Shown here in pieces: positions 1-64,000 of a DNA stretch of 64,000 nucleotides. The position numbers were made by a program, and so were the translations under genes. This stretch comes from Aurantibacillus circumpalustris. Lineage in GTDB: Bacteria; Bacteroidota; Bacteroidia; B-17B0; Aurantibacillaceae. The notes below the pieces were generated by a model that did no database searches, was not told the origin of the DNA, and was given only the letters and a program-made list of their open reading frames with translations. The stretch covers positions 1,922,001 to 1,986,000 of the forward strand of contig NZ_CP121197.1 in NCBI RefSeq assembly GCF_029625215.1. Direction: 5' to 3'. Every line of letters starts with the position of its first letter. The stretch's first letter is position 1.

Positions 1-2425
1 CCGTGATAAGGCTATAAATTATCATATGCGAATGATTGATAGCGTTACTATAACAGGTTACCGTGTAAGTGAAGCTTGGGCTAAAAAACAGCATGTGTAT
101 TTTGTTATGAAATTCTCTAAGCCGTTTGAAAAAATGGAGTATATCGTGAAGGGAAATTTTAAAGAGCAACTTACAAAGTTGGGTGGTGGACCTCAAGGTG
201 CTTATTTTAGATTTAATACGAAAGATGGTAAACCATTAATGGTAAAGGTTGCTATTTCTACCACAGGCATTGAAGGTGCAATAAAAAATTTGGAAGCCGA
301 AGCAACGCATTGGGATTTTGATAAATATAAAAAAGAAGCCGAAGCAGCCTGGAATACTCAATTACAAAAGATTGAAGTAAGCGATCCAGATAAAAATAAA
401 ATGACGACGTTTTATACTGCACTTTATCACACGTGTATACACCCTTCTTTAAATATAGATGTTGATGGAACTTACCGCGGAAGAGATGACCTTCTTCATA
501 ACACGAAAAATTCAATTAACTATACCGTGTTTTCTTTGTGGGATACTTATCGAGCATTAAATCCACTAATGACAATCATCGAACCAAAACGTGTTTCCGA
601 TTTTATCAATACATTTTTAACGCAGTATCAACAATCTGGACGTTTGCCTGTTTGGGAGCTATCTGGCAATGAAACCGATTGTATGATTGGATTTCATTCG
701 GTATCCGTAATAGCAGATGCAATGCTAAAAGATATTAAAGGATTTGACCAAAACCTTGCCTACGAAGCTATGAAGTCCGCAGCGACTTATTCAGGTTTTG
801 GAATTCCTATTTTTAATAAAAAAGGTTTTTTAGAAATTGATGATGAAAGTGAAAGTGTTAGCAGAACATTGGAGTATGCATACGATAATTGGTGCATTGC
901 ACAAGTTGCTAAAAAATTAAATAAACCGGCTGATGCGGCTTTGTATTATAAACGTTCATTAGCATACTATAATTTATTTGATCAACAGACTGGCACTATG
1001 CGACCAAGAAAAAATGGAAATTGGTTAACACCTTTTTCTCCTTCAGAGATTAATAACCATTTTACAGAAGGTAATAGCTGGCAATACTCCTTTTATGTAC
1101 CACACGATATTGAAAATTTAATAAAATTACATGGTGGTTCTGAAAAATTTGAAGGTAAGCTGGATGAATTATTCACCACGAAAGAAAAAACGAGTGGTCG
1201 CGAACAGGCAGATGTAACAGGACTTATCGGTCAATATGCGCATGGCAACGAACCAAGTCACCACATGGCGTATTTATATAATTATGTAGGGAAACCACAA
1301 AAATCGATAGAACGTGTGCACCAGATTTTAAATGACTTTTATAAAAGTGCACCCGACGGTTTAATAGGAAACGAAGACTGTGGACAAATGAGTGCTTGGT
1401 ATGTTTATAGCGCTCTTGGATTCTATCCGGTTTGTCCTGGTTCATTACAATTAATAGTAGGCGAACCACTTTTCGCAAATTCCAAATTGCATTTTGAGAA
1501 TGGTAAAACTATGGAAATAGTCGCCGCGCCAGGGAATGGTAAAATAATTAAAGAGATAAGTGTAAACGATAAATCGTCACTTCTATCATATCTCGATTAT
1601 ACAACGCTCATGAAAGGTGGTAAAATTGTTTTTAACTATGAAGAAAAAACAAAACCAGTGAAATATGGAAAGGGAACTCTTCCACCTTCTAATGTTTCTA
1701 AAACAAGTATCATTCCGTTACCTCTTATTAAATCAAGCTCTCAGGTATTTAAAGATCAGCTTGAATTAAGTATCAGTTCTGTAAATACAACTTCTGGAAT
1801 CTGTTATTATACACTTGATGGAACAGAGCCAACGAAAAAATCTAACCTATACAAAGAGCCGTTTACAGTAAATAAAAATACTGTTGTTAAAGCAAAAACG
1901 TATACAAAATCAGACAGCAGTGAAGTTATCCGGTCAAAATTTTTTAAACTTAAGTACGATTTCGATATTACCATAAAGTCAAAAGCAAATTCGCAATACG
2001 CTGCCGAAGGTTCGCAAACAATGATGGATAGCATCATAGCGAATGAAAACTGGCGTAGGGGAGATTGGTTGGGTTATCAGGGACAAGATTTTGAATGCCT
2101 CATCGATATGAAACAAGAAAAAACAATAAATTATTTAAGCCTCAATTTTTTGCAAGACAGTCAATCATGGATTGTATTTCCGGCTAGTGTAAATTTTTAT
2201 ATTTCTAACGATAACAAGAAATTTACTTTACTAGAGACTATGCCAAATACTGAAAAAGCAGAAAATGAAAAAGTACAAGTACATAAATTTGAAAAGCAAT
2301 TAGCGAAGTCAACGAATACTAGATATATTAAGATAGTAGCAAAAAATTTCGGCAAACTTCCCGATTGGCATAAGGGTAAAGGTGGCGACGCTTTTATTTT
2401 TGTTGATGAGCTGGAGGTGAGGTAG
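1..2425 (+). CDS. GH92 family alpha-mannosidase, 5' end cut by the window
   Basis: The reading frame is open to the first base (codons begin at base 2), so the N-terminus lies outside the window. The ATG at 26 is internal to the GH92 N-terminal beta-sandwich: residues such as GYRVSEAWA and QHVYFVMKFSKPF are typical of that domain. The catalytic alpha/alpha barrel follows, with the family signatures TEGNSWQY (about nt 1066-1090), GNEPSHHMAYLYNY (about 1245-1290) and GNEDCGQMSAWYV (about 1369-1407); the last two carry the calcium and catalytic carboxylates of GH92. After the barrel come a chitobiase-like C-terminal domain (YYTLDGTEPT, about 1800-1960) and an F5/8 type C-like carbohydrate-binding domain (about 2000-2425). 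GH92 enzymes are calcium-dependent exo-alpha-mannosidases, usually secreted or periplasmic. No T9SS signal is visible at the C-terminus. The stop lies one base from the stop of the converging next gene. Confidence 0.93.
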   Translation, partial: RDKAINYHMRMIDSVTITGYRVSEAWAKKQHVYFVMKFSKPFEKMEYIVKGNFKEQLTKLGGGPQGAYFRFNTKDGKPLMVKVAISTTGIEGAIKNLEAEATHWDFDKYKKEAEAAWNTQLQKIEVSDPDKNKMTTFYTALYHTCIHPSLNIDVDGTYRGRDDLLHNTKNSINYTVFSLWDTYRALNPLMTIIEPKRVSDFINTFLTQYQQSGRLPVWELSGNETDCMIGFHSVSVIADAMLKDIKGFDQNLAYEAMKSAATYSGFGIPIFNKKGFLEIDDESESVSRTLEYAYDNWCIAQVAKKLNKPADAALYYKRSLAYYNLFDQQTGTMRPRKNGNWLTPFSPSEINNHFTEGNSWQYSFYVPHDIENLIKLHGGSEKFEGKLDELFTTKEKTSGREQADVTGLIGQYAHGNEPSHHMAYLYNYVGKPQKSIERVHQILNDFYKSAPDGLIGNEDCGQMSAWYVYSALGFYPVCPGSLQLIVGEPLFANSKLHFENGKTMEIVAAPGNGKIIKEISVNDKSSLLSYLDYTTLMKGGKIVFNYEEKTKPVKYGKGTLPPSNVSKTSIIPLPLIKSSSQVFKDQLELSISSVNTTSGICYYTLDGTEPTKKSNLYKEPFTVNKNTVVKAKTYTKSDSSEVIRSKFFKLKYDFDITIKSKANSQYAAEGSQTMMDSIIANENWRRGDWLGYQGQDFECLIDMKQEKTINYLSLNFLQDSQSWIVFPASVNFYISNDNKKFTLLETMPNTEKAENEKVQVHKFEKQLAKSTNTRYIKIVAKNFGKLPDWHKGKGGDAFIFVDELEVR

Positions 2426-2426
2426 A

Positions 2427-2903
2427 TTATTTTTTCCGTAATTCCTCAATTCTTAGAAGTTGACTCAAGTCGTTTAAGTCTTTTGGTCTCCCAGAAATCA
2501 TTTTATTCTGTTTAAGATGATTAATGTGTATAAATGGAATGTTTAATTCTTCAAGCTGCAGTATTGTTTTCAATTCCCAAGCTTCTAGCCATTTAACGCC
2601 TACTATTTTTGTCAAAAAATCAATTACAAAAGGTGGAGTGTTGCCTATATGAAATGCCATTGGAGTAGAAAAGTCAGCATCATTAATCTTTTTAATATCG
2701 TTTGCAAGAATCCCAATTTCTTCAAGACAAACTATAAGTTTTAATTTATTCTCGTTCGTTGGTTCTAGCCATATGTCTATATCGCCAGTAGGTCTAGAAT
2801 ATCCATAAAAATTTACAGCAACACCTCCAACGAGTAGAAAATTCACATTGTTTTTTAATAGAATTTTTAAAAGTTCTAGATGTTCATTATGGAATATATT
2901 CAT
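2427..2903 (-). CDS. Small nucleotidyltransferase-fold protein (AbiEii / DUF6036-like)
   Basis: 158 residues. The nucleotidyltransferase signature is intact: GG at residues 26-27, the paired acids D41 and D43 in TGDIDIW, and a third carboxylate D95 in FVIDFL. The C-terminal RPKDLNDLSQL matches the 'K/R-D-x-x-D' tail of single-domain transferases of this type. Known relatives include AbiEii-type toxins, MNT-type antitoxins and aminoglycoside nucleotidyltransferases, so substrate cannot be told from sequence. It is the second gene of a pair: its start overlaps the end of the upstream 88-residue gene by 17 bp, which suggests translational coupling. It converges on the GH92 gene with a single base between stop codons and no terminator. 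Confidence 0.8.
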   Translation of the reverse strand: MNIFHNEHLELLKILLKNNVNFLLVGGVAVNFYGYSRPTGDIDIWLEPTNENKLKLIVCLEEIGILANDIKKINDADFSTPMAFHIGNTPPFVIDFLTKIVGVKWLEAWELKTILQLEELNIPFIHINHLKQNKMISGRPKDLNDLSQLLRIEELRKK

Positions 2904-3153
2904 AACTAGAAAAGATTATGGGTGCATTTTTAAAACTAACTTTTTTTGTGTCATTGTTTTTAAAAGCATAGTTGTTAAGTTGTTGCATCATTATTAGACG
3001 TTCTGAATAATCTTTATTCATGCTGCCAGTAAGTAAAATATCACCCTGTGTTTCAATTGAACTAAAAACGATCCCTGAATTCCTGTAAATAGCCAAAGGA
3101 TCGTTTAATGCATTGTTTTCTTCAGATTCAATTTTATGTTTTTTTTTAGTCAT
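2887..3153 (-). CDS. Small hypothetical protein paired with the nucleotidyltransferase
   Basis: 88 residues, unrecognised. The N-terminus is charged (MTKKKHKIESEENN), followed by a segment with IYRNSGIVFSS and a region with SERLIMMQQLNNYAF that could be helical. There is no signal peptide or membrane segment. The start ATG (3151-3153) is the only reasonable one. It lies upstream of, and overlaps by 17 bp, the nucleotidyltransferase gene, so the two are almost certainly cotranscribed. The organisation, a small partner followed by a nucleotidyltransferase-fold protein, resembles toxin-antitoxin pairs such as AbiE and HEPN/MNT, but the protein shows neither the HEPN R-x4-6-H motif nor a clear HTH, so any such role is inference. 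Confidence 0.7.
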   Translation of the reverse strand: MTKKKHKIESEENNALNDPLAIYRNSGIVFSSIETQGDILLTGSMNKDYSERLIMMQQLNNYAFKNNDTKKVSFKNAPIIFSSYEYIP

Positions 3154-3336
3154 TGGAGTAAAGTAAAATTAACATTCAAAATCCTTAAACACGGATAGCA
3201 AATCTTAATTTCAGTTAAAGTGACTCTAAAATACGATTAAATTTTGCTTTTTTAAATAGAGCTTCGCTTAAATCCTCATTTTGGTTTTTAGAAAGCTAAG
3301 TTTTTTGCGGAAACTCGAATGCTTTGCAGCATCTCA

Positions 3337-3903
3337 TTAATAAAGATCTTTTATGCACTGTTCTCTTATTTCCCAGATCTCATCAAGACTGTATGTAATT
3401 CTATGTTCCTGATTTAACCATGCTTGCAAATGTTTTTTATGAAAACTGATTTTGTATTCTGTTATTTGCTCCGGTGAAAGAGCAACTTCTTGCAAGATAT
3501 CTTTTTCAAAATTTCCTGCACCCCAATTTACTTTTGTAAAATCTAGTATTTCGTTTTTACAACGTAAGTAATTATGTGCTTCAGGAATGTACTTTAATTT
3601 ATGCTTTTCTAAAGTGCGTTTTACAGCAGGTGTGTTTTCGCCATTCATTGCAAAGATTCCTAAAATTAGTTTTACATCTTTCACTGAATTTTCTTCAGCC
3701 AAACGTTTTAATAAGGCATGTTTTGTGCTGCACGTACCGCAATTATCTGTAAATAGTGTAAGGAGATCATTCTTATTTTTATTTCGACGATAAGGCAGTT
3801 CTTGAACGAACTCACATGCCTTGTTAAAGTAAGAAATGCCTAAACTCAGAAATTTACTTGAAATTTCTCCTTTGTTTTGTATAAGAAAATTAAATTTAGA
3901 CAT
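3337..3903 (-). CDS. Transglutaminase-like (papain-fold) hypothetical protein
   Basis: 188 residues from the Met at 3903; an in-frame Met at 3921 would add six residues but lies inside the likely leader. Cysteines in DNCGTCSTKHALL (55 and 58 from this start), His110 in PEAHNYL and Asp121 in EILDFTK fall in the Cys-His-Asp order and spacing of transglutaminase-like cysteine hydrolases. The CxTCSTKHALL segment matches the nucleophile helix of that fold, where the cysteine is followed by a helix of small and basic residues. No signal peptide is visible, so it is probably cytoplasmic. It diverges from the GH3 gene. Function beyond the fold is not known, and the fold call rests on motif order only. 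Confidence 0.72.
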   Translation of the reverse strand: MSKFNFLIQNKGEISSKFLSLGISYFNKACEFVQELPYRRNKNKNDLLTLFTDNCGTCSTKHALLKRLAEENSVKDVKLILGIFAMNGENTPAVKRTLEKHKLKYIPEAHNYLRCKNEILDFTKVNWGAGNFEKDILQEVALSPEQITEYKISFHKKHLQAWLNQEHRITYSLDEIWEIREQCIKDLY

Positions 3904-3953
3904 GTAATGAATAACAAACACCCTATGTTTTAAAACTCTTAAAACGACTCTTA

Positions 3954-3961
3954 CAAATTTA
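3954..3961 (-). promoter_or_regulatory. Candidate -7 element for the transglutaminase-like gene
   Basis: On the minus strand this reads TAAATTTG, an 8/8 match to the Bacteroidota -7 box TAnnTTTG, about 50 bp upstream of the Met at 3903. No TTTG sits at the ideal distance for a -33 box, so the call is tentative. Confidence 0.35.
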
Positions 3962-3973
3962 AATCATTTTGTC

Positions 3974-3981
3974 TATGTTTA
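3974..3981 (+). promoter_or_regulatory. Candidate -7 element for the GH3 gene
   Basis: TATGTTTA matches seven of eight positions of TAnnTTTG. If used, transcription would begin near 3988, after the ATG at 3985, which favours the ATG at 4012 as the true start. It lies 12 bp from the opposing -7 box for the divergent gene. Confidence 0.3.
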
Positions 3982-4011
3982 ATAATGCAAATAGCATTCA
4001 ATAAAATCAAT

Positions 4012-5157
4012 ATGCTTAAAAAAATCATCCTACTATTAATTCTTTTTACGATTTCGTTCGTTTTTATTTCAATGATTGTACTACCTAAAAACAGTGATAT
4101 TAATGAAGAATTAGCAAAAGATTCCAACGATAGTCTAGATTTAAAAATTGGACAAATGATTATGATGGGAATCAAAAGCCGGACTTCCGTTTCCGAAAAT
4201 GATTCCTTGCTTCAGGAAATACGCGAGCATAAACTTGGTGGTGTTGTACTATTCGAAAAAAATATCTCTCCAGCTAATTCAAGGAACGAATTAATAAATC
4301 TTATTTCAACCATACAGGCTGCTGCTGCAATACCCTTATTTATTAGTATAGATGAAGAAGGTGGGCTGGTTCACCGACTAAAAGAAAAATACGGTTTTGT
4401 TGGTATGCCTTCTGCTATGCGTCTTGGGAAAATAAACTCAGCGGATTGCACACTTTTTTATAACCGACGATTAACAGCAGAACTTTCTGAACTTGGTTTT
4501 AATTGTAATTATGCTCCTACTTTAGATATGGCTGTCAATCCCGAAAATACAGTAATAGTTAAGCGTCAACGTAGTTTTTCTGAAGATCCTGATATAGTTA
4601 GTAAACACGCTCTGCTTTGTATTCAGGCACATCACGAAAATAATATTAAAACTATTTTGAAACATTTTCCGGGACATGGAAGCTCTACAGCAGATTCTCA
4701 TGCCGGTATTGTTGATGTTACAGAAAGCTGGAGTTTTAAAGAATTGTATCCTTATTTCTCTATTTTAAGTTCGGGTTCTTGTGATGCCATTATGACTGCA
4801 CACATTATTAACAAACGATGGGACGACTCATATTTGCCAGCAACACTTTCTAAAAGAGTAGTAATCGATATGCTTAGAGGGCTTTTAGGTTATAAAGGAG
4901 TGGTGTTTTCTGATGATATGCAAATGGGAGCCATATCAAAAAATTATGGTTTTGAAAATGCAATTGAATTAGCTATTAACGCTGGAGTTGATGTACTTAT
5001 GTTTGCCAACAATGTTGGGAGCGACCAAAAAATGATCAGCGCCTCTGAGGTACATGCAGTGATAAAAAAGATGGTTAAAAAGAAAAAAATTAGCCGTGAA
5101 CGAATCAACGAGGCATATTCCAGAATTATTCTATTAAAGAATAAAAAATATTTCTAA
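4012..5157 (+). CDS. GH3 family glycosidase, NagZ-like beta-N-acetylhexosaminidase, membrane-anchored
   Basis: 381 residues from the ATG at 4012 (an ATG at 3985 is possible). The N-terminus is one hydrophobic segment (KKIILLLILFTISFVFISMIVL) of signal-anchor type, so the enzyme is probably held on the periplasmic face of the inner membrane. The GH3 barrel follows: GGVVLFEKNI, the substrate loop ISIDEEGG, the NagZ-type KHFPGHGSSTADSH with the His/Asp acid-base pair of this subfamily, and FSDDMQMGAI containing the nucleophile Asp. Length and the missing C-terminal sandwich domain fit the single-domain NagZ branch, which removes GlcNAc from muropeptides or other beta-GlcNAc glycosides. An anchored form suggests periplasmic action rather than cytoplasmic wall recycling. 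It stands alone, with no wall-recycling genes beside it. Confidence 0.88.
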   Translation: MLKKIILLLILFTISFVFISMIVLPKNSDINEELAKDSNDSLDLKIGQMIMMGIKSRTSVSENDSLLQEIREHKLGGVVLFEKNISPANSRNELINLISTIQAAAAIPLFISIDEEGGLVHRLKEKYGFVGMPSAMRLGKINSADCTLFYNRRLTAELSELGFNCNYAPTLDMAVNPENTVIVKRQRSFSEDPDIVSKHALLCIQAHHENNIKTILKHFPGHGSSTADSHAGIVDVTESWSFKELYPYFSILSSGSCDAIMTAHIINKRWDDSYLPATLSKRVVIDMLRGLLGYKGVVFSDDMQMGAISKNYGFENAIELAINAGVDVLMFANNVGSDQKMISASEVHAVIKKMVKKKKISRERINEAYSRIILLKNKKYF

Positions 5158-5184
5158 GTAGTTTTTTGAAATCTATTTGTTTAT

Positions 5185-5256
5185 TTAGCCAATAAACCAA
5201 ATGATCGGACTTAGTAAACCTAACAGAATAAGTAATTTTTGAAAACGATTAAACAT
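5185..5256 (-). CDS. Possible 23-residue single-span membrane peptide
   Basis: A short minus-strand frame, ATG at 5254-5256 and TAA at 5185-5187, encodes a basic, amphipathic N-terminus (MFNRFQK) followed by an almost unbroken hydrophobic stretch (LLILLGLLSPIIWFIG). Seven of its Leu/Ile codons lie in one run, and the stop comes right after the hydrophobic span, as in small inner-membrane proteins. It occupies a 214-bp gap otherwise without a gene. I see no clear promoter or terminator for it. AT-rich spacers can produce such frames by chance, so it needs conservation evidence. Confidence 0.35.
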   Translation of the reverse strand: MFNRFQKLLILLGLLSPIIWFIG

Positions 5257-5371
5257 AATTGTGTATTTAATATTTCTATTTTATACTTTTGAAAGTAAGC
5301 TAAGTTTCATTTGAACTTTGAAACTAGATAAAAGACTTATTTTTTTCGACGAATTAATTTAAATAGGCATT

Positions 5372-6001
5372 ATGAGCGTTATGAATAAGCTTGCTTCATC
5401 TCTTGGGAGAAGAGATGAGGTTCCGAACCAGGAACTTGCAAATAAAATTATTGCTTCAAAAAATTCACAAAGCGTGAAAGAGCTTATTGAAAACCTCAAC
5501 AATAAAAACAAGAACATTCAAAATGATTGCATAAAAGTACTCTACGAAATAGGGAGCAAGGAGCCTATGTTAATAGCCGATTTTTCAGAGGTGTTTGTAA
5601 ATCTACTTAATCATAAAAATAATCGACTCCAGTGGGGAGCAATGACAGCTTTAAATACTATTACAGAAATTAAGCCAGAAAAAATTCATGCATCACTATC
5701 AAAAATAATTTTAGCTGCGGATAGGGGCTCTGTGATTACAAATGATCAATGTGTCGCAATTCTCATAAAATTATGTGGAAAAAAAAAGTTTGAAAATTCT
5801 GCTTTTACATTATTGATCGAACGATTGATTAAATGTCCTACTAATCAATTACCAATGTATGCAGAAAATGCCTTAAAAATTATTGCAAAAAAGAAAGAAA
5901 CAATTTTTATTAGCACAATAACTAAACGTATTCCTGAAATCGAAAAGGAAAGTAAACGCAAACGTATTGAGAAGGTTATAAAGAAGGCATTAAAAAGCTA
6001 A
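5372..6001 (+). CDS. HEAT/ARM-like helical repeat protein
   Basis: 209 residues, all-helical in appearance, no signal peptide. At least three degenerate HEAT-type helix pairs can be seen: VKELIENLNNKNKNIQNDC, LIADFSEVFVNLLNHKNNRLQ followed by WGAMTALNTI, and LPMYAENALKIIAKKKETIF. The C-terminus is strongly basic (KRKRIEKVIKKALKS). Such proteins are scaffolds that bind other proteins or nucleic acid; no catalytic motif is present. It stands alone between a 214-bp spacer and the converging oxidoreductase, whose end lies 17 bp away without an obvious terminator. Confidence 0.7.
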   Translation: MSVMNKLASSLGRRDEVPNQELANKIIASKNSQSVKELIENLNNKNKNIQNDCIKVLYEIGSKEPMLIADFSEVFVNLLNHKNNRLQWGAMTALNTITEIKPEKIHASLSKIILAADRGSVITNDQCVAILIKLCGKKKFENSAFTLLIERLIKCPTNQLPMYAENALKIIAKKKETIFISTITKRIPEIEKESKRKRIEKVIKKALKS

Positions 6002-6018
6002 AAATTTGTTTTTAATAA

Positions 6019-7089
6019 TCAAGTCTTCTTTTTTGCTCTAAGGTATTGATCTGGCCAATCAATTTCATGACCTAATTCCTGCGCCGCTCGGAGTGGAAAA
6101 TGAGGATCTCTTAAAAACTCTCTTCCCATAAAAACAAGATCGGCTCTTTTTTCAAGAATAATCGACTCAGCTTCCTTTGCTGTAGTGATAAGACCTACAG
6201 CACCAGTAAAAATGCCGGTTTCTTTTTTTATATTTTCTGCAAATTCAGTTTGATACATGGGTTTTAATGCAATTTTCACACCGTGCACATTTCCTCCCGT
6301 TGAACAATCTATTAAATCAACATCCATGTTTTTTAAAATAGAGCTAAGAGCAATGGAATCTTTTTCGGTCCAACCACCTTCCGCGTATTCTGTGGCAGAC
6401 AAACGCACAAACAATGGAAGTTCTGTTGGCCACACGGTTCTCACTGCGACAACAATTTCTTGTAAAAAACGAATGCGATTTTCGAAACTACCACCGTATT
6501 CGTCATTGCGTTTATTGCTTAGTGGCGAAAGAAATTCGTGAATTAAATAACCATGTGCACCATGAAGTTCGAGTACTTTAAACCCTGATTTTAAAGCTCT
6601 TTCAGCAGCTTTTTTAAATTTTGTAACAATTTTTTCTATTCCAACTTTACTTAATTTTTTCGGAATAGGTTCTCCTTCTTTATAAGCGATTGAACTCGGA
6701 GCCAGCGTTTCCCATCCTCCTTTTGCAAGTGGAATAGAATAGCCTCCCCTCCACGGGGCCTCTTGGCTTGATTTTCTTCCCGCATGTGCAATCTGAATAC
6801 CTGGAACAGAACCATGGGTTTCAATAAAGGTTGTGATGCGCTTTAAGTGATCAATATGTTTGTCTTTCCATATACCTAAATCTGATGGTGAAATTCTTCC
6901 CTCAGGACTAACCGCTGTAGCCTCTGTAAATATGAGTCCCGCGCCACCAATAGCCCTGCTTCCTAAATGAACCAAATGCCATTCACCCGAAAATCCATCG
7001 AGACTTGAGTATTGGCACATTGGCGAAACTACCAATCTGTTTTTGAGAGTTACGCTTTTTATTTTTAGCGGTGTGAAAAGTGCTGCCAT
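6019..7089 (-). CDS. namA: NADPH-dependent Old Yellow Enzyme, YqjM/NamA type
   Basis: 356 residues, a full-length (beta/alpha)8 FMN enzyme of the thermophilic-like class. Seen: SPMCQYSS with Cys25, which tunes the flavin in YqjM-type enzymes; IQIAHAGRKSS; the substrate-binding pair His176/His179 in ELHGAHGYLIHEFLSP; and the FMN-phosphate segment FMGREFLRDPHFP near the C-terminus. Members reduce the C=C bond of alpha,beta-unsaturated aldehydes, ketones and nitro compounds and are linked to electrophile detoxification. The protein is cytoplasmic. It is transcribed leftward, 108 bp downstream of the end of the kor operon; whether it is read through from there is not clear. Confidence 0.93.
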   Translation of the reverse strand: MAALFTPLKIKSVTLKNRLVVSPMCQYSSLDGFSGEWHLVHLGSRAIGGAGLIFTEATAVSPEGRISPSDLGIWKDKHIDHLKRITTFIETHGSVPGIQIAHAGRKSSQEAPWRGGYSIPLAKGGWETLAPSSIAYKEGEPIPKKLSKVGIEKIVTKFKKAAERALKSGFKVLELHGAHGYLIHEFLSPLSNKRNDEYGGSFENRIRFLQEIVVAVRTVWPTELPLFVRLSATEYAEGGWTEKDSIALSSILKNMDVDLIDCSTGGNVHGVKIALKPMYQTEFAENIKKETGIFTGAVGLITTAKEAESIILEKRADLVFMGREFLRDPHFPLRAAQELGHEIDWPDQYLRAKKKT

Positions 7090-7196
7090 TGTTGATGAAA
7101 TTGAGGTACTAAATTACCATTACGTCAACAATATAAACGTGAAAAATTCTTAAGAGAATATTTTAAAGAAAAAGTAAACTTTACAAAACAGAGCTT

Positions 7197-8249
7197 TTAT
7201 CTAAAATTCGCGTTTATCTCTTTAAGAATGGTTGAGCCTGGACAAAGTTCTTTTTCATGAAGCATGTTTAAAGGTGTATCAGAGCTGTTTATAGTTTGAT
7301 GTAAATCTTGCGTATCTGGATTCATATATAACAAACCAGTTAAAATTTCTCCTTTTTCTTTAGCGCTCATAATAGCATTCACGGCGGAGCGCTTATCTAG
7401 AGGATCCCAATCTTTTGATAATTTATTTAATTGAATAAATGAACCATCATGCATCTTAACTTTTTCAGTTGTTCCTTCTCCATAACTGGTTGTAATTTCA
7501 GTCATTTGCGGCACAAAATCAATTGTTGAAGTCGCTTCTACGTGTTCTCTTACATAATCGTAAGATTTTGTAGAACCAACGTTGTTATTAAAAGTAACAC
7601 ATGGTGAGATAACGTTAATGAAAGCGAATCCAGGGTGCTTAATCGCAGCTTTCATCAAAGGAATTAATTGTGTTTTATCTCCTGAAAAACTTTGTGCTAC
7701 GAATGTTGCACCAAGTTCAATCGCAAGGCTAGCAAGATCAATCGATTCAAAGGGATTTACCTGCCCACTTTTATTTTTAGAGCCATTATCCGCAGTTGCA
7801 GAGTCCTGCCCCTTAGTTAAACCATAACAACCATTATTCATCACCACGTAAACCATGTTTAAGTTTCTACGAATCACGTGAACAAACTGACCCATACCAA
7901 TACTTGCTGTATCTCCATCACCGGATACACCAAAATAAATTAAATCTTTGTTTGCTAAATTGGCACCCGTTGCTACCGAAGGCATACGACCATGCACAGA
8001 ATTGAAACCATGCGAGTGACTTAAAAAATAAGCAGGTGTTTTTGAGGAACAGCCTATCCCAGATAGTTTCGCTAAACGATGCGGTTCAATATTTAATTCA
8101 AAAGCAGCTTGAATAACAGAAGCACTTATCGAATCATGCCCACAACCGGCACAAAGCGTTGACAAAGATCCTTCGTAATAATCAACAGTATAACCTAGTT
8201 TATTAGTTGGCAAACTTGGATGACGGAATTTAGGGCGAACGTAACTCAT
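7197..8249 (-). CDS. korB: 2-oxoacid:ferredoxin oxidoreductase beta subunit (2-oxoglutarate type)
   Basis: 350 residues. It carries the thiamine diphosphate site, GDGD at 110-113 and NNG at 138-140, and the four cysteines that hold the single [4Fe-4S] cluster in KorB-like subunits: C33 and C36 (LCAGCGH), C67 (GIGCSSK) and C217 (SPCVTFN). The enzyme oxidatively decarboxylates a 2-oxoacid to the acyl-CoA with ferredoxin as acceptor. It is the last gene of a three-gene leftward operon and starts four bases after the stop of the alpha subunit. The 2-oxoglutarate assignment follows from similarity to the Kor family of Bacteroidota; broader 2-oxoacid use cannot be excluded. It is shown as a stable complex partner by gene order only. 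Confidence 0.92.
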   Translation of the reverse strand: MSYVRPKFRHPSLPTNKLGYTVDYYEGSLSTLCAGCGHDSISASVIQAAFELNIEPHRLAKLSGIGCSSKTPAYFLSHSHGFNSVHGRMPSVATGANLANKDLIYFGVSGDGDTASIGMGQFVHVIRRNLNMVYVVMNNGCYGLTKGQDSATADNGSKNKSGQVNPFESIDLASLAIELGATFVAQSFSGDKTQLIPLMKAAIKHPGFAFINVISPCVTFNNNVGSTKSYDYVREHVEATSTIDFVPQMTEITTSYGEGTTEKVKMHDGSFIQLNKLSKDWDPLDKRSAVNAIMSAKEKGEILTGLLYMNPDTQDLHQTINSSDTPLNMLHEKELCPGSTILKEINANFR

Positions 8250-8253
8250 AACA

Positions 8254-10113
8254 CTATTTTACTTTTTGATTTTGAAATAAATTTGTCGTAATTTCTTGAA
8301 CAATGTGATGAGCTGTAATTGGTAGTCCGTCGTAATTTAAAACGGAAATTAATTTATTAGGATCTATTTGTAGTTCAATACTGATTAAGCTTTTCATTTG
8401 AGCATCACGGTTTTGTTCAATAACAAATACTTTTTTATGAGACTTAATAAAATCTTCAACTGTTTTATTAAAAGGAAAAGAAGTAATACGGATTGCATCA
8501 ATTGATATACCTTGAGCCTTCATGTCATCCATAGCTTCTTCAACGGAGTAAGTAGATGTACCGAAAAACAAAACACCGTTTTCGGAGATATTTTTTTCTT
8601 GATAAAGTTCGGGTTTATGCACAAGTGATTTTGCCGTTTCCCACTTTTTCATTAAGCGATCCATGTTTTGTTTGTATTTATTTCCATCCTCCGTATACAC
8701 CGCGTATTCATCACGTGAAGTGCCTCGTGTAAAGTAAGAGCCTTTGGTTGGATGCGTTCCTGGATAAGTTCTGTAAGGAATCCCATCATTATCAACATCA
8801 TGATAACGACCAAATCGTTCAATCTTCTCTAGGTCTTCAGCAGACAATACTTTTCCTCTTTTGTATTTTCTTTTATCATCCCACTGTAAAGGTTGTGAAA
8901 CGTGATCGTTCATACCTAAATCAAGGTCTGTCATAATAATAATAGGGGTTTGTAATTCTTCAGCTAAATCAAAAGAATCCGCTGTCATATCAAAACATTC
9001 TTTTGGTGTTGAAGGAAACAATAAAATATGTTTTGTATCACCATGTGAAGCGTAAGCAGCTTCCATAATATCTGATTGCTGGGTACGTGTTGGCATACCG
9101 GTAGAAGGGCCCGTACGTTGAACATCAATTAATACTGCGGGTATTTCTGCAAAATAAGCCAACCCTAAAAATTCATTCATCAAAGAAACTCCAGGCCCAC
9201 TTGTTGCAGTGAAAGCACGTGCACCATTCCACCCCGCACCAATCACCATTCCAATGGCAGCAAGTTCGTCTTCAGCTTGAACAATTGCTACGTTTCGTTT
9301 GCCAGTTGTTTTATCAACTCGTAATGTTGCCGCATAATCCATAAACGCTTCAACTACAGAAGTAGACGGGGTAATTGGATACCAGGCTGCTACTGTTGCT
9401 CCTGCATATACGGCTCCTATTCCACAAGCAGAATTACCATCCATCAAAATAGAATCTTTTAAAATGTCCCTCCGTTCAACTCGAAGGTCTAAAGGAAATT
9501 TAAAATTTTTCTGAATGTAGTTTTCACCTAATTGTAAGGCTTTTATATTAGCGGGAATTAATTTTTCCTTGCCCTTAAATTGCTCGTCTAATAAATTTTC
9601 TAGTTCTTTAAAATCAATATTGAACAATGCCGCTAGTGCTCCAACGTAAATGATATTCTTAAATAATTGGCGCTGACGGGGATCTGTGTAATTCTCGTTA
9701 CACATATTCATCAACGGAACACCAATATAATTTATGTCTTCACGAATAAATTCCTGACCAAGTTTTTTCGAGCTATCATATAGTAAGTAACCCCCCGACC
9801 TTACAGATTCAACGTCTGCCTGCATGCTTTGTGGGTTTACAGCTACTAAAAGATCAATGCCTTCGCGCCTTCCTAAATAACCTTTCTCACTTACACGCAC
9901 TTCATACCAGGTTGGAAGACCTTGTATGTTGGAAGGGAAAATGTTTTTTGGCGTTACAGGAATTCCCATCCTGAAAATAGCTTTTGTAAATAAATGGTTT
10001 GCACTGGCTGAACCTGTACCATTCACATTAGCAAAACGCACTACGAAATTATTAATACCTGATTGGTTTACGGAACCGTCTTGCCCCTCGATTGATTTAG
10101 TGTTTAACGACAT
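8254..10113 (-). CDS. korA: 2-oxoacid:ferredoxin oxidoreductase, fused gamma-alpha subunit
   Basis: 619 residues. The gamma domain comes first (about 22-200, beginning FVVRFANVNGTGSASANHLF), followed by the alpha pyrimidine-binding domain with YPITPSTSVVEAF (245-257), VQAEDELAAIGMVIGA, TATSGPGVSLMNE and the RTGPSTGMPTRTQQSD loop that contacts the diphosphate. The C-terminal domain II (about 500-610) has FPFNKTVEDFI and IEQNRDAQM. The gamma-alpha fusion is the two-subunit form of the 2-oxoacid oxidoreductase family, so alpha and beta are enough for catalysis, with no separate delta ferredoxin. It overlaps the upstream flavoprotein gene by 17 bp and precedes korB by four bases, so the three are translated as a unit. 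Confidence 0.92.
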   Translation of the reverse strand: MSLNTKSIEGQDGSVNQSGINNFVVRFANVNGTGSASANHLFTKAIFRMGIPVTPKNIFPSNIQGLPTWYEVRVSEKGYLGRREGIDLLVAVNPQSMQADVESVRSGGYLLYDSSKKLGQEFIREDINYIGVPLMNMCNENYTDPRQRQLFKNIIYVGALAALFNIDFKELENLLDEQFKGKEKLIPANIKALQLGENYIQKNFKFPLDLRVERRDILKDSILMDGNSACGIGAVYAGATVAAWYPITPSTSVVEAFMDYAATLRVDKTTGKRNVAIVQAEDELAAIGMVIGAGWNGARAFTATSGPGVSLMNEFLGLAYFAEIPAVLIDVQRTGPSTGMPTRTQQSDIMEAAYASHGDTKHILLFPSTPKECFDMTADSFDLAEELQTPIIIMTDLDLGMNDHVSQPLQWDDKRKYKRGKVLSAEDLEKIERFGRYHDVDNDGIPYRTYPGTHPTKGSYFTRGTSRDEYAVYTEDGNKYKQNMDRLMKKWETAKSLVHKPELYQEKNISENGVLFFGTSTYSVEEAMDDMKAQGISIDAIRITSFPFNKTVEDFIKSHKKVFVIEQNRDAQMKSLISIELQIDPNKLISVLNYDGLPITAHHIVQEITTNLFQNQKVK

Positions 10114-11893
10114 TCGTTCCTCCCACTTTTGTTACATTATAGAAAAATTTTTGCATATCCCAGGCAGCAGTGGGACAGCGTTCTGCACATAAGCCGCAGT
10201 GTAAACAAACGTTTTCATCTTTTACCATTACCCGTTTAGTCGGTAATGTTCCTGAAACGTATAAATCTTGCGAAAGCTCTATGGACGGTGCTTTTAGTTT
10301 TGAACGCAAATCAGTTTCAGATTCTTCGTTCTCAACAAAAGTAATACATGCAGTAGGACAAACATCCATACAGGCATCACATTCAATACACTTTGTTTCA
10401 GTGAAAACGGTTTGAACATCACAATTTAAGCAGCGTTCAGCCTCATTGCATGCAGTATGCAAATCGAACCCAAGCTCAACTTCTTTTTTAATATTTTTAA
10501 GCGTGAGTTTTTTATCTGCTTGTGGCACGACATAGCGCGAATCGTTAGTTACTTCGGAATCATAACTCCATTCATGGATTCCCATCTTTTGGCTCACTAA
10601 ATTAACGTAAGGCGCTGGCCTTTCCGTTACTTGATCTTTTTGTTGACACATTAAGTGCATAGAAATTGCCGCCTGGTGCCCGTGGGCTACGGCAGTAATT
10701 ACATTTTTTGGTCCCCAAGCGGCATCACCGCCGAAAAATATTTTTGGATGCGTTGAAGCAAATGTTTTTTCATTCACGATAGGCATTCCCCATTCGTCAA
10801 AATCAACTCCAAGATCGCGCTCGATCCAAGGAAAACTATTTTCCTGACCAATTGCAATAAGCACATCATCGGCCTCTACAAAAACTTCTGCTTCTCCAGT
10901 TGGAACTAACTTACGTTTACCACCTTCATAAACTGCTTTTACTTTTTCAAAAATCATACCCTTTAATACACCATTTTCTACAACGTATGTTTTTGGAACA
11001 TGATTGTCCATGATAGGAATATCCTCATGTTGGGCATCTTCTTTTTCCCAAGGCGAGGCTTTCATTTCTGAAAACGGACTTCTAACTAAAACCTTTACCT
11101 GTTCTCCACCTAAGCGGCGAGCTGTGCGGCAGCAGTCCATAGCGGTATTTCCACCACCTAACACGATAACTTTTTTTCCGATTTTAGAAGTGTGTTCAAA
11201 GGCTACTGAACCAAGCCAATTTATTCCGATATGAATATTTGCTGCGCCTTCTTTTCTTCCGGGAAGTTCAAGATCTTTTCCCCGTGGTGCTCCAGTGCCA
11301 ACAAATACAGCGTCATACCCGCCGGATAAAATATCTTTTAAGCTTTTTACATAGTCGTTAAAGTGAGTATGAATGCCTAAATCTAAAATGTAATTTACTT
11401 CTTCATTTAAAACAGTTTCAGGTAACCGAAATGCAGGAATTTGACTTCTCATAAATCCGCCACCGAGTTTTTGCTGATCGTATAAATGTATTTCGTAACC
11501 TTCAGGGGCTAAATCCCTTGCCACTGTTAGTGAGGCAGGGCCCGCTCCTATGAGGGCAACTTTTTTTCCATTCGATTTAAATGGAGCCTGTGGCATCATT
11601 TTTTTTACATCGTCTTTATTATCTGCCGCAACACGTTTCAGTCTGCAAATGGCAACAGGTTCTTCTTCCTTTAAACGTCCTCTTCTACAAGCGGGTTCAC
11701 AAGGGCGATCACAGGTTCTTCCCAATACTCCTGGAAAAACATTAGAGTCCCAATTAATCATATAGGCTTCAGAAAATTTCCCTTCTGCAATTAAACGAAT
11801 GTACTGAGGTACGGGAGTGTGCGCTGGACAAGCATGTTGACAATCTACAACTTTGTGAAAGTACTCAGGGTCTTGAATATTGGTTGGTTTCAA
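10097..11893 (-). CDS. GltD-like FAD/NAD(P)H oxidoreductase with C-terminal 2[4Fe-4S] ferredoxin domain
   Basis: 598 residues. The N-terminal helical domain has cysteines 18, 22, 61, 65 and 69 (DCQHAC, TCDRPCEPAC), as in the Fe-S domain of glutamate synthase small subunit and dihydropyrimidine dehydrogenase. An FAD Rossmann motif (GAGPAS, 116-121) and an NAD(P) motif (GGGNTA, 246-251) follow, then the second FAD segment FFGGDAAWGP. The C-terminus adds two CxxCxxCxxxCP clusters (CIECDACMDVCP and CLHCGLCAERCP). No glutamate synthase large subunit is nearby. It leads the operon and overlaps korA by 17 bp. I infer that it moves electrons between NAD(P)H and the ferredoxin used by KorAB, perhaps through its own ferredoxin domain. 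Confidence 0.9.
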   Translation of the reverse strand: MKPTNIQDPEYFHKVVDCQHACPAHTPVPQYIRLIAEGKFSEAYMINWDSNVFPGVLGRTCDRPCEPACRRGRLKEEEPVAICRLKRVAADNKDDVKKMMPQAPFKSNGKKVALIGAGPASLTVARDLAPEGYEIHLYDQQKLGGGFMRSQIPAFRLPETVLNEEVNYILDLGIHTHFNDYVKSLKDILSGGYDAVFVGTGAPRGKDLELPGRKEGAANIHIGINWLGSVAFEHTSKIGKKVIVLGGGNTAMDCCRTARRLGGEQVKVLVRSPFSEMKASPWEKEDAQHEDIPIMDNHVPKTYVVENGVLKGMIFEKVKAVYEGGKRKLVPTGEAEVFVEADDVLIAIGQENSFPWIERDLGVDFDEWGMPIVNEKTFASTHPKIFFGGDAAWGPKNVITAVAHGHQAAISMHLMCQQKDQVTERPAPYVNLVSQKMGIHEWSYDSEVTNDSRYVVPQADKKLTLKNIKKEVELGFDLHTACNEAERCLNCDVQTVFTETKCIECDACMDVCPTACITFVENEESETDLRSKLKAPSIELSQDLYVSGTLPTKRVMVKDENVCLHCGLCAERCPTAAWDMQKFFYNVTKVGGTNVVKH

Positions 11894-12231
11894 ATTCTAA
11901 TAGTTTTAGATAAGTTTAAAAACAAATTACTAAATAAAGGTCGAACAATGCAATCAAAAATAGGATATTTTTATCAAAAACAAGCATTTCTTAAAATCTT
12001 ACCAAAATTCAAAAGTTTGAATGAAAAGGTGGTAAATTAACTCAAATTTCAATCCCAAATAACCAGCCACCTAAAAATTTTGCGAGAATTCATCTTTCCT
12101 AAAAGCAACTTCATCTACAAGTAGGTGCTATCAGTCTTATAATAAATTATTTTTTGGGGGAGATCTTCCAAAACCTAGTCTTAGTATAAATAACGTTCAT
12201 TAAAGTTCTAACAATTATAAAATGTTTAGAT
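11894..12231. other. Intergenic region between the kor operon and a secreted protein gene
   Basis: 338 bp between divergent genes. It contains the candidate kor promoter (11955-11983), a 30-codon plus-strand frame (11948-12040) that looks fortuitous, and a G-run (tttttgggggagatc, near 12150). I find no RNA gene and no clear promoter for the rightward gene. Confidence 0.6.
11955..11983 (-). promoter_or_regulatory. Candidate promoter for the kor operon
   Basis: On the minus strand TATTTTTG (11962-11955, 8/8 to TAnnTTTG) follows a TTG (11983-11981) after 18 bp. It would give a leader of about 55 nt before the start codon at 11893. Spacing is at the short end of the usual range. Confidence 0.4.
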
Positions 12232-12738
12232 ATGAAAAATTCAATAATTACTTATCTCCTAGGTTTTTTCTTTTTGATTACATGTTTTAAATCTATCGCA
12301 AATACGTATGATAATAGGGATAGTGCGTCCTGCTTACAAGTAGATGGAAAAATTACTAATGCAAATGAAGGTGAAGATGGTTTTTGCACAATTGAACTTA
12401 TGAGTTCAAATAGAGTTATTACATCAGCAATTTTAAAAGGCGGAAAAAAGACGTTTAAATTTTTACTTGGAAGGGATGTGACTTATACAATTAGAATTTC
12501 AAAACCAGGTTATCTGCCTCGTTTGGTATGCATAGACACTAAGATGGATCAAACAGAGGAAGAATTGTATAATTTTTCATTTGAAACAAAGCTTTTAAGT
12601 GAAAGAGAATCTACTAAACTAAATAAAGAATACCTCGATTTTCCAATCGCTCTAATTTATTACGATAACAAAAAGGATTGCTTTGTGTATGATAAGAGCT
12701 ATACGTCAAAAATTAAAAAAGAAATAGTTATGAAGTAG
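12232..12738 (+). CDS. Small secreted protein with a carboxypeptidase-regulatory-like fold
   Basis: 168 residues. The start has a Sec signal peptide (MKNSIITYLLGFFFLITCF, then cleavage near IAN-TYD). The mature part opens with a short beta-sandwich: LQVDGKITNANEG, then TIELMSSN and TYTIRISKPGYLPR, the pattern of peptidase-associated or CarboxypepD_reg-like domains that decorate Bacteroidota envelope proteins. The C-terminal third (FPIALIYYDNKKDCFVYDKSY) resembles the tail of small hypothetical proteins in this phylum. No sorting signal, lipobox or membrane span, so periplasmic or released. Its exact role is unknown. A strong hairpin terminator lies about 90 bp downstream. Confidence 0.72.
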   Translation: MKNSIITYLLGFFFLITCFKSIANTYDNRDSASCLQVDGKITNANEGEDGFCTIELMSSNRVITSAILKGGKKTFKFLLGRDVTYTIRISKPGYLPRLVCIDTKMDQTEEELYNFSFETKLLSERESTKLNKEYLDFPIALIYYDNKKDCFVYDKSYTSKIKKEIVMK

Positions 12739-12783
12739 AACTATAAGTTAGTTTTCTTCAGTAACACGGTTGTGTGTTGTGTA

Positions 12784-12823
12784 GATTGATCGCTTTAATC
12801 TTGGGGGGTTATTAAGATCAATC
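12784..12823. repeat. Inverted repeat flanking a G-run, upstream of the terminator
   Basis: GATTGATC at 12784-12791 and its perfect complement GATCAATC at 12816-12823 enclose 24 bases with a run of six G. The arms could form an extended stem just before the terminator hairpin at 12826. Confidence 0.5.
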
Positions 12824-12825
12824 GG

Positions 12826-12860
12826 AAAAAGCCCTTTTGGTAATGAGGGCTTTTTTTTAT
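12826..12860 (+). terminator. Rho-independent terminator after the small secreted protein
   Basis: Ten-base stem aaaaagccct / agggcttttt (12826-12835 and 12846-12855), ten-base loop, then a run of T on the plus strand. The A-tract on the 5' side lets it act in both directions, so it may also stop the leftward PorE-like gene. Confidence 0.88.
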
Positions 12861-12953
12861 TTAAATGCCGATTAGAAACAAGAGGCGATAGTTAGTTTTT
12901 TCACCCTTTCTCAGTTTACAATATTAGCATTGCAATAGTTGCAAATTATTTTC

Positions 12954-14981
12954 TTATTTAATTACCTTTTCCTCAACTAATTGATAAAGAAGTTTTCTCT
13001 CTCCCTTATAATTAGCCGTAATAAAAGCATCTGAAATTTTATTTTGCTGCACTATATGCAAGAGTTCTAATGCATCGTTGTAAGTTGTGAAACTACCCAT
13101 CGTAAATCGTGTGACGCCATCTTTGTCGAGATGCCTAATAATTTTAGGAAGACCAACAATGCCATTGTAATTAAAATTCTCGGAGAAAAGGAATGCCGCT
13201 ACCTGCACACTATATTTTAAATTATCTGTTACAACATTTCCCATCGAAAGCGCAAACGAATTTTTATCAAAATCATTAACTGTTCTGTTGATTTCTTCTG
13301 GGGTTGTGTTTTTGGTTTCAAAAGCCGTCTCATAAGCAGACGAATTAAATTCCGCAAAAACATTCAACACAATAAATGAATCTACATTTATTGTACTGAG
13401 TCTAATTATTTTTGGATTAAAAACATCCAAGGTTACAATTAAATCATATTCATCGCCAGAAGCTAAATTACTTAAGAATTTGCCAGTAATTTTGTTTGAA
13501 TTTATCTTAAACCTTACGTTTTTATTATTAAGTGTTGACCTTATTTCTATTTCCGCTTCGGTTGGTTTGCCGTTTAAGGTTACTAAACCTTCTACCTGCA
13601 ATAGAGTTACTGGTTTACCAGGTATACCTGGTTCTACTTTATAAACATCCTGACCACCATCTCCACCTTTTTTTTGTGAAGAGTAATAAGCCGTCTTTCC
13701 ATCAGCGGCAACAGTAAAATAATTGTCATCATTGGTTGTATTAATTGGTTGTCCCAAATTATATGGGCTTTGCCAATCTCCATTAATAAAGTCGCTTCTA
13801 AAAATATCATAACCACCTAAACTGTTTTTGTTATTTGAGGAGAAAAATAAAATTCTACTGTCAGAAGTGACAAATGGTGCATCTTCGTCGTACTTAGAGT
13901 TAATCTCAGGCCCAAGGTTTGTTATGTTGGCCCACATGTTATCTTTAATTCGTTCTGCATAATATAAATCTTTACCACCGTAACCACCTTTCCGTTCACT
14001 GGCAAAAATTATTTTTTCTTCGTTTGGAATGAAACAAGCAGACCCGTCCCATTCTGGACTATTCAGTTTAATTTGCAAAGTCGGTTTTGTCCACTTATCT
14101 CCATTTAATTCTGAAAGATAAAGATCCCCCTTTCCTTCACCTCGATTTCTATATACAAAAAGTTCAGTGGCATCGGCATTTAAGCTCACTGCGGCGTCAT
14201 GAGTGTTTGTGTTAAGTTCTCCAATACCTGTTGGGGTTGACCATAGCGTATCATTCAATTTTCGAGTTATAAAAATATCTTCGTAATATAATTCTATATC
14301 ATCTATATTACGAATTTTACTCCCTTTCACTTTTTGTTTTCCACCTTTTGAACCTGGACCCCTATAAGTATAAATCATTATTTCACCATTTGACGAAATA
14401 AGAGGACAATACTCATTAAACTTTGTGTTGATTGGCATACCTAAATTGCTAATCCTTACAAAACTTTTTTTCTCTTTCAAATCGAGTATATTCTGACAGT
14501 GTTGCAAACTCATATTAAGTTCATTTAAATACCTATCATTCTTTAAACCTTTATTTTGCTCAATTTCCAAAGCTTTATTAAAATAGAAAATTGCTGAATC
14601 TATGTTTTCGTTTTTAACAAACGCATAAGCTAAATTGTAATTATATCCATTTATTTCACTTTGTTTATCTCTTAAGGCAGTCAAAAAGACAAGTGATTTT
14701 TCTCTACTCTCGGGTTCGTGCGAGTAACAAATACCTTTGATATAATTGAGGTAAATTTGATTTTTATCGCTAATTGTCTCAAATAAATCTAACGCTTCTA
14801 TATATTGAGTTTGAAGAAATTTGATCTTACCTTCCTTAAGAAGCTTTAAGTCATCACTGTTTAGGCCTGTGCTTGCGCTTTCGAACAAAAATTCATCTGC
14901 CTGACCATTTATCCCAGTTATAAATATTAAAAAGAAAGAGAGAATAAAAAGAGTTTTTTTTGATGACTTAACTGATTTCAT
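12954..14981 (-). CDS. PorE-like TPR/PD40 propeller protein ending in a SPOR domain
   Basis: 675 residues with a signal peptide (SKKTLFILSFFLIFITGINGQ). Order of domains: TPR-like helices (about 40-160, SAIFYFNKALEIEQ); a WD40-like/PD40 propeller (about 175-455) with repeats such as IIFASERKGGYGGKDLYYAE and YYSSQKKGGDGGQDVYKVE; a carboxypeptidase-regulatory-like beta domain (about 460-545); and a C-terminal SPOR fold (about 595-675; YSVQVAAFLF, then FTMGSFTTYNDALELL). The first three match PorE, the T9SS component that bridges the outer-membrane complex and peptidoglycan, but PorE ends in an OmpA-like domain. SPOR domains bind denuded glycan strands, so this looks like a variant envelope anchor. 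A role in secretion or gliding is inference. The next gene to the right is a T9SS cargo. Confidence 0.85.
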   Translation of the reverse strand: MKSVKSSKKTLFILSFFLIFITGINGQADEFLFESASTGLNSDDLKLLKEGKIKFLQTQYIEALDLFETISDKNQIYLNYIKGICYSHEPESREKSLVFLTALRDKQSEINGYNYNLAYAFVKNENIDSAIFYFNKALEIEQNKGLKNDRYLNELNMSLQHCQNILDLKEKKSFVRISNLGMPINTKFNEYCPLISSNGEIMIYTYRGPGSKGGKQKVKGSKIRNIDDIELYYEDIFITRKLNDTLWSTPTGIGELNTNTHDAAVSLNADATELFVYRNRGEGKGDLYLSELNGDKWTKPTLQIKLNSPEWDGSACFIPNEEKIIFASERKGGYGGKDLYYAERIKDNMWANITNLGPEINSKYDEDAPFVTSDSRILFFSSNNKNSLGGYDIFRSDFINGDWQSPYNLGQPINTTNDDNYFTVAADGKTAYYSSQKKGGDGGQDVYKVEPGIPGKPVTLLQVEGLVTLNGKPTEAEIEIRSTLNNKNVRFKINSNKITGKFLSNLASGDEYDLIVTLDVFNPKIIRLSTINVDSFIVLNVFAEFNSSAYETAFETKNTTPEEINRTVNDFDKNSFALSMGNVVTDNLKYSVQVAAFLFSENFNYNGIVGLPKIIRHLDKDGVTRFTMGSFTTYNDALELLHIVQQNKISDAFITANYKGERKLLYQLVEEKVIK

Positions 14982-15515
14982 AAATAATTGATGTTAGGCA
15001 GGTTTTGCTTTTGCGCCTATGCAAATTTATTAGAAAAGCAAGTTAGAACTCAGTTAATCGGAATAACTTATTAAAAAAACATCGATGAATACCTGTTATT
15101 CGTCGATTAATGTTGAAAATTAACCTACAAATACTGAAAATGGCTATTTAGCCATGATAGTTTATCTTGTGAAATACTTTAACTAAATATGGGGAGTATA
15201 AGAGAATTTCAAATTGCAGTGCTTTAGAAACTTAGTCGGTTTTTCTGACAACAGAGTAATTTGATATTCAAAATCAGCTCGATAACGCGTAAAATGTCGA
15301 GACTTGCTATTTAGATTGTTTTTTCGGAAATTTTTATAGAATCAACGAAAACCCAGCTTCAAAAGTTGTTTTTGCATTATAAATCGTCTTGAATTATTAA
15401 AATGACCGTTTGAATGAGTGAATAACTTTGAAAATAGACCTAACTCATCTAATTTTACAATAGATACAAATCGTAATTTAAAGTGATATGTATTACTAAA
15501 CAAAAAACAACTAGC
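14982..15515. other. 534-bp intergenic region between divergent envelope genes
   Basis: Contains a candidate leftward -7 box TAAATTTG (minus strand, 15029-15022), a ten-base stem with one wobble pair (15082-15091 with 15097-15106, five-base loop), a seven-base perfect hairpin (atggcta/tagccat, 15140-15155) and a good rightward promoter at 15427-15457. No tRNA or convincing small ORF is seen. It may hold a long leader or a small RNA. Confidence 0.5.
15427..15457 (+). promoter_or_regulatory. Candidate promoter of the 1,713-residue adhesin gene
   Basis: TTTG (15427-15430), 19 bp, then TAATTTTA (15450-15457), seven of eight to TAnnTTTG with correct -33 spacing. Transcription would start near 15464, about 50 nt before the start codon at 15516. 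Confidence 0.55.
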
Positions 15516-18500
15516 ATGAAAAATCTTTTGAAAACTTTGTCTTTTATTGGTCTGTCGCTGAGTTTGAGTTTAAATGCTCAAACCAGTTCCAATAATGCTA
15601 AATCGCAAGTAGGTCTTACGGTATCTGAACCAAGTAATCAGTATAAATCTGCTTATCTTGCTAATCAAGATTTCTTGTCTTCTAATTCTATGAGTGTTTA
15701 CAAAAATAATTTTGGAGACTCATTAAATGGCTTTAATGAAAATAAGATAAAAAACGAACTGCTTGCTCAAGGAATACCTGGCTGGGAAATTCAAAGTCAT
15801 ATATATGTGTTAAAACGCAGGTTTATAAATAACAAATATGATATAGGGCTAAAACCTGTTTATATGCCTGTAAATAATCCTAATGTTACTACAACAGGTG
15901 GAAAAACAATTGGAGGTGGTAACATCGTCAACCTTGCACCATGTGTTAATGAAGGCTTTGAAAGTTCACTTCCAGGGGTTTATACTTCATCCAATGGAGT
16001 TACAGGTTGGACTGTATCAAGCCGCCAACAGGATGGAGCTTGTTCGCCTACTGGATGGACTCCGGGAAGCCCTGCTTTTTCTCTAATTGCTACTCCAATA
16101 ATTTCGTGGGGTACCGTTCCTGGACCAATTATGGGAGTTATTCCTAATTCTCCTTTAGGCGGAACCTTGGTTGCTCAATTGAACAATCATCAAGCCAGTG
16201 ATTATAATCAAACAAAACTTGCTCAAACTTTCCCTGTTACAAGCAATAATACAGTATTTCAATTTGCATATGCTGGTTACTGGGAAGATCCAGGTTCTGG
16301 TCATACTTGTTGTAATGGTAGCGGTACAGCACAACAACCTGGATTTAGCGTTAAAATGTACGATTGTCAAGGTGCTCCATTAGCATGTTCTAATCTTAGT
16401 CTTAACCCAGGTTGTCAAAGTGCTGGTGTTAGCTTTTCAGTTGCTTCTAATGGTAACTTATGGTCTAACTGGCAAGTAAAATATATTGATTTAACACCTT
16501 ACGTTGGTTCATGTATAACCATCGAATTTATTCAATCCGATTGTTCTTTAGGCGGACACTGGGGTAGTTCTCTTATTGATTGCCAATGTGGTGGTCAAAT
16601 TATTGGTCCGGGTTTAACGGGTCTTGGTGGTTTTGTGGGTGGCCCTGTAAGTTTCTGTTCTGGATCAAATCAAGCACAGATCTCGGCACCAGCAGGTTAT
16701 CAAACATATCAATGGTATGCTCCAGGAACAGGAAGTATTGCTGCTCCACAAGGCACCATGCAAAACATTACTATTAACAGTCCTATTGCTGGTAGTATAT
16801 ATACTGTACAAATGATTGCTGCGTCTGGCTGCGTTTTCACATCAACAAATGCTATCGCTGTGTCAACTGTTGCTATTGCCGGAGTGGGTACTACATCTAC
16901 TTGTCCCGGAGGGGCCAGTGGTTCCGCCACGGTCTCGGGTAATGGTAGTGGTACAGGATATAATTATACATGGATAAATACTTTAAATTCAATCACGGTC
17001 GGGACAACGGCAATAGCCAGTAATCTCGGGGCGGGAACCTATAGTATTATCATAACAGCTTTAGGTTCTGCGGGCTGTGGGTCTGCGGTCACAACGGTTA
17101 CGGTGGGCACTGCCCCAGCTGGAATTACTCAGCTATTAAAACCATTTTGTGGCAGCGAGGCTTATTTGGGTACAAATGGAGGTTCGAATTTCCAGTGGTA
17201 CAATGGATCAACTCCTATTCCTGCTCCACTTGGAACGAATCCGTCTTATACGGTTTCTCCTCCAATTAATGGCTCTATTTACTGGTTATCTTATCTTTCT
17301 GCTCAAGGCTGTCAGGATTCGATAAAATACACACTTCTTTCGTCCCCTGCTGGTGCCATTAACATTCCTACGCCAAAGCTTATTTGTCCTGGTGCAAACA
17401 ACGGACTGGCGCAAATTAATCTTGCCCCTGCAAGTGGTGCCCCTCCGGGTTTTAATTCGTATTACGTTTCTGCAATTGGAACAACACCTCCTTATACTTC
17501 GTCGTTGAACCCTACAGCATCTAACACTTATACCTTTGGTGGACTTTCTGCTGGTAGTTATACTGTTAAAGTGTTTGATGGTTCTTGTAAATATGGTGGA
17601 AGCTTTAATATAGCGCCTCTAGTGTATAATTTTACTTTGACTCCAGCGTCTACAACTTTATGCCCAGGAAATAGTTTCCAAGCAGCAGTTGTATTTGCTA
17701 GTCCTCCATCCTTGAGTCAGTATACTTATTCTTGGACGCCAACTACACATCTTTTTGGTGGTAGTGCTCAAAACGCAATTATCACACCAGTAATACCTGT
17801 AGGCACACAAACTACAATTATTTATTCTGTAAAGGTTACGCCTACTTTAGTGGCTTGCCCTATTACCAAAACAATATCTGTTACGGCTATTAATCCTCCT
17901 ACACCAACTATTACAACTATACCAAATTCATGTAATACGTTTTCGCCGTATAGTATTGTAACAAATCCTCCTGGTGGGGTTTTTAATACTGGAATTACAG
18001 GCACTAACAATCCTATCTCTGCTTCTGGCGGTGTTCTCACACCTTCATTGGCATCAAATGGTATTAACACATTTACGTATACTATTACGCAGTATACTTG
18101 CTCTGCTAGTAATACTGCTACATATGAAGTAAGTAAATTCTGGTCGTCAGCTTTGAGTTCTAACGTACCTGCACTTTGCGTTACAAATCCTGCTTATAAT
18201 TTAATGAATATTGTTCAAAGTACCGTTAATGGTACTTGGAAGGGGCAAGTTGCCGGCTCGGTAAATGGAGGCGGAACCTTTTTCAATCCTTCAGTGTTTA
18301 ATAATTCTTCTTTCCCAACTTCGGGAAGTTATTTGATAACCTACAGTACAAATTCTAGCCCAAATCCTACAGTTTGTCCTTCTACAAGTACACTCAACGT
18401 TGTTGTAACTAAAACTACAACACCTTACATTGTACCTATAAATGAGTTTTGTACAAATGCTGGAATAAAGAATATGTCGGTAACACCTTCCGGTGGTGGT

Positions 18501-20657
18501 TGGTTACCTAATACAAATAATGCGGTTAGTAGTACTGGTCTTCTAACTTGTACTAACGTTCCTGTTCCGGGCTTAGTGGTTACGTACACTGTTGCAGATG
18601 GTCCATGTGTGAATACCAATACAACTTCTTTAAAGGTTTCACAACATTACCCTGTTTTATTTAACGGACCAGTAAATAGCTTGTGCTTTAACAGTAGCCC
18701 ATTTAATTTAATGAGTGTTCTTCAAAGTACTGCTGGTGGCTCATGGAGAGATTCAACGGGAGTTCTAGGTAATAAATTCTACCCATCTAATCTTGCTACT
18801 GGAACTTATGTAGCCACGTATCACACAACTTCTTGGCCTACTGCGGGTCTCTGTAATGAAACGAAGACCATTGCTGTTTCAGTATTAAATCCGATTGTTC
18901 CAGTCATCACACAGATAGCGACAATTTGTAACAATGCAAGTCCGATTCAAATGTCTGTTACACCAAATACAGGTCATTGGACAGCTTCGCCATATTTAGG
19001 GTCAGATGGTGTATTAACGCCTTCGCTTTCTTCTGTTGGTGTTAATGCAGTACAATATGTTGTTGGAACAAGTACGTGTAATGTTCAGGAGACTAAATTT
19101 ATAAACGTGGAAGCTTTTGTTCCGGCAACCATTGCGAATAAAATACCTGATTTATGTAATACGAGCCCTATTATGAATCTATTGCCATTAACTTTAAGTA
19201 GTCAAGGTATATGGAGTGGTACTGGAATATCAGGAACAAGTTTTAATCCCGCTATCGCAGGTTCTGGAAGTTTTATACTAACGCACAAAACTTCGTCATT
19301 TCCTAGCGGACTTTGCCCAGATGAGGCCGTAGTTGCAGTGAACGTTTATTCTCTAGCGGCACCTGAATTAAAACAAATCCCAACACTTTGTAATAATGCT
19401 TTACCAACTCAAATTCAAGTTAGTCCTGTTGGTGGTTTATTCGGAGGGCCTGATTTAGGGATTGTGAACCTAGGAGGTGTATTTAATCCTGCTTCTGCGA
19501 TAATTGGAGACAATGTTATTAATTACAGTATCACATCAGGACCTTGTGTGGCTTACGCACAAACTGTTATTAAAGTAGCGAAATTTATTTCAGCAGATTT
19601 AGATAAACTACCAGGGCCTTTCTGTAAAAACTCAGAGATTGTTAATTTAAGTAGCTATGTAATTAATCCAGGCGGTAAATGGAGCGTTAAAGCTGGTGCA
19701 CAAGGCGATGGGTTATTGACTGGAACAAGTATGTTTAATCCTTCACTAGCTAATGAAATCAATACTTTAGAGTACAGAACTTCTCCTGCCGCACCTAACG
19801 AAGATTTGTGTCCAGATACTAAAGAAGTAGTTATTGAAGTGAAAAGTGCGAAGGCTTTAGTGTTAAATTCAAGCGCTCAAGGAAGTTGCGCACCAGTTGA
19901 AGTTACTTTTAATACACCAAGCACTAATTCTGGTGAATTTATTTGGACTTTTGATGACGGTACTGAACCATTAGTTGAGTTTAACAATAATTCTGGTAGC
20001 CATATTTTCACTAAACCAGGTACATATAAGATACAGTTAAATTATAAAGATGATGTTGGCTGTAAGTCTAACTCTGTTACTACTAATGTTGTTTATGTTT
20101 ATGAGGTTCCAAAAGCAGATTTCACATTTCCTGATGAAATACTTGTTTCAGACCCTCAAATACAGCTTACTAATTTAAGTACTACATTAAGTGATAATAA
20201 GTACAGTTGGAAAATTACTGGAGTTGCTCCGGTAACTGTATCTGATGGTTTGAGTCCGTTCGTTGCTCTAACTAAATCTGGTAAATATCAAGTTACTCTT
20301 ATTGCTACTTCTGTTAACGAATGTAGAGATGAAATCACTAAAACAATTGAAGTTAAAAATGTGTTCAATGTTTTTATACCTAATTCATTCTCTCCTAACT
20401 TTGATGGATTAAACGATTACTTTATGCCTACTTTCACAAAAGAAGGATTGGATATGAAGAGTTTTGAAATGGAGATCTTCGATCGTTGGGGTCATTCAAT
20501 ATTCCATACAAAAGATGCTACGGCAAAAGGATGGGATGGCTCAGTTCAAAATAAAGGAGAGCCTTTAAAAGAAGAGGTTTACATCTATAGAATAAAATAT
20601 AAAGATATGGATGGAAATGCTTACAATAAAATGGGTCACCTATCTTTGGTTAAGTAA
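15516..20657 (+). CDS. Large Ig-like secreted adhesin with type-B (CHU_C) T9SS signal
   Basis: 1,713 residues from the ATG at 15516, which gives a proper signal peptide (MKNLLKTLSFIGLSLSLSL, cleavage near NAQ); the upstream ATG at 15483 would bury it. A unique N-terminal part (about 80-370) with WGSSLIDCQCGG resembles a lectin-like jelly roll. SprB/Ig-like modules follow, then from about nt 18140 to 19850 alternating cysteine-containing modules of two types, then a PKD-like domain (FIWTFDDGTEP). The C-terminus carries the type-B sorting domain: VFIPNSFSPNFDGLNDYF, then MEIFDRWGHSIF and WDGS. Such proteins are exported by the T9SS and retained or released at the surface as adhesins. A segment at 16900-17130 is clearly richer in G+C. 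A strong terminator follows. Confidence 0.9.
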   Translation: MKNLLKTLSFIGLSLSLSLNAQTSSNNAKSQVGLTVSEPSNQYKSAYLANQDFLSSNSMSVYKNNFGDSLNGFNENKIKNELLAQGIPGWEIQSHIYVLKRRFINNKYDIGLKPVYMPVNNPNVTTTGGKTIGGGNIVNLAPCVNEGFESSLPGVYTSSNGVTGWTVSSRQQDGACSPTGWTPGSPAFSLIATPIISWGTVPGPIMGVIPNSPLGGTLVAQLNNHQASDYNQTKLAQTFPVTSNNTVFQFAYAGYWEDPGSGHTCCNGSGTAQQPGFSVKMYDCQGAPLACSNLSLNPGCQSAGVSFSVASNGNLWSNWQVKYIDLTPYVGSCITIEFIQSDCSLGGHWGSSLIDCQCGGQIIGPGLTGLGGFVGGPVSFCSGSNQAQISAPAGYQTYQWYAPGTGSIAAPQGTMQNITINSPIAGSIYTVQMIAASGCVFTSTNAIAVSTVAIAGVGTTSTCPGGASGSATVSGNGSGTGYNYTWINTLNSITVGTTAIASNLGAGTYSIIITALGSAGCGSAVTTVTVGTAPAGITQLLKPFCGSEAYLGTNGGSNFQWYNGSTPIPAPLGTNPSYTVSPPINGSIYWLSYLSAQGCQDSIKYTLLSSPAGAINIPTPKLICPGANNGLAQINLAPASGAPPGFNSYYVSAIGTTPPYTSSLNPTASNTYTFGGLSAGSYTVKVFDGSCKYGGSFNIAPLVYNFTLTPASTTLCPGNSFQAAVVFASPPSLSQYTYSWTPTTHLFGGSAQNAIITPVIPVGTQTTIIYSVKVTPTLVACPITKTISVTAINPPTPTITTIPNSCNTFSPYSIVTNPPGGVFNTGITGTNNPISASGGVLTPSLASNGINTFTYTITQYTCSASNTATYEVSKFWSSALSSNVPALCVTNPAYNLMNIVQSTVNGTWKGQVAGSVNGGGTFFNPSVFNNSSFPTSGSYLITYSTNSSPNPTVCPSTSTLNVVVTKTTTPYIVPINEFCTNAGIKNMSVTPSGGGWLPNTNNAVSSTGLLTCTNVPVPGLVVTYTVADGPCVNTNTTSLKVSQHYPVLFNGPVNSLCFNSSPFNLMSVLQSTAGGSWRDSTGVLGNKFYPSNLATGTYVATYHTTSWPTAGLCNETKTIAVSVLNPIVPVITQIATICNNASPIQMSVTPNTGHWTASPYLGSDGVLTPSLSSVGVNAVQYVVGTSTCNVQETKFINVEAFVPATIANKIPDLCNTSPIMNLLPLTLSSQGIWSGTGISGTSFNPAIAGSGSFILTHKTSSFPSGLCPDEAVVAVNVYSLAAPELKQIPTLCNNALPTQIQVSPVGGLFGGPDLGIVNLGGVFNPASAIIGDNVINYSITSGPCVAYAQTVIKVAKFISADLDKLPGPFCKNSEIVNLSSYVINPGGKWSVKAGAQGDGLLTGTSMFNPSLANEINTLEYRTSPAAPNEDLCPDTKEVVIEVKSAKALVLNSSAQGSCAPVEVTFNTPSTNSGEFIWTFDDGTEPLVEFNNNSGSHIFTKPGTYKIQLNYKDDVGCKSNSVTTNVVYVYEVPKADFTFPDEILVSDPQIQLTNLSTTLSDNKYSWKITGVAPVTVSDGLSPFVALTKSGKYQVTLIATSVNECRDEITKTIEVKNVFNVFIPNSFSPNFDGLNDYFMPTFTKEGLDMKSFEMEIFDRWGHSIFHTKDATAKGWDGSVQNKGEPLKEEVYIYRIKYKDMDGNAYNKMGHLSLVK

Positions 20658-20674
20658 TTATAAATCTAATTATT

Positions 20675-20708
20675 AAAAAAGCTGCCTCCATGAGGCAGCT
20701 TTTTTTAT
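20675..20708 (+). terminator. Rho-independent terminator after the adhesin gene
   Basis: Stem aaaaaagctgcctc / gaggcagctttttt with a three-base loop and a T-run, starting 18 bp after the stop codon. Symmetric A and T tracts make it potentially bidirectional. Confidence 0.93.
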
Positions 20709-20811
20709 TTTAATTGGTTCTTTTATTGCTAATTTCCATAAGTAATAAAACCTTATTACCTTTAAAAACAGAACCATTTAAACAGTCTACATAAAATGGT
20801 CATTTATAAAT

Positions 20812-23022
20812 ATGTCAAAAAATAAAAAACCTCAACGTTATCTCTTTGAAGAAGTACTCGACTTTCTAAAACATAACGATTCTAAAACATTTAACTATAA
20901 GCAGCTAGGTGCTGCAATGGAAATAAATAACGATCAGGAACGTCTTCAGCTAATCGAAGCACTTGAGCTTTTAAAGAAACAAGGTTTTGTAATTGAAAAA
21001 GAAACTGGCAAATATCAGATAAAGCAAACTAAGCAATACGTTACCGGCACAATTGATTTTACTAGCCAGGGTACTGCGTTTGTGGTATATGATCAAGAAC
21101 AATCTGATATTTTTGTTCCTGCAAAAAAATCTAAAGATGCACTTCAGGGAGATCTTGTTAAAGTATATTTATTTCCGAAGCGCGGCAGCGGCAGAAGAAG
21201 AGAGGGAGAGGTTGTAGAAGTGATCACACGCGCAAAAACAGAATTTGTCGGAACTATAAAAATTAATCCAAAGTTTGCCTTCGTTGTTCCAGATAGCCAC
21301 AAAATACACGTCGATTTTTTTATCCGTGTTAATGATATTAAAGGCGCACGGGATGGACAAAAAGTTCAGATAAAATTCAAGGAATGGAAAAACGGCGAAC
21401 AAAATCCAACGGGTGTTGTTATTGAAGTATTAGGTTATCCGGGTCAACATAAAACCGAGATGAACGCGATTATGGCTGAATACGGTTTGCCAGATCATTT
21501 TCCAGATGAAGTAGAATACGAAGCGAAAAAACTTCCAACTGAAATAACCAAAGCTGAAATTGCAAAACGCAGGGATTTTCGTGGAGTCACAACTTTTACA
21601 ATTGACCCCGCTGATGCAAAAGATTTTGACGATGCATTATCGATCCAACTTTTGGATAACGGCTTTTGGGAGATTGGTGTTCATATTGCTGATGTTACTC
21701 ACTATTTAAAAGTGGGTACTGTTTTAGATAAGGAAGCTGTGAACCGGGCAACAAGTGTGTATTTAGTTGATCGTGTTATTCCAATGCTTCCAGAAGTATT
21801 GAGCAATTTTGTTTGTTCTTTACGTCCTCATGAAGAAAAATATTGTTTCAGTGCCGTTTTTCAATTGGATGAAGATGCGCAAATACAAGATCAATGGTTT
21901 GGTAAAACTGTAATTTATAGCGACAGGCGTTTTTCTTACGAAGAAGTTCAAACCATCATTGAAACAGGCGAAGGGGAGTACAAAGATGAAATTCTAGTTC
22001 TAGATAGGCTAGCAAAGAAATTACGACACGAGCGTCAGCGCAATGGATCGATCTTTTTTGATAAAGCTGAGGTAAAGTTTAAACTCGATGGTGAAGGTAA
22101 TCCTATTGGTGTATTTTTTAAAACTCAAAAAGATGCACATAAACTTATTGAGGACTTTATGTTATTGGCTAATAAAAAAGTTGCCGAATTTATTGGTGGT
22201 AAACATGAAACAGCAGGGAAGTCTTCAACAAAAAATAAAGGAAAAGAAGATCCTAAATATGTGAGCGTTTACCGTGTTCACGATGTACCAAGTGATGAAA
22301 AAATGCAAGAGCTAAGTGGTTTTGCTGCTCGTTTCGGATACCAAATGAATTTAGGTAACAAACAAAAAGTTGCACAATCGATTAATAAATTATTGCAAGA
22401 TGTAAAAAATAAAAAGGAGCAGAGTATGATGGAGCTTTTAGCTGTGCGAAGTATGGCTAAGGCTGTTTATACAACAAAAAATGTTGGTCATTACGGTTTA
22501 GGTTTTGATTATTATACCCATTTCACATCACCTATTCGTCGCTACCCAGATGTTCTTGTTCATCGCTTGTTAGAAGCAAGATTAAATAATAAAATTTATT
22601 CTAATAAAGACGAGCTTGAGCATTTAAGTAAACACAGTAGTGATATGGAGCGCACAGCCGCAGAAGCCGAGAGAGCTTCTATTAAATACAAGCAAGTAGA
22701 GTTTATGAAAGATCGAATAGGTGAGACCTTTGATGGTATTATAAGTGGTGTTACCGAGTGGGGAATATACGTGGAGGTTATCGAAAATAAATGTGAAGGA
22801 ATGATTAGAAGCCGTGATTTAAAAGGTGATCACTTTATGTACGACGAAGATAACTATCGTTACATAGGGAAAAACACGAACAAAATTTATGGTCTTGGCG
22901 ATACCGTAAAAATAATTGTTGTAGAAGCTGATTTAGTTAAAAAACAATTGAATTACGCCTTTGCTGATATGGAAGAAAAAAAGACAAAATTTGTAGATCA
23001 TAAAAAACGAAGAGGTAGATAA
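20812..23022 (+). CDS. rnr: Ribonuclease R
   Basis: 736 residues, the 3'-to-5' processive exoribonuclease that degrades structured RNA. Domain order: N-terminal winged helix (about 10-70), two cold-shock domains (75-125 and 145-205), the RNB catalytic domain (about 255-590) and a C-terminal S1 domain (GETFDGIISGVTEWGIYVEV, about 640-720) followed by a basic tail (KTKFVDHKKRRGR). The active-site motif IDPADAKDFDDA lies at 264-275 with the metal-binding aspartates. A lysine-rich insertion (AGKSSTKNKGKEDPKY) splits the RNB domain before VYRVHD. It is the first gene of a likely pair with the esterase, whose ATG begins one base after this stop. Confidence 0.96.
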   Translation: MSKNKKPQRYLFEEVLDFLKHNDSKTFNYKQLGAAMEINNDQERLQLIEALELLKKQGFVIEKETGKYQIKQTKQYVTGTIDFTSQGTAFVVYDQEQSDIFVPAKKSKDALQGDLVKVYLFPKRGSGRRREGEVVEVITRAKTEFVGTIKINPKFAFVVPDSHKIHVDFFIRVNDIKGARDGQKVQIKFKEWKNGEQNPTGVVIEVLGYPGQHKTEMNAIMAEYGLPDHFPDEVEYEAKKLPTEITKAEIAKRRDFRGVTTFTIDPADAKDFDDALSIQLLDNGFWEIGVHIADVTHYLKVGTVLDKEAVNRATSVYLVDRVIPMLPEVLSNFVCSLRPHEEKYCFSAVFQLDEDAQIQDQWFGKTVIYSDRRFSYEEVQTIIETGEGEYKDEILVLDRLAKKLRHERQRNGSIFFDKAEVKFKLDGEGNPIGVFFKTQKDAHKLIEDFMLLANKKVAEFIGGKHETAGKSSTKNKGKEDPKYVSVYRVHDVPSDEKMQELSGFAARFGYQMNLGNKQKVAQSINKLLQDVKNKKEQSMMELLAVRSMAKAVYTTKNVGHYGLGFDYYTHFTSPIRRYPDVLVHRLLEARLNNKIYSNKDELEHLSKHSSDMERTAAEAERASIKYKQVEFMKDRIGETFDGIISGVTEWGIYVEVIENKCEGMIRSRDLKGDHFMYDEDNYRYIGKNTNKIYGLGDTVKIIVVEADLVKKQLNYAFADMEEKKTKFVDHKKRRGR

Positions 23023-23023
23023 G

Positions 23024-23752
23024 ATGAAAAAAGGTTTAATAGTATTCTTAGTTTTTATTTTTTTGACAAACACTCTAATCTCGCAAAAAATAAACACGAG
23101 TTTAACTTATTCGGTTAATTTACCTGTAAAAAAAAATTCCAAAACACCGGTATTAATTTTGTTGCATGGATACGGGAGTAACGAGTCAGATCTTTTTGAC
23201 TTAGCTAAAACAATGGACTCTAAATTTATCACCTTCTCTCTCAGAGCTCCAAATACAACCCGTGAAGGAGGATTTTGTTGGTACGAACTGGAATTTTTAC
23301 CAAATCAGCAATTCAAATACGATTACAAGCAAGCGGTTTTAAGTAGAATGAAAATTTTATCTTTCATAAGCAATGCTTGTAAGGCTTATCAAGTCGACAG
23401 CACTTCTGTTTTTCTTTTAGGCTTCAGCCAGGGAACAATCATGTCTTACGACATAGCCTTATCGACAACAAATAAAGTTAAAGGTGTTGTAGCACTAAGT
23501 GGAAGAATGATGGAAGAAAGTAAACTTCAAAAAACAAATCTCGCACAACTTTCTAAAATCAAGTTTTTTATAGCACATGGTGAATCAGATAATGTAATTA
23601 AAATAGAAGAAGCGCAAAAAGCAAATGATTTTCTTAAAGAAAAAGTTTTGAAGGATCTAACGTATAAAACTTATTCAATGCCTCATTCAATTTCAGGAGA
23701 TGAGTTGAACGACCTTCGATCGTGGCTTTCGAAAGCTATTATACCTTTTTAG
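23024..23752 (+). CDS. Secreted alpha/beta-hydrolase, phospholipase/carboxylesterase type
   Basis: 242 residues with a signal peptide (KKGLIVFLVFIFLTNTLIS-Q). The fold is that of the small carboxylesterase/lysophospholipase family (Abhydrolase_2). Seen: oxyanion motif LILLHGYGSNESD, nucleophile Ser135 in LLGFSQGT, Asp189 in AHGESDNVI and His221 in YSMPHSIS. Relatives cleave short acyl esters or lysophospholipids. The signal peptide puts this one in the periplasm or outside, unlike the cytoplasmic YpfH type. The ATG lies one base after the rnr stop, so translation is probably coupled, though no shared function is evident. Confidence 0.87.
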   Translation: MKKGLIVFLVFIFLTNTLISQKINTSLTYSVNLPVKKNSKTPVLILLHGYGSNESDLFDLAKTMDSKFITFSLRAPNTTREGGFCWYELEFLPNQQFKYDYKQAVLSRMKILSFISNACKAYQVDSTSVFLLGFSQGTIMSYDIALSTTNKVKGVVALSGRMMEESKLQKTNLAQLSKIKFFIAHGESDNVIKIEEAQKANDFLKEKVLKDLTYKTYSMPHSISGDELNDLRSWLSKAIIPF

Positions 23753-23833
23753 AAGAAGGATTGAACAAAAACCGCTAAGAGTATAACCTAATAAATTACA
23801 GTCAATTTTATTAAACTATCTTTACGGACTTTT

Positions 23834-25180
23834 ATGCCAAGGAATTTTTTTAAAAATTATCATATCCGTGATACGATTCACCTGGCTTGGCCGCTTGTCG
23901 CGACGCAAGTGGGTCATATTTTAACCGGAATGGTAGATAATATATTCTTAGGAAGGTTAGGGTCCACTGAACAAGCTGCTGGCATTCTCTCGAATAATTT
24001 ATTTATGTTGTTGATGGTTTTTGCAATTGGGTTTAGTTATGCTACGACTCCATTAACCACAAGTGCTCATGAAAAAAATGACTTGTATAGAAAAGCTTCT
24101 TTATTTAAAAACTCACTTTTCCTCAACTTTACAGTGGCTTTGGTTTGTTTTATCTTTTGGTTTTTAGGATCAGGATTACTCAACTACATGAAACAACCAC
24201 AAGAAGTAGTTGTTATGGCGGTACCATATTTTAATGTGATAATTTTTTCAATACTTCCTGTTTCACTTTTTTTTGCCTGCAAACAATATTGTGAAGGCTT
24301 AAGTAATACGCGAATGGCTCTAATCATAAGTCTCACCGGAAATGCAATTAACGTTGTTTTAAATTATTTATTAATCTATGGGGAATTTGGTTTTCCAGAG
24401 CTTGGTTATATGGGCGCGGCGTGGGCATCCTTTTATGCCAGATTATTTATGGGAGCTGCATTCGTAATTTTGATTTTTAGGTCGCCAGTTACACGAAGTA
24501 TAAATAAAGTTTACACTAAAGTGAAAGTAAATTGGAAGGATTTAGCTGATCTTTGGAAAATTGGTTTTAATACAGCTATGCAATTTACTTTTGAAGTAGC
24601 GGCTTTTGTAATTGCAGGCCTTATGGCTGGCGCCTTCGGCAAAGAGCAAATAGACGCTCATGGAATTGCTTTAAACATAGCTGCATTTACTTATATGTTC
24701 GCTAGTGGAATAAGCTCGGCAGTAACAATACGGGTTGGAATTTATAAGGCAAAAGGAAACTGGTCAGAAATTAAAAGTGCGTCAAATGCTGCATTTAAAT
24801 TAGTGTTATGGGTGATGGGTTTTTTTGGAGCAAGTTTCATCGTCTTCAATAAATTTCTTCCAATGGCTTTTAGTACAGAGAATAACATTATTGAAATGGC
24901 TTCTGGTTTACTAATTATCGCGGCCATGTTTCAATTATTCGATGGAATGCAAGTTACAATTATTGGAATATTAAGAGGATTAGAGGATGTTAGAATTCCA
25001 ACCTTAGTTACATTAATTGGTTATTGGATTATTGCTTTGCCACTGGCATACTTCTTAGCTTTTACTCTTAAGATGGAAATTACAGGCATTTGGATAGCCC
25101 TCCTTGCATCTCTGTTTTCGGTAGCCTTGGGTTTATATTGGCGATTAAATTATTTAATCAAACATAATCTAGCAAAATAA
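23834..25180 (+). CDS. MATE family efflux transporter
   Basis: 448 residues with twelve hydrophobic spans in two halves. The first half starts with the typical TIHLAWPLVATQVGHILTGMVDNIFLGRLG, the second with IGFNTAMQFTFEVAAFVIAGLMAGAFGKEQIDAHGIALNI. Such antiporters use Na+ or H+ gradients to expel cationic drugs, dyes or metabolites through the inner membrane. A -7-like box (TATCTTTA, 23817-23824) ends nine bases before the ATG. The gene stands alone, and the 25-bp gap to the converging recJ has no clear terminator. Confidence 0.93.
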   Translation: MPRNFFKNYHIRDTIHLAWPLVATQVGHILTGMVDNIFLGRLGSTEQAAGILSNNLFMLLMVFAIGFSYATTPLTTSAHEKNDLYRKASLFKNSLFLNFTVALVCFIFWFLGSGLLNYMKQPQEVVVMAVPYFNVIIFSILPVSLFFACKQYCEGLSNTRMALIISLTGNAINVVLNYLLIYGEFGFPELGYMGAAWASFYARLFMGAAFVILIFRSPVTRSINKVYTKVKVNWKDLADLWKIGFNTAMQFTFEVAAFVIAGLMAGAFGKEQIDAHGIALNIAAFTYMFASGISSAVTIRVGIYKAKGNWSEIKSASNAAFKLVLWVMGFFGASFIVFNKFLPMAFSTENNIIEMASGLLIIAAMFQLFDGMQVTIIGILRGLEDVRIPTLVTLIGYWIIALPLAYFLAFTLKMEITGIWIALLASLFSVALGLYWRLNYLIKHNLAK

Positions 25181-25205
25181 TATTTGAACGGTCTTAGAAA
25201 GTCAT

Positions 25206-26915
25206 TTATTCACTTACTTTTAAATCTTCAATCACCAACTGTATGGTAGTATTACCTTTAAATTCATTTTCCTGAATTTTAAAAACAATATCCATTGGAA
25301 TTTTTCTTTGAAAGAAATTCACATAATCTCCTTTATCAAAAGCAATGGCTTGAAATCGAATATTTGGATTTGATTTTTGAAAAAGCTCAAGTTTAAGATG
25401 GTTGTTCCCGAATACTTGTCCCCAACCGGTGTCAAATACTGATCGGCAACAGAATAAAGGTGTCATGTTTTCTGGACCATGCGGAGCGAATTGTTTCAGA
25501 ATGCGTAAAAGTTTATCAGTAATTTCATGAAACTCCAGCTCAATATCAACTTCAATTTTCGGAATTAATTGGTCTGCTGTTATTGACTCTGAAACAACCG
25601 ATTCGAATTTTGTTTTAAAAGCTTCTAAGTTTTCTTTTTTCAAAGAAAGTCCGGCTGCAAATTTATGCCCACCAAATTGTTCTAGGAGATCACTGCATTT
25701 TTCAATGGCACTGTAAACATCATATTCTCTAACACTACGAGCACTTCCTGTAACATTTCCGTCACTCTCAGTTAAAACAATTGTTGGACGATAATATTTT
25801 TCAATTAAGCGAGACGCTACAATTCCTATTACTCCTTTATGCCAGTTTTCATTAAATAAAACTGTTGTCCGTTTTGCTGAGGTGAGTGGATCATTGTCAA
25901 GTAATTCATAAGCCTCTGTGGTGGTGCCAAGATCTAAATCTCTGCGTTGAGAGTTTGTGTCGTTAATTGCTAAAGCAAAAACGTCTGCCTGCACATCTTC
26001 TTCACACGTTAATAGTTCAACAGCTTTGCTGCCGTGTTCAATTCGCCCTGCTGCGTTTATGCGCGGGCCAAGGGTAAAAACAAGTGTGCTTATATTTGCA
26101 GGATTTTTTTGTTGATTAATGTTTAGAAGTGCTTTTATGCCAGGTCTTGGGTTTGAATTTATTTGCTCAAGTCCAAAATAAGCCATTACACGATTTTCTC
26201 CCGTTATAGGAACAATATCCGCAGCAATGCTCGTAGCGACAAGATCTAAATATTTGTAACAATTTTCTTGCGGTAAATTGTTTCTAAATGAAAACGCTTG
26301 AATTAATTTGAAGCCAATACCTGCTCCGCTAAGTTCTTTATATGGGTAATTGCAATCATGTTGCTTCTGATCGAGAATTGCTAAAGCTTCAGGTAATTTG
26401 TTTCCAGGAAGATGATGGTCACAAATAATAAATTCAATATTTTTTTTATTTGCATAATCAACTTTATCAATCGCTTTTATTCCACAATCCAAAGCAATAA
26501 TCAAACTAAAATTATTTTCTTCCGCAAAGTCAATGCTTTTAAAAGAAATACCGTAACCTTCTTTATAGCGATCGGGGATATAATAAACAATATTCTTGAT
26601 AAAGTCTTTGAAAAAACTATAAACAACGCTCACGGCTGTTGTACCATCTACATCATAGTCGCCAAAAATTAAAACTTTTTCATTTTTGGAAATAGCTAGA
26701 TCAATTCGATCAATCGCTTCTTTCATTCCTTTCATTAAAAAAGGATCATGTAACTGATTTAATTCGGGCCGGAAAAAAGTTTTAGCTTCTTCGTAATTTA
26801 AAACATGACGCAATTTTAACAAGCGGGCGACAACTCTGTCAATATTCAGTTTTTCCTGTAAATCGTCTGATTCACTGTTAGGTTCTGAACTTTTTATTCT
26901 CCAGTGTTTCTCCAA
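25206..26915 (-). CDS. recJ: Single-stranded-DNA-specific exonuclease RecJ
   Basis: 569 residues, full length. The DHH phosphoesterase core has DYDVDG at 86-91, the second aspartate in ALDCGI, and CDHHLP at 165-170. The DHHA1 domain shows GGHKFAAG with the glycine-rich substrate loop, and a C-terminal OB-fold part (about 460-565) follows. RecJ degrades single-stranded DNA 5'-to-3' in recombination and mismatch repair. It is the second gene after a YebC-family gene, with three bases between them, so the two form an operon. Confidence 0.96.
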   Translation of the reverse strand: MEKHWRIKSSEPNSESDDLQEKLNIDRVVARLLKLRHVLNYEEAKTFFRPELNQLHDPFLMKGMKEAIDRIDLAISKNEKVLIFGDYDVDGTTAVSVVYSFFKDFIKNIVYYIPDRYKEGYGISFKSIDFAEENNFSLIIALDCGIKAIDKVDYANKKNIEFIICDHHLPGNKLPEALAILDQKQHDCNYPYKELSGAGIGFKLIQAFSFRNNLPQENCYKYLDLVATSIAADIVPITGENRVMAYFGLEQINSNPRPGIKALLNINQQKNPANISTLVFTLGPRINAAGRIEHGSKAVELLTCEEDVQADVFALAINDTNSQRRDLDLGTTTEAYELLDNDPLTSAKRTTVLFNENWHKGVIGIVASRLIEKYYRPTIVLTESDGNVTGSARSVREYDVYSAIEKCSDLLEQFGGHKFAAGLSLKKENLEAFKTKFESVVSESITADQLIPKIEVDIELEFHEITDKLLRILKQFAPHGPENMTPLFCCRSVFDTGWGQVFGNNHLKLELFQKSNPNIRFQAIAFDKGDYVNFFQRKIPMDIVFKIQENEFKGNTTIQLVIEDLKVSE

Positions 26916-26918
26916 AGC

Positions 26919-27632
26919 TTAGGCGATATTATGATAAACGGCTTCAATATCGTCGTCTTCCTCCATTTTTTCAATCATAGCCATTACTTCGGCTTCGTGT
27001 TCTGGGCTTAATTCTTTAGTTGTTGTTGGGATGTATGTTTTACTTGTTTCAAGTACATTTATTTTTCTTTCTTCAAGCCCAGATTGCATTTTTCCGAAAT
27101 CTGTAAATTGTGTTTGAATGATGAACTGGTTATTTTCTTCATCAAGTCCAATGTCTTCAAGTCCAAAATCTATCAGTTCGAGTTCAAGATCATCTTTATT
27201 TAAACCAGTGGCATCTATTTTAAATAGTACAACATGATCAAACATAAAGCTAACCGACCCATTGGTTCCAAGTGATCCGTTGGCTCTGTTAAAATATAAC
27301 CTTACGCTCGCTACAGTACGTGTTGGATTATTTGTTGTGCATTCTACAAGTACTGGAACACCATGTGGCGCATAGCCTTCATAAATAATTTCTTCAAAAC
27401 TTCCTGAATCTTTTTCACTTGCTCTTTTAATTGCAGCTTCTACATTTACTTTCGGCATATTAATTGCCTTGGCGTTTTGTATAATCATACGTAAACGCGG
27501 ATTACTTTCAGGATGTGGTCCTCCGGCTTTAACTGCAATTACAATTTCACGTCCAATCTTAGTAAAAGCCTTCGCCATTTTAGCATAACGCTTAAACATG
27601 GTTGCTTTTCGCGTTTGAAATATTCGTCCCAT
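26919..27632 (-). CDS. YebC/PmpR (TACO1) family regulator
   Basis: 237 residues. The N-terminus departs slightly from the usual MAGHSKW opening but keeps the family pattern GRIFQTRKATMFKRYAKMAKAFTKIGREI, followed by NPRLRMIIQNAKAINMPKVNVEAAIKRA and the acidic-faced domains II and III (LVECTTNNPTRT, NRANGSLGTNGSVSFMF). Family members act as DNA-binding transcription regulators in some bacteria and as translation factors that relieve ribosome stalling at proline stretches in others. It leads an operon with recJ. A -7 box (TATCTTTG on the minus strand, 27661-27654) sits 22 bp upstream. Confidence 0.94.
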   Translation of the reverse strand: MGRIFQTRKATMFKRYAKMAKAFTKIGREIVIAVKAGGPHPESNPRLRMIIQNAKAINMPKVNVEAAIKRASEKDSGSFEEIIYEGYAPHGVPVLVECTTNNPTRTVASVRLYFNRANGSLGTNGSVSFMFDHVVLFKIDATGLNKDDLELELIDFGLEDIGLDEENNQFIIQTQFTDFGKMQSGLEERKINVLETSKTYIPTTTKELSPEHEAEVMAMIEKMEEDDDIEAVYHNIA

Positions 27633-27653
27633 TATCTTAGAAATTTAAGTGTA

Positions 27654-27661
27654 CAAAGATA
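27654..27661 (-). promoter_or_regulatory. Candidate -7 box of the yebC-recJ operon
   Basis: The minus strand reads TATCTTTG, 8/8 to TAnnTTTG, 22 bp upstream of the start codon. No TTTG is found at 19-21 bp, so the -33 element is weak or absent. Confidence 0.45.
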
Positions 27662-27693
27662 ATTTTTTTAAACTCTTTTTAAGGATTAAAAAC

Positions 27694-27726
27694 AAAAAAG
27701 GGCGTCCGTGGACACCCTTTTTTTAT
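27694..27726 (-). terminator. Rho-independent terminator of the 931-residue cargo gene
   Basis: On the minus strand: gggtgtcc and ggacgccc pair over eight bases with one G-U wobble and a two-base loop, flanked by A and T runs. It lies 13 bp beyond the stop codon of the cargo gene and separates it from yebC. Confidence 0.85.
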
Positions 27727-27738
27727 TTGTAATTTTAA

Positions 27739-30534
27739 TTATCTGGTAACCACTATCTTTTGTTGGATTAAAACATTCAAATTTTTATCCATAATAAAAT
27801 AAATGCCGGGAATAAGGTTTTTAACCGTGAATTCATGATTATTATTTTCTTCTAAAGAAAAACTGTCAACAACTTGACTTATTTCATTTATAAGACTTAA
27901 ATGAAGATCTACCTCCGATTTAATGGTAAAATTGCCATTGTTCGGATTTGGAAAAACAATTAGTTGCGTATCTTGCTTTTGGTAGTGTTCAATTCCTACA
28001 CATGGATTTGCTACCAAAGAAAAAGTTTGCGTGTTTTCACAGTTTTCAACACTTATTCCGTTAACGGTATAAGTAATATTTACTGTAGGAGTTACTTGAA
28101 CGGTTGGATTAATTATACCCTGAGCCACCCAAGTATAGCTAGTTGCCCCACTTGCTGTTAATTTAATTTTATCACCTTTACAAATAAAACTTTTAGACGG
28201 AGTGATGGTTATACTCGGTAAAGCATAAGCAATAACACTAATTGTTTTAGATGTTTCACAAAGGTTAGCACCTGAGCCTGTGACCGTGTATACTTCTGTT
28301 GTAATAGGATTCACAGTTGTGTTATTAGTTGATGTTACCGCGTTCCAGGAATAGGATACCGCGCCACTGGAAGTTAAAAATGCAGGTTGTCCAGAACAAA
28401 CAGCTGTTGGGTTGCTTGCAGCTGTTATTGTTGGCGATGGTTTTACAGCAACCGTGAAACTTTGTGAATTTGTACAGGTATTAGCAGCGGTGCCGATAAC
28501 TGTATAAACTGTATTGGATAAAGGACTGTCGGTAAATGTGGCACCACTAGTAGCATTATCCCATACATAAGATTGTGCACCACTTGCTGATAAGGATAAA
28601 ATAATTCCCGAACAAATGATAGTATTTCCCGTGACAGTTATGACTGGGGGGGGTAAAAGATTTATACTAACGGTTTGTGAACTTGTACAACTGCTACTTC
28701 CTTGACTCGTTAGCGTAATTGTATTAGCGGTTGGATTTATTGTAACATTCGTTCCTGTTACATTACCTGGTGTCCAAGTATAACCTAAAGCGTTACCTAT
28801 TACAGAAAAACTAGCCGAACTACCCGGGCAAATGCCAGTAACTGGTACAATTGGGTTAGTTGTTAGGTTTGTAACCGCAACTGTTGCCGTTCCAACATTG
28901 CAGCCGACTTGTGCAACAACAGAATAGGATGTTGCTGTACCACTTGCAATTGAAAGACTTGTAGTAGTTGCTCCTGTATTCCAAATTGCTTGGCCTGCAT
29001 TGCCTGCTACATTAATCGTTACACTTGTATTTGGGCAAATAACTACAAGTGGTGCCTGTTGTATCGTTACCGTGGCTGGTGGTACCGAAACTGAAAATTC
29101 AGAAGTCGCAAAAGTAACGTTATCAAGAAATTTAAAATTAGCTACAGCAATCAGGTCATTCGAAACACTCGGTTCACCATAAACAGCTGCAATTTTGAAG
29201 CTGGATGTAGTTGGTTCTAATACTTCTGGAGCAATGTGGGGAAAAAGAATTTTACCTGCCGTGCTTAAATTACAGGAAGTGAAATTTTTGGTTTGTGTCC
29301 AGGTATCATTTGTAACATTATAAGCTTTTCCTATTAAATCAGGAGTACTATTTAACATACCTAAAGAATACCCCAAATTATCGGTCCACGTAAAGAAAAT
29401 TTTGGTTCCATCTGCACTTCTGGCAGCCTGAGGTGCTTGCCATTGAGTGGCAATATTTGGACTGATTCCGAAAATATTTGGCGCACCGTTAACATTTCCT
29501 AAATCATATGCTGCCCATAATCCATTCTTTAAAGTGATATCATACATGTGATGCCATGCACTATAATTAAAAACATAATTACTCGCATTGCCTAGTGTAG
29601 TAATTATGTGTGGATTTCCATTTGCATCTACCACTAAATCGCTACCAACATTCATAGATGGAACGTACGAACTTATTGTATTAGAAGAAATGCAACTAAA
29701 CTGGCTCACATCTACTGTAATGGGACCAGTCCAACTAACACCACCATTAGTAGTTTTATAAAGGGTTGGATATAGCGCTGCATTCGCTGCTGCTCCGCTA
29801 ACATGGGAAGCAAAACAAAAATAGCCAGTCATCCCACTAGGATCAAACGCAATGTTGTAATCCATTTCTGTTAAGAGAGGAAAGTAGCTGAAAGTAGGCG
29901 TAGCAACAAAATTAATAGACCAAGAAATGTCAGAGCTTACACTGTTCCAAACTCCTTTATAAATATTAAATCCAGTAGTGCCCAAAGGATCAATTGCCCA
30001 AAATACGCCAGGTGCACCATTAACTAATGAATTTGCCTGCCAAATAGTGCCAATGCCATTTTGATTGTATGTTTCAGTAACTCCCGATCCATTTAATTGA
30101 CTCACTCCTGTAACTTCTCCATTCCAAGCCGAGGTAAGTGGATCAATGGTTGGTGCCATATAGCTTATATACGCGTTGGATGGACTAACATTAGAAGTGG
30201 GATTATAAATTGCAATGTTTGGATAACGTGCTAGGTTAGTACTTAGTGGATTGGTAACACCTTGATTTAAAGTCCAACTTGTTCCGCCATTTGTTGAATA
30301 ATCAAATCTTAAATTTCCTGAATTACCGCCAAACAAACCAACATCGTTACGATGCACGAACACAATAGTATTTAAAGTTTTGTTAGCAGCAATAGAACTT
30401 GTTCCGTTTCGAATAAGCGTAAACATGTTTGAGGCTGTCCCGCCCGTTTGCACTGCAGCACATTGTGCTATGTAATAATCACTGGAGGCCAGGAAAAAAA
30501 TAATCGCGAAAATTTTTAGGTAATTTTTTTTCAT
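27739..30534 (-). CDS. Secreted repeat protein with Ig-like modules and type-A T9SS signal
   Basis: 931 residues. Signal peptide MKKNYLKIFAIIFFLASSDYYIAQ. The N-terminal half (about 30-460) looks like a sialidase-type beta-propeller (FDYSTNGGTSWTL, LYKTTNGGVSWTGPI, GTKIFFTWTDNLGYS). Then about five Ig-like modules of 75-80 residues recur (ICSGIILSLSASGAQSYVW, VCSGQPAFLTSSGAVSYSW, ICKGDKIKLTASGATSYTW). The C-terminus is a type-A sorting domain: VFPNPNNGNFTI, then LIPGIYFI and QKIVV. Such proteins pass the outer membrane through the T9SS and are often attached to the surface. Asp-box-like motifs suggest glycan binding, but no catalytic sialidase residues are apparent. The gene is flanked by its own terminator. 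Confidence 0.88.
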   Translation of the reverse strand: MKKNYLKIFAIIFFLASSDYYIAQCAAVQTGGTASNMFTLIRNGTSSIAANKTLNTIVFVHRNDVGLFGGNSGNLRFDYSTNGGTSWTLNQGVTNPLSTNLARYPNIAIYNPTSNVSPSNAYISYMAPTIDPLTSAWNGEVTGVSQLNGSGVTETYNQNGIGTIWQANSLVNGAPGVFWAIDPLGTTGFNIYKGVWNSVSSDISWSINFVATPTFSYFPLLTEMDYNIAFDPSGMTGYFCFASHVSGAAANAALYPTLYKTTNGGVSWTGPITVDVSQFSCISSNTISSYVPSMNVGSDLVVDANGNPHIITTLGNASNYVFNYSAWHHMYDITLKNGLWAAYDLGNVNGAPNIFGISPNIATQWQAPQAARSADGTKIFFTWTDNLGYSLGMLNSTPDLIGKAYNVTNDTWTQTKNFTSCNLSTAGKILFPHIAPEVLEPTTSSFKIAAVYGEPSVSNDLIAVANFKFLDNVTFATSEFSVSVPPATVTIQQAPLVVICPNTSVTINVAGNAGQAIWNTGATTTSLSIASGTATSYSVVAQVGCNVGTATVAVTNLTTNPIVPVTGICPGSSASFSVIGNALGYTWTPGNVTGTNVTINPTANTITLTSQGSSSCTSSQTVSINLLPPPVITVTGNTIICSGIILSLSASGAQSYVWDNATSGATFTDSPLSNTVYTVIGTAANTCTNSQSFTVAVKPSPTITAASNPTAVCSGQPAFLTSSGAVSYSWNAVTSTNNTTVNPITTEVYTVTGSGANLCETSKTISVIAYALPSITITPSKSFICKGDKIKLTASGATSYTWVAQGIINPTVQVTPTVNITYTVNGISVENCENTQTFSLVANPCVGIEHYQKQDTQLIVFPNPNNGNFTIKSEVDLHLSLINEISQVVDSFSLEENNNHEFTVKNLIPGIYFIMDKNLNVLIQQKIVVTR

Positions 30535-30608
30535 AGGTTGGAGATTTTATTGATTAAACAATACCTTGAGTTATTATAAAAATAATAAATTCCCTATAAT
30601 AAACAAGT

Positions 30609-32024
30609 TTATTTAACTAAAACTTTCGGTTCCAGCATATCGAGTAAGGCGTATTTAACACCTTCTCTTCCTAAACCACTTTCTTTTATTCCGCCATAAG
30701 GCATTTGATCAAAACGAAGGGTTGGTACATTATTGTGAATTACCCCTCCAACCTCACAATACTTGAATGCATAATCAAGTTCGGCAACAGAGTCTGTAAA
30801 AATCCCACACTGTAATCCAAATTTCGTATCATTTATTTTTTGAACCCCATCTTCAATTTTACCATTATATTCTTCAATACAAATTACTGGACCAAATACT
30901 TCCTCATCATATACTTTCATTCCCTTTTTTGTTTGTGTTAGAATTGTCGCATCATAAAAGCTTACTTTTCTTTTTCCACCACAGATTAATTTCGCGCCTT
31001 TTTCCAATGCTTCATTTACCCATTGCTCAGTGCGTATTGCGTTTTCTTCGTCAATCATTACTGAGATTGAGGTTTCATCTTTCAATGGATCCCCGGAAAT
31101 TAATTTAAGCGTTTCAATGCGAATGAGTTCCATAAATTCTTTGAAAATTTCTGTATGAACAAAAAAACGTTGCGCATGAATACAAATTTGTCCGCTGTAT
31201 GAAAATGCTCCCATCATACAGCAATTGATTATTTTTTTAAGGTTGGCACTTTTTGTAACGATAACGCCCGCATTGCCACCTAATTCTAATACAACTTTCT
31301 TTTTACCACTTTGTTTTTTTAATTCCCATCCTATTTCTGGTGAGCCTGTAAAACTTAATAACTGAATTCTTTCATCTGTAACTAATAAGTTTCCGGTTTT
31401 TCTATTCATGGGTAATATGGAAACCGCGCCTTTGGGCAAATTCGTTTTCGCGATAATTTTTGCAAGTTCCAACGTTGATAGCGGAGTGGAAGAGGCCGGT
31501 TTTAAAATAATTGGGCAACCAGCTGCAATTGCAGGAGCAATTTTATGTACAGCGAGATTCATTGGGAAATTAAACGGAGAGATTCCAGCAACAATTCCAA
31601 TAGGAAAATAATTTACAAGACCTTCTTTCCCTTTTCCATTTTGCGTCCAATCAAGACTCATATAGTCTTTAGGCAAACGTTTACATTCTTCTGCGGCAAT
31701 TAAAAAGGTTTGTATAGAGCGTTCAATTTCAACTAGCGCATATCTTAAAGGTTTGGCACTTTCAATACATAAAATTTCAGCTAGATAATTTTTATTTTTT
31801 TCTAGTTCATCAGAAATAAATTTCAAAGCCATATACTTTTCTAAAGAAGACAATTCTTTACACAAATATTTTGCATTTTCGGCTGCTTTTATAGCCTTAT
31901 CTAATAACTTCTCATCGGCAAGATAAGTGGTCGAGAATAGGTCGTTGGTGTATTTGTTTTTTATTTTATGTACGTGAGAAGTTTCAATAAATTCCCCTGC
32001 GCAAAATAGTTTGTAAGTATTCAT
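30609..32024 (-). CDS. NAD(P)+-dependent aldehyde dehydrogenase
   Basis: 471 residues, full-length ALDH superfamily. Seen: SPFNFPMN with the oxyanion Asn152, PIILKPASSTPLS for cofactor binding, LSFTGSPEIG, the general base Glu247 in LELGGN, the nucleophile Cys281 in SGQICIHAQRF, and EEVFGPV near the C-terminus. These oxidise an aldehyde to the acid. Similarity is to the lactaldehyde, glyceraldehyde-3-phosphate (non-phosphorylating) and succinate-semialdehyde branches, and the substrate cannot be chosen from motifs. It is cytoplasmic and stands alone, divergent from the helicase gene. Confidence 0.92.
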   Translation of the reverse strand: MNTYKLFCAGEFIETSHVHKIKNKYTNDLFSTTYLADEKLLDKAIKAAENAKYLCKELSSLEKYMALKFISDELEKNKNYLAEILCIESAKPLRYALVEIERSIQTFLIAAEECKRLPKDYMSLDWTQNGKGKEGLVNYFPIGIVAGISPFNFPMNLAVHKIAPAIAAGCPIILKPASSTPLSTLELAKIIAKTNLPKGAVSILPMNRKTGNLLVTDERIQLLSFTGSPEIGWELKKQSGKKKVVLELGGNAGVIVTKSANLKKIINCCMMGAFSYSGQICIHAQRFFVHTEIFKEFMELIRIETLKLISGDPLKDETSISVMIDEENAIRTEQWVNEALEKGAKLICGGKRKVSFYDATILTQTKKGMKVYDEEVFGPVICIEEYNGKIEDGVQKINDTKFGLQCGIFTDSVAELDYAFKYCEVGGVIHNNVPTLRFDQMPYGGIKESGLGREGVKYALLDMLEPKVLVK

Positions 32025-32135
32025 AATAGTTGTTCTTTAAAGTCAACACTTAATCTTTTAAGATATGCTAAGTTATACAAAGTTTAGTTTTTTCAGTTTA
32101 AGGGTTATAGTTTTTTTGTTTTACTTTGTCCTTAC

Positions 32136-34634
32136 ATGAGTTCTATAGAAATAAATTCACAATTCGAACAAGTTTTAAATTTTGTAAATCGTACAAATCA
32201 ACTTATTTTCTTAACAGGAAAGGCAGGAACAGGCAAGACTACTTTATTAAAATATATCAGGGAAAATACATTTAAACAAAGTTCAATTGTTGCTCCAACT
32301 GGCGTCGCCGCTATCAATGCTGGTGGTTCAACCATTCATTCTTTTTTTCAATTTCCTTTCACGCCTTTTTTACCTACTCTGAAAGAAAATGGAGAAATTG
32401 ATTCCACTAAAAGTTTACACGCATTAAAATACAATTCGCAGCGTTTAGCAATCTTTAAGAATCTGGAATTACTGGTAATAGATGAAATTAGTATGGTGCG
32501 TGCTGATTTGTTGGATCAAATAGATGTCACTTTAAGGTATGTGAGAAAAAAATCGCATTTACCTTTTGGTGGCGTTCAAGTTTTATTGATAGGTGATATG
32601 TATCAGCTTCCACCAGTTGTTCAACAAGAAGAATGGAAACTACTAAACCATCTTTACCCTAGCGCTTATTTTTTTGACAGTTTGGTAATGCGAAGAAATC
32701 CGCCAGTGTATATTGAGTTAGATAAAATTTACCGCCAAAGTGAACAAACATTTATTCAATTATTGAATAAAGTTCGGAATAACAATTTAGATCAGGAAAC
32801 GCTTGAACTTTTGAATTCGCATTTTAAACCAACGATTACGCAACAGGATTATCAAGAAAATATTACCTTAACAACTCACAACCGAAAGGCCGATGAAATA
32901 AATGCGCGTAACTTAAAAGCATTGCAAGGTAAAGAATACACATTCCGATCAAAAGTAGAAGGAACGTTTTCGGATAGAAATTATCCTACTGATGAAAATC
33001 TTGTTTTAAAAAAAGGAACACGCGTTATGTTCTTAAAAAACAACAATGAGAAAAATTATTATAATGGTAAAATTGGCATTGTATCTTATATCGATTCTGA
33101 TAAAATCAAAGTAAAATGTAGTGAAGACAATTATGAAATAGAAGTATCAAAAGAAGTTTGGACAAATGTTTCTTACAAGGTAGATAAGGCTACAAAACAT
33201 ATTGAAGAAGAAGTTCTTGGTACCTACACCCAATACCCACTTAGATTGGCGTGGGCAATTACAATTCATAAAAGCCAGGGTTTAACGTTCGATAAATTAA
33301 TAATCGACGCAGCAGAATCGTTTAGCGCAGGGCAGGTATACGTTGCATTAAGTCGCTGTAGGAGCTTAAGTGGTTTAACCCTGAGTTCAAAGATTAATCC
33401 ACAAAGTTTATTAAACGACAAGAATATTTTAAATTTTGCTTCTACAAAACCTACCGGAGAAAAAGTAAATACAATTTTTAGTTCGGGCCAAAGAGATTAT
33501 ATAAAAATTGTTTTAGTAAGTTTATTTGATTTCTCAGAACAAATTCAGAATAGACAAGACCTTGGTGGCGTTTTGCAAATGTATAGTAAGCGATTAAATA
33601 ATGATGGACTTGAATGGATTAACGCTTTATTGATGAGAATTGAACTACTGAATGATGTGGCTAACAGATTCAAACATCAGCTTGGTAATTTAATTGACAA
33701 AGCCGGTAACATTGAAGTGGATCAGGATTTGCAGTCCAGATTAAAACAAGCTGCGGGTTACTTTGAGGTAGAAATAAAAAAATGCCTCGATCATTTTAAA
33801 AATTGTTCCTTAGTCACAGAGAGTAAAGAAGCAGCAACGGAGTTGAATGAGATATTGCAACTTTTGTTTGAAGCTTTATTTCAAAAATACACCTTAATTA
33901 AAACCATTGAAAACGGATTTGTTTTTTCTGATTTTGTAAAACATAAATTAAATTTGGTTTACCCTAATTTTAAAATAAGTGTTTATGCTAGTGCAAAAAA
34001 CACGAAAGTATCGGCCGACATAATCCACCCAAAACTCTATCGTGAATTATTATTACAACGTGACGAAATTTGCAACGATGAACATAAACCAATTTATATG
34101 GTTGCAAGTAATAAAACGCTAATTGAATTAGCTAATTATTTACCTGATACTTCTGAAAGTCTGCTCAAAATTTCAGGATTTGGTGATGCTAAAGTAAACG
34201 CATACGGTGACGCATTTTTAGGTATCATTAAAGCTTACATGAGCGAACACGAGATAGAAACAAACATAGCAGCCTTATCACCAAAAAAAGAACACAAGAC
34301 AAAAAAGGAAAAAAGTGAGGGAACAGATAAACTTAAAAAAATTAGCACAAAAGAACAAACCTACAATTTATTTAAACAAGGATTAAAAGTAGAAGATATC
34401 GCAAAACAAAGAGGTTTTGCATTAAGTACTATTCAAGGACATTTGATCCCATATATTGCAACAGGCGAAGTGTTAATAGATGATCTTGTTAGTAAGGAAA
34501 AGCAAAACTTAATAGCAAAGGCTCTTGAAAAATTTAATTATGAAGAAGGACTCAATCCAATTAAAAGTAACTTACCTGAAGAAATTTCGTTTTCAGAAAT
34601 AAGGTACGTCATGGCGCATCGTCTAAAAGATTAA
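32136..34634 (+). CDS. Pif1-like superfamily 1B helicase with HRDC and helix-turn-helix tail
   Basis: 832 residues. The helicase core has Walker A GKAGTGKTT (28-36), Walker B LLVIDEISMV, the sensor segment LLIGDMYQLPPV and, after a RecD-like insertion, the UvrD_C_2 motif AITIHKSQGLTFDKLIID with VALSRCRSLSGL. The C-terminal part is unlike Pif1 itself: an HRDC-like domain (about 640-705; LLQRDEICNDE, then SGFGDAKVNAYGDAFL) and a terminal HTH_40-like domain (about 745-815; TYNLFKQGLKVEDIAKQRG), the pair that ends RecQ helicases. It probably unwinds DNA 5'-to-3', and the tail may target it to forks or junctions. It stands alone, with a -7-like box just before the ATG. Confidence 0.9.
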   Translation: MSSIEINSQFEQVLNFVNRTNQLIFLTGKAGTGKTTLLKYIRENTFKQSSIVAPTGVAAINAGGSTIHSFFQFPFTPFLPTLKENGEIDSTKSLHALKYNSQRLAIFKNLELLVIDEISMVRADLLDQIDVTLRYVRKKSHLPFGGVQVLLIGDMYQLPPVVQQEEWKLLNHLYPSAYFFDSLVMRRNPPVYIELDKIYRQSEQTFIQLLNKVRNNNLDQETLELLNSHFKPTITQQDYQENITLTTHNRKADEINARNLKALQGKEYTFRSKVEGTFSDRNYPTDENLVLKKGTRVMFLKNNNEKNYYNGKIGIVSYIDSDKIKVKCSEDNYEIEVSKEVWTNVSYKVDKATKHIEEEVLGTYTQYPLRLAWAITIHKSQGLTFDKLIIDAAESFSAGQVYVALSRCRSLSGLTLSSKINPQSLLNDKNILNFASTKPTGEKVNTIFSSGQRDYIKIVLVSLFDFSEQIQNRQDLGGVLQMYSKRLNNDGLEWINALLMRIELLNDVANRFKHQLGNLIDKAGNIEVDQDLQSRLKQAAGYFEVEIKKCLDHFKNCSLVTESKEAATELNEILQLLFEALFQKYTLIKTIENGFVFSDFVKHKLNLVYPNFKISVYASAKNTKVSADIIHPKLYRELLLQRDEICNDEHKPIYMVASNKTLIELANYLPDTSESLLKISGFGDAKVNAYGDAFLGIIKAYMSEHEIETNIAALSPKKEHKTKKEKSEGTDKLKKISTKEQTYNLFKQGLKVEDIAKQRGFALSTIQGHLIPYIATGEVLIDDLVSKEKQNLIAKALEKFNYEEGLNPIKSNLPEEISFSEIRYVMAHRLKD

Positions 34635-34704
34635 ATCGGTTTTTTTGACAAGGTTTAAAAAATCAAAAAATGGTCATCTGAATAAACGAAGTTGTTTTAT
34701 TTAG

Positions 34705-34712
34705 TACCTTTG
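34705..34712 (+). promoter_or_regulatory. -7 box immediately upstream of nfu
   Basis: TACCTTTG, 8/8 to TAnnTTTG, ends eight bases before the ATG at 34720. Initiation at the usual distance would give an almost leaderless mRNA. Confidence 0.45.
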
Positions 34713-34719
34713 GTGTCAC

Positions 34720-35343
34720 ATGAATATACAAGACATTCCATACATCATCTATGCTGAAGAAACGCCGAATCCATCTAGCGTAAAATTTGTAGCAAATAAA
34801 TTATTATTAGTAAGTGGTGCTTCCGCAGAGTATCTTTCTCCTTCTGAAACGATTGATGCCCCGATAGCCCAGAAGTTATTTCAATTTCCTTTCGTAAAGC
34901 GAGTTTTTATTCAATCAAATTATATTACGATAACCAAACAAGATGCACTTGAATGGGAGGAAATTAGGGATGAATTAAGGGTTTTTATTACTGAATATTT
35001 GAATAAAGGAAATTCAATTATAAATAAACTTCCAGAACAAAAAGTAGCTAAAGATTCTTCGTTTAAAGAAACAGTTTCCATAAATACTCAACATACAGCA
35101 CCTGGAAACGATGTTGAAAATAAAATAATTGAAGTATTAGAACAATACATTCGCCCTGCCGTTGAACAAGATGGCGGATTAATTACTTTTAAAGAATTAA
35201 AGGATGGCGTAGTGACTGTTCAAATGCGAGGCAGTTGCAGTGGCTGTCCAAGTAGCACAATGACCTTAAAAGCCGGCATAGAAGCACTTTTGAAACGTTT
35301 ATTGCCTGACGACGTAAAAGAAGTGGTAAGCGAGGCAGTGTAA
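34720..35343 (+). CDS. nfu: Nfu-type iron-sulfur cluster carrier
   Basis: 207 residues. The N-terminal Nfu_N domain (about 8-95; ETPNPSSVKFVANK, FPFVKRVFIQSNYITI) is joined by a poorly conserved linker to the NifU-like C-terminal domain (about 132-205; RPAVEQDGGLITF). The cluster-binding cysteines are C173 and C176 in GSCSGCPSS. Nfu proteins receive a [4Fe-4S] cluster from the scaffold and pass it to client enzymes. No suf genes are in the window. It is cytoplasmic and 80 bp upstream of the dCMP deaminase gene. Confidence 0.94.
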   Translation: MNIQDIPYIIYAEETPNPSSVKFVANKLLLVSGASAEYLSPSETIDAPIAQKLFQFPFVKRVFIQSNYITITKQDALEWEEIRDELRVFITEYLNKGNSIINKLPEQKVAKDSSFKETVSINTQHTAPGNDVENKIIEVLEQYIRPAVEQDGGLITFKELKDGVVTVQMRGSCSGCPSSTMTLKAGIEALLKRLLPDDVKEVVSEAV

Positions 35344-35350
35344 AACAACA

Positions 35351-35395
35351 CTTGTTTCTTGAATTTTGATTCTTGTTTCTTGCTTTTTGTTTCTT
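35351..35395. repeat. Short direct repeats in the nfu-deaminase spacer
   Basis: CTTGTTTCTTG occurs at 35351-35361 and 35372-35382, and a degenerate third copy (tttttgtttctta) ends near 35395. The period is 21 bases. No gene or structure explains it. Confidence 0.6.
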
Positions 35396-35423
35396 ATCTC
35401 CCGATTCCCTAATTTAGTATACT

Positions 35424-35879
35424 ATGACAAAACCTTCTTTTGATGAAATTTATATGGAGCTAGCTGAAAAGCTTGCGCTCCGTTCGCACTGTGTAAAGGC
35501 ACAAGTAGGAGCTGTTTTAACCAAGGATACACGAATAGTTTCTTTAGGATACAACGGTCCTCCGGCAGGTACACATAATTGTGATATCGAATGGCCAACA
35601 GAGGGCTGTCCAAGAGATAGCAAAGGAAGTTGCTCGCTTGCATTACATGCTGAACAAAACGCAATTCTTTACGCAACCAAAAACAATGTCAGTATGCAAG
35701 ATGCTACACTTTATGTAACACTTTCTCCCTGCATTTCTTGCGCACGGGTTATTTTTACAACAGGAATTAAAAAAGTTTTTTTTAAAGATAGCTACGCCAA
35801 CTACAAAGGACTCAAAAATGATGAAGGCGTTGATTTTTTAAGAAGGTTCGGTGTTGATGTTATTCAATATAAAAAGTAG
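35424..35879 (+). CDS. dCMP deaminase (ComEB-like)
   Basis: 151 residues of the zinc-dependent cytidine/deoxycytidylate deaminase fold. His75 and Glu77 in HAEQNA and Cys103/Cys106 in SPCISCARV give the zinc site and proton shuttle. The loop GYNGPPAG and the cysteine-containing GCPRDSKGSC match the dCMP deaminase/ComEB branch rather than tRNA adenosine deaminase. The enzyme makes dUMP for thymidylate synthesis. The small basic protein gene begins directly after its stop codon. Confidence 0.93.
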   Translation: MTKPSFDEIYMELAEKLALRSHCVKAQVGAVLTKDTRIVSLGYNGPPAGTHNCDIEWPTEGCPRDSKGSCSLALHAEQNAILYATKNNVSMQDATLYVTLSPCISCARVIFTTGIKKVFFKDSYANYKGLKNDEGVDFLRRFGVDVIQYKK

Positions 35880-36212
35880 GTGTTACTTAAATACATATTT
35901 TTTATTTGTGTATTAATAACTCCGTTTTTATCTGTTAGCTCACAAGTTAAAGGAACAGGTCCCAAAGAAAAAAGCTTTAAGCAAGATCTGAAAACCAATA
36001 AACAAATAAGGAAAGAGGCACGTGAAAAACGAAAAATAGCTAAGGCTGAGAAAAAAGCGATCAAAAAATACCACAAGAGGCTACAAACAAAAGCGGTGCG
36101 TAAGAGAATGAAATCGAATAGAAAGAACGCAACACGATACAATGATAATAAAAAGGAATTTTTTTTAAAAAAATGGTTTAAAAACTCCAAATTATTTAGA
36201 AAAAAACGCTAA
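35880..36212 (+). CDS. Very basic small secreted protein, GTG start
   Basis: 110 residues. The only possible start is GTG at 35880, directly abutting the TAG of the deaminase gene, so translation is probably coupled. The first 22 residues form a clear signal peptide (LLKYIFFICVLITPFLSVSSQ). The mature part is dominated by Lys and Arg (KEAREKRKIAKAEKKAIKKYHKRL; here in one helix-forming run) with almost no hydrophobic core, so a very high pI and a coiled or extended form are expected. I do not recognise it. It could bind nucleic acid, lipopolysaccharide or acidic polymers outside the cell; these are guesses from charge. Confidence 0.72.
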   Translation: MLLKYIFFICVLITPFLSVSSQVKGTGPKEKSFKQDLKTNKQIRKEAREKRKIAKAEKKAIKKYHKRLQTKAVRKRMKSNRKNATRYNDNKKEFFLKKWFKNSKLFRKKR

Positions 36213-36462
36213 ATACCATTTAAAACGCATTTTAAACCACTTATCAACTTCATTTTACCACAATAAAAAATGTTAATTTTAATTGAAGAAAAGCTCCCTA
36301 AATTTATTTTAAAATTAAATTTATGTTAATCCAAGAATACAAGTTTAATACCTTGAAAACCATCTGTTTAATAAAAAACACAGAAGTTTTTTTGTTATAT
36401 AACGCAAGGCTTTATAAATTTAAGGCTTTACAAACTAAGATATTAAGGTAATTTAACACTAT

Positions 36463-39400
36463 ATGAAGAAGATTTATTTAGCAGTTGTATTGGTTATTTT
36501 TGCAAGCTTATCAGCTTTGGCTCAAAATGATAATGGGGCAATTAAGATAACTTTGAAGGATAAGAGCACAGGAGAAGCAATCCCTTTTGCGAATGTAGTG
36601 GCTTATAAAGATGGCGTCCAGGTTGGTGTTGCGACAACGAACATGGATGGTGAAGCATTCATCAAACCTTTAACACCTGGAAAATATACCGTTAAGGGTA
36701 TTTATATTGGTTACCAAGCAGCAGAAGTAAAAGATGTGGTTGTTGGTGAAGGAAAAACCTCTTATGTTCCAATTAATCTTGCAAATGGAGAAGGAGTTAA
36801 TTTAGAAACTATCGACGTTATTGCTTATCAGGTGCCGCTTATTGATCCAGATACAAAATCAGGGGCTACCGTTACTCGTGAAGATTATCAAAACCTTGCC
36901 ACAAAGGATATTAACTCTGTTGCGGCAACTACAGCAGGTGTTTATCAAGCGGATGAAGGAAGTAAAATTAATATTCGTGGAGGTCGTGATAATAATGCGA
37001 CATACTTTGTAGATGGAGTTAAGGTTTTCGGTACGCCGAGGTTGCCACAGCAATCCATTGAACAATTACAGGTTATTACTGGCGGAGTTCCGGCAAGTTA
37101 TGGGGACTTAACATCAGGTGCGATATCAATTTCTACACGCGGCCCGCAGTCAAAGTATTTTGGTGGCGTGGAATTAATTTCTTCACAGTTAACAGACAAG
37201 TTCGGATACAATTCGATTGGTTTTAGTTTAGGAGGCCCTTTATACAAAAAGAGAGACTCAACAAGAAGAACAGTTCTTGGATTTTTCGTGTCAGGTCAAG
37301 GAAATTATATAAAAGAACCAAGCCCGTCTTTTGTTCCAATTTATGTTTTAAAAGACGAAAAGTTGCAACAAGTTAAGGAAAACCCTTTAACACCGTCGCG
37401 TTCAGGAACCGGTTATGTGCGCAGTTCTGAGTTTGTTACAAAGGATGATATGACAACTCAAAGGTTTCGTCCCAATGCAGTGTTTCGTTCATTGTCATTA
37501 AATGGAAAATTGGATTATCAGCCTACCAATAATACGAATGTGACTTTGGGTGGTTTTTATGAGTATTCAGATCAATTTAATGCTACAAACACTAACCCCG
37601 CAGTGGCTTCAAACGCCATGTTTAATTCTAATAACAATTCACAAACAATCAATACTACCTGGAGAACTAATCTTTCTATCACGCAAAAGTTCGGTAATGC
37701 AACGGCTGACAAAACAAAAACCCAATCGTTATTATCCAACTCTTACTTTAAGTTCTTAGCCAGTTACGAAAAAGTAATAGCAACCACACAAAGTGCGCAG
37801 CATAAGGATAACGTTTTTGATTATGGTTATATAGGAAACTTTGAAATACCTCGTTCTACTTATATGAATGCTTATAACTATGATTTTACTCCAGATTATC
37901 AGCCAACATCTGGTTCTCTGGCAACTCCTTCGTATACCTATTTAGGGGATAGAACAGGAGGCGTAAAATTCACACCTGGCACGCAAAATCCAGATGCTGC
38001 GTTATACACAAGTTGGTTGGCAGCACATACTGCTACACGCTTGTTTACCATGGACTATATCGCGGCCAACAACGGACTTAGAAATGGTGATCAACCTGCT
38101 ACTATTTATAATTTGTTTAATAGTTTTGGATTCGGTAATTCTGTTTATAGGAAGCAAACCGATGAGCAAATTAGAATTACAGCAAGTTTTAATACAGATA
38201 TTAAAAATCATGCTTTAACTTTTGGGCTTGAGTTTGATCAAAGATCTTTAAGTTACTTTGGCTTGAATGCAACAGCTCTGTGGACAAGGATGAGACAAAT
38301 TACCAATCAACACACTGCTCAGCTTGATAAATCAAATCCACATCTTAATACTGAGTTATCGGGTGTAATTCCTTACTATTATTATGATTATTTGTACCAG
38401 GAAAACCAACAAACTCAGTTCTCTGAGAAATTACTTGAAAAATTAAATCTACCGAAAAATCATACGGGTTTTGTTAATACCGACGCCATTGATCCGTCTA
38501 TTTTAAGCCTTGATATGTTCAGTGCTGAGGATCTTTTAGGAACAACTGATAACGCCAACTTGATTAGCTATTATGGTTACAGTCATGATGGAAAGAAAAC
38601 TGGTGGTAAAACTAATATTAATGATTTCCTTGAAAAGAAGGATGACAGCGGTAGAAATACGTTACCAATTGGCGCATTTAGGCCAATTTATTCTTCAGTT
38701 TACATCATGGACAAGTTCGATTTTAAAGACATCAAGTTTTTAGCTGGATTCCGTGTTGATAGGTACGATGCAAATCAACAAGTATTAAAAGATAAATACT
38801 CTTTGCACGAGTTGGCTAAAGTAAGTGATTTAGGATCTCTTGAAAATCTTCCTGCTGGCTTTACAGATAACATTCCTGGCAATATCTCTAAGGACGCTGC
38901 TGTTTATGTTGCGCAAAATCCTCAGGGTGGAAAATCTCCACTAGCAATACTTGGTTATAGAGAAGGTGACAAATGGTTTAACTCTGAGGGGAATGAAATA
39001 TCAGACCCTAATCTTATTTCAACTTCTGATGGGCGTCCAATTCCCTTGTATAAGGATATGGCCAATTATGATAAAAAAATGTCTATCGGAGCTTTTGAAA
39101 ATTATATTGCGGCTATTAACCCTCAGCCACGTTTAGGATTTTCATTTCCAATTTCAGATGTCGCCAATTTCTTCGCACATTATGATTGGTTAATACAACG
39201 ACCAACGAATAATCAATTAAATCCTTTGGATTATTATTTTCTGAATGCATCACAACAAAATCCTCTTATACAAAACCCAAATCTTAAGCCGCAGCAGACC
39301 ATTGATTATGAATTAGGATTCGCACAAGTTTTAAACGAAAGAAAAAACGCTGCTTTAACCATCACATCTTTTTACAAAGAGTTTAGAAATCAAATCAATC

Positions 39401-40197
39401 AGCGCGTTGTAGTCGGAGCTTATCCTAAAAATTATATTATGTATGATAATATTGATTTTTCTACCGTTAAAGGACTATCGCTCAAATTTGAACTCAGAAG
39501 AACAGGCGGTTCGCAAATTAATTTTAATTACACACTCCAATTTGCCGAAGGTTCAGGCTCAAATATTAATTCCGGTGCTAACTTAGCCTCTAGTGGTCAA
39601 CCAAACCTACGTGTACTCCAACCGTTAGATTATGATCAACGTCATAGTTTTGTATTGTCTTACGATTACCGCTTTGGTAGTAAAAAGGATTATAAGGGAC
39701 CAACTTTTAAAACCAAAAAAAATAAAACAATTCAATTCTTAGAAGATGTTGGATTCAATTTCACTTTCTTATTAGGATCAGGAACTCCTTACACGCGTTG
39801 GAATACAGCGGTGCCTATAAATGGTGGCGGACGTTCGAGTATTGTAGGACAAATTAATGGTTCATCTAAGCCATGGCAATTTAGAGCTAATTTAAGAATT
39901 GATAAAAATATTGCTTTGGAGTGGGGAAAAAATGAATCAGATAACAAAAAGACAGCCAATCTAAATATTTATTTACAGATTTTGAATTTGTTTAACACAA
40001 GTAATGTTATCAACGTTTATCACTACACGGGTGCTTCTGATGATGATGGTTATTTGCAATCAACTCAGGGACAAAATGCATTGTCTATAACTAATAGTGC
40101 TGCAGCTTTCTCTGATATGTACAGCATAAGAATGAATGCACCTAATAATTATAGCTTACCGAGACAAATACGCATAGGAGTTTTATTTGAATTTTAA
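36463..40197 (+). CDS. TonB-dependent outer-membrane receptor with carboxypeptidase-like N-domain
   Basis: 1,244 residues. Signal peptide MKKIYLAVVLVIFASLSALAQ, then a CarboxypepD_reg-like domain (about 25-110; STGEAIPFANVVAYKDG). The plug domain (about 130-230) shows INIRGGRDNNATYFVDGVKV and ITGGVPASYGDLTSGAISI. The rest is a 22-strand beta-barrel ending PRQIRIGVLFEF, with the terminal aromatic residue required for outer-membrane insertion. It belongs to the TonB receptor group that is not SusC: no SusD partner follows. Instead the next genes encode a giant secreted protein (ATG 11 bp after this stop) and a PorV-like barrel. The substrate could be a large polymer or the adjacent cargo. A 250-bp AT-rich leader precedes it. 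Confidence 0.92.
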   Translation: MKKIYLAVVLVIFASLSALAQNDNGAIKITLKDKSTGEAIPFANVVAYKDGVQVGVATTNMDGEAFIKPLTPGKYTVKGIYIGYQAAEVKDVVVGEGKTSYVPINLANGEGVNLETIDVIAYQVPLIDPDTKSGATVTREDYQNLATKDINSVAATTAGVYQADEGSKINIRGGRDNNATYFVDGVKVFGTPRLPQQSIEQLQVITGGVPASYGDLTSGAISISTRGPQSKYFGGVELISSQLTDKFGYNSIGFSLGGPLYKKRDSTRRTVLGFFVSGQGNYIKEPSPSFVPIYVLKDEKLQQVKENPLTPSRSGTGYVRSSEFVTKDDMTTQRFRPNAVFRSLSLNGKLDYQPTNNTNVTLGGFYEYSDQFNATNTNPAVASNAMFNSNNNSQTINTTWRTNLSITQKFGNATADKTKTQSLLSNSYFKFLASYEKVIATTQSAQHKDNVFDYGYIGNFEIPRSTYMNAYNYDFTPDYQPTSGSLATPSYTYLGDRTGGVKFTPGTQNPDAALYTSWLAAHTATRLFTMDYIAANNGLRNGDQPATIYNLFNSFGFGNSVYRKQTDEQIRITASFNTDIKNHALTFGLEFDQRSLSYFGLNATALWTRMRQITNQHTAQLDKSNPHLNTELSGVIPYYYYDYLYQENQQTQFSEKLLEKLNLPKNHTGFVNTDAIDPSILSLDMFSAEDLLGTTDNANLISYYGYSHDGKKTGGKTNINDFLEKKDDSGRNTLPIGAFRPIYSSVYIMDKFDFKDIKFLAGFRVDRYDANQQVLKDKYSLHELAKVSDLGSLENLPAGFTDNIPGNISKDAAVYVAQNPQGGKSPLAILGYREGDKWFNSEGNEISDPNLISTSDGRPIPLYKDMANYDKKMSIGAFENYIAAINPQPRLGFSFPISDVANFFAHYDWLIQRPTNNQLNPLDYYFLNASQQNPLIQNPNLKPQQTIDYELGFAQVLNERKNAALTITSFYKEFRNQINQRVVVGAYPKNYIMYDNIDFSTVKGLSLKFELRRTGGSQINFNYTLQFAEGSGSNINSGANLASSGQPNLRVLQPLDYDQRHSFVLSYDYRFGSKKDYKGPTFKTKKNKTIQFLEDVGFNFTFLLGSGTPYTRWNTAVPINGGGRSSIVGQINGSSKPWQFRANLRIDKNIALEWGKNESDNKKTANLNIYLQILNLFNTSNVINVYHYTGASDDDGYLQSTQGQNALSITNSAAAFSDMYSIRMNAPNNYSLPRQIRIGVLFEF

Positions 40198-40207
40198 AGA
40201 CAGGAAC

Positions 40208-43200
40208 ATGAAAAAAATAATAATAATTTTAGCAGCAGTATCAACTACAGCCTTATTTGGTAGGGAAAAAGTTGCCTCAGAACGACCTTCTGGTTCTTCA
40301 TCAGGTGGTGGTAACAGAGTAATGGCAAATTGTGCTGCACCTAACGCCAGTCAGGAATTAAGATTTAATAATGTAAGAACCATTATTTTTAGTGGTGGAG
40401 ATATGTGGTGGGACAGAAATGGCAACGGAAATGCCTTCTACTATATTCCTAGTGTGGCTAATAGAAATACAGGCGTTTCATCTAGTTTCGCTGGATCTAT
40501 ATGGCTTGGAGGATTAGATGCTGGTGGGCAATTAAAAATCGCTGCTATGACCTACCGTCAGAGTGGTATAGATTTTTGGTCTGGGCCATTGGATACAATA
40601 AACGCTTCGGCAGATCCTGCTGTGTGTGCTAAATACGATCAAATTTACTCTATTTCAAGAGCTGAAGTTGAAGAGTTTTCAACTGGAGTAATTCCGTCCG
40701 CAGCAATTTTGAACTGGCCAGGAAATGGAGACGTGAGTAAAAGACAAGGTAAATATTTGGCGCCATTTGTTGACGTAGATAACGACGGTGTTTACGATCC
40801 TGCTGGAAGTCGCGATTATCCTGCTTACGATATTGACAATAAAGCTGAAAAAGATAATCTTGGTTTTTGTAAAACAAAGTTATTTGGTGACAATACTTTA
40901 TTTTGGGTATTTAATGACAATGGAGGTATTCATACCGAAACTCAGGGCGTTCCAATTGGAGTGGAGGTAAGAGCTCAAGCATTTGCATTTAAAACAAATG
41001 ATGAGATTAATAATATGACCTTCTATAGTTATGAAGTTTTTAATCGTTCTTCATTTCAATTGAATCAGACTTATTTTACAATTTGGAACGATGCCGATCT
41101 AGGATACTTCCTGGATGATTACGTTGGTTGTGATGTTAAGAGGGGTTTAGGATATATTTACAATGCAGATCCATTTGATGAAACTGCTATGGGAACTAAT
41201 GGTTATCAAGATTACCCACCTTCTTTAGGTTGCGATTTTTTTAAGGGTCCACTGGCTGATTTGAATGACGGAATAGACAATGATCAGGATAATGGGACAG
41301 GTCTTCTTCACAGCGGTATAGATGAAGCAGGTGAAACAATTCAAATGAGCCGTTTCACTTATTACAATAATAACTATGGTGCATTTCCTCCACAAACTGT
41401 AAATCCCGATATTGCCATCCATTACTATAATTACATGACAGGTAGATGGAAAGATAGCTCACCATTTACTGTTGGTGGAAATGCTTATGGTGGAACTACT
41501 CCTTCAACATTTGTATATGATGGTAACCCAGTGACTGGCACAGGTTGGACGGAAAAGGGTTCTGGTAATCCTCCAGGTGACAGAAGGTTTCTTCAATCTG
41601 CAGGACCATTTACTCTAAAACCTGGTGCAGTAAATGAGATTACGTTTGGAATGCCATGGGCTCAAAGTTCGAGTAAAGGTGGAAATATTCAATCGCTTGA
41701 TTTAATGTTTAACGCTGATGACAAAGCTCAAGCATTGTTTGATAATTGTTTTAAACTTCTTGATGGGCCAGAGGCACCAGTTATGACTATTCAGGAAATG
41801 AATAATGAGTTAATATTTTATTTAGTGAACGAAAAGGGTAAAAATAACTACAAACAATTCAATAATGATTACGCAGAAGAAGATATCTCAATCGTTTCAG
41901 ATCCATCTTCAAGTAACTTAGCTTTAAGAAATCCCGATAAGTTTTATAAATTCGAAGGATATATTGTTTATCAAGTTAAAAACGAAGGTATAACCTCTAC
42001 TGACCTCAGTGATCCAACAAAAGCAAAAGTTGTTTTTCAGTGTGATATTGAGAACGGACACGCTAGACTTACTAATTTTGAACAAGATAATATTAGAGGC
42101 GGTTTTGTGCCGACAGTTAAGGTAGAGGGTGAGGATAAAGGAATTAGGACTTCATTTAAAATTACTGATGATGCGTTTTCTACTCTGGAAAACAGAAAAC
42201 TAGTTAATAATAAGCAATACTTTTTTCTTTGTGTAGCTTATGCCTTTAATGAATACCTGCCGTATAAACCTGACATATCACCGTCTCAAAGTTCATCAGA
42301 AAACTACCTTGGTCAAAAAAGACCTTATCTAGAAGGACGAAAATATAAGCGTGCTTCAGGTACACCTCATAATACCGATCTTGAAAAAGGAGGAACACTG
42401 TCTCAGTCATTTTATGGCTTTGGTCCAAAAATTACAAGAGTTGAAGGTCAAGGTAATGGTGGAAATATGTTAACGCTTACGAAAGCTTCTGAGGATGAAA
42501 TTGTTACTAATTTTTTCAAAGCCGACATTACTTATGAGAATGCGCAAGGACCTTTGAATATTAAAGTTGTAGATCCTTTAAATGTTAAGGATTCTAAGTT
42601 CAGTTTTAAATTCATTAATTATAATAAAAACTCCACTGGACCAACAACAGATGCAAATGCTATGATACCTGTAATTTCCTCAGGATCTGTTTCTTCTTAT
42701 AAAGGCACAATAAACACGTTAAATGTGCAAAATACAAGTTGGGAATTAAAAGATCTTGTGAGTGGAAAAAAATATTACTCAACAGAAATAAACAGTAAGT
42801 CTGCATTATCTGATACGATTTATCAAACGATAAAAGTTGGTAATGAGTTTTATTTCCCTGATTTAGGTTTCTCTGTTAATATTAAACAGGTAGCTGATCC
42901 AGGTGAAAGAATAAATCGATTTACTGATTTTAAAGGGCTAACAGAAGATTCGGCTTACACAGGCCCATCACCTGGTTCACTTATTGGAGCAAGTATTTCT
43001 TATCTAAACGGTCAGTCTAATTGGTTAAATTCGGTTCCTGATTTTGATTTCGCAAACCCTTATAATTGGATTTTGTCAGGATCAACAAAGTCAGAGGGTC
43101 TCGAAGATGCTTATTACAAATTATCAACCGCAAATAAAGTTCAAGCTTTTTATGATCCAGACAAACAGTATGGGCAGATCCTTGGTGGTACCTGGGCGCC

Positions 43201-44692
43201 ATATCCGCTTACGGCTTCTTATTATTCGGTTGCTCCAGGCCCGCAGGGTAAATATCCAGGTAGATGCTTTGGTGGACCAGGGTTTGATGGTAGAGTTTGG
43301 GAGGAAGATGAGAATTTAAAAGCACTATTTGGACAACTTCAGACTTCAACAAATAGCACGCCAGGTAGGTTAAATACCGATTTGAGAAAGTTGAGTAGTA
43401 CATTGGTAGTGTTCACAAAAGATAAATCCAAGTGGACTCGTTGTGTTGTACTCGAAATGCAAGAAAAATCAATTCTAAGTGAAGGTAATGCAATCTTCTT
43501 TTCACCAAGAAAGCATGCTTCCGTTGATAAGGATGGTAAACCGGCAGCGGTTGGTTCCGGCACTAGTTCTTCTTCATCCGATCCGAATTTCATCTCAGAA
43601 ACAAGCATGGGATGGTTTCCAGGCTATGCTATTAATATTGAGACTGGCGAACGTTTAAATATGGCTTTTGGTGAAGATAGTTATCAGAAAGAAAATAATG
43701 GTAATGATATGATTTGGAATCCTACAGCAAATTATGATTTCCCTTATCGTTTCTCCATGGGAGGTAAACATTTTGTTTATGTATTTGGTGGTAACTCAAT
43801 TAAATCTACTTTTTATTCAAGTGCTGCATACGCTTACAAATGGATAAAAGATTTAGATAACAAAGAAAGTTTTGTGGGGCCATACGATTACGGTAAGAGA
43901 ATGATTACCATTTTGAAAAGTTACTTTACAACTGAAGTGTTTTCTGATAATAAACCGCAGAACGGCGGAGCCCTCGATGCTTTAAATTGCGTTGAGCGCG
44001 ATATCATGTGGGTTTCAATACCAATGCCTGCTCCAGGTTTAGAATTTAAAACTCCTGACCTCATGCCTTCTGATGTTAGGGTTCAAATAAATGTAACCAA
44101 ACCTTACCGCTATGGATGGTCAGGTATTGCTAATTTGCCCTATGCGGCACAACCATATGGTACAGTAAATACATTGTTAAGTGTAAACAACCCAAGTTTG
44201 TTAACTGATGACATTAAAAAGTCTGACGTTCAAAATAACAATTTTCCAATGTATACATTCAATACGAACGATATTTCCACTTTGTATCAACAAGAGGGAA
44301 TAGCGAAGAACGCGATGGATAGAATTAATATTGTTCCAAATCCTTATTATGGATCTTCTGCCTACGAGACCGGCAGGGCTGATAATAGGATTAGAATAAC
44401 TAATTTGCCGAGTAAATGTACAATTAAGATATTTACTATGAATGGAACGCTAATAAGAACAATTAAACGTGATGTAACTGATCAAGAGGATTTATATACT
44501 GGTGTTTCAGGCGGCGTTGGAGACTTAAAAACATCTAAACGTAGTTCGTTTGTTGAATGGGATTTGAAAAATCAAAATAATATTTCTGTAGCTAGTGGAC
44601 TCTACATTTTTCATATTGATGCGCCTGGAGTTGGAGAGAAAATACTTAAATGGTTTGGCGTTATGCGCCCATTAGATGTTCAAAGCTACTAA
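40208..44692 (+). CDS. Giant secreted protein with type-A-like T9SS C-terminus, partner of the TonB receptor
   Basis: 1,495 residues from the ATG at 40208, the start that exposes a signal peptide (MKKIIIILAAVSTTALFG); the ATG at 40187 lies inside the receptor gene. The N-terminal third has aromatic and Asp-rich motifs (FSGGDMWWDRNGNGNAFYY, FVDVDNDGVYDPAGSRDYPAYD, LNDGIDNDQDNG) that look like calcium-binding loops. A middle part has short fibronectin-like segments (KFYKFEGYIVYQVKN). The end, INIVPNPYYGSSAYETGR followed by LYIFHIDAPG and GEKILKWFGVMRP, is a FlgD-like/type-A sorting domain. No enzyme motif is recognised. It lies between the receptor and a PorV-like protein, with which it is surely cotranscribed. 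Confidence 0.88.
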   Translation: MKKIIIILAAVSTTALFGREKVASERPSGSSSGGGNRVMANCAAPNASQELRFNNVRTIIFSGGDMWWDRNGNGNAFYYIPSVANRNTGVSSSFAGSIWLGGLDAGGQLKIAAMTYRQSGIDFWSGPLDTINASADPAVCAKYDQIYSISRAEVEEFSTGVIPSAAILNWPGNGDVSKRQGKYLAPFVDVDNDGVYDPAGSRDYPAYDIDNKAEKDNLGFCKTKLFGDNTLFWVFNDNGGIHTETQGVPIGVEVRAQAFAFKTNDEINNMTFYSYEVFNRSSFQLNQTYFTIWNDADLGYFLDDYVGCDVKRGLGYIYNADPFDETAMGTNGYQDYPPSLGCDFFKGPLADLNDGIDNDQDNGTGLLHSGIDEAGETIQMSRFTYYNNNYGAFPPQTVNPDIAIHYYNYMTGRWKDSSPFTVGGNAYGGTTPSTFVYDGNPVTGTGWTEKGSGNPPGDRRFLQSAGPFTLKPGAVNEITFGMPWAQSSSKGGNIQSLDLMFNADDKAQALFDNCFKLLDGPEAPVMTIQEMNNELIFYLVNEKGKNNYKQFNNDYAEEDISIVSDPSSSNLALRNPDKFYKFEGYIVYQVKNEGITSTDLSDPTKAKVVFQCDIENGHARLTNFEQDNIRGGFVPTVKVEGEDKGIRTSFKITDDAFSTLENRKLVNNKQYFFLCVAYAFNEYLPYKPDISPSQSSSENYLGQKRPYLEGRKYKRASGTPHNTDLEKGGTLSQSFYGFGPKITRVEGQGNGGNMLTLTKASEDEIVTNFFKADITYENAQGPLNIKVVDPLNVKDSKFSFKFINYNKNSTGPTTDANAMIPVISSGSVSSYKGTINTLNVQNTSWELKDLVSGKKYYSTEINSKSALSDTIYQTIKVGNEFYFPDLGFSVNIKQVADPGERINRFTDFKGLTEDSAYTGPSPGSLIGASISYLNGQSNWLNSVPDFDFANPYNWILSGSTKSEGLEDAYYKLSTANKVQAFYDPDKQYGQILGGTWAPYPLTASYYSVAPGPQGKYPGRCFGGPGFDGRVWEEDENLKALFGQLQTSTNSTPGRLNTDLRKLSSTLVVFTKDKSKWTRCVVLEMQEKSILSEGNAIFFSPRKHASVDKDGKPAAVGSGTSSSSSDPNFISETSMGWFPGYAINIETGERLNMAFGEDSYQKENNGNDMIWNPTANYDFPYRFSMGGKHFVYVFGGNSIKSTFYSSAAYAYKWIKDLDNKESFVGPYDYGKRMITILKSYFTTEVFSDNKPQNGGALDALNCVERDIMWVSIPMPAPGLEFKTPDLMPSDVRVQINVTKPYRYGWSGIANLPYAAQPYGTVNTLLSVNNPSLLTDDIKKSDVQNNNFPMYTFNTNDISTLYQQEGIAKNAMDRINIVPNPYYGSSAYETGRADNRIRITNLPSKCTIKIFTMNGTLIRTIKRDVTDQEDLYTGVSGGVGDLKTSKRSSFVEWDLKNQNNISVASGLYIFHIDAPGVGEKILKWFGVMRPLDVQSY

Positions 44693-44712
44693 TCACAAAG
44701 GAAGTAAAGACT

Positions 44713-45783
44713 ATGAAAATAAATTTAAAATATTTGGCTATACCAGTTTCGTTGGCACTTGGATTGAGTGTTAATGCAGGTAATCCTGAACGTACAGGGC
44801 AGGCTGGAGCCAGTCAGTTATTGATTAACCCTTTCGCTAGAAATACAGGAATGGCTGGTTCAAATTCCGCTAGAGTGAGAGGCTTAGAAGCACAGTTCTT
44901 AAATGTAGCTGGGACTGCTTACACGCGTAAAACAGAGGTTCTTTTCAATCGATCAAACTGGTTGCAAGGAACCGATATTTTTATAAACACTTTTGGTATA
45001 ACTCAGGGAATTGGTGAAACTGGAACAATTGGATTAGGTGTTGTTGCTATTAACGCCGGAAAGATTCCTATTACAACAGAGGAGCAACCAGAAGGAGGTT
45101 TAGGAACATATAGTCCTTCCTTCTATAATATTAGTTTATCATATGCTAAAATGTTCTCTGATAATATTTTCGGTGGAGTTAATTTTAAATTGGTAAACGA
45201 ACAAATTCCCAATGCGGCAGCGCATGGTTTAGCAATTGATGCTGGTATACAGTATCATACTGGTAAATACGATCAAGTCCACTTTGGTATTGCGTTAAGA
45301 AATTGGGGTCCGAAAATGAGTTATGTAGGTGACGGATTAAGTCGTCAGGCGGTTGCAACTTCAATAAACGGGAGCTATGAGTTAACCGTAAATAACAGAT
45401 CTGCTGGTTTTGAATTACCAACCATGGTTAATATTGGAGCGTCTTACGATTTCTATTTAACGAAGGATTCTACAGGTTTATTAAAACAACATCGTTTATC
45501 CATTCATGGTAACTTTACGTCTAACTCATTTAGTTATGATAACGGTATGGTTGGACTTGAATATGCTTGGAAAGAAATGCTCATGTTTAGAGTTGGATCT
45601 TTTGTTGAAAAAAACATGTTTAATGATGATCAGAGAAGAAATGCTTTTACTGGGCCTTCTGCTGGTTTAACATTTGAAGTTCCGTTTAATGAGAAAAAAT
45701 CAACAATAGGATTGGATTATTCTTACCGTTTTAGTAATCCTTTTGGAGGAACACATTCCTTTGGATTAAGGTTGAACCTTTAG
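44713..45783 (+). CDS. PorV/PorQ family outer-membrane beta-barrel
   Basis: 356 residues from the ATG at 44713, which gives a signal peptide (MKINLKYLAIPVSLALGLSVNAG); the ATG at 44650 lies inside the upstream gene. The mature N-terminus, QAGASQLLINPFARNTGMAGSN, is the hallmark of the PorV/PorQ family, FadL-like barrels that bind T9SS cargo signals and shuttle cargo to the attachment complex. The barrel ends in an amphipathic strand (FGGTHSFGLRLNL). Its place as third gene after a TonB receptor and a T9SS cargo suggests a dedicated, not housekeeping, PorV. A terminator follows at 45812. Confidence 0.9.
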   Translation: MKINLKYLAIPVSLALGLSVNAGNPERTGQAGASQLLINPFARNTGMAGSNSARVRGLEAQFLNVAGTAYTRKTEVLFNRSNWLQGTDIFINTFGITQGIGETGTIGLGVVAINAGKIPITTEEQPEGGLGTYSPSFYNISLSYAKMFSDNIFGGVNFKLVNEQIPNAAAHGLAIDAGIQYHTGKYDQVHFGIALRNWGPKMSYVGDGLSRQAVATSINGSYELTVNNRSAGFELPTMVNIGASYDFYLTKDSTGLLKQHRLSIHGNFTSNSFSYDNGMVGLEYAWKEMLMFRVGSFVEKNMFNDDQRRNAFTGPSAGLTFEVPFNEKKSTIGLDYSYRFSNPFGGTHSFGLRLNL

Positions 45784-45802
45784 AATTTTTTTAGTATTTT
45801 TG
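45772..45802 (+). promoter_or_regulatory. Candidate greA promoter inside the 3' end of the PorV-like gene
   Basis: TTG (45772-45774), 20 bp, TATTTTTG (45795-45802): full match to the -33/-7 pattern. Initiation near 45809 would place the terminator-like hairpin (45812-45848) at the very 5' end of the greA transcript. Confidence 0.55.
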
Positions 45803-45811
45803 TTAATATAA

Positions 45812-45848
45812 AGAGTCCCGGTGATTATCGGGATTCTTTCTTTTTTTA
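45812..45848 (+). terminator. Terminator after the PorV-like gene, or greA leader hairpin
   Basis: gagtcccg pairs with cgggattc (one G-U wobble, eight-base loop, 45813-45820 and 45829-45836), followed by tttctttttttt. It ends the receptor operon and may also terminate short greA leader transcripts. Confidence 0.85.
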
Positions 45849-45860
45849 AACCAGATAGAT

Positions 45861-46331
45861 ATGGCAATAGGATATTACACAGAAGAGGGGTTACAAAAGC
45901 TAAAAGATGAATTACATCAATTAAGATCTGTAGAACGTAAAGTAGCCACTCAGGCTATTGTGGATGCAAGGGATAAAGGAGATTTAAGCGAAAACGCAGA
46001 GTATGATGCTGCACGTGAGGCTCAAGCATTGCTTGAACTGCGTATTGCAAAGCTAGAAGACGTAATTGCAAATGCCAGAATTGTGGATGAAACAAAGTTA
46101 GATCTCAGTAAAGCAAGTATTCTTACAACAGTAAAAATAAAAAATCTCAAAAATGGAGCTTCTATGAAATATACTCTGGTAGCTGAAAACGAAGCGGATC
46201 TTAAGATTGGTAAAATATCTGTTGATTCTCCAATTGGTAGGGCTTTACTTGGTAAAAAGGTGGGAGAGAAAGTAGATGTGGATGTTCCCGCTGGTAAAAT
46301 GACTTTTGAGGTTTCTGAAATTTCTATTTAA
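45861..46331 (+). CDS. greA: Transcription elongation factor GreA
   Basis: 156 residues, typical GreA length. The N-terminal antiparallel coiled coil (1-75) carries the acidic tip DKGDLSENAEYDAA with Asp41 and Glu44, the residues that reach the RNA polymerase active site through the secondary channel and stimulate cleavage of backtracked RNA. The C-terminal FKBP-like domain has SVDSPIGRALLGKKVGEKVDVDVPAG. The next gene, a HIT protein, begins two bases after the stop, so the two form an operon. Confidence 0.97.
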   Translation: MAIGYYTEEGLQKLKDELHQLRSVERKVATQAIVDARDKGDLSENAEYDAAREAQALLELRIAKLEDVIANARIVDETKLDLSKASILTTVKIKNLKNGASMKYTLVAENEADLKIGKISVDSPIGRALLGKKVGEKVDVDVPAGKMTFEVSEISI

Positions 46332-46333
46332 AA

Positions 46334-46729
46334 TTGCCAAGCATTTTTTCTAAAATAGTTGCTGGCGAAATTCCTTGTTATAAAATTGCTGAGGACGAAA
46401 ATTACCTTGCATTTCTAGATGTATTTCCATTAAAAAAAGGACACACACTTGTTATTCCGAAAAAGGAAGTGGATTATATTTTTGATCTAGATTCAACTAC
46501 TTATTCTGGACTTATGGAATTTTCCAAAAAGGTAGCGGTAGCGATTAAAAGATCCATTCCAAGTAAACGCATTTCTATGCAAGTAATAGGACTAGAAGTT
46601 CCGCACGCTCATGTTCATCTCATTCCAATCAACTCAATGAATGATTGTGATTTTAAACAAGAAAAACTGAAATTTTCTAAAGAGGAATTTGAAGAGACGG
46701 CAAAGTTTATTGCTTCGCATTTCGCATAA
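46334..46729 (+). CDS. HIT family nucleotide hydrolase/transferase, TTG start
   Basis: 131 residues. Start is TTG at 46334, two bases after the greA stop: it gives (M)PSIFSKIVAGEIPCYKIAED, the canonical family N-terminus, and no ATG fits before the conserved core. The catalytic triad HAHVHL lies at 91-96. HIT proteins of this type act on the alpha-phosphate of AMP-lysine, AMP-NH2 or dinucleoside polyphosphates. Pairing with greA is common in Bacteroidota. An eight-base AT-rich hairpin overlaps its stop codon. Confidence 0.93.
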   Translation: MPSIFSKIVAGEIPCYKIAEDENYLAFLDVFPLKKGHTLVIPKKEVDYIFDLDSTTYSGLMEFSKKVAVAIKRSIPSKRISMQVIGLEVPHAHVHLIPINSMNDCDFKQEKLKFSKEEFEETAKFIASHFA

Positions 46730-46746
46730 ACTTCGAAAAAGTTTAT
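46726..46746. terminator. Weak hairpin between converging HIT and glyS genes
   Basis: ataaactt (46726-46733) and aagtttat (46739-46746) form an eight-base perfect stem with a five-base loop across the HIT stop codon. There is no T-run on either side, so termination is doubtful. Confidence 0.25.
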
Positions 46747-46782
46747 TGCGATCCCTTATAACTTTTCCAAAGTTAACCTTAC

Positions 46783-48327
46783 CTACAAAGTTTTTAGCAA
46801 ACTTTTAATTCCGACTCTTTCTTCTAAAAATGCGGGCAAAGCATCTATTTTAATTCGGTCTTGCAGCATGGTGTCGCGGTGACGCACAGTAACAGTTTTA
46901 TCTTCTAAGCTTTGATGATCCACTGTTATGCAATAAGGTGTTCCATATGCATCTTGACGACGGTAACGTTTCCCTACAGTGTCTTTTTCATCGTAAGCAA
47001 TGTTAAAGTCAAATTTTAAATCTTTCATAATGCTTTCAGCAAGCTCAGGAAGACCATCTTTTTTTACTAAAGGGAAAATAGCAGCCTTATAGGGCGCAAG
47101 TGCAGCAGGAATGCTTAAAACCGTTCTAGTCTCTCCGTTCTCGAGTGTTTCTTCCTTTAAAGCAGAAGCAAGAATAGATAAAAACAATCTGTCTAGTCCC
47201 ACAGAAGTTTCTACAACATAAGGAACATAGCTCTGGTTTAATTCTGGATCAAAATATTGTAATTTTTTTCCAGAAAATTGTTCGTGCTGTTTTAAATCAA
47301 AGTCGGTGCGTGAATGTATTCCTTCCAACTCTTTAAATCCAAAAGGAAATTCATATTCAATATCTGCTGCTGCGTTTGCATAATGCGCTAATTTTAAGTG
47401 GTCATGGAAACGGTATTTTTCTTTACCTAAGCCTAATGATAAATGCCAGTTTAAACGAGTCTGTTTCCAGTGTTCATACCATTCCATTTCAGTGCCTGGT
47501 CTTACAAAAAATTGCATTTCCATTTGTTCAAATTCACGCATTCTAAAAATAAATTGTCGTGCTACAATTTCATTTCTAAACGCTTTTCCGGTTTGTGCAA
47601 TCCCAAATGGAATTTTCATGCGACCGGTTTTTTGAACATTTAAATAATTTACAAAAATTCCCTGCGCGGTTTCTGGTCTCAAATAAATGGTATTGGCATC
47701 TTCAGAAACAGAACCCATGGAAGTGCTGAACATTAAATTAAATTGCCGTACATCTGTCCAGTTTCGGCTGCCGCTGATAGGATCAACAATTTCAAGATCA
47801 ACGATGATTTGTTTTACTTCTTCAAGATTGTTATCGTTGAGAGCTGTTTTAAAACGCGTGTTAATAAAATCAATTTTTTCTTGATATTCTTTTACACGTG
47901 CATTTGTAGAAATAAAAACAGCTTCATCAAAATTTTCAAAACGTTTGGCCGCTTTTTCTACTTCTTTTTTTATTTTGTCTTCGATCTTAGCAATATGTTC
48001 TTCAATCAACACATCGGCTCTGTATCTTTTTTTGCTATCCTTGTTATCGATTAATGGATCGTTAAATGCATCAACGTGTCCACTTGCTTTCCAGGTGGTA
48101 GGGTGCATGAAAATAGAAGCATCAATTCCCACAATGTTTTCATTTAGTTGCACCATTGCTTTCCACCAGTAATCACGGATGTTTTTCTTTAGTTCTGTGC
48201 CTAATTGGCCATAATCATAAACTGCACTTAAACCATCGTAAATTTCACTACTTTGAAAAATAAATCCATATTCTTTACTGTGTGAGATAACATTTTTAAA
48301 AAAATCTTCCGGTTTAATATTACTCAT
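46783..48327 (-). CDS. glyS: Glycyl-tRNA synthetase (single-chain class II)
   Basis: 514 residues, the alpha2-type enzyme. Seen: N-terminal YGFIFQSSEIYDGLSAVYDYGQLG, class II motif 2 region YLRPETAQGIFVNYLN and IPFGIAQTGKAFRNEI, motif 3 VVETSVGLDRLFL, and the C-terminal anticodon-binding domain (about 410-510; LPELAESIMKDLKFD). The charged insertion between residues 90 and 150 is coiled-coil-like. It charges tRNA-Gly in the cytoplasm. A -7 box (TATTTTTG on the minus strand, 48366-48359) lies 32 bp upstream. Monocistronic by context. Confidence 0.96.
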   Translation of the reverse strand: MSNIKPEDFFKNVISHSKEYGFIFQSSEIYDGLSAVYDYGQLGTELKKNIRDYWWKAMVQLNENIVGIDASIFMHPTTWKASGHVDAFNDPLIDNKDSKKRYRADVLIEEHIAKIEDKIKKEVEKAAKRFENFDEAVFISTNARVKEYQEKIDFINTRFKTALNDNNLEEVKQIIVDLEIVDPISGSRNWTDVRQFNLMFSTSMGSVSEDANTIYLRPETAQGIFVNYLNVQKTGRMKIPFGIAQTGKAFRNEIVARQFIFRMREFEQMEMQFFVRPGTEMEWYEHWKQTRLNWHLSLGLGKEKYRFHDHLKLAHYANAAADIEYEFPFGFKELEGIHSRTDFDLKQHEQFSGKKLQYFDPELNQSYVPYVVETSVGLDRLFLSILASALKEETLENGETRTVLSIPAALAPYKAAIFPLVKKDGLPELAESIMKDLKFDFNIAYDEKDTVGKRYRRQDAYGTPYCITVDHQSLEDKTVTVRHRDTMLQDRIKIDALPAFLEERVGIKSLLKTL

Positions 48328-48358
48328 TGTGCTTTGTTGATCTATAAATTTGAAAGGT

Positions 48359-48366
48359 CAAAAATA
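48359..48366 (-). promoter_or_regulatory. Candidate -7 box of glyS
   Basis: TATTTTTG on the minus strand, 8/8 to TAnnTTTG, 32 bp upstream of the start. A clear -33 TTTG is not seen. Confidence 0.4.
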
Positions 48367-48534
48367 CTATTTTTTATGTTTGCAGAGAGACTTGAATGGA
48401 TAATCATGATTTGTTTAATAAACATAATTTCCTCTTCGATTTAACTTAAGTTTTTTTAGGTAAAAAATAATTAAAATAAAAAAACAAAAACTCGTAGAAA
48501 CGAATTTATTTTCTTGGCTTGTACTAATACTTTT

Positions 48535-49380
48535 CTAGTTTAGCTCAACGTTATCGATGAGCCTTATCTTACCAACATAAACCGCTATCAAAGCAATGGC
48601 ACTAATTTGTGAAGTGAGCTCAGTAAGCGTATTAAGCGAATCGGCATTACAAATTTCAAAATAATCAAGCTTCATAGATGGAACAGTTGTAATTTCTTGT
48701 TCAACAAATAATTTGGCCTCTTTAATACCCTTAGTGGCAGTGAGATTTTTGGCCACTTTCATGATTTGAGGAATTCTACTAGCGGTTGTTCTCTCTTCTT
48801 TACTTAGCAGAGCGTTTCGAGAACTCATTGCCAAGCCATCCGGATCTCTTAAAATGGGGCAAGCAATAATTTCGATACTTGAGTTCATTTGCTTCACCAG
48901 AGCTTTTATAATCATTACCTGCTGGTAGTCCTTGCTGCCGAAAAAAGCTTTATCAGGTTTAATGATATCGAAGAAGCGACTAACAATTTGAGCCACACCG
49001 TTAAAATGCCCTGGACGATGAGCGCCTTCGAGCACTTTATCGAGGTATCCAAAATCGTAATTTTCTTTTAGTAAGCTATCAGGGTACATTTCATTTACTA
49101 AAGGCATGAATAAGGCATCACAATAGGCGTTTTTAAGCAAAGCAGCGTCCTTTTCAGGCATTCGGGGGTAGCGATCGAGGTCTGATTTGTCGTTAAATTG
49201 GGTTGGATTAACAAAAACACTGCAAATAGTATAATCGCAAGTGTTTTTAGAATAACGAATAAGTGAAACATGGCCGTCGTGCAGTGCGCCCATTGTGGGG
49301 ACAAAACCCACAGTTTTGTTTTGAGCATTTATTTGAGATAAATAGCCCGTTAATTCGCTTATTTTCGTGAAGATTAACAT
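48535..49380 (-). CDS. panC: Pantothenate synthetase
   Basis: 281 residues from the Met at 49380; an upstream Met at 49392 is possible but the core aligns with the later one. ATP-binding motif FVPTMGALHDGHVSLI (HDGH, the HIGH equivalent), FGSKDYQQVMIIKALV and RDPDGLAMSSRN are diagnostic. The enzyme ligates pantoate and beta-alanine in coenzyme A synthesis. No panB or panD is adjacent. It is divergent from the GT5-like gene; this head-to-head pair recurs in Bacteroidota. Confidence 0.96.
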   Translation of the reverse strand: MLIFTKISELTGYLSQINAQNKTVGFVPTMGALHDGHVSLIRYSKNTCDYTICSVFVNPTQFNDKSDLDRYPRMPEKDAALLKNAYCDALFMPLVNEMYPDSLLKENYDFGYLDKVLEGAHRPGHFNGVAQIVSRFFDIIKPDKAFFGSKDYQQVMIIKALVKQMNSSIEIIACPILRDPDGLAMSSRNALLSKEERTTASRIPQIMKVAKNLTATKGIKEAKLFVEQEITTVPSMKLDYFEICNADSLNTLTELTSQISAIALIAVYVGKIRLIDNVELN

Positions 49381-49407
49381 TAATAAGGCCATAAAGCTAC
49401 AATTTCC

Positions 49408-49439
49408 TTTGAAAATTGGATTATTTTTTCGTAATTTTG
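49408..49439 (+). promoter_or_regulatory. Promoter of the GT5-like gene
   Basis: TTTG (49408-49411), 20 bp, TAATTTTG (49432-49439): an 11/11 match to the Bacteroidota -33/-7 pattern, 36 bp before the ATG at 49476. This is the clearest promoter in the window. Confidence 0.7.
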
Positions 49440-49475
49440 TTTAATCATAAATCTAAAAAAAGGAGTTAATCAAGT

Positions 49476-50306
49476 ATGAAGAAAGCCAGAGTCCTTTTTG
49501 TTTCTCAAGACATCACACCGTATTTAGATGAAACATATGTTGGCAAAATTGCCAGAAGACTTCCACAAGGAATTCAAGAACGCGGAAAAGAAATTCGCAC
49601 TTTTATGCCCAAATATGGAAGCATTAATGAACGTCGTCACCAATTACATGAAGTTATTCGCCTTTCGGGGATGAATATGGTCATTAATGACGTCGACCAT
49701 CCATTAATTATTAAAGTGGCCAGCATCCCTACAGCGCGTATGCAAGTGTATTTTATCGACAACGAAGAATATTTCGGTCGTAAAGCTGTTTTAACTGACA
49801 AAACAAGCGGAAAATATTTTGACGACAATGATGAGCGTAGTATGTTTTTTGTGCGTGGAGTGGCTGAAACGGTTAAAAAACTTGGATGGCAACCAGATAT
49901 TATTCATTGTCATGGTTGGTTTGCTTCTTTAATGCCATTATACATTAAGAAGTATTATCAAGAAGATCCACTTTTTGCAGACACTAAAATAGTTGTTTCA
50001 CTATACGAGGATGAGTTCCCTAAAAATCTTAATAAAAAATTCATTGATAAATTAAATTTCGATGGTTTTAATAAAAAAGATCTTAAACACCTGAGTGAAG
50101 AGCCTAGTTACCTTAATATGATTAAACAATCGATTGAATTTGCTGATGGTCTTATTCAAGGATCTGAAAACATGAATCCTGAGATTGAAAAATTTATTAA
50201 AAAATCAGGTAAACCATTTTTAACTTTTAAAAATGAGCTGGAATACATGGATGCTTTTAATGAATTTTATGATGAAATGCTTGAAGAAGCAAACGTTTTG
50301 AGCTAA
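49476..50306 (+). CDS. Stand-alone GT5 N-terminal domain ('glycogen/starch synthase'-like)
   Basis: 276 residues, about half the length of a true glycogen synthase. It matches only the N-terminal Rossmann domain of GT5: ARVLFVSQDITPYLDETYVGKIARRLPQGIQERGKEIRTFMPKYG and WQPDIIHCHGWFASLMPLY. The usual K-x-G-G loop is changed to VGKIARRLP. The C-terminal domain with the ADP-glucose and catalytic motifs is absent; the protein ends in an acidic helix (DAFNEFYDEMLEEANVLS). It is therefore unlikely to be an active synthase by itself and may bind sugar nucleotide or act as a regulator. Followed by a strong terminator, then the DUF4270 lipoprotein gene. The panC/GT5-like/DUF4270 order is conserved in the phylum as far as I recall. 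Confidence 0.85.
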   Translation: MKKARVLFVSQDITPYLDETYVGKIARRLPQGIQERGKEIRTFMPKYGSINERRHQLHEVIRLSGMNMVINDVDHPLIIKVASIPTARMQVYFIDNEEYFGRKAVLTDKTSGKYFDDNDERSMFFVRGVAETVKKLGWQPDIIHCHGWFASLMPLYIKKYYQEDPLFADTKIVVSLYEDEFPKNLNKKFIDKLNFDGFNKKDLKHLSEEPSYLNMIKQSIEFADGLIQGSENMNPEIEKFIKKSGKPFLTFKNELEYMDAFNEFYDEMLEEANVLS

Positions 50307-50321
50307 AAATAAATATTATGT

Positions 50322-50360
50322 AAAATCCCGTTTAGAAATTTCTAAGCGGGATTTTTTTTG
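50322..50360 (+). terminator. Rho-independent terminator of the GT5-like gene
   Basis: A 15-base stem with one G-U wobble (50322-50336 and 50341-50355), a four-base loop and an eight-T tail: the strongest hairpin in the window. Confidence 0.95.
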
Positions 50361-50423
50361 TTTAAGCCTAAGTAAATCTTCTCCCAAAAAACCATAAAAC
50401 GCTAAAACATGGGTTATAATACT

Positions 50424-50431
50424 TATTTTTG
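50424..50431 (+). promoter_or_regulatory. -7 box immediately upstream of the DUF4270 gene
   Basis: TATTTTTG, 8/8 to TAnnTTTG, ends eight bases before the ATG at 50440. No -33 TTTG is evident. It would give an almost leaderless mRNA. Confidence 0.4.
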
Positions 50432-50439
50432 CCCGTCAA

Positions 50440-51810
50440 ATGCGAATAATAAAACTTTTTTCGAAAATAATTTTTCCAGTACTAGTTATTTTTTTTGTTA
50501 GCTGTAAAAAAGATCACAGTGTTCTTGGGGTAGATGTTCAGCCAGGTGTAGACGATTTAAATGCTGAAAATATAAGAGGACTTGCTGTTACAGCGCAAAC
50601 TTTACCGTATGATTCAGTTGCTTCTTATGGAGATAATATTAAATTTATAGGAAGTAATAATGATCCTCTTTTTGGCCGATCGGATTATGGCTTGTATTTA
50701 AATACAAATATTAGTGTTTCAAACCTAAATTTCGGTGCTACGTCTACTTTAACCTCAGCTGAATTTGTTTTGGCTGTAAATGCTGATGAATATGCTGGAA
50801 ATAAAGATGCTGCTTTAAGTTACTCAATATTTGCTCTTAATGACACTATTAATAACAGAGTTCCTTATTACACAAATGACACAAGGCATCATGACATTAC
50901 ACCAATTAGTATTAGTGCCACCTCATGGAGTGTTACAGGAGATGGAAAGAGAGTCTTACGAATTAAACTAGATCAAAACTATGCCGAAAAATTATTTCAG
51001 GACAGTGTTAATTTAAAAAATAATGAGGCTTTACAGAAAACATATAAAGGATATTATATTGCTGCAAGCGTTCAAAATAATGACGAGGGGGTTGTTTTTA
51101 AAGCCGATCTGGATGATGTTTTAAGCGGACTCTTTTTGCATTATAAAACCACGAGTTCTAATGATACAATTATAGATTTTAGATTTAGTTTCAGCGGTTT
51201 AACTGCGAAAAGATATAATACGGTGAAGTATACGCCTATTCAAGAAATAAAAGATCAATTTGCCGATTCGACCCTTGGCGCTTCAAAGCTTTACTTAAAA
51301 GGAATGGGAATGACCCGAGTAAAACTTTACATCCCTTTTTTAAAGAACCATTCAGATTCATTTAAAATAGCGGTAAATCGAGCTGAGATAGTTTTAAGTT
51401 TAGATCCTTCAAACACCACTTTAGGAACCTCCATTTATTATGCTCCGCCTAAATTATTGTTGCTTTCGATAGATGATTCAGGTAGGGAGACCTATATTAA
51501 TGATTTAAATAATTCAACGAATTATACCAGATTTGATGGGACTTATAATGCGACAATGAATGCTTATGTGTTTAATATTGCTCTTGAGGCTCAAGCGATA
51601 TTTAGTGGTGAAAAACCTAATCGTGGATTTTATTTAGTGGTTGCAAATGGTGACTTGTCTTTGAAAACAGTTTATGCAACTCAAGATTCCAAAATCCTTT
51701 TACCGGTGAGGCGCGATAGTTATTACGAACGTGTTGTAATAGCAGGAAGTAACAATGCTCAACTCAAACCTGTATTTAATTTAAACTACATTCGGTTTAA
51801 GAACGATTAA
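50440..51810 (+). CDS. DUF4270 lipoprotein
   Basis: 456 residues. A lipoprotein signal peptide ends in the lipobox FFVSC with acylated Cys22, followed by KKDHSVLGVDVQPG; the lack of Asp at +2 and the phylum's rules suggest export to the outer membrane. The body is a long DUF4270 beta-rich region (TAQTLPYDSVASYGDNIKFIGS at its start, KLYLKGMGMTRVKLYIPFL in the middle). The family is confined to Bacteroidota and has no assigned function. It lies after the GT5-like gene but behind a terminator, so it is probably transcribed on its own. Confidence 0.9.
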   Translation: MRIIKLFSKIIFPVLVIFFVSCKKDHSVLGVDVQPGVDDLNAENIRGLAVTAQTLPYDSVASYGDNIKFIGSNNDPLFGRSDYGLYLNTNISVSNLNFGATSTLTSAEFVLAVNADEYAGNKDAALSYSIFALNDTINNRVPYYTNDTRHHDITPISISATSWSVTGDGKRVLRIKLDQNYAEKLFQDSVNLKNNEALQKTYKGYYIAASVQNNDEGVVFKADLDDVLSGLFLHYKTTSSNDTIIDFRFSFSGLTAKRYNTVKYTPIQEIKDQFADSTLGASKLYLKGMGMTRVKLYIPFLKNHSDSFKIAVNRAEIVLSLDPSNTTLGTSIYYAPPKLLLLSIDDSGRETYINDLNNSTNYTRFDGTYNATMNAYVFNIALEAQAIFSGEKPNRGFYLVVANGDLSLKTVYATQDSKILLPVRRDSYYERVVIAGSNNAQLKPVFNLNYIRFKND

Positions 51811-51918
51811 GACTTTTCTTCTTAGTCATTTAAATAACAATCTGATGTCACTAAAATAGTGTTAATGCCCTTTATTATTAGGAAAAATGAACTAATTTTA
51901 TAGAGTTAAGACAGTAGA

Positions 51919-54900
51919 ATGATAAAAATTACAAAACTCACATTGTGTTTTTGTTTGGGAATGATTTTGTGCTTCAAAATGAAGTCGCAACTTTCGGGCA
52001 CTTATAATATTCCGACAAACTATCCAAGCTTGTCAGCTGCAATTTCTGATCTTAACGTACAGGGTGTAAGTGGACCTGTGTTTATAGAAATTACCTCAGG
52101 GTATACCGAGACGGCACCTGTTGGAGGTTATAGTCTTACTGCAACAGGTACAGCACTTAATCAAATCACATTTAGAAAAATCGGAGTAGGAGCTAATCCT
52201 TTGATAACGTCTTATGTTGGAGGAACGGGCACTCCAGCTACAGCAACACAGGATGGAGTTTGGCGACTAATTGGATCAGACTATATTACAATTGACGGAA
52301 TAGATATATCAGATCCAAATACCACAAATCCTTCTACAATGGAATACGGTTATGGATTATTTAGAGCAAGCACAACGGATGGTTGCCAAAATAATACGAT
52401 TAAGAATTGTGTGATTAATTTAAGAACTATCAATAATGTAAGTGGTTCTGGTTCCGCAGTTGATGGATCGCGAGGAATTAATTTGGTTAATTCACTTGCA
52501 AATTCACAAACAATCGTTTTAGCGCCGATTTCTTTTGCGGGAACAAACTCGAATAATAGATTTTATGCAAATACAATTAGAAATTGTAATGTAGGAATTG
52601 CCTTAATCGGATACGCTGCACCTAGTCCATTTACCCTTGCTGATAGCGGAAATGACATTGGGGGTTTAAGCAGTTTGCAAGGGAATAACATAATGAATTT
52701 TGGTGGAGCAGTTGCCGCAACTAATCCAGCGGCCGGAGTTAGAACATTAGCACAGTATAATCTTAATGTTTCTTATAATACTTTTAATAACAACGACGGA
52801 TCAGGTGTAAATCATACAAATGCATTAAGAGGAATTTATGTTAATGCGGCGACTAGTGCAAATGTTACAATCACAAATAACACACTTACTTTAAACGGTG
52901 GAAGTGGTAACTCACAAGTTTCGGTAATCGAAAATCTTTCTGGAGCTACTGCAGCAAATAACACTATTACAATAATCGGTAACACACTCTTAAATTGTGG
53001 AAATGCGCTAAACACTACGGGTTCTTTTTTTGGTATTTATAACAATGGAGCGTCTGCAAGTTATTTGGACTTAACGGGTAATACATTTAGTACCGTTGCC
53101 ACAAAAGCAACGACTGGGACAAATTATTTAATTTATAACACAGGTGCTATTGCGAACACTATTAAGATAGATAATAATCTTATTGCTAATTGTACGAATT
53201 CTGCTAGTACTACGGGATTTTATTATTCGATATACAACAATGTTATATCTGCTGCTGCGCTTTCAATGAGTTCTAATACATTTAGCAACAATGTTACAAA
53301 CGCTTCGACCGGATCTACTTATTTAATTTACAATGCTAGCGCAACGAGCAATAATATTACATTAAATAATAATACTATAACTAATTGTGCTAATTCAATT
53401 ACGTCGACAGGCGCTTTTTACGGGATATATAATAATGGAGCTTCAACAGCAAATTTGGGAATATCCGGAAACAGTTTTTTAAATCATCAGGTTAACTCGT
53501 TTAGTGGATCAACGTATTTGATATACAACACGGCTTCAATTAGTGGAGGAATCACGATGAATACAAATCTTGTTTCTAATTGCACGCATTCGGTGACATC
53601 AAGTGGTTCTCTTTTTGGAATATATAACAACGCTTCTTCGTCCACCACCTTAGAAATTAATGATAATATATTTTCTTCAAATACCGCAGCTGTTGTTAAC
53701 GGATCTGTGCATTTAGTTTTTAATCGTGGTTCAAGTACAAATACTTTTGTTAGTACGAGTATGAGTAACAACCTTATTTCCAATTGTAATTTTACCGCAA
53801 CATCGAATGGCCCATTTTTAGGAATTTATAATAATGGTGTTACTAGTGATAATTTGAGTTTATCGAACAATACGCTTACGTTAAACGCTTGGTCTTCTAC
53901 AACAAGCTTAAAATATTTGATTTACAATACTGGTTCGGTAAATACAATTCTAAATTTAAATAACAATGTGATTTCAAGTTGGACAAACACAAATAACACA
54001 ACGGGATCCTTTAATGGAATATATAACACCGGCTCGGTGACTTCTGCGTTAAATATGTGTAATAATACTTTTTCGGCTATTAGCAATGACGCCACTTCTG
54101 GATCAACTTACTTAATGTATAATACAGGTGCTTTAGCAGGGGGAGTTATTACGATGACAAGTAATATTTTTGCAAGTATCTTAAATTCCGCAAACACGTC
54201 CGGGTTTTTTTATGGAATCTATAACAGTGGCACTACTTTTTCTGATTTAAAAATTACAAATAACACGTTCACAAACAATGTTGTTAATTCAGCTACAGGT
54301 GTTACAAATCTTATATATAATACGGGAGCAATTAGTACAAGTATTAACAGTATTAATCTTAGTAATAATTTAATTTCTAACTGTACAACTTCAGTAAGTT
54401 CAAATGGAACTTTTTATGGCATATACAATAATTCAGCTTCCTGTTTAACGTTAACTATAAATAATAATTCATTTTTGAATAACGCGTCGTATGCTAATAA
54501 TGGACAAAGTTATTTCATGTATAACCGCGGATCGGCAGCAAATACTTTTGTAGCCATACATATGAGTAATAATATTATTTCCAACTGTATTAACTCATCG
54601 GCAACTGGTACCTTTTACAGTATTTGGAATAACGGTGTAACTTCTAACATAACAAGTATTCTTAGCAACACAATTACAAATAACGATTGGAATTCTACAA
54701 CAGGAACCCGTTATTTGATAAGTAATTGGGGAGTAGCTTTAAATTCAACTAATATTAGTAATAACCTTATTGCCAACTGTACTAATACAAGTGGAACTAC
54801 CGGGTTTTTATATGGGATTTATAATAACAATAACACTTCAGTTTCTTCAACCTCTTTAATAATAAGTAACAATACATTTACGAACAATGCTTCAGCAGCA

Positions 54901-57900
54901 ACAACTGGCGAAACGCATTTTATTAATAGTAGCGGCTTGTCAAATAATACGTTTACAAGTATTGAAATCTCCAATAATTTAATATCAGGTTGCACGAGCA
55001 CTGTTAGTGCAGGTGGAGCTTTTTATGGAATTTATAATAACACGGCGTCGGCAGATAATATAACTATTAGTCAAAATACTTTCACTAACTCGGTTTTGAC
55101 TTCATCGACCGGCTCAACTTTTTTGATCTACAATAGGGGGGCGGGAGCAAATGTTTTTACGTCGGCAACCTACAGTGCTAATGTAATAGCAAGCGTAACT
55201 TTAGCAAATAATTCCAGTGGAGCATTTTATGGTATTTTTAATAGCGGAGCGGCAGCAACAACGGCCTCATTATTGAGTATTAAGAACAATTCATTCACTA
55301 ATATGGTTTCGTTGTCAACGACGGGGGCTATCAACATAATCTACAATAATTGTCCGGTTTCAAACTCAATTTCGATCACGGATAATTATATTACCAATTT
55401 TACAAATACTCTAAGCACAAGTGGAACATTTTATGGAATCATAAATTCAGGAGCATCATCTGCTGGTGATATAACTATACAGGATAATAAGTTTTTAAAT
55501 TTAATTTCGACAGCGAGCAGTGGAGCGCGCTACCTGATTTATAACAATGGAGCAATTTCTAATTCTATTGTTATCGGGAATAATCTAATTTCAAATTGCA
55601 GTCATAGCATTAGTTTGAACGGTTCTTTATATGGAATGTACAACAACAGTTCTGTATCAGCTGTTCTCGCTTCGATAAATAACAATACACTTACAAATAA
55701 TTTTTCTCTTTCCAATAATGGAAATACATATTTGCTTGTAAATTCAGGGACTTTAACAAACACCTTGGCTACCGTTGGTATCTCAGGTAATGTTATTGAT
55801 AACTATACGTGTAATGCAACAAGTGGTAATTTTTATGGTATCTATAACGCCGGGTACACTTCCGTAGACTTGTCAATAGTTACAAATACGCTTAGTCATA
55901 TTACTCTAACAAGTACAAGTACTAGTCAACAAGGAATATATAACAGCGGGCGAATTACAAATGCCATTTTAATAAAGAATAATTTAGTAGATGGTTACAC
56001 AAATAGGAGCAATGCGGCAGGAAGTTTTTATGGCATTACAAACGTGGCGAGTTTCGCTAACTCTAATTTCCCTGATAATTTAGCAATTGAGGATAATCGC
56101 TTTTTAAATACAGACATAAATTCTACAAGCGGTAGTATTTATTTTGTAAATAATACAGGCGTAAACACCAATACAATTAATTCACTAAGTATTAAGAATA
56201 ATTTAGTTTCAAATTCTAATTATTCAATAAGTTTAAATGGAAGTTGGTTTGGTATTTATAATACAAGTATTGCGTCAGGAAGCCTGAGTTTAAGTAGTAA
56301 TACTCTAGCAAACGTGCAAGCAAATTCTGCAACAAGTAGTAGGTATATGGTATACAATGGTGGTTCAATTATAAACTCTGCTAACCTTTCAAATAACAGC
56401 GTAACTGGCTTTACTAACACTAATAATACTAGTGGAACTTATTATGGAATAAACAACGGCGGTAATTCGCAAGGTGATGTCACGATTGCGAATAATAAGC
56501 TTGTAAATATTCAACTTTCTTCAACTACTGGAGCAGCATACGGTTTATATAATACAGGCAATATTATAAACACACTTCAGATAAATACTAATTTAATTTC
56601 AAATTTAACGCACTCTTCAACTTCATCAGGTGTGTTTTCAGCAGTGTATAATAACAATGTACCAGTAGGAGCTCTTAATGTTTCTGCGAACACATTTACA
56701 AATATTTCGCTGTATTCCTTAAATGGTTCTTCTTATCTGATCTACAATAGGGCTGCGGCCTCAACAACTGTTGGTGTTGTTAATATAAATTCAAATAATA
56801 TTGGAGCTTTTGGTTTCGAAGCCAATAGCGGTTCATATGGTACCATATACAATAGTGGGATTTCATTTGGGAGCATGAGTGTGACTAGTAACACACTTAT
56901 GAATTGTATTTATACCACCACAACAGGATCTCGCTATTTTGTTTATAACACTGGAGCAGGATCTAACTTGAACGTTTCAAATAATTTGGTTTCAGGCCTA
57001 ACAAGTACTCTAAATACTACGGGCTCTTACTACGGCATTAACAATGGTGGAGGTGTTGATGGTCTGATTGCGAGTGGAAATACGTTTTTGAATCACACAC
57101 TCACCGCGACGAGTGGCTCAGTATTTATTATCTATAATACTTCGGCAACTAATAGTTTAATTACGTTCGGAAATAATGTTGTATCAAATTTCAGTTATGA
57201 TGCCACAGGCAGCGGAGGTTTTTTAGGTCTATATAATAGCGCCGCACCCACTCTTAGTTTAAGCATTAACAGCAATACTTTAACAACGCTTTCGCTAAAT
57301 ACTTTAAATGGCGCTACGCATTTTGTTTACAATCGCGGAGCCAATGGTAGTCTGATAAATGAAATATCATTTGCAAATAATAAAATCTCAAGCATTAATT
57401 ATACCGCGACATCAGGATCATTTTATGGGTTATTTAATAATAACAACTCTTTTGCCAATTTAAATATAAGTGGAAATTTTATAAGTAATTTTATTTGCAA
57501 CACAGTAACAAGTCCACGCTATCACATTTTTAATAATGGAAACGGCTCTGGCGATATTAATGTCAATTCAAATTTAGTTTCAAATTACACCTCCTCATTA
57601 AGTACTACTGGTGTTTTTTATGACTTGTTAAACACTGGTAATTCAGGGTCCAATCTTAGTGTGACGGGAAATACGTTTAGTGCCCAGTTACTGGCAACTA
57701 CAACAGGCTCAACATTTGGGATCTACAACTCTGGTTTAATAACGGGTTCGGTTAATATTAATAACAATCTTCTATCTCAATTAAATCATTCATGCACAAC
57801 AGGTGTTTTATTCTCGCTTTATAATAATGGCACAACATGTTCTAATTTAAGTATGAGTGGAAACACTTTATCAACCATTAGTACAAACAATTCTTCGGGA

Positions 57901-60900
57901 TCAAAATTCCAGGTGTATAACACAAGTTCGGCAAGTAACTCTATTCGATTAAACAATAATTCCATTACCAATTATTCAGCTTCATTAAATACTAGTGGAG
58001 ATTTTGCTGGGATCTTTAATCAGGGTAATTCCCAAGGAAGTTTTGATGCAAGTGGTAATTTCTTAACTAATTTTATTTTCCCTGCATCAACGGGTACTTG
58101 TTATGGAATTTTCAATGGAGGTACTGTCGCAACAATAGCCGCTATTAACAATAATCAAGCTTCAGGTGTTTCCTATGTTTCAACAGATGTAGGCACTTTT
58201 TACGGCGTATGTAATCTTGCCTCCACATCTTCTTCACTGAGCGTGAGTGGGAATACAATAAATAACACAGCAGTTAGTGTTCCTTCGGTAGCTTTAAATA
58301 TAATTTATAATTCAGGGACTTCTACCACGCTAATTAATTCAATTAGCATGAATAATAATTCAATTACAAATTTCACCAATACTATTGGAGCAGTTGATTT
58401 TTATGGGATTCATAATACATGCCCTGCATCAGGTTTGTTAAGCTTGGATGGAAATGTATTCGGTAATAATGTGTCAGGGGCGTCAACTGCTAATACTCAT
58501 TTGATTTATAATTCGGCTGCTGTAACAAATTCTATTTCAATGTCAAATAATAGTCTGAGCGCAGGATTTAATAATAGTGTGTCGGGCTATTCAGGGAATT
58601 TATACAGCATTCATAACATTGGTGGCGCAGCATCTACAACTTTAAGTATGAATGGAAACAATTTCTCCTCTTACTTTTTTAGCGGAATGGTAGGAGCCGG
58701 AAATATTTATTTTATTCATAACACAAACAATAATGCGCGTTACGATATAAATAATAACACTTGGTCTAATCTTTTGTTAAATCATAATGGGAATGAATAT
58801 TTAATTTATAATCCGTCTAACACTTCAGCGGAACTTAATGTAAACAGTAATTCGGTTTCCGGATACACGCGTTCAGCTACCGCCGCATCTTTCTATGGTT
58901 ACTATTCAAACGGAAGTTCTCCTGCGGCCTGTTCGCAATTGATTTCTGGAAATAATTTTTCGAACATAGTAGCCGCTACACTTGGAACGGGTTCGTTTTA
59001 TGGAATATTTAATATTGATGGCACTGGAACCTTATTCCCTAAAAAAACAATAAGCAATAATTCTATTTCGAATGTTAACTACCAAGGTCTTGGATTCTTT
59101 TACGGCTATTACCTTGACTTAATGGGGGATAATTCTATAGTAGGTTCTTCAGTTAACACTAACACCTTATCAAGCGTATCTTGGGGCGGACCTCTATACG
59201 GTATTTATGTTGGACCGAGTGTGTCTTCGGGAATTGCTGCAAGTGTTTATGGAAATACAATTCGTAATCTTAATACTTCTGGAACCACCGCAGATGTCAG
59301 TGGAGCCTACTTATCAGCAGCAGGTTATGGTTTAAATTTTTATAAGAATAAAATAAGTGATATAACATCCGGTGGAATACTAGGAACAGCAAATGGTGTT
59401 AGAGTGCCGACCACCACCACCATATCAATAAACAACAATCTAATAGGTAATATCAATACACCAGTTTCATCTGCTGCAAATTCTGTGAATGGAATTAACA
59501 TACTTGGTGGAACACGTGCAAATGTTTTTTATAACACAGTTAATCTGAACACGAGCAGTACAGGAACTGTCTTTAGTTCAAGTGCATTATATGTTTCTTC
59601 GGGTGTTCAAATCGATGTGCGAAATAATATTTTTATCAATACTTCTACTCCGAGCGGAATAGGAAATAGCGTGGCCTTTAGAAGAAGCTTTAGTTCTCTT
59701 GTTAATTATTTAAACTCTTCAAATAATAATATTTTTTACACAGGTATTCCAGCACCTAATCGTTTAATATACGCAGATGCATCAACGGTTAATCAAACAT
59801 TGCCTGCGTTTCAGGTTTTAGTAGCACCTCGTGAAAGTGCTTCCGTTTTTGAGAACACTTCTTTTTTGAGTACTATTGGCACAAGTACAAATTTCCTTCA
59901 CATAGATCCAGCGATTCCTTCCTTGTCTGAAAGTGGAGCCGTAAATGTCTTAACTATTTTCGACGATGTTGATAGCGATGTTCGACAAGGAAATGTTGGG
60001 TATTCGGGTACGGGAACAGCGCCAGATATTGGTGCTGATGAATACAATCAATCACTCTTGTCTTGCACGAGTGCAAATGCAGGAAGCGTTATTGTCGCTT
60101 CTTCTACTATTCAATGTGAGGGCGAAACATTTTACTTACTTTCAACAGGATTTACCGCGGCAGGTGATATTGTTCATCAGTGGAAAGTGTCGACAAACTC
60201 TGGTGGACCATATTCAAACGTTGCTGGTGGAATCGGTGCGAATACTACCGCATATACAACAAGTACCTTAAGCGCTGGCAATTATTATTTTGTTTTAGTA
60301 ACCACTTGTACTCTTGGTTCTATATCGGGGACTTCGAATGAGGTAACCGTTACAGTTAATGCAACACCTTCTGCTTCTGCATCGGTATTGAGCCAAACTA
60401 TTTGTTCAGGAGAGGATTTAGTTTTATCAAGTAATAGTAATATTGGAACTTCCTACTTATGGCAAGGACCAAATAATTTTACCTCTACTTTGCAGAATCC
60501 AACAATTACGCTTGGAGGCACCAATGCTAGCGGACTGTACACTCTTATAGTTGCAGATGTAAATTGCACATCGCTTCCTGTTTTTGTTTCTACCACAGTT
60601 TATCCAACACCTCCTGCGTTTTCGATCAGCTTAGCATCTTCAACAATTTGTATTGGTAATTCTCAAACACTTACTGCTTCTTTGCCAATAACAAATCCAA
60701 CACTCACATTTGGCAGTCAAAGTAATGTGAATCAGACTTCAGGATATCCAGCTCCATACTCACTGTATTATGGAGGTCAAAAAATGCAAATGCTAATTTT
60801 AGCTGGGGAGCTTGCAGCCGCTGGATTTACGACCGGTACACCAATTCAAAGTATTCAATTTCCAGTTAGTTCACTTGGTTCAAATTGGGGTGCATCTATA

Positions 60901-62340
60901 AATGATTGTAAGAACTTTATGGTTGGAATGAAATCTACTACAGTAAGCGCACTCTCGGTTTTCGAAGCGGGCGTATCAAATGTTGTATCGCCATCTAATT
61001 TTACACCAAGTATTGGATATGCAAATACGCATAGTTTTTCGGCGCCATTTGTTTGGGATGGAATCAGTAATTTAATTGTAGAAACCGTTTTTTCAAATAG
61101 CCTTATTGGCACTTCAGCCAATGCGGTTATTCAATACAATTCTCCAACTGGTTTTTTAAGTACTTTAGTTTATCGAGCAGATAACCAAAGTGTTTCTACC
61201 ATCGCTGCTGCAACTACCAGTAATGTGAATTTCGGCTTTGTGCGACCTGATTTTAAATTAAATGGAACTCAAATAGGAACGTATTCTTGGTCACCCTCAA
61301 ACAGCCTGTCTGCTGGCTCAGGAGTATCAGTTATTGCTTCGCCCACCACAACAAGTATTTATTCGGTTACCTTATCTGATGGTCAGTGTGCCTCTTCAAG
61401 CACAACTTCTGTTGAGGTGATATTAAATCCTACAATAACTATTTCAACCACGAGCTCACTTGTATGTCTTGGCAACACTGCCACATTAACTGCAAATGGC
61501 GCAACCACTTATACATGGAGTACAATTTCGACTAATACTAGTATTGTTATTTCTCCTTTTGTCTCTACTACTTATGCTGTTTATGGAAGCAACGTGGCTT
61601 GCCCAACTTCCTCCACCAGCATATTCATAACACATGGACCTGCTCTCGCCATCACAACCCTGGCATCACCGGCAGTTTTATGTCAATCGGGAAGTTCTAC
61701 ACTTTCTGCTTCTGGTGCAAGTTCCTATACATGGACGGGTGGAGTTAACGCTGCCAGTGTTGTTGTTTCGCCAACAAGTACAACCATTTACACTGTTGCC
61801 GCTACAACTGGACCGGGTTGCTGGACAACAAAGTTGGTGAATGTTAAAGTAAATCCACTGCCAACGATTTCAATTACACCAAGTGCTGCAACAATTTGTG
61901 TTGGTGAATCAACAACATTCGAAGCTTCGGGAGTGTTTAGTTTTACCTGGACTCCGGGAAGTTCAAATTCTCCTATAATAGTGGTAAGTCCTACATCGCA
62001 AGAAGTGTTTACGGTTACTGGTTCTGATCTGAACAATTGCTTAAATACGTCAACAGCTTCTGTGTTGGTAAATGAGTGCGTTGGATTAACAAATGTTTTA
62101 AACTCTGATAAAGGTTTACGTTTGTTTCCAAATCCTTCTTCAGGAATCGTTAATCTATCAATGGAACTAGACGGTGAAAAGGATATCCATGTTTTAAATT
62201 CAATTGGAGCTTTGATCTATCAAACAAAAACTACTGGTGAATTAAAAATGATTGATTTATCATCAGTAACAAAAGGTATTTATTTTATTTACATAAAAAT
62301 TCAAGAGAGTACAAGTGTGTATAAATTAATCATCGATTAA
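51919..62340 (+). CDS. Giant repeat protein: parallel beta-helix array, Ig-like modules, type-A T9SS signal
   Basis: 3,473 residues. Signal peptide (LTLCFCLGMILCF, cleavage near KSQ). A capping N-domain (about 25-350) has SLSAAISDLNVQGVSGPVFI and DGVWRLIGSDYITIDGIDIS, typical of right-handed parallel beta-helix proteins. From about nt 52960 to 59200 come some 29 units of about 66 residues: FYGIYNNGAS..L.IS.NTFTNN, then GSTYLIYNTGA...I.I.NNLISNCT. Asn, Ser and Thr dominate; charged residues are almost absent. Then PbH1-like coils, a domain nested between Ig-like modules (about 60700-61265; YSLYYGGQKMQMLILAGEL), more Ig-like modules and a type-A sorting domain (LRLFPNPSSGIVNLSM, KGIYFIYIKI). 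It is a likely surface rod or adhesin. A close paralogue follows. Confidence 0.92.
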   Translation: MIKITKLTLCFCLGMILCFKMKSQLSGTYNIPTNYPSLSAAISDLNVQGVSGPVFIEITSGYTETAPVGGYSLTATGTALNQITFRKIGVGANPLITSYVGGTGTPATATQDGVWRLIGSDYITIDGIDISDPNTTNPSTMEYGYGLFRASTTDGCQNNTIKNCVINLRTINNVSGSGSAVDGSRGINLVNSLANSQTIVLAPISFAGTNSNNRFYANTIRNCNVGIALIGYAAPSPFTLADSGNDIGGLSSLQGNNIMNFGGAVAATNPAAGVRTLAQYNLNVSYNTFNNNDGSGVNHTNALRGIYVNAATSANVTITNNTLTLNGGSGNSQVSVIENLSGATAANNTITIIGNTLLNCGNALNTTGSFFGIYNNGASASYLDLTGNTFSTVATKATTGTNYLIYNTGAIANTIKIDNNLIANCTNSASTTGFYYSIYNNVISAAALSMSSNTFSNNVTNASTGSTYLIYNASATSNNITLNNNTITNCANSITSTGAFYGIYNNGASTANLGISGNSFLNHQVNSFSGSTYLIYNTASISGGITMNTNLVSNCTHSVTSSGSLFGIYNNASSSTTLEINDNIFSSNTAAVVNGSVHLVFNRGSSTNTFVSTSMSNNLISNCNFTATSNGPFLGIYNNGVTSDNLSLSNNTLTLNAWSSTTSLKYLIYNTGSVNTILNLNNNVISSWTNTNNTTGSFNGIYNTGSVTSALNMCNNTFSAISNDATSGSTYLMYNTGALAGGVITMTSNIFASILNSANTSGFFYGIYNSGTTFSDLKITNNTFTNNVVNSATGVTNLIYNTGAISTSINSINLSNNLISNCTTSVSSNGTFYGIYNNSASCLTLTINNNSFLNNASYANNGQSYFMYNRGSAANTFVAIHMSNNIISNCINSSATGTFYSIWNNGVTSNITSILSNTITNNDWNSTTGTRYLISNWGVALNSTNISNNLIANCTNTSGTTGFLYGIYNNNNTSVSSTSLIISNNTFTNNASAATTGETHFINSSGLSNNTFTSIEISNNLISGCTSTVSAGGAFYGIYNNTASADNITISQNTFTNSVLTSSTGSTFLIYNRGAGANVFTSATYSANVIASVTLANNSSGAFYGIFNSGAAATTASLLSIKNNSFTNMVSLSTTGAINIIYNNCPVSNSISITDNYITNFTNTLSTSGTFYGIINSGASSAGDITIQDNKFLNLISTASSGARYLIYNNGAISNSIVIGNNLISNCSHSISLNGSLYGMYNNSSVSAVLASINNNTLTNNFSLSNNGNTYLLVNSGTLTNTLATVGISGNVIDNYTCNATSGNFYGIYNAGYTSVDLSIVTNTLSHITLTSTSTSQQGIYNSGRITNAILIKNNLVDGYTNRSNAAGSFYGITNVASFANSNFPDNLAIEDNRFLNTDINSTSGSIYFVNNTGVNTNTINSLSIKNNLVSNSNYSISLNGSWFGIYNTSIASGSLSLSSNTLANVQANSATSSRYMVYNGGSIINSANLSNNSVTGFTNTNNTSGTYYGINNGGNSQGDVTIANNKLVNIQLSSTTGAAYGLYNTGNIINTLQINTNLISNLTHSSTSSGVFSAVYNNNVPVGALNVSANTFTNISLYSLNGSSYLIYNRAAASTTVGVVNINSNNIGAFGFEANSGSYGTIYNSGISFGSMSVTSNTLMNCIYTTTTGSRYFVYNTGAGSNLNVSNNLVSGLTSTLNTTGSYYGINNGGGVDGLIASGNTFLNHTLTATSGSVFIIYNTSATNSLITFGNNVVSNFSYDATGSGGFLGLYNSAAPTLSLSINSNTLTTLSLNTLNGATHFVYNRGANGSLINEISFANNKISSINYTATSGSFYGLFNNNNSFANLNISGNFISNFICNTVTSPRYHIFNNGNGSGDINVNSNLVSNYTSSLSTTGVFYDLLNTGNSGSNLSVTGNTFSAQLLATTTGSTFGIYNSGLITGSVNINNNLLSQLNHSCTTGVLFSLYNNGTTCSNLSMSGNTLSTISTNNSSGSKFQVYNTSSASNSIRLNNNSITNYSASLNTSGDFAGIFNQGNSQGSFDASGNFLTNFIFPASTGTCYGIFNGGTVATIAAINNNQASGVSYVSTDVGTFYGVCNLASTSSSLSVSGNTINNTAVSVPSVALNIIYNSGTSTTLINSISMNNNSITNFTNTIGAVDFYGIHNTCPASGLLSLDGNVFGNNVSGASTANTHLIYNSAAVTNSISMSNNSLSAGFNNSVSGYSGNLYSIHNIGGAASTTLSMNGNNFSSYFFSGMVGAGNIYFIHNTNNNARYDINNNTWSNLLLNHNGNEYLIYNPSNTSAELNVNSNSVSGYTRSATAASFYGYYSNGSSPAACSQLISGNNFSNIVAATLGTGSFYGIFNIDGTGTLFPKKTISNNSISNVNYQGLGFFYGYYLDLMGDNSIVGSSVNTNTLSSVSWGGPLYGIYVGPSVSSGIAASVYGNTIRNLNTSGTTADVSGAYLSAAGYGLNFYKNKISDITSGGILGTANGVRVPTTTTISINNNLIGNINTPVSSAANSVNGINILGGTRANVFYNTVNLNTSSTGTVFSSSALYVSSGVQIDVRNNIFINTSTPSGIGNSVAFRRSFSSLVNYLNSSNNNIFYTGIPAPNRLIYADASTVNQTLPAFQVLVAPRESASVFENTSFLSTIGTSTNFLHIDPAIPSLSESGAVNVLTIFDDVDSDVRQGNVGYSGTGTAPDIGADEYNQSLLSCTSANAGSVIVASSTIQCEGETFYLLSTGFTAAGDIVHQWKVSTNSGGPYSNVAGGIGANTTAYTTSTLSAGNYYFVLVTTCTLGSISGTSNEVTVTVNATPSASASVLSQTICSGEDLVLSSNSNIGTSYLWQGPNNFTSTLQNPTITLGGTNASGLYTLIVADVNCTSLPVFVSTTVYPTPPAFSISLASSTICIGNSQTLTASLPITNPTLTFGSQSNVNQTSGYPAPYSLYYGGQKMQMLILAGELAAAGFTTGTPIQSIQFPVSSLGSNWGASINDCKNFMVGMKSTTVSALSVFEAGVSNVVSPSNFTPSIGYANTHSFSAPFVWDGISNLIVETVFSNSLIGTSANAVIQYNSPTGFLSTLVYRADNQSVSTIAAATTSNVNFGFVRPDFKLNGTQIGTYSWSPSNSLSAGSGVSVIASPTTTSIYSVTLSDGQCASSSTTSVEVILNPTITISTTSSLVCLGNTATLTANGATTYTWSTISTNTSIVISPFVSTTYAVYGSNVACPTSSTSIFITHGPALAITTLASPAVLCQSGSSTLSASGASSYTWTGGVNAASVVVSPTSTTIYTVAATTGPGCWTTKLVNVKVNPLPTISITPSAATICVGESTTFEASGVFSFTWTPGSSNSPIIVVSPTSQEVFTVTGSDLNNCLNTSTASVLVNECVGLTNVLNSDKGLRLFPNPSSGIVNLSMELDGEKDIHVLNSIGALIYQTKTTGELKMIDLSSVTKGIYFIYIKIQESTSVYKLIID
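52960..59200 (+). repeat. Coding tandem array of about 29 units of ~200 bp
   Basis: Each unit of about 66 codons has two similar halves, one with FYGIYNNG-type and one with YLIYNTG-type cores. Variant units containing NRG or N-TG followed by NTF/NTI begin near 53720, 54519, 55129, 55738, 56144, 56742, 57325 and 58302, mostly 590-610 bp apart, so a three-unit higher-order period is visible. Units differ widely at DNA level, and I see no long identical runs. Confidence 0.88.
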
Positions 62341-62453
62341 GGAGTGTTTTATCACAGTTTTTGCCAAAAATTTCATTTGTAGAAATTCACACCCTGTTTA
62401 TCTATAGTTTATACACAACTGTCTAAAGCTTAAAAATCTGGTAAAAGGAAAAT

Positions 62454-62461
62454 TAAATTTG
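62454..62461 (+). promoter_or_regulatory. Candidate -7 box of the second giant repeat gene
   Basis: TAAATTTG, 8/8 to TAnnTTTG, 22 bp before the ATG at 62484. The -33 region lacks TTTG. The 143-bp spacer after the first giant gene has no strong terminator, so read-through is also possible. Confidence 0.45.
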
Positions 62462-62483
62462 TTTGGCTATCAATGCTTAACAA

Positions 62484-64000
62484 ATGAAAAAAATCTATTA
62501 TCTGGTTTTAGTTTTTACAATTTACTTTCAAACGAAAGCACAATTATCAGGAATAATAACTGTTCCTTCAACGTACACAAGTCTGGCTTCGGTTATAGCT
62601 GCTTTAAATCAGCAAGGTGCCTCGGGATCTGTAACAGTGAATATTGCAGCAGGTTATACCGAAACTGTAATACCGGGTGGATTTTCTTTGACGGCAAGTG
62701 GAAGTCTTAATAATCCAATTGTATTTCAGAAGAATGGAAATGGGGCCAACCCATTATTAGTTGCTTATTCAGGAGGAACAGGTACACCGGGATCGATGCA
62801 TCAAGACGGTGTTTGGAGGTTATTGGGATGTGATTATGTAACAATTGATGGAATAGATATTGTAGATCAAAACACAGTAAATCCAGCAACCATGGAGTTT
62901 GGCATTGGTTTGTTTAAAGCGAATTCCAATAATGGATGTCAAAACAACACCATAAAAAATTGTTCTATTACATTAAACAGAATAAACAATTCGAGCGGAT
63001 CTGGTCCCGCTGAGGACGGATCGAGAGGTATAGATGTTGTAAATGCCACTTCAAGTGTCCATAATTCAACTATATCTGTTACGTCCATTTCGGGTAGTAA
63101 TTCAAACAACAAGTTTTATACGAACACCATTCAGAACTGTAATATTGGAATGTCATTGATTGGTTTCGTGGATTTTATTCCTTTTAGTTTCGCAGATAAT
63201 GGAAATGATATTGGCGGGAATAGTGTCTTAACAGGAAATTCTATACTTAATTTTGGCGGTGGAGGTTCAACAAATTCTTCCTGTGCCATTAAAACGTTGG
63301 CTCAGTATAATTTAAATGTCGCCTATAATATCATAAATAACAATACGGGTAATGGCATCAATCATCCAACATTATTGAGAGGGATTTATCTAGGAGCATC
63401 GATAAGTGCTAACAGCTCTGTGATGCAGAACACAATTACATTGAACGGTGGTGCTACAAGCGCTCAGTTATCTGTAATTGAAAATCTCTCGGGCTCGGGG
63501 GCTTTGAATAACACAATTACTATCAGTAATAACTGTATTATAAATTGCAGTTATAATACTTCAACGTCTGGACCTTTCTATGGTATATGGAACAATGCGT
63601 CACCGGAAAATTTAAGCATGAGTAATAATATATTTCTAAATAATTCTACATCCGCAGCAAGTGGTTCAACTTATCTTATATATAATAATGGAGCAGTTGG
63701 CTCTACGATAAATATTAGTGGTAATGCTTTGAGTTTTACATATAACGGTCCTGTGGCTTATAGTGGCAACATGTATTCTATTTATAATACCAATGGAACA
63801 AATACAACGGTTGTAAATATGAACAATAATAATTTTTCAAATTACAATCATATAAATTTTGCGGCGACTGGCGCAATATATTTTATTTACAATACGAACG
63901 ATTCTTATGAACTCCACCTAAATAATAATACATGGACAAACCTCTCCTTAAATCATAGTGGTGCTGAATATCTCATCAATAATAATTCAAGTACACAAAG
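62484..64000 (+). CDS. Second giant repeat protein, paralogue of the first, 3' end beyond the window
   Basis: The frame from ATG 62484 is open to the last base (505 codons seen). Signal peptide MKKIYYLVLVFTIYFQTKAQ. The N-terminal cap matches its neighbour almost block by block: SLASVIAALNQQGASGSVTV, DGVWRLLGCDYVTIDGIDI, GCQNNTIKNCSI, AQYNLNVAYN, SVIENLSGS. After only about two ~66-residue units (FYGIWNNASPENLSMSNNIF, MYSIYNTNGTNTTVVNMNNN) it reaches NNTWTNLSLNHSGAEYLI, the counterpart of NNTWSNLLLNHNGNEYLI, which in the first protein comes after the whole array (near nt 58750). A T9SS signal is expected downstream but cannot be seen. Confidence 0.92.
   Translation, partial: MKKIYYLVLVFTIYFQTKAQLSGIITVPSTYTSLASVIAALNQQGASGSVTVNIAAGYTETVIPGGFSLTASGSLNNPIVFQKNGNGANPLLVAYSGGTGTPGSMHQDGVWRLLGCDYVTIDGIDIVDQNTVNPATMEFGIGLFKANSNNGCQNNTIKNCSITLNRINNSSGSGPAEDGSRGIDVVNATSSVHNSTISVTSISGSNSNNKFYTNTIQNCNIGMSLIGFVDFIPFSFADNGNDIGGNSVLTGNSILNFGGGGSTNSSCAIKTLAQYNLNVAYNIINNNTGNGINHPTLLRGIYLGASISANSSVMQNTITLNGGATSAQLSVIENLSGSGALNNTITISNNCIINCSYNTSTSGPFYGIWNNASPENLSMSNNIFLNNSTSAASGSTYLIYNNGAVGSTINISGNALSFTYNGPVAYSGNMYSIYNTNGTNTTVVNMNNNNFSNYNHINFAATGAIYFIYNTNDSYELHLNNNTWTNLSLNHSGAEYLINNNSSTQ

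Follow-up and report, generated by a model that had tools for sequence, protein, structure and literature searches.

Three adjacent genes, encoding a TonB-dependent receptor, a giant cargo of the type IX secretion system (T9SS) and an outer-membrane barrel of the PorV family, make up a real operon family of Bacteroidota. The products of this trio probably form one surface assembly, in which the cargo would be docked on its own barrel by an uncleaved C-terminal domain (CTD), would sit over the receptor and would feed import. The trio is described here from a window of 64,000 nucleotides, the whole stretch of DNA analysed (G000:C1:1922001-1986000); the genome is 4.6 Mb in one contig.

The operon and its recurrence

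All three genes lie on the forward strand. The receptor gene (36463..40197) encodes 1,244 aa, the cargo gene (40208..44692) 1,494 aa and the barrel gene (44713..45783) 356 aa. The stop-to-start gaps are 10 bp between receptor and cargo and 20 bp between cargo and barrel. These distances agree with the initial annotation, and so does the terminator which it placed after the trio: a hairpin of 13 pairs, 5 of them G-C, is followed by a T run at 45810..45839 on the same strand. The cargo has a signal peptide, and its start, read from the sequence, has no lipobox. Cargo and barrel starts are taken as the ATGs which open the signal peptides; the mechanical ORFs begin 21 and 63 bases earlier, respectively. 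A sigma-70 scan found 43 sites between positions 35800 and 47000, where shuffled sequence has 38.7 (sd 6.5). No match to the -33/-7 pattern, the promoter consensus of Bacteroidota, lies within the trio or immediately 5' of it; the whole window contains four matches, fewer than the 6.9 expected by chance. Other CTD proteins are also encoded in the window. One of 3,473 residues (51919-62340) has a Por_Secre_tail (type A) CTD as its sole Pfam domain, and sits 3' of a DUF4270 gene (50440-51810); another of 1,724 residues (15483-20657) combines a PKD domain with a CHU_C (type B) CTD.

Relatives of the cargo are present in 144 of the 296 sampled genomes of the phylum. At the loci examined, all ORFs were scored against profiles of receptor, cargo and barrel. 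Two sources of loci were used. The sampled loci comprise 56 places outside the window's genome. The named contigs are the best 80 of 581 relatives, and come from the only search that reached beyond Bacteroidota; two CTD motifs served as bait in that scan, which therefore favours trio-type CTDs. Cargo ORFs shorter than 250 aa were excluded from the neighbour count. For 111 of 149 cargo ORFs (66 sampled and 83 from the best 80 of 581), the same strand carries the receptor gene before the cargo and the barrel gene after it. Within the sampled set, 43 of 66 are intact, which is not a random rate since most of these loci were taken from the head of the list of relatives, with some rows and the weaker genomes left out; a further 7 are at contig ends and 16 have neither partner. 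The corresponding figures for the named set (best 80 of 581) are 68 intact, 8 at contig ends and 7 with neither partner, from 83 cargo ORFs.

Thus 38 cargos are outside intact trios: 15 at contig ends, and 23 with neither partner. Where both flanks are present the partners are always both there or both missing, and no cargo has only one. Among the contig-end cargos, 8 of 15 have no partner on the available side (6 lack the receptor, 2 the barrel). Spacing is tight in the 111 trios; the median gaps are 27 and 28 bp, and on each side 107 of 111 are no longer than 100 bp. A second, weaker group of 20 loci was found with the same profiles. It was chosen by receptor or barrel coordinates, adjacent hits having already been noticed for a few; 19 of these loci have an intact trio with the gene order unchanged, and at the remaining one a contig end interrupts it. 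The arrangement is conserved in both groups of loci and is therefore beyond chance. The recurrence across Bacteroidota that the initial annotation proposed to look for is thus found, in 111 of 149 and 19 of 20 cases. Cargo homologues without the partner genes, which would have spoken against a functional unit if common, do exist, but as a minority (23 of 149). Eleven of these have an ordinary type A CTD, and 12 have the trio type (5 of the 66 sampled cargos, 7 of the 83 from the best 80 of 581).

The barrel and the cargo CTD

The barrel belongs to the PorV/PorQ family, scoring 146.8 bits on NF033709 (PorV_fam; curated cut-off 90), and the best match of its profile in the PDB is PorV (6h3i, E 3.6e-23). 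It differs from PorV, PorQ and PorV2 in falling far below their equivalog cut-offs (57.5 against 250, 62.9 against 220 and 54 against 325 bits). The same genome encodes a separate PorV (beside PorU), PorQ and PorV2 (beside PorU2), and also PorZ. A tree was built of 164 PorV-family proteins. Every one of its 141 trio-type barrels (9 of them classed by score alone) belongs to a single clade with support 0.997, apart from PorV, PorQ and PorV2. The barrel can thus be rejected as the ordinary PorV or PorQ of the genome on three counts: equivalog scores, separate own copies and a separate clade. The clade has one further member, which also adjoins a receptor; a CTD protein is encoded farther on, on the strand that carries it. 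One locus (L230:442-12756) carries a rearranged variant on one strand, consisting of a CTD protein, two other ORFs, a receptor, a PorV-like barrel and a putative lipoprotein. At another (L037:9983-16071), PorV2 directly adjoins PorU2, a further case of a CTD protein beside a PorV-family barrel of its own; both names are 'putative' in NCBIfam.

Barrel and CTD also occur together at the level of genomes. Both the trio-type barrel and the trio-type CTD are present in 145 of 296 genomes, neither is present in 149, and one occurs alone in 2 (G005, G113), at thresholds (barrel E <= 1e-36, CTD E <= 1e-15) that were chosen after the values had been viewed. In 11 genomes the cargo with a trio CTD is cut or has no adjacent barrel; nine of these carry a trio barrel elsewhere, scoring at least 329 bits, and no trio barrel was detected in the other two, G297 and G305, which are MAGs of unstated completeness. 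The dedicated PorV-type partner that the initial annotation suggested is strongly supported, because operon conservation, the tracking of the barrel by CTD type, co-occurrence in genomes and the single barrel clade all point to it. That the barrel is dedicated to the cargo is well supported.

The cargo CTD (44294..44665, +; about aa 1363-1486) is a PorZ-like T9SS signal. It was compared using models built from half the trio CTDs at a time and tested on the remainder, the two halves containing mutual relatives; 142 of the 149 cargos were scored, the 7 cut at the 3' end being omitted. No trio cargo falls below 144 bits on the held-out models, and 11 cargo relatives with canonical CTDs (from 5 loci, all in the sampled set) score at most 12.8 bits. 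All 11 have an ordinary type A CTD (TIGR04183) and none has an adjoining barrel. The association between CTD type and a neighbouring barrel has Fisher values of 1.3e-8 per cargo and 4.4e-5 per locus, which overstate independence because the genomes are related. Trio CTDs are matched by the PorZ model in 38/38 cases, by the type A model in 37/38 (E <= 0.01) and by the PorU model in 30/38; canonical CTDs are matched by PorZ in 0/11 and by PorU in 3/11. The trio CTD is thus related to the type A domain, given the 37/38 matches to TIGR04183. The CTD in the window scores 20.1 bits on that model, below the cut-off of 23, and PorU and PorU2 of the same genome are also slightly under it (21.1 and 20.8 bits). 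On the trio models, CTDs of this genome score 31-35 bits for PorU, 24 for PorU2, 16-18 for PorZ and 2-3 for a type A relative; PorZ thus exceeds the best canonical CTD (12.8 bits) by only a few bits.

Predicted structure gives a similar placement. The best match of the CTD model (mc63ca3c3e1a3) is PorZ (5m11, Z 11.0 over 89 residues). The match to PorU (6za2, Z 8.8 over 94 residues) equals those to unrelated Ig-like domains, and the cargo CTDs of RemA and NucA, which are short fragments, give Z 7.2 and 7.1 over 75 and 71 residues. The trio CTD is therefore a distinct, Ig-like domain nearest to that of PorZ in sequence and predicted fold, although the PorZ of the genome reaches only 16-18 bits on the trio models. 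It ends in a tail of 13 residues (44651..44689, +) which follows an invariant Lys and has an aromatic last residue. The tail length is 13 in 38/38 aligned CTDs of the first group, and 111/111 trio cargos end in F, Y, L or I; the aromatic end is missing in 19/19 cargos of the second group. A W-hairpin pattern, composed after the sequences had been viewed, is found in 131/131 first-group, 12/19 second-group and 3/11 canonical CTDs.

PorZ-PorQ and PorU-PorV, in the T9SS attachment complex, likewise pair a large T9SS-exported protein with a PorV-family barrel, and the CTD of the trio cargo resembles that of PorZ in sequence and predicted fold. The trio differs in that its unit includes a TonB receptor, and in that its cargo, beyond the CTD, has no match to PorZ or PorU. 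Passages in PMC10202324 and PMC5562754 describe PorU and PorZ as retaining their CTDs and staying bound to PorV and PorQ; the cognate PorV-like barrels are there supposed to shield the CTDs from cleavage. The kinship of the trio CTD with that of PorZ suggests a lasting dock rather than a mere delivery shuttle, and lasting docking of the cargo on its barrel is likely. It should be noted that the likeness is no proof of retention, because in RgpB a PorZ-like hairpin did not prevent processing (as given in part of PMC11285876).

Alternatively, the barrel could be a private shuttle only, which would fetch the cargo at the translocon and pass it on to PorU, to be cleaved and then released or anchored to LPS, and the receptor could be co-regulated and no physical partner. 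PorV acts in this manner for P. gingivalis cargo in the relevant part of PMC5562754, type B CTDs have cognate shuttles according to a passage in PMC12618676, and PorU, PorV, PorQ and PorZ are all encoded in the genome. In the type B systems with PorP/SprF shuttles, the gene for the CTD protein is directly followed by that for its own barrel, as in the trio; however, the CTD family and the barrel family are different and no receptor is included. Shuttling alone is an unlikely account, as trio CTDs are nearer to the uncleaved PorZ CTD than to the CTDs of type A cargo, and receptor and barrel are jointly present or absent; the second group likewise has the receptor.

The receptor and the cargo N-terminal domain

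The receptor has a signal peptide, a CarboxypepD_reg domain (aa 27-106), a plug (aa 135-219) and a barrel. It is a TonB-dependent transporter by Pfam, where both the plug (39.9 bits against a cut-off of 23.9) and the barrel (36.1 against 27) exceed the thresholds; no NCBIfam model matches it at E <= 1. Its profile hits 293 of 296 Bacteroidota genomes, so the presence of a receptor is in itself uninformative. The initial annotation described a receptor without SusD. This holds genome-wide for the two SusD Pfam models, PF14322 and PF07980 (SusD_RagB and SusD-like_3), which have no match in G000 and both fire in a Bacteroides control. A Bacteroidota genome of this size (4.6 Mb) would ordinarily have such matches.

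The cargo belongs to no Pfam family, and its NCBIfam match is confined to the CTD part of the PorZ model. A profile of the whole cargo found nothing in the PDB below E 0.1. Weak Pfam hits among 34 cargos (FlgD_ig in 8, Por_Secre_tail in 2 and four others in 1 each) were all that could be set behind a catalytic family, and such an assignment was dropped. The N-terminal domain (40337..41761, +; about aa 44-518) is a predicted super-beta-sandwich and lies within the most conserved part of the protein on the conservation profile. An N-terminal piece of 795 residues was modelled with a mean pLDDT of 86.2 (model m7b12cd048cd5). The best structural match of the domain is a dextran dextrinase (Z 19.3 over 253 residues; Z is 19.3 to 9ju0 and 18.4 to 1ug9), and further matches are glucodextranase, bacterial glucoamylase, and GH94 and GH116 enzymes; Z is 14.8-19.3 over 231-276 residues in the 50 matches listed. 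The predicted model thus has the N-terminal super-beta-sandwich of glycan-active enzymes (GH65, GH94 and GH116 by their entry titles). GH15 enzymes also have this fold. In those enzymes the super-beta-sandwich is followed by an (alpha/alpha)6 catalytic barrel. In the cargo, the part after the domain is predicted to be mostly strands and has no Pfam match, and no (alpha/alpha)6 barrel is apparent. The modelled fold hints at glycan contact; the fold itself is no proof of glycan binding. A fold search with the C-terminal half of the cargo addressed mainly the CTD and leaves the middle (about aa 830-1360) unassigned.

Cargo length in the family ranges from about 1,000 to 1,500 residues. Short relatives of the N-terminal domain with an ordinary CTD and no receptor also exist. 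One such protein of 576 aa (L039:8917-10647; G000:C1 about 1,815,000) has a type A CTD and no adjoining receptor or barrel. Tandem arrays of 2-4 cargo-like proteins with ordinary type A CTDs are found at three loci (L072, L073, L084), and a trio is present elsewhere in the same genomes.

Partial Mantel tests on the 111 trios, whose values are open to distortion by unequal alignment lengths, give the strongest rate correlation for the N-terminal domain and the receptor (0.49). The other values are 0.36 for receptor and barrel, 0.32 for cargo middle and barrel, 0.28 for CTD and barrel, 0.15 for CTD and receptor, and 0.06 for N-terminal domain and barrel; the correlations of the barrel with the receptor and with the cargo middle thus exceed that with the CTD. 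A partnership of receptor and cargo is plausible. The T9SS-secreted lid of a SusCD-like machine, as the initial annotation envisaged it, would fit the all-or-none partners, the rate correlation of receptor and N-terminal domain, and the glycan-enzyme fold of the latter; the cargo perhaps works beside the receptor as a non-SusD lid. In SusC-SusD and BtuB-BtuG, which are pedal-bin transporters, a TonB-dependent barrel is likewise encoded with a potential surface cap. The trio differs in that a T9SS cargo paired with a barrel takes the place of the surface lipoprotein, and in having no SusD match. The Oar-PopC pair of Myxococcus xanthus resembles the trio in the functional link between a TonB-dependent transporter and a secreted protein; it differs in that no CTD and no PorV-type barrel are known for it. 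BtuG is an example of a non-SusD lid on a TonB transporter, as described in PMC10404256.

The cargo could instead be a structural or adhesive surface element, with the receptor as its membrane platform and no import. The locus is surrounded by housekeeping genes (nfu, greA, HIT), the greA neighbour is kept through most of the window's class, and no substrate is known. Against this, the receptor retains its plug and its carboxypeptidase-regulatory-like domain, and a structural role is rather improbable. It is more doubtful still that the receptor aids export or surface assembly of the cargo in place of import. Precedent for this comes from Oar, a TonB-dependent transporter of Myxococcus which is required for the secretion of PopC (PMC6434023, in part). 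However, with its T9SS signal and a private barrel, the trio cargo is already provided for. Sharing an Oar-like domain architecture also says little, because the same part of PMC6434023 gives it as the dominant one among Bacteroidetes TonB transporters.

Chromosomal place and the proposed assembly

The gene greA (45861..46331, +) lies outside the system and is the usual 3' neighbour of the trio in the window's class. Among the 75 trio loci that belong to the window's class or to the named set (best 80 of 581), 66 have it in this place; of the other 9, 4 have one or no downstream ORF. At the 36 loci from other classes greA never follows the trio, which is intact there; the three genes therefore keep together whatever their chromosomal location. 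Although a greA-like gene lies just 3' in 66 of the 111 trio loci and a HIT gene in 63, survival of the trio merely as an old conserved block of chromosome is strongly disfavoured and highly improbable, given the intact trios of other classes and the same gene order in the second group. Chance and plain synteny were rejected on these same grounds.

The preferred model of a docked surface assembly can be set out as follows. Sec would take the cargo across the inner membrane, and the T9SS would take it across the outer one. Its own PorV-family barrel would pick it up by the unusual, probably uncleaved CTD, and the cargo would remain docked there, as PorZ is on PorQ and PorU on PorV. With the super-beta-sandwich domain as its head, the docked protein would be held over the neighbouring TonB-dependent receptor. 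It would probably capture a substrate that is likely to be a glycan or some other large molecule, and hand it to the receptor, which would import it in a TonB-driven manner.

A word search of the titles and abstract starts of the open-licence literature, a scope outside which preprints and most subscription journals fall, returned no description of the trio, and no passage on PorV homologues or TonB turned up in PMC10994853. The trio-type barrel and CTD are nonetheless carried by 145 of the 296 sampled Bacteroidota genomes. Both CTD types occur within one cargo family, where they go along with the presence or absence of the private barrel. The features that separate processed from unprocessed CTDs are still to be determined according to a passage of PMC11285876, and the trio bears on this question of cleaved and uncleaved CTDs. 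The trio may, tentatively, represent a new uptake machine across Bacteroidota, in which a giant T9SS protein, in place of a lipoprotein, serves as the lid of a TonB-dependent transporter and is held through an uncleaved CTD by a dedicated PorV-type barrel. If so, it would join TonB import and type IX secretion, which have hitherto been studied apart.
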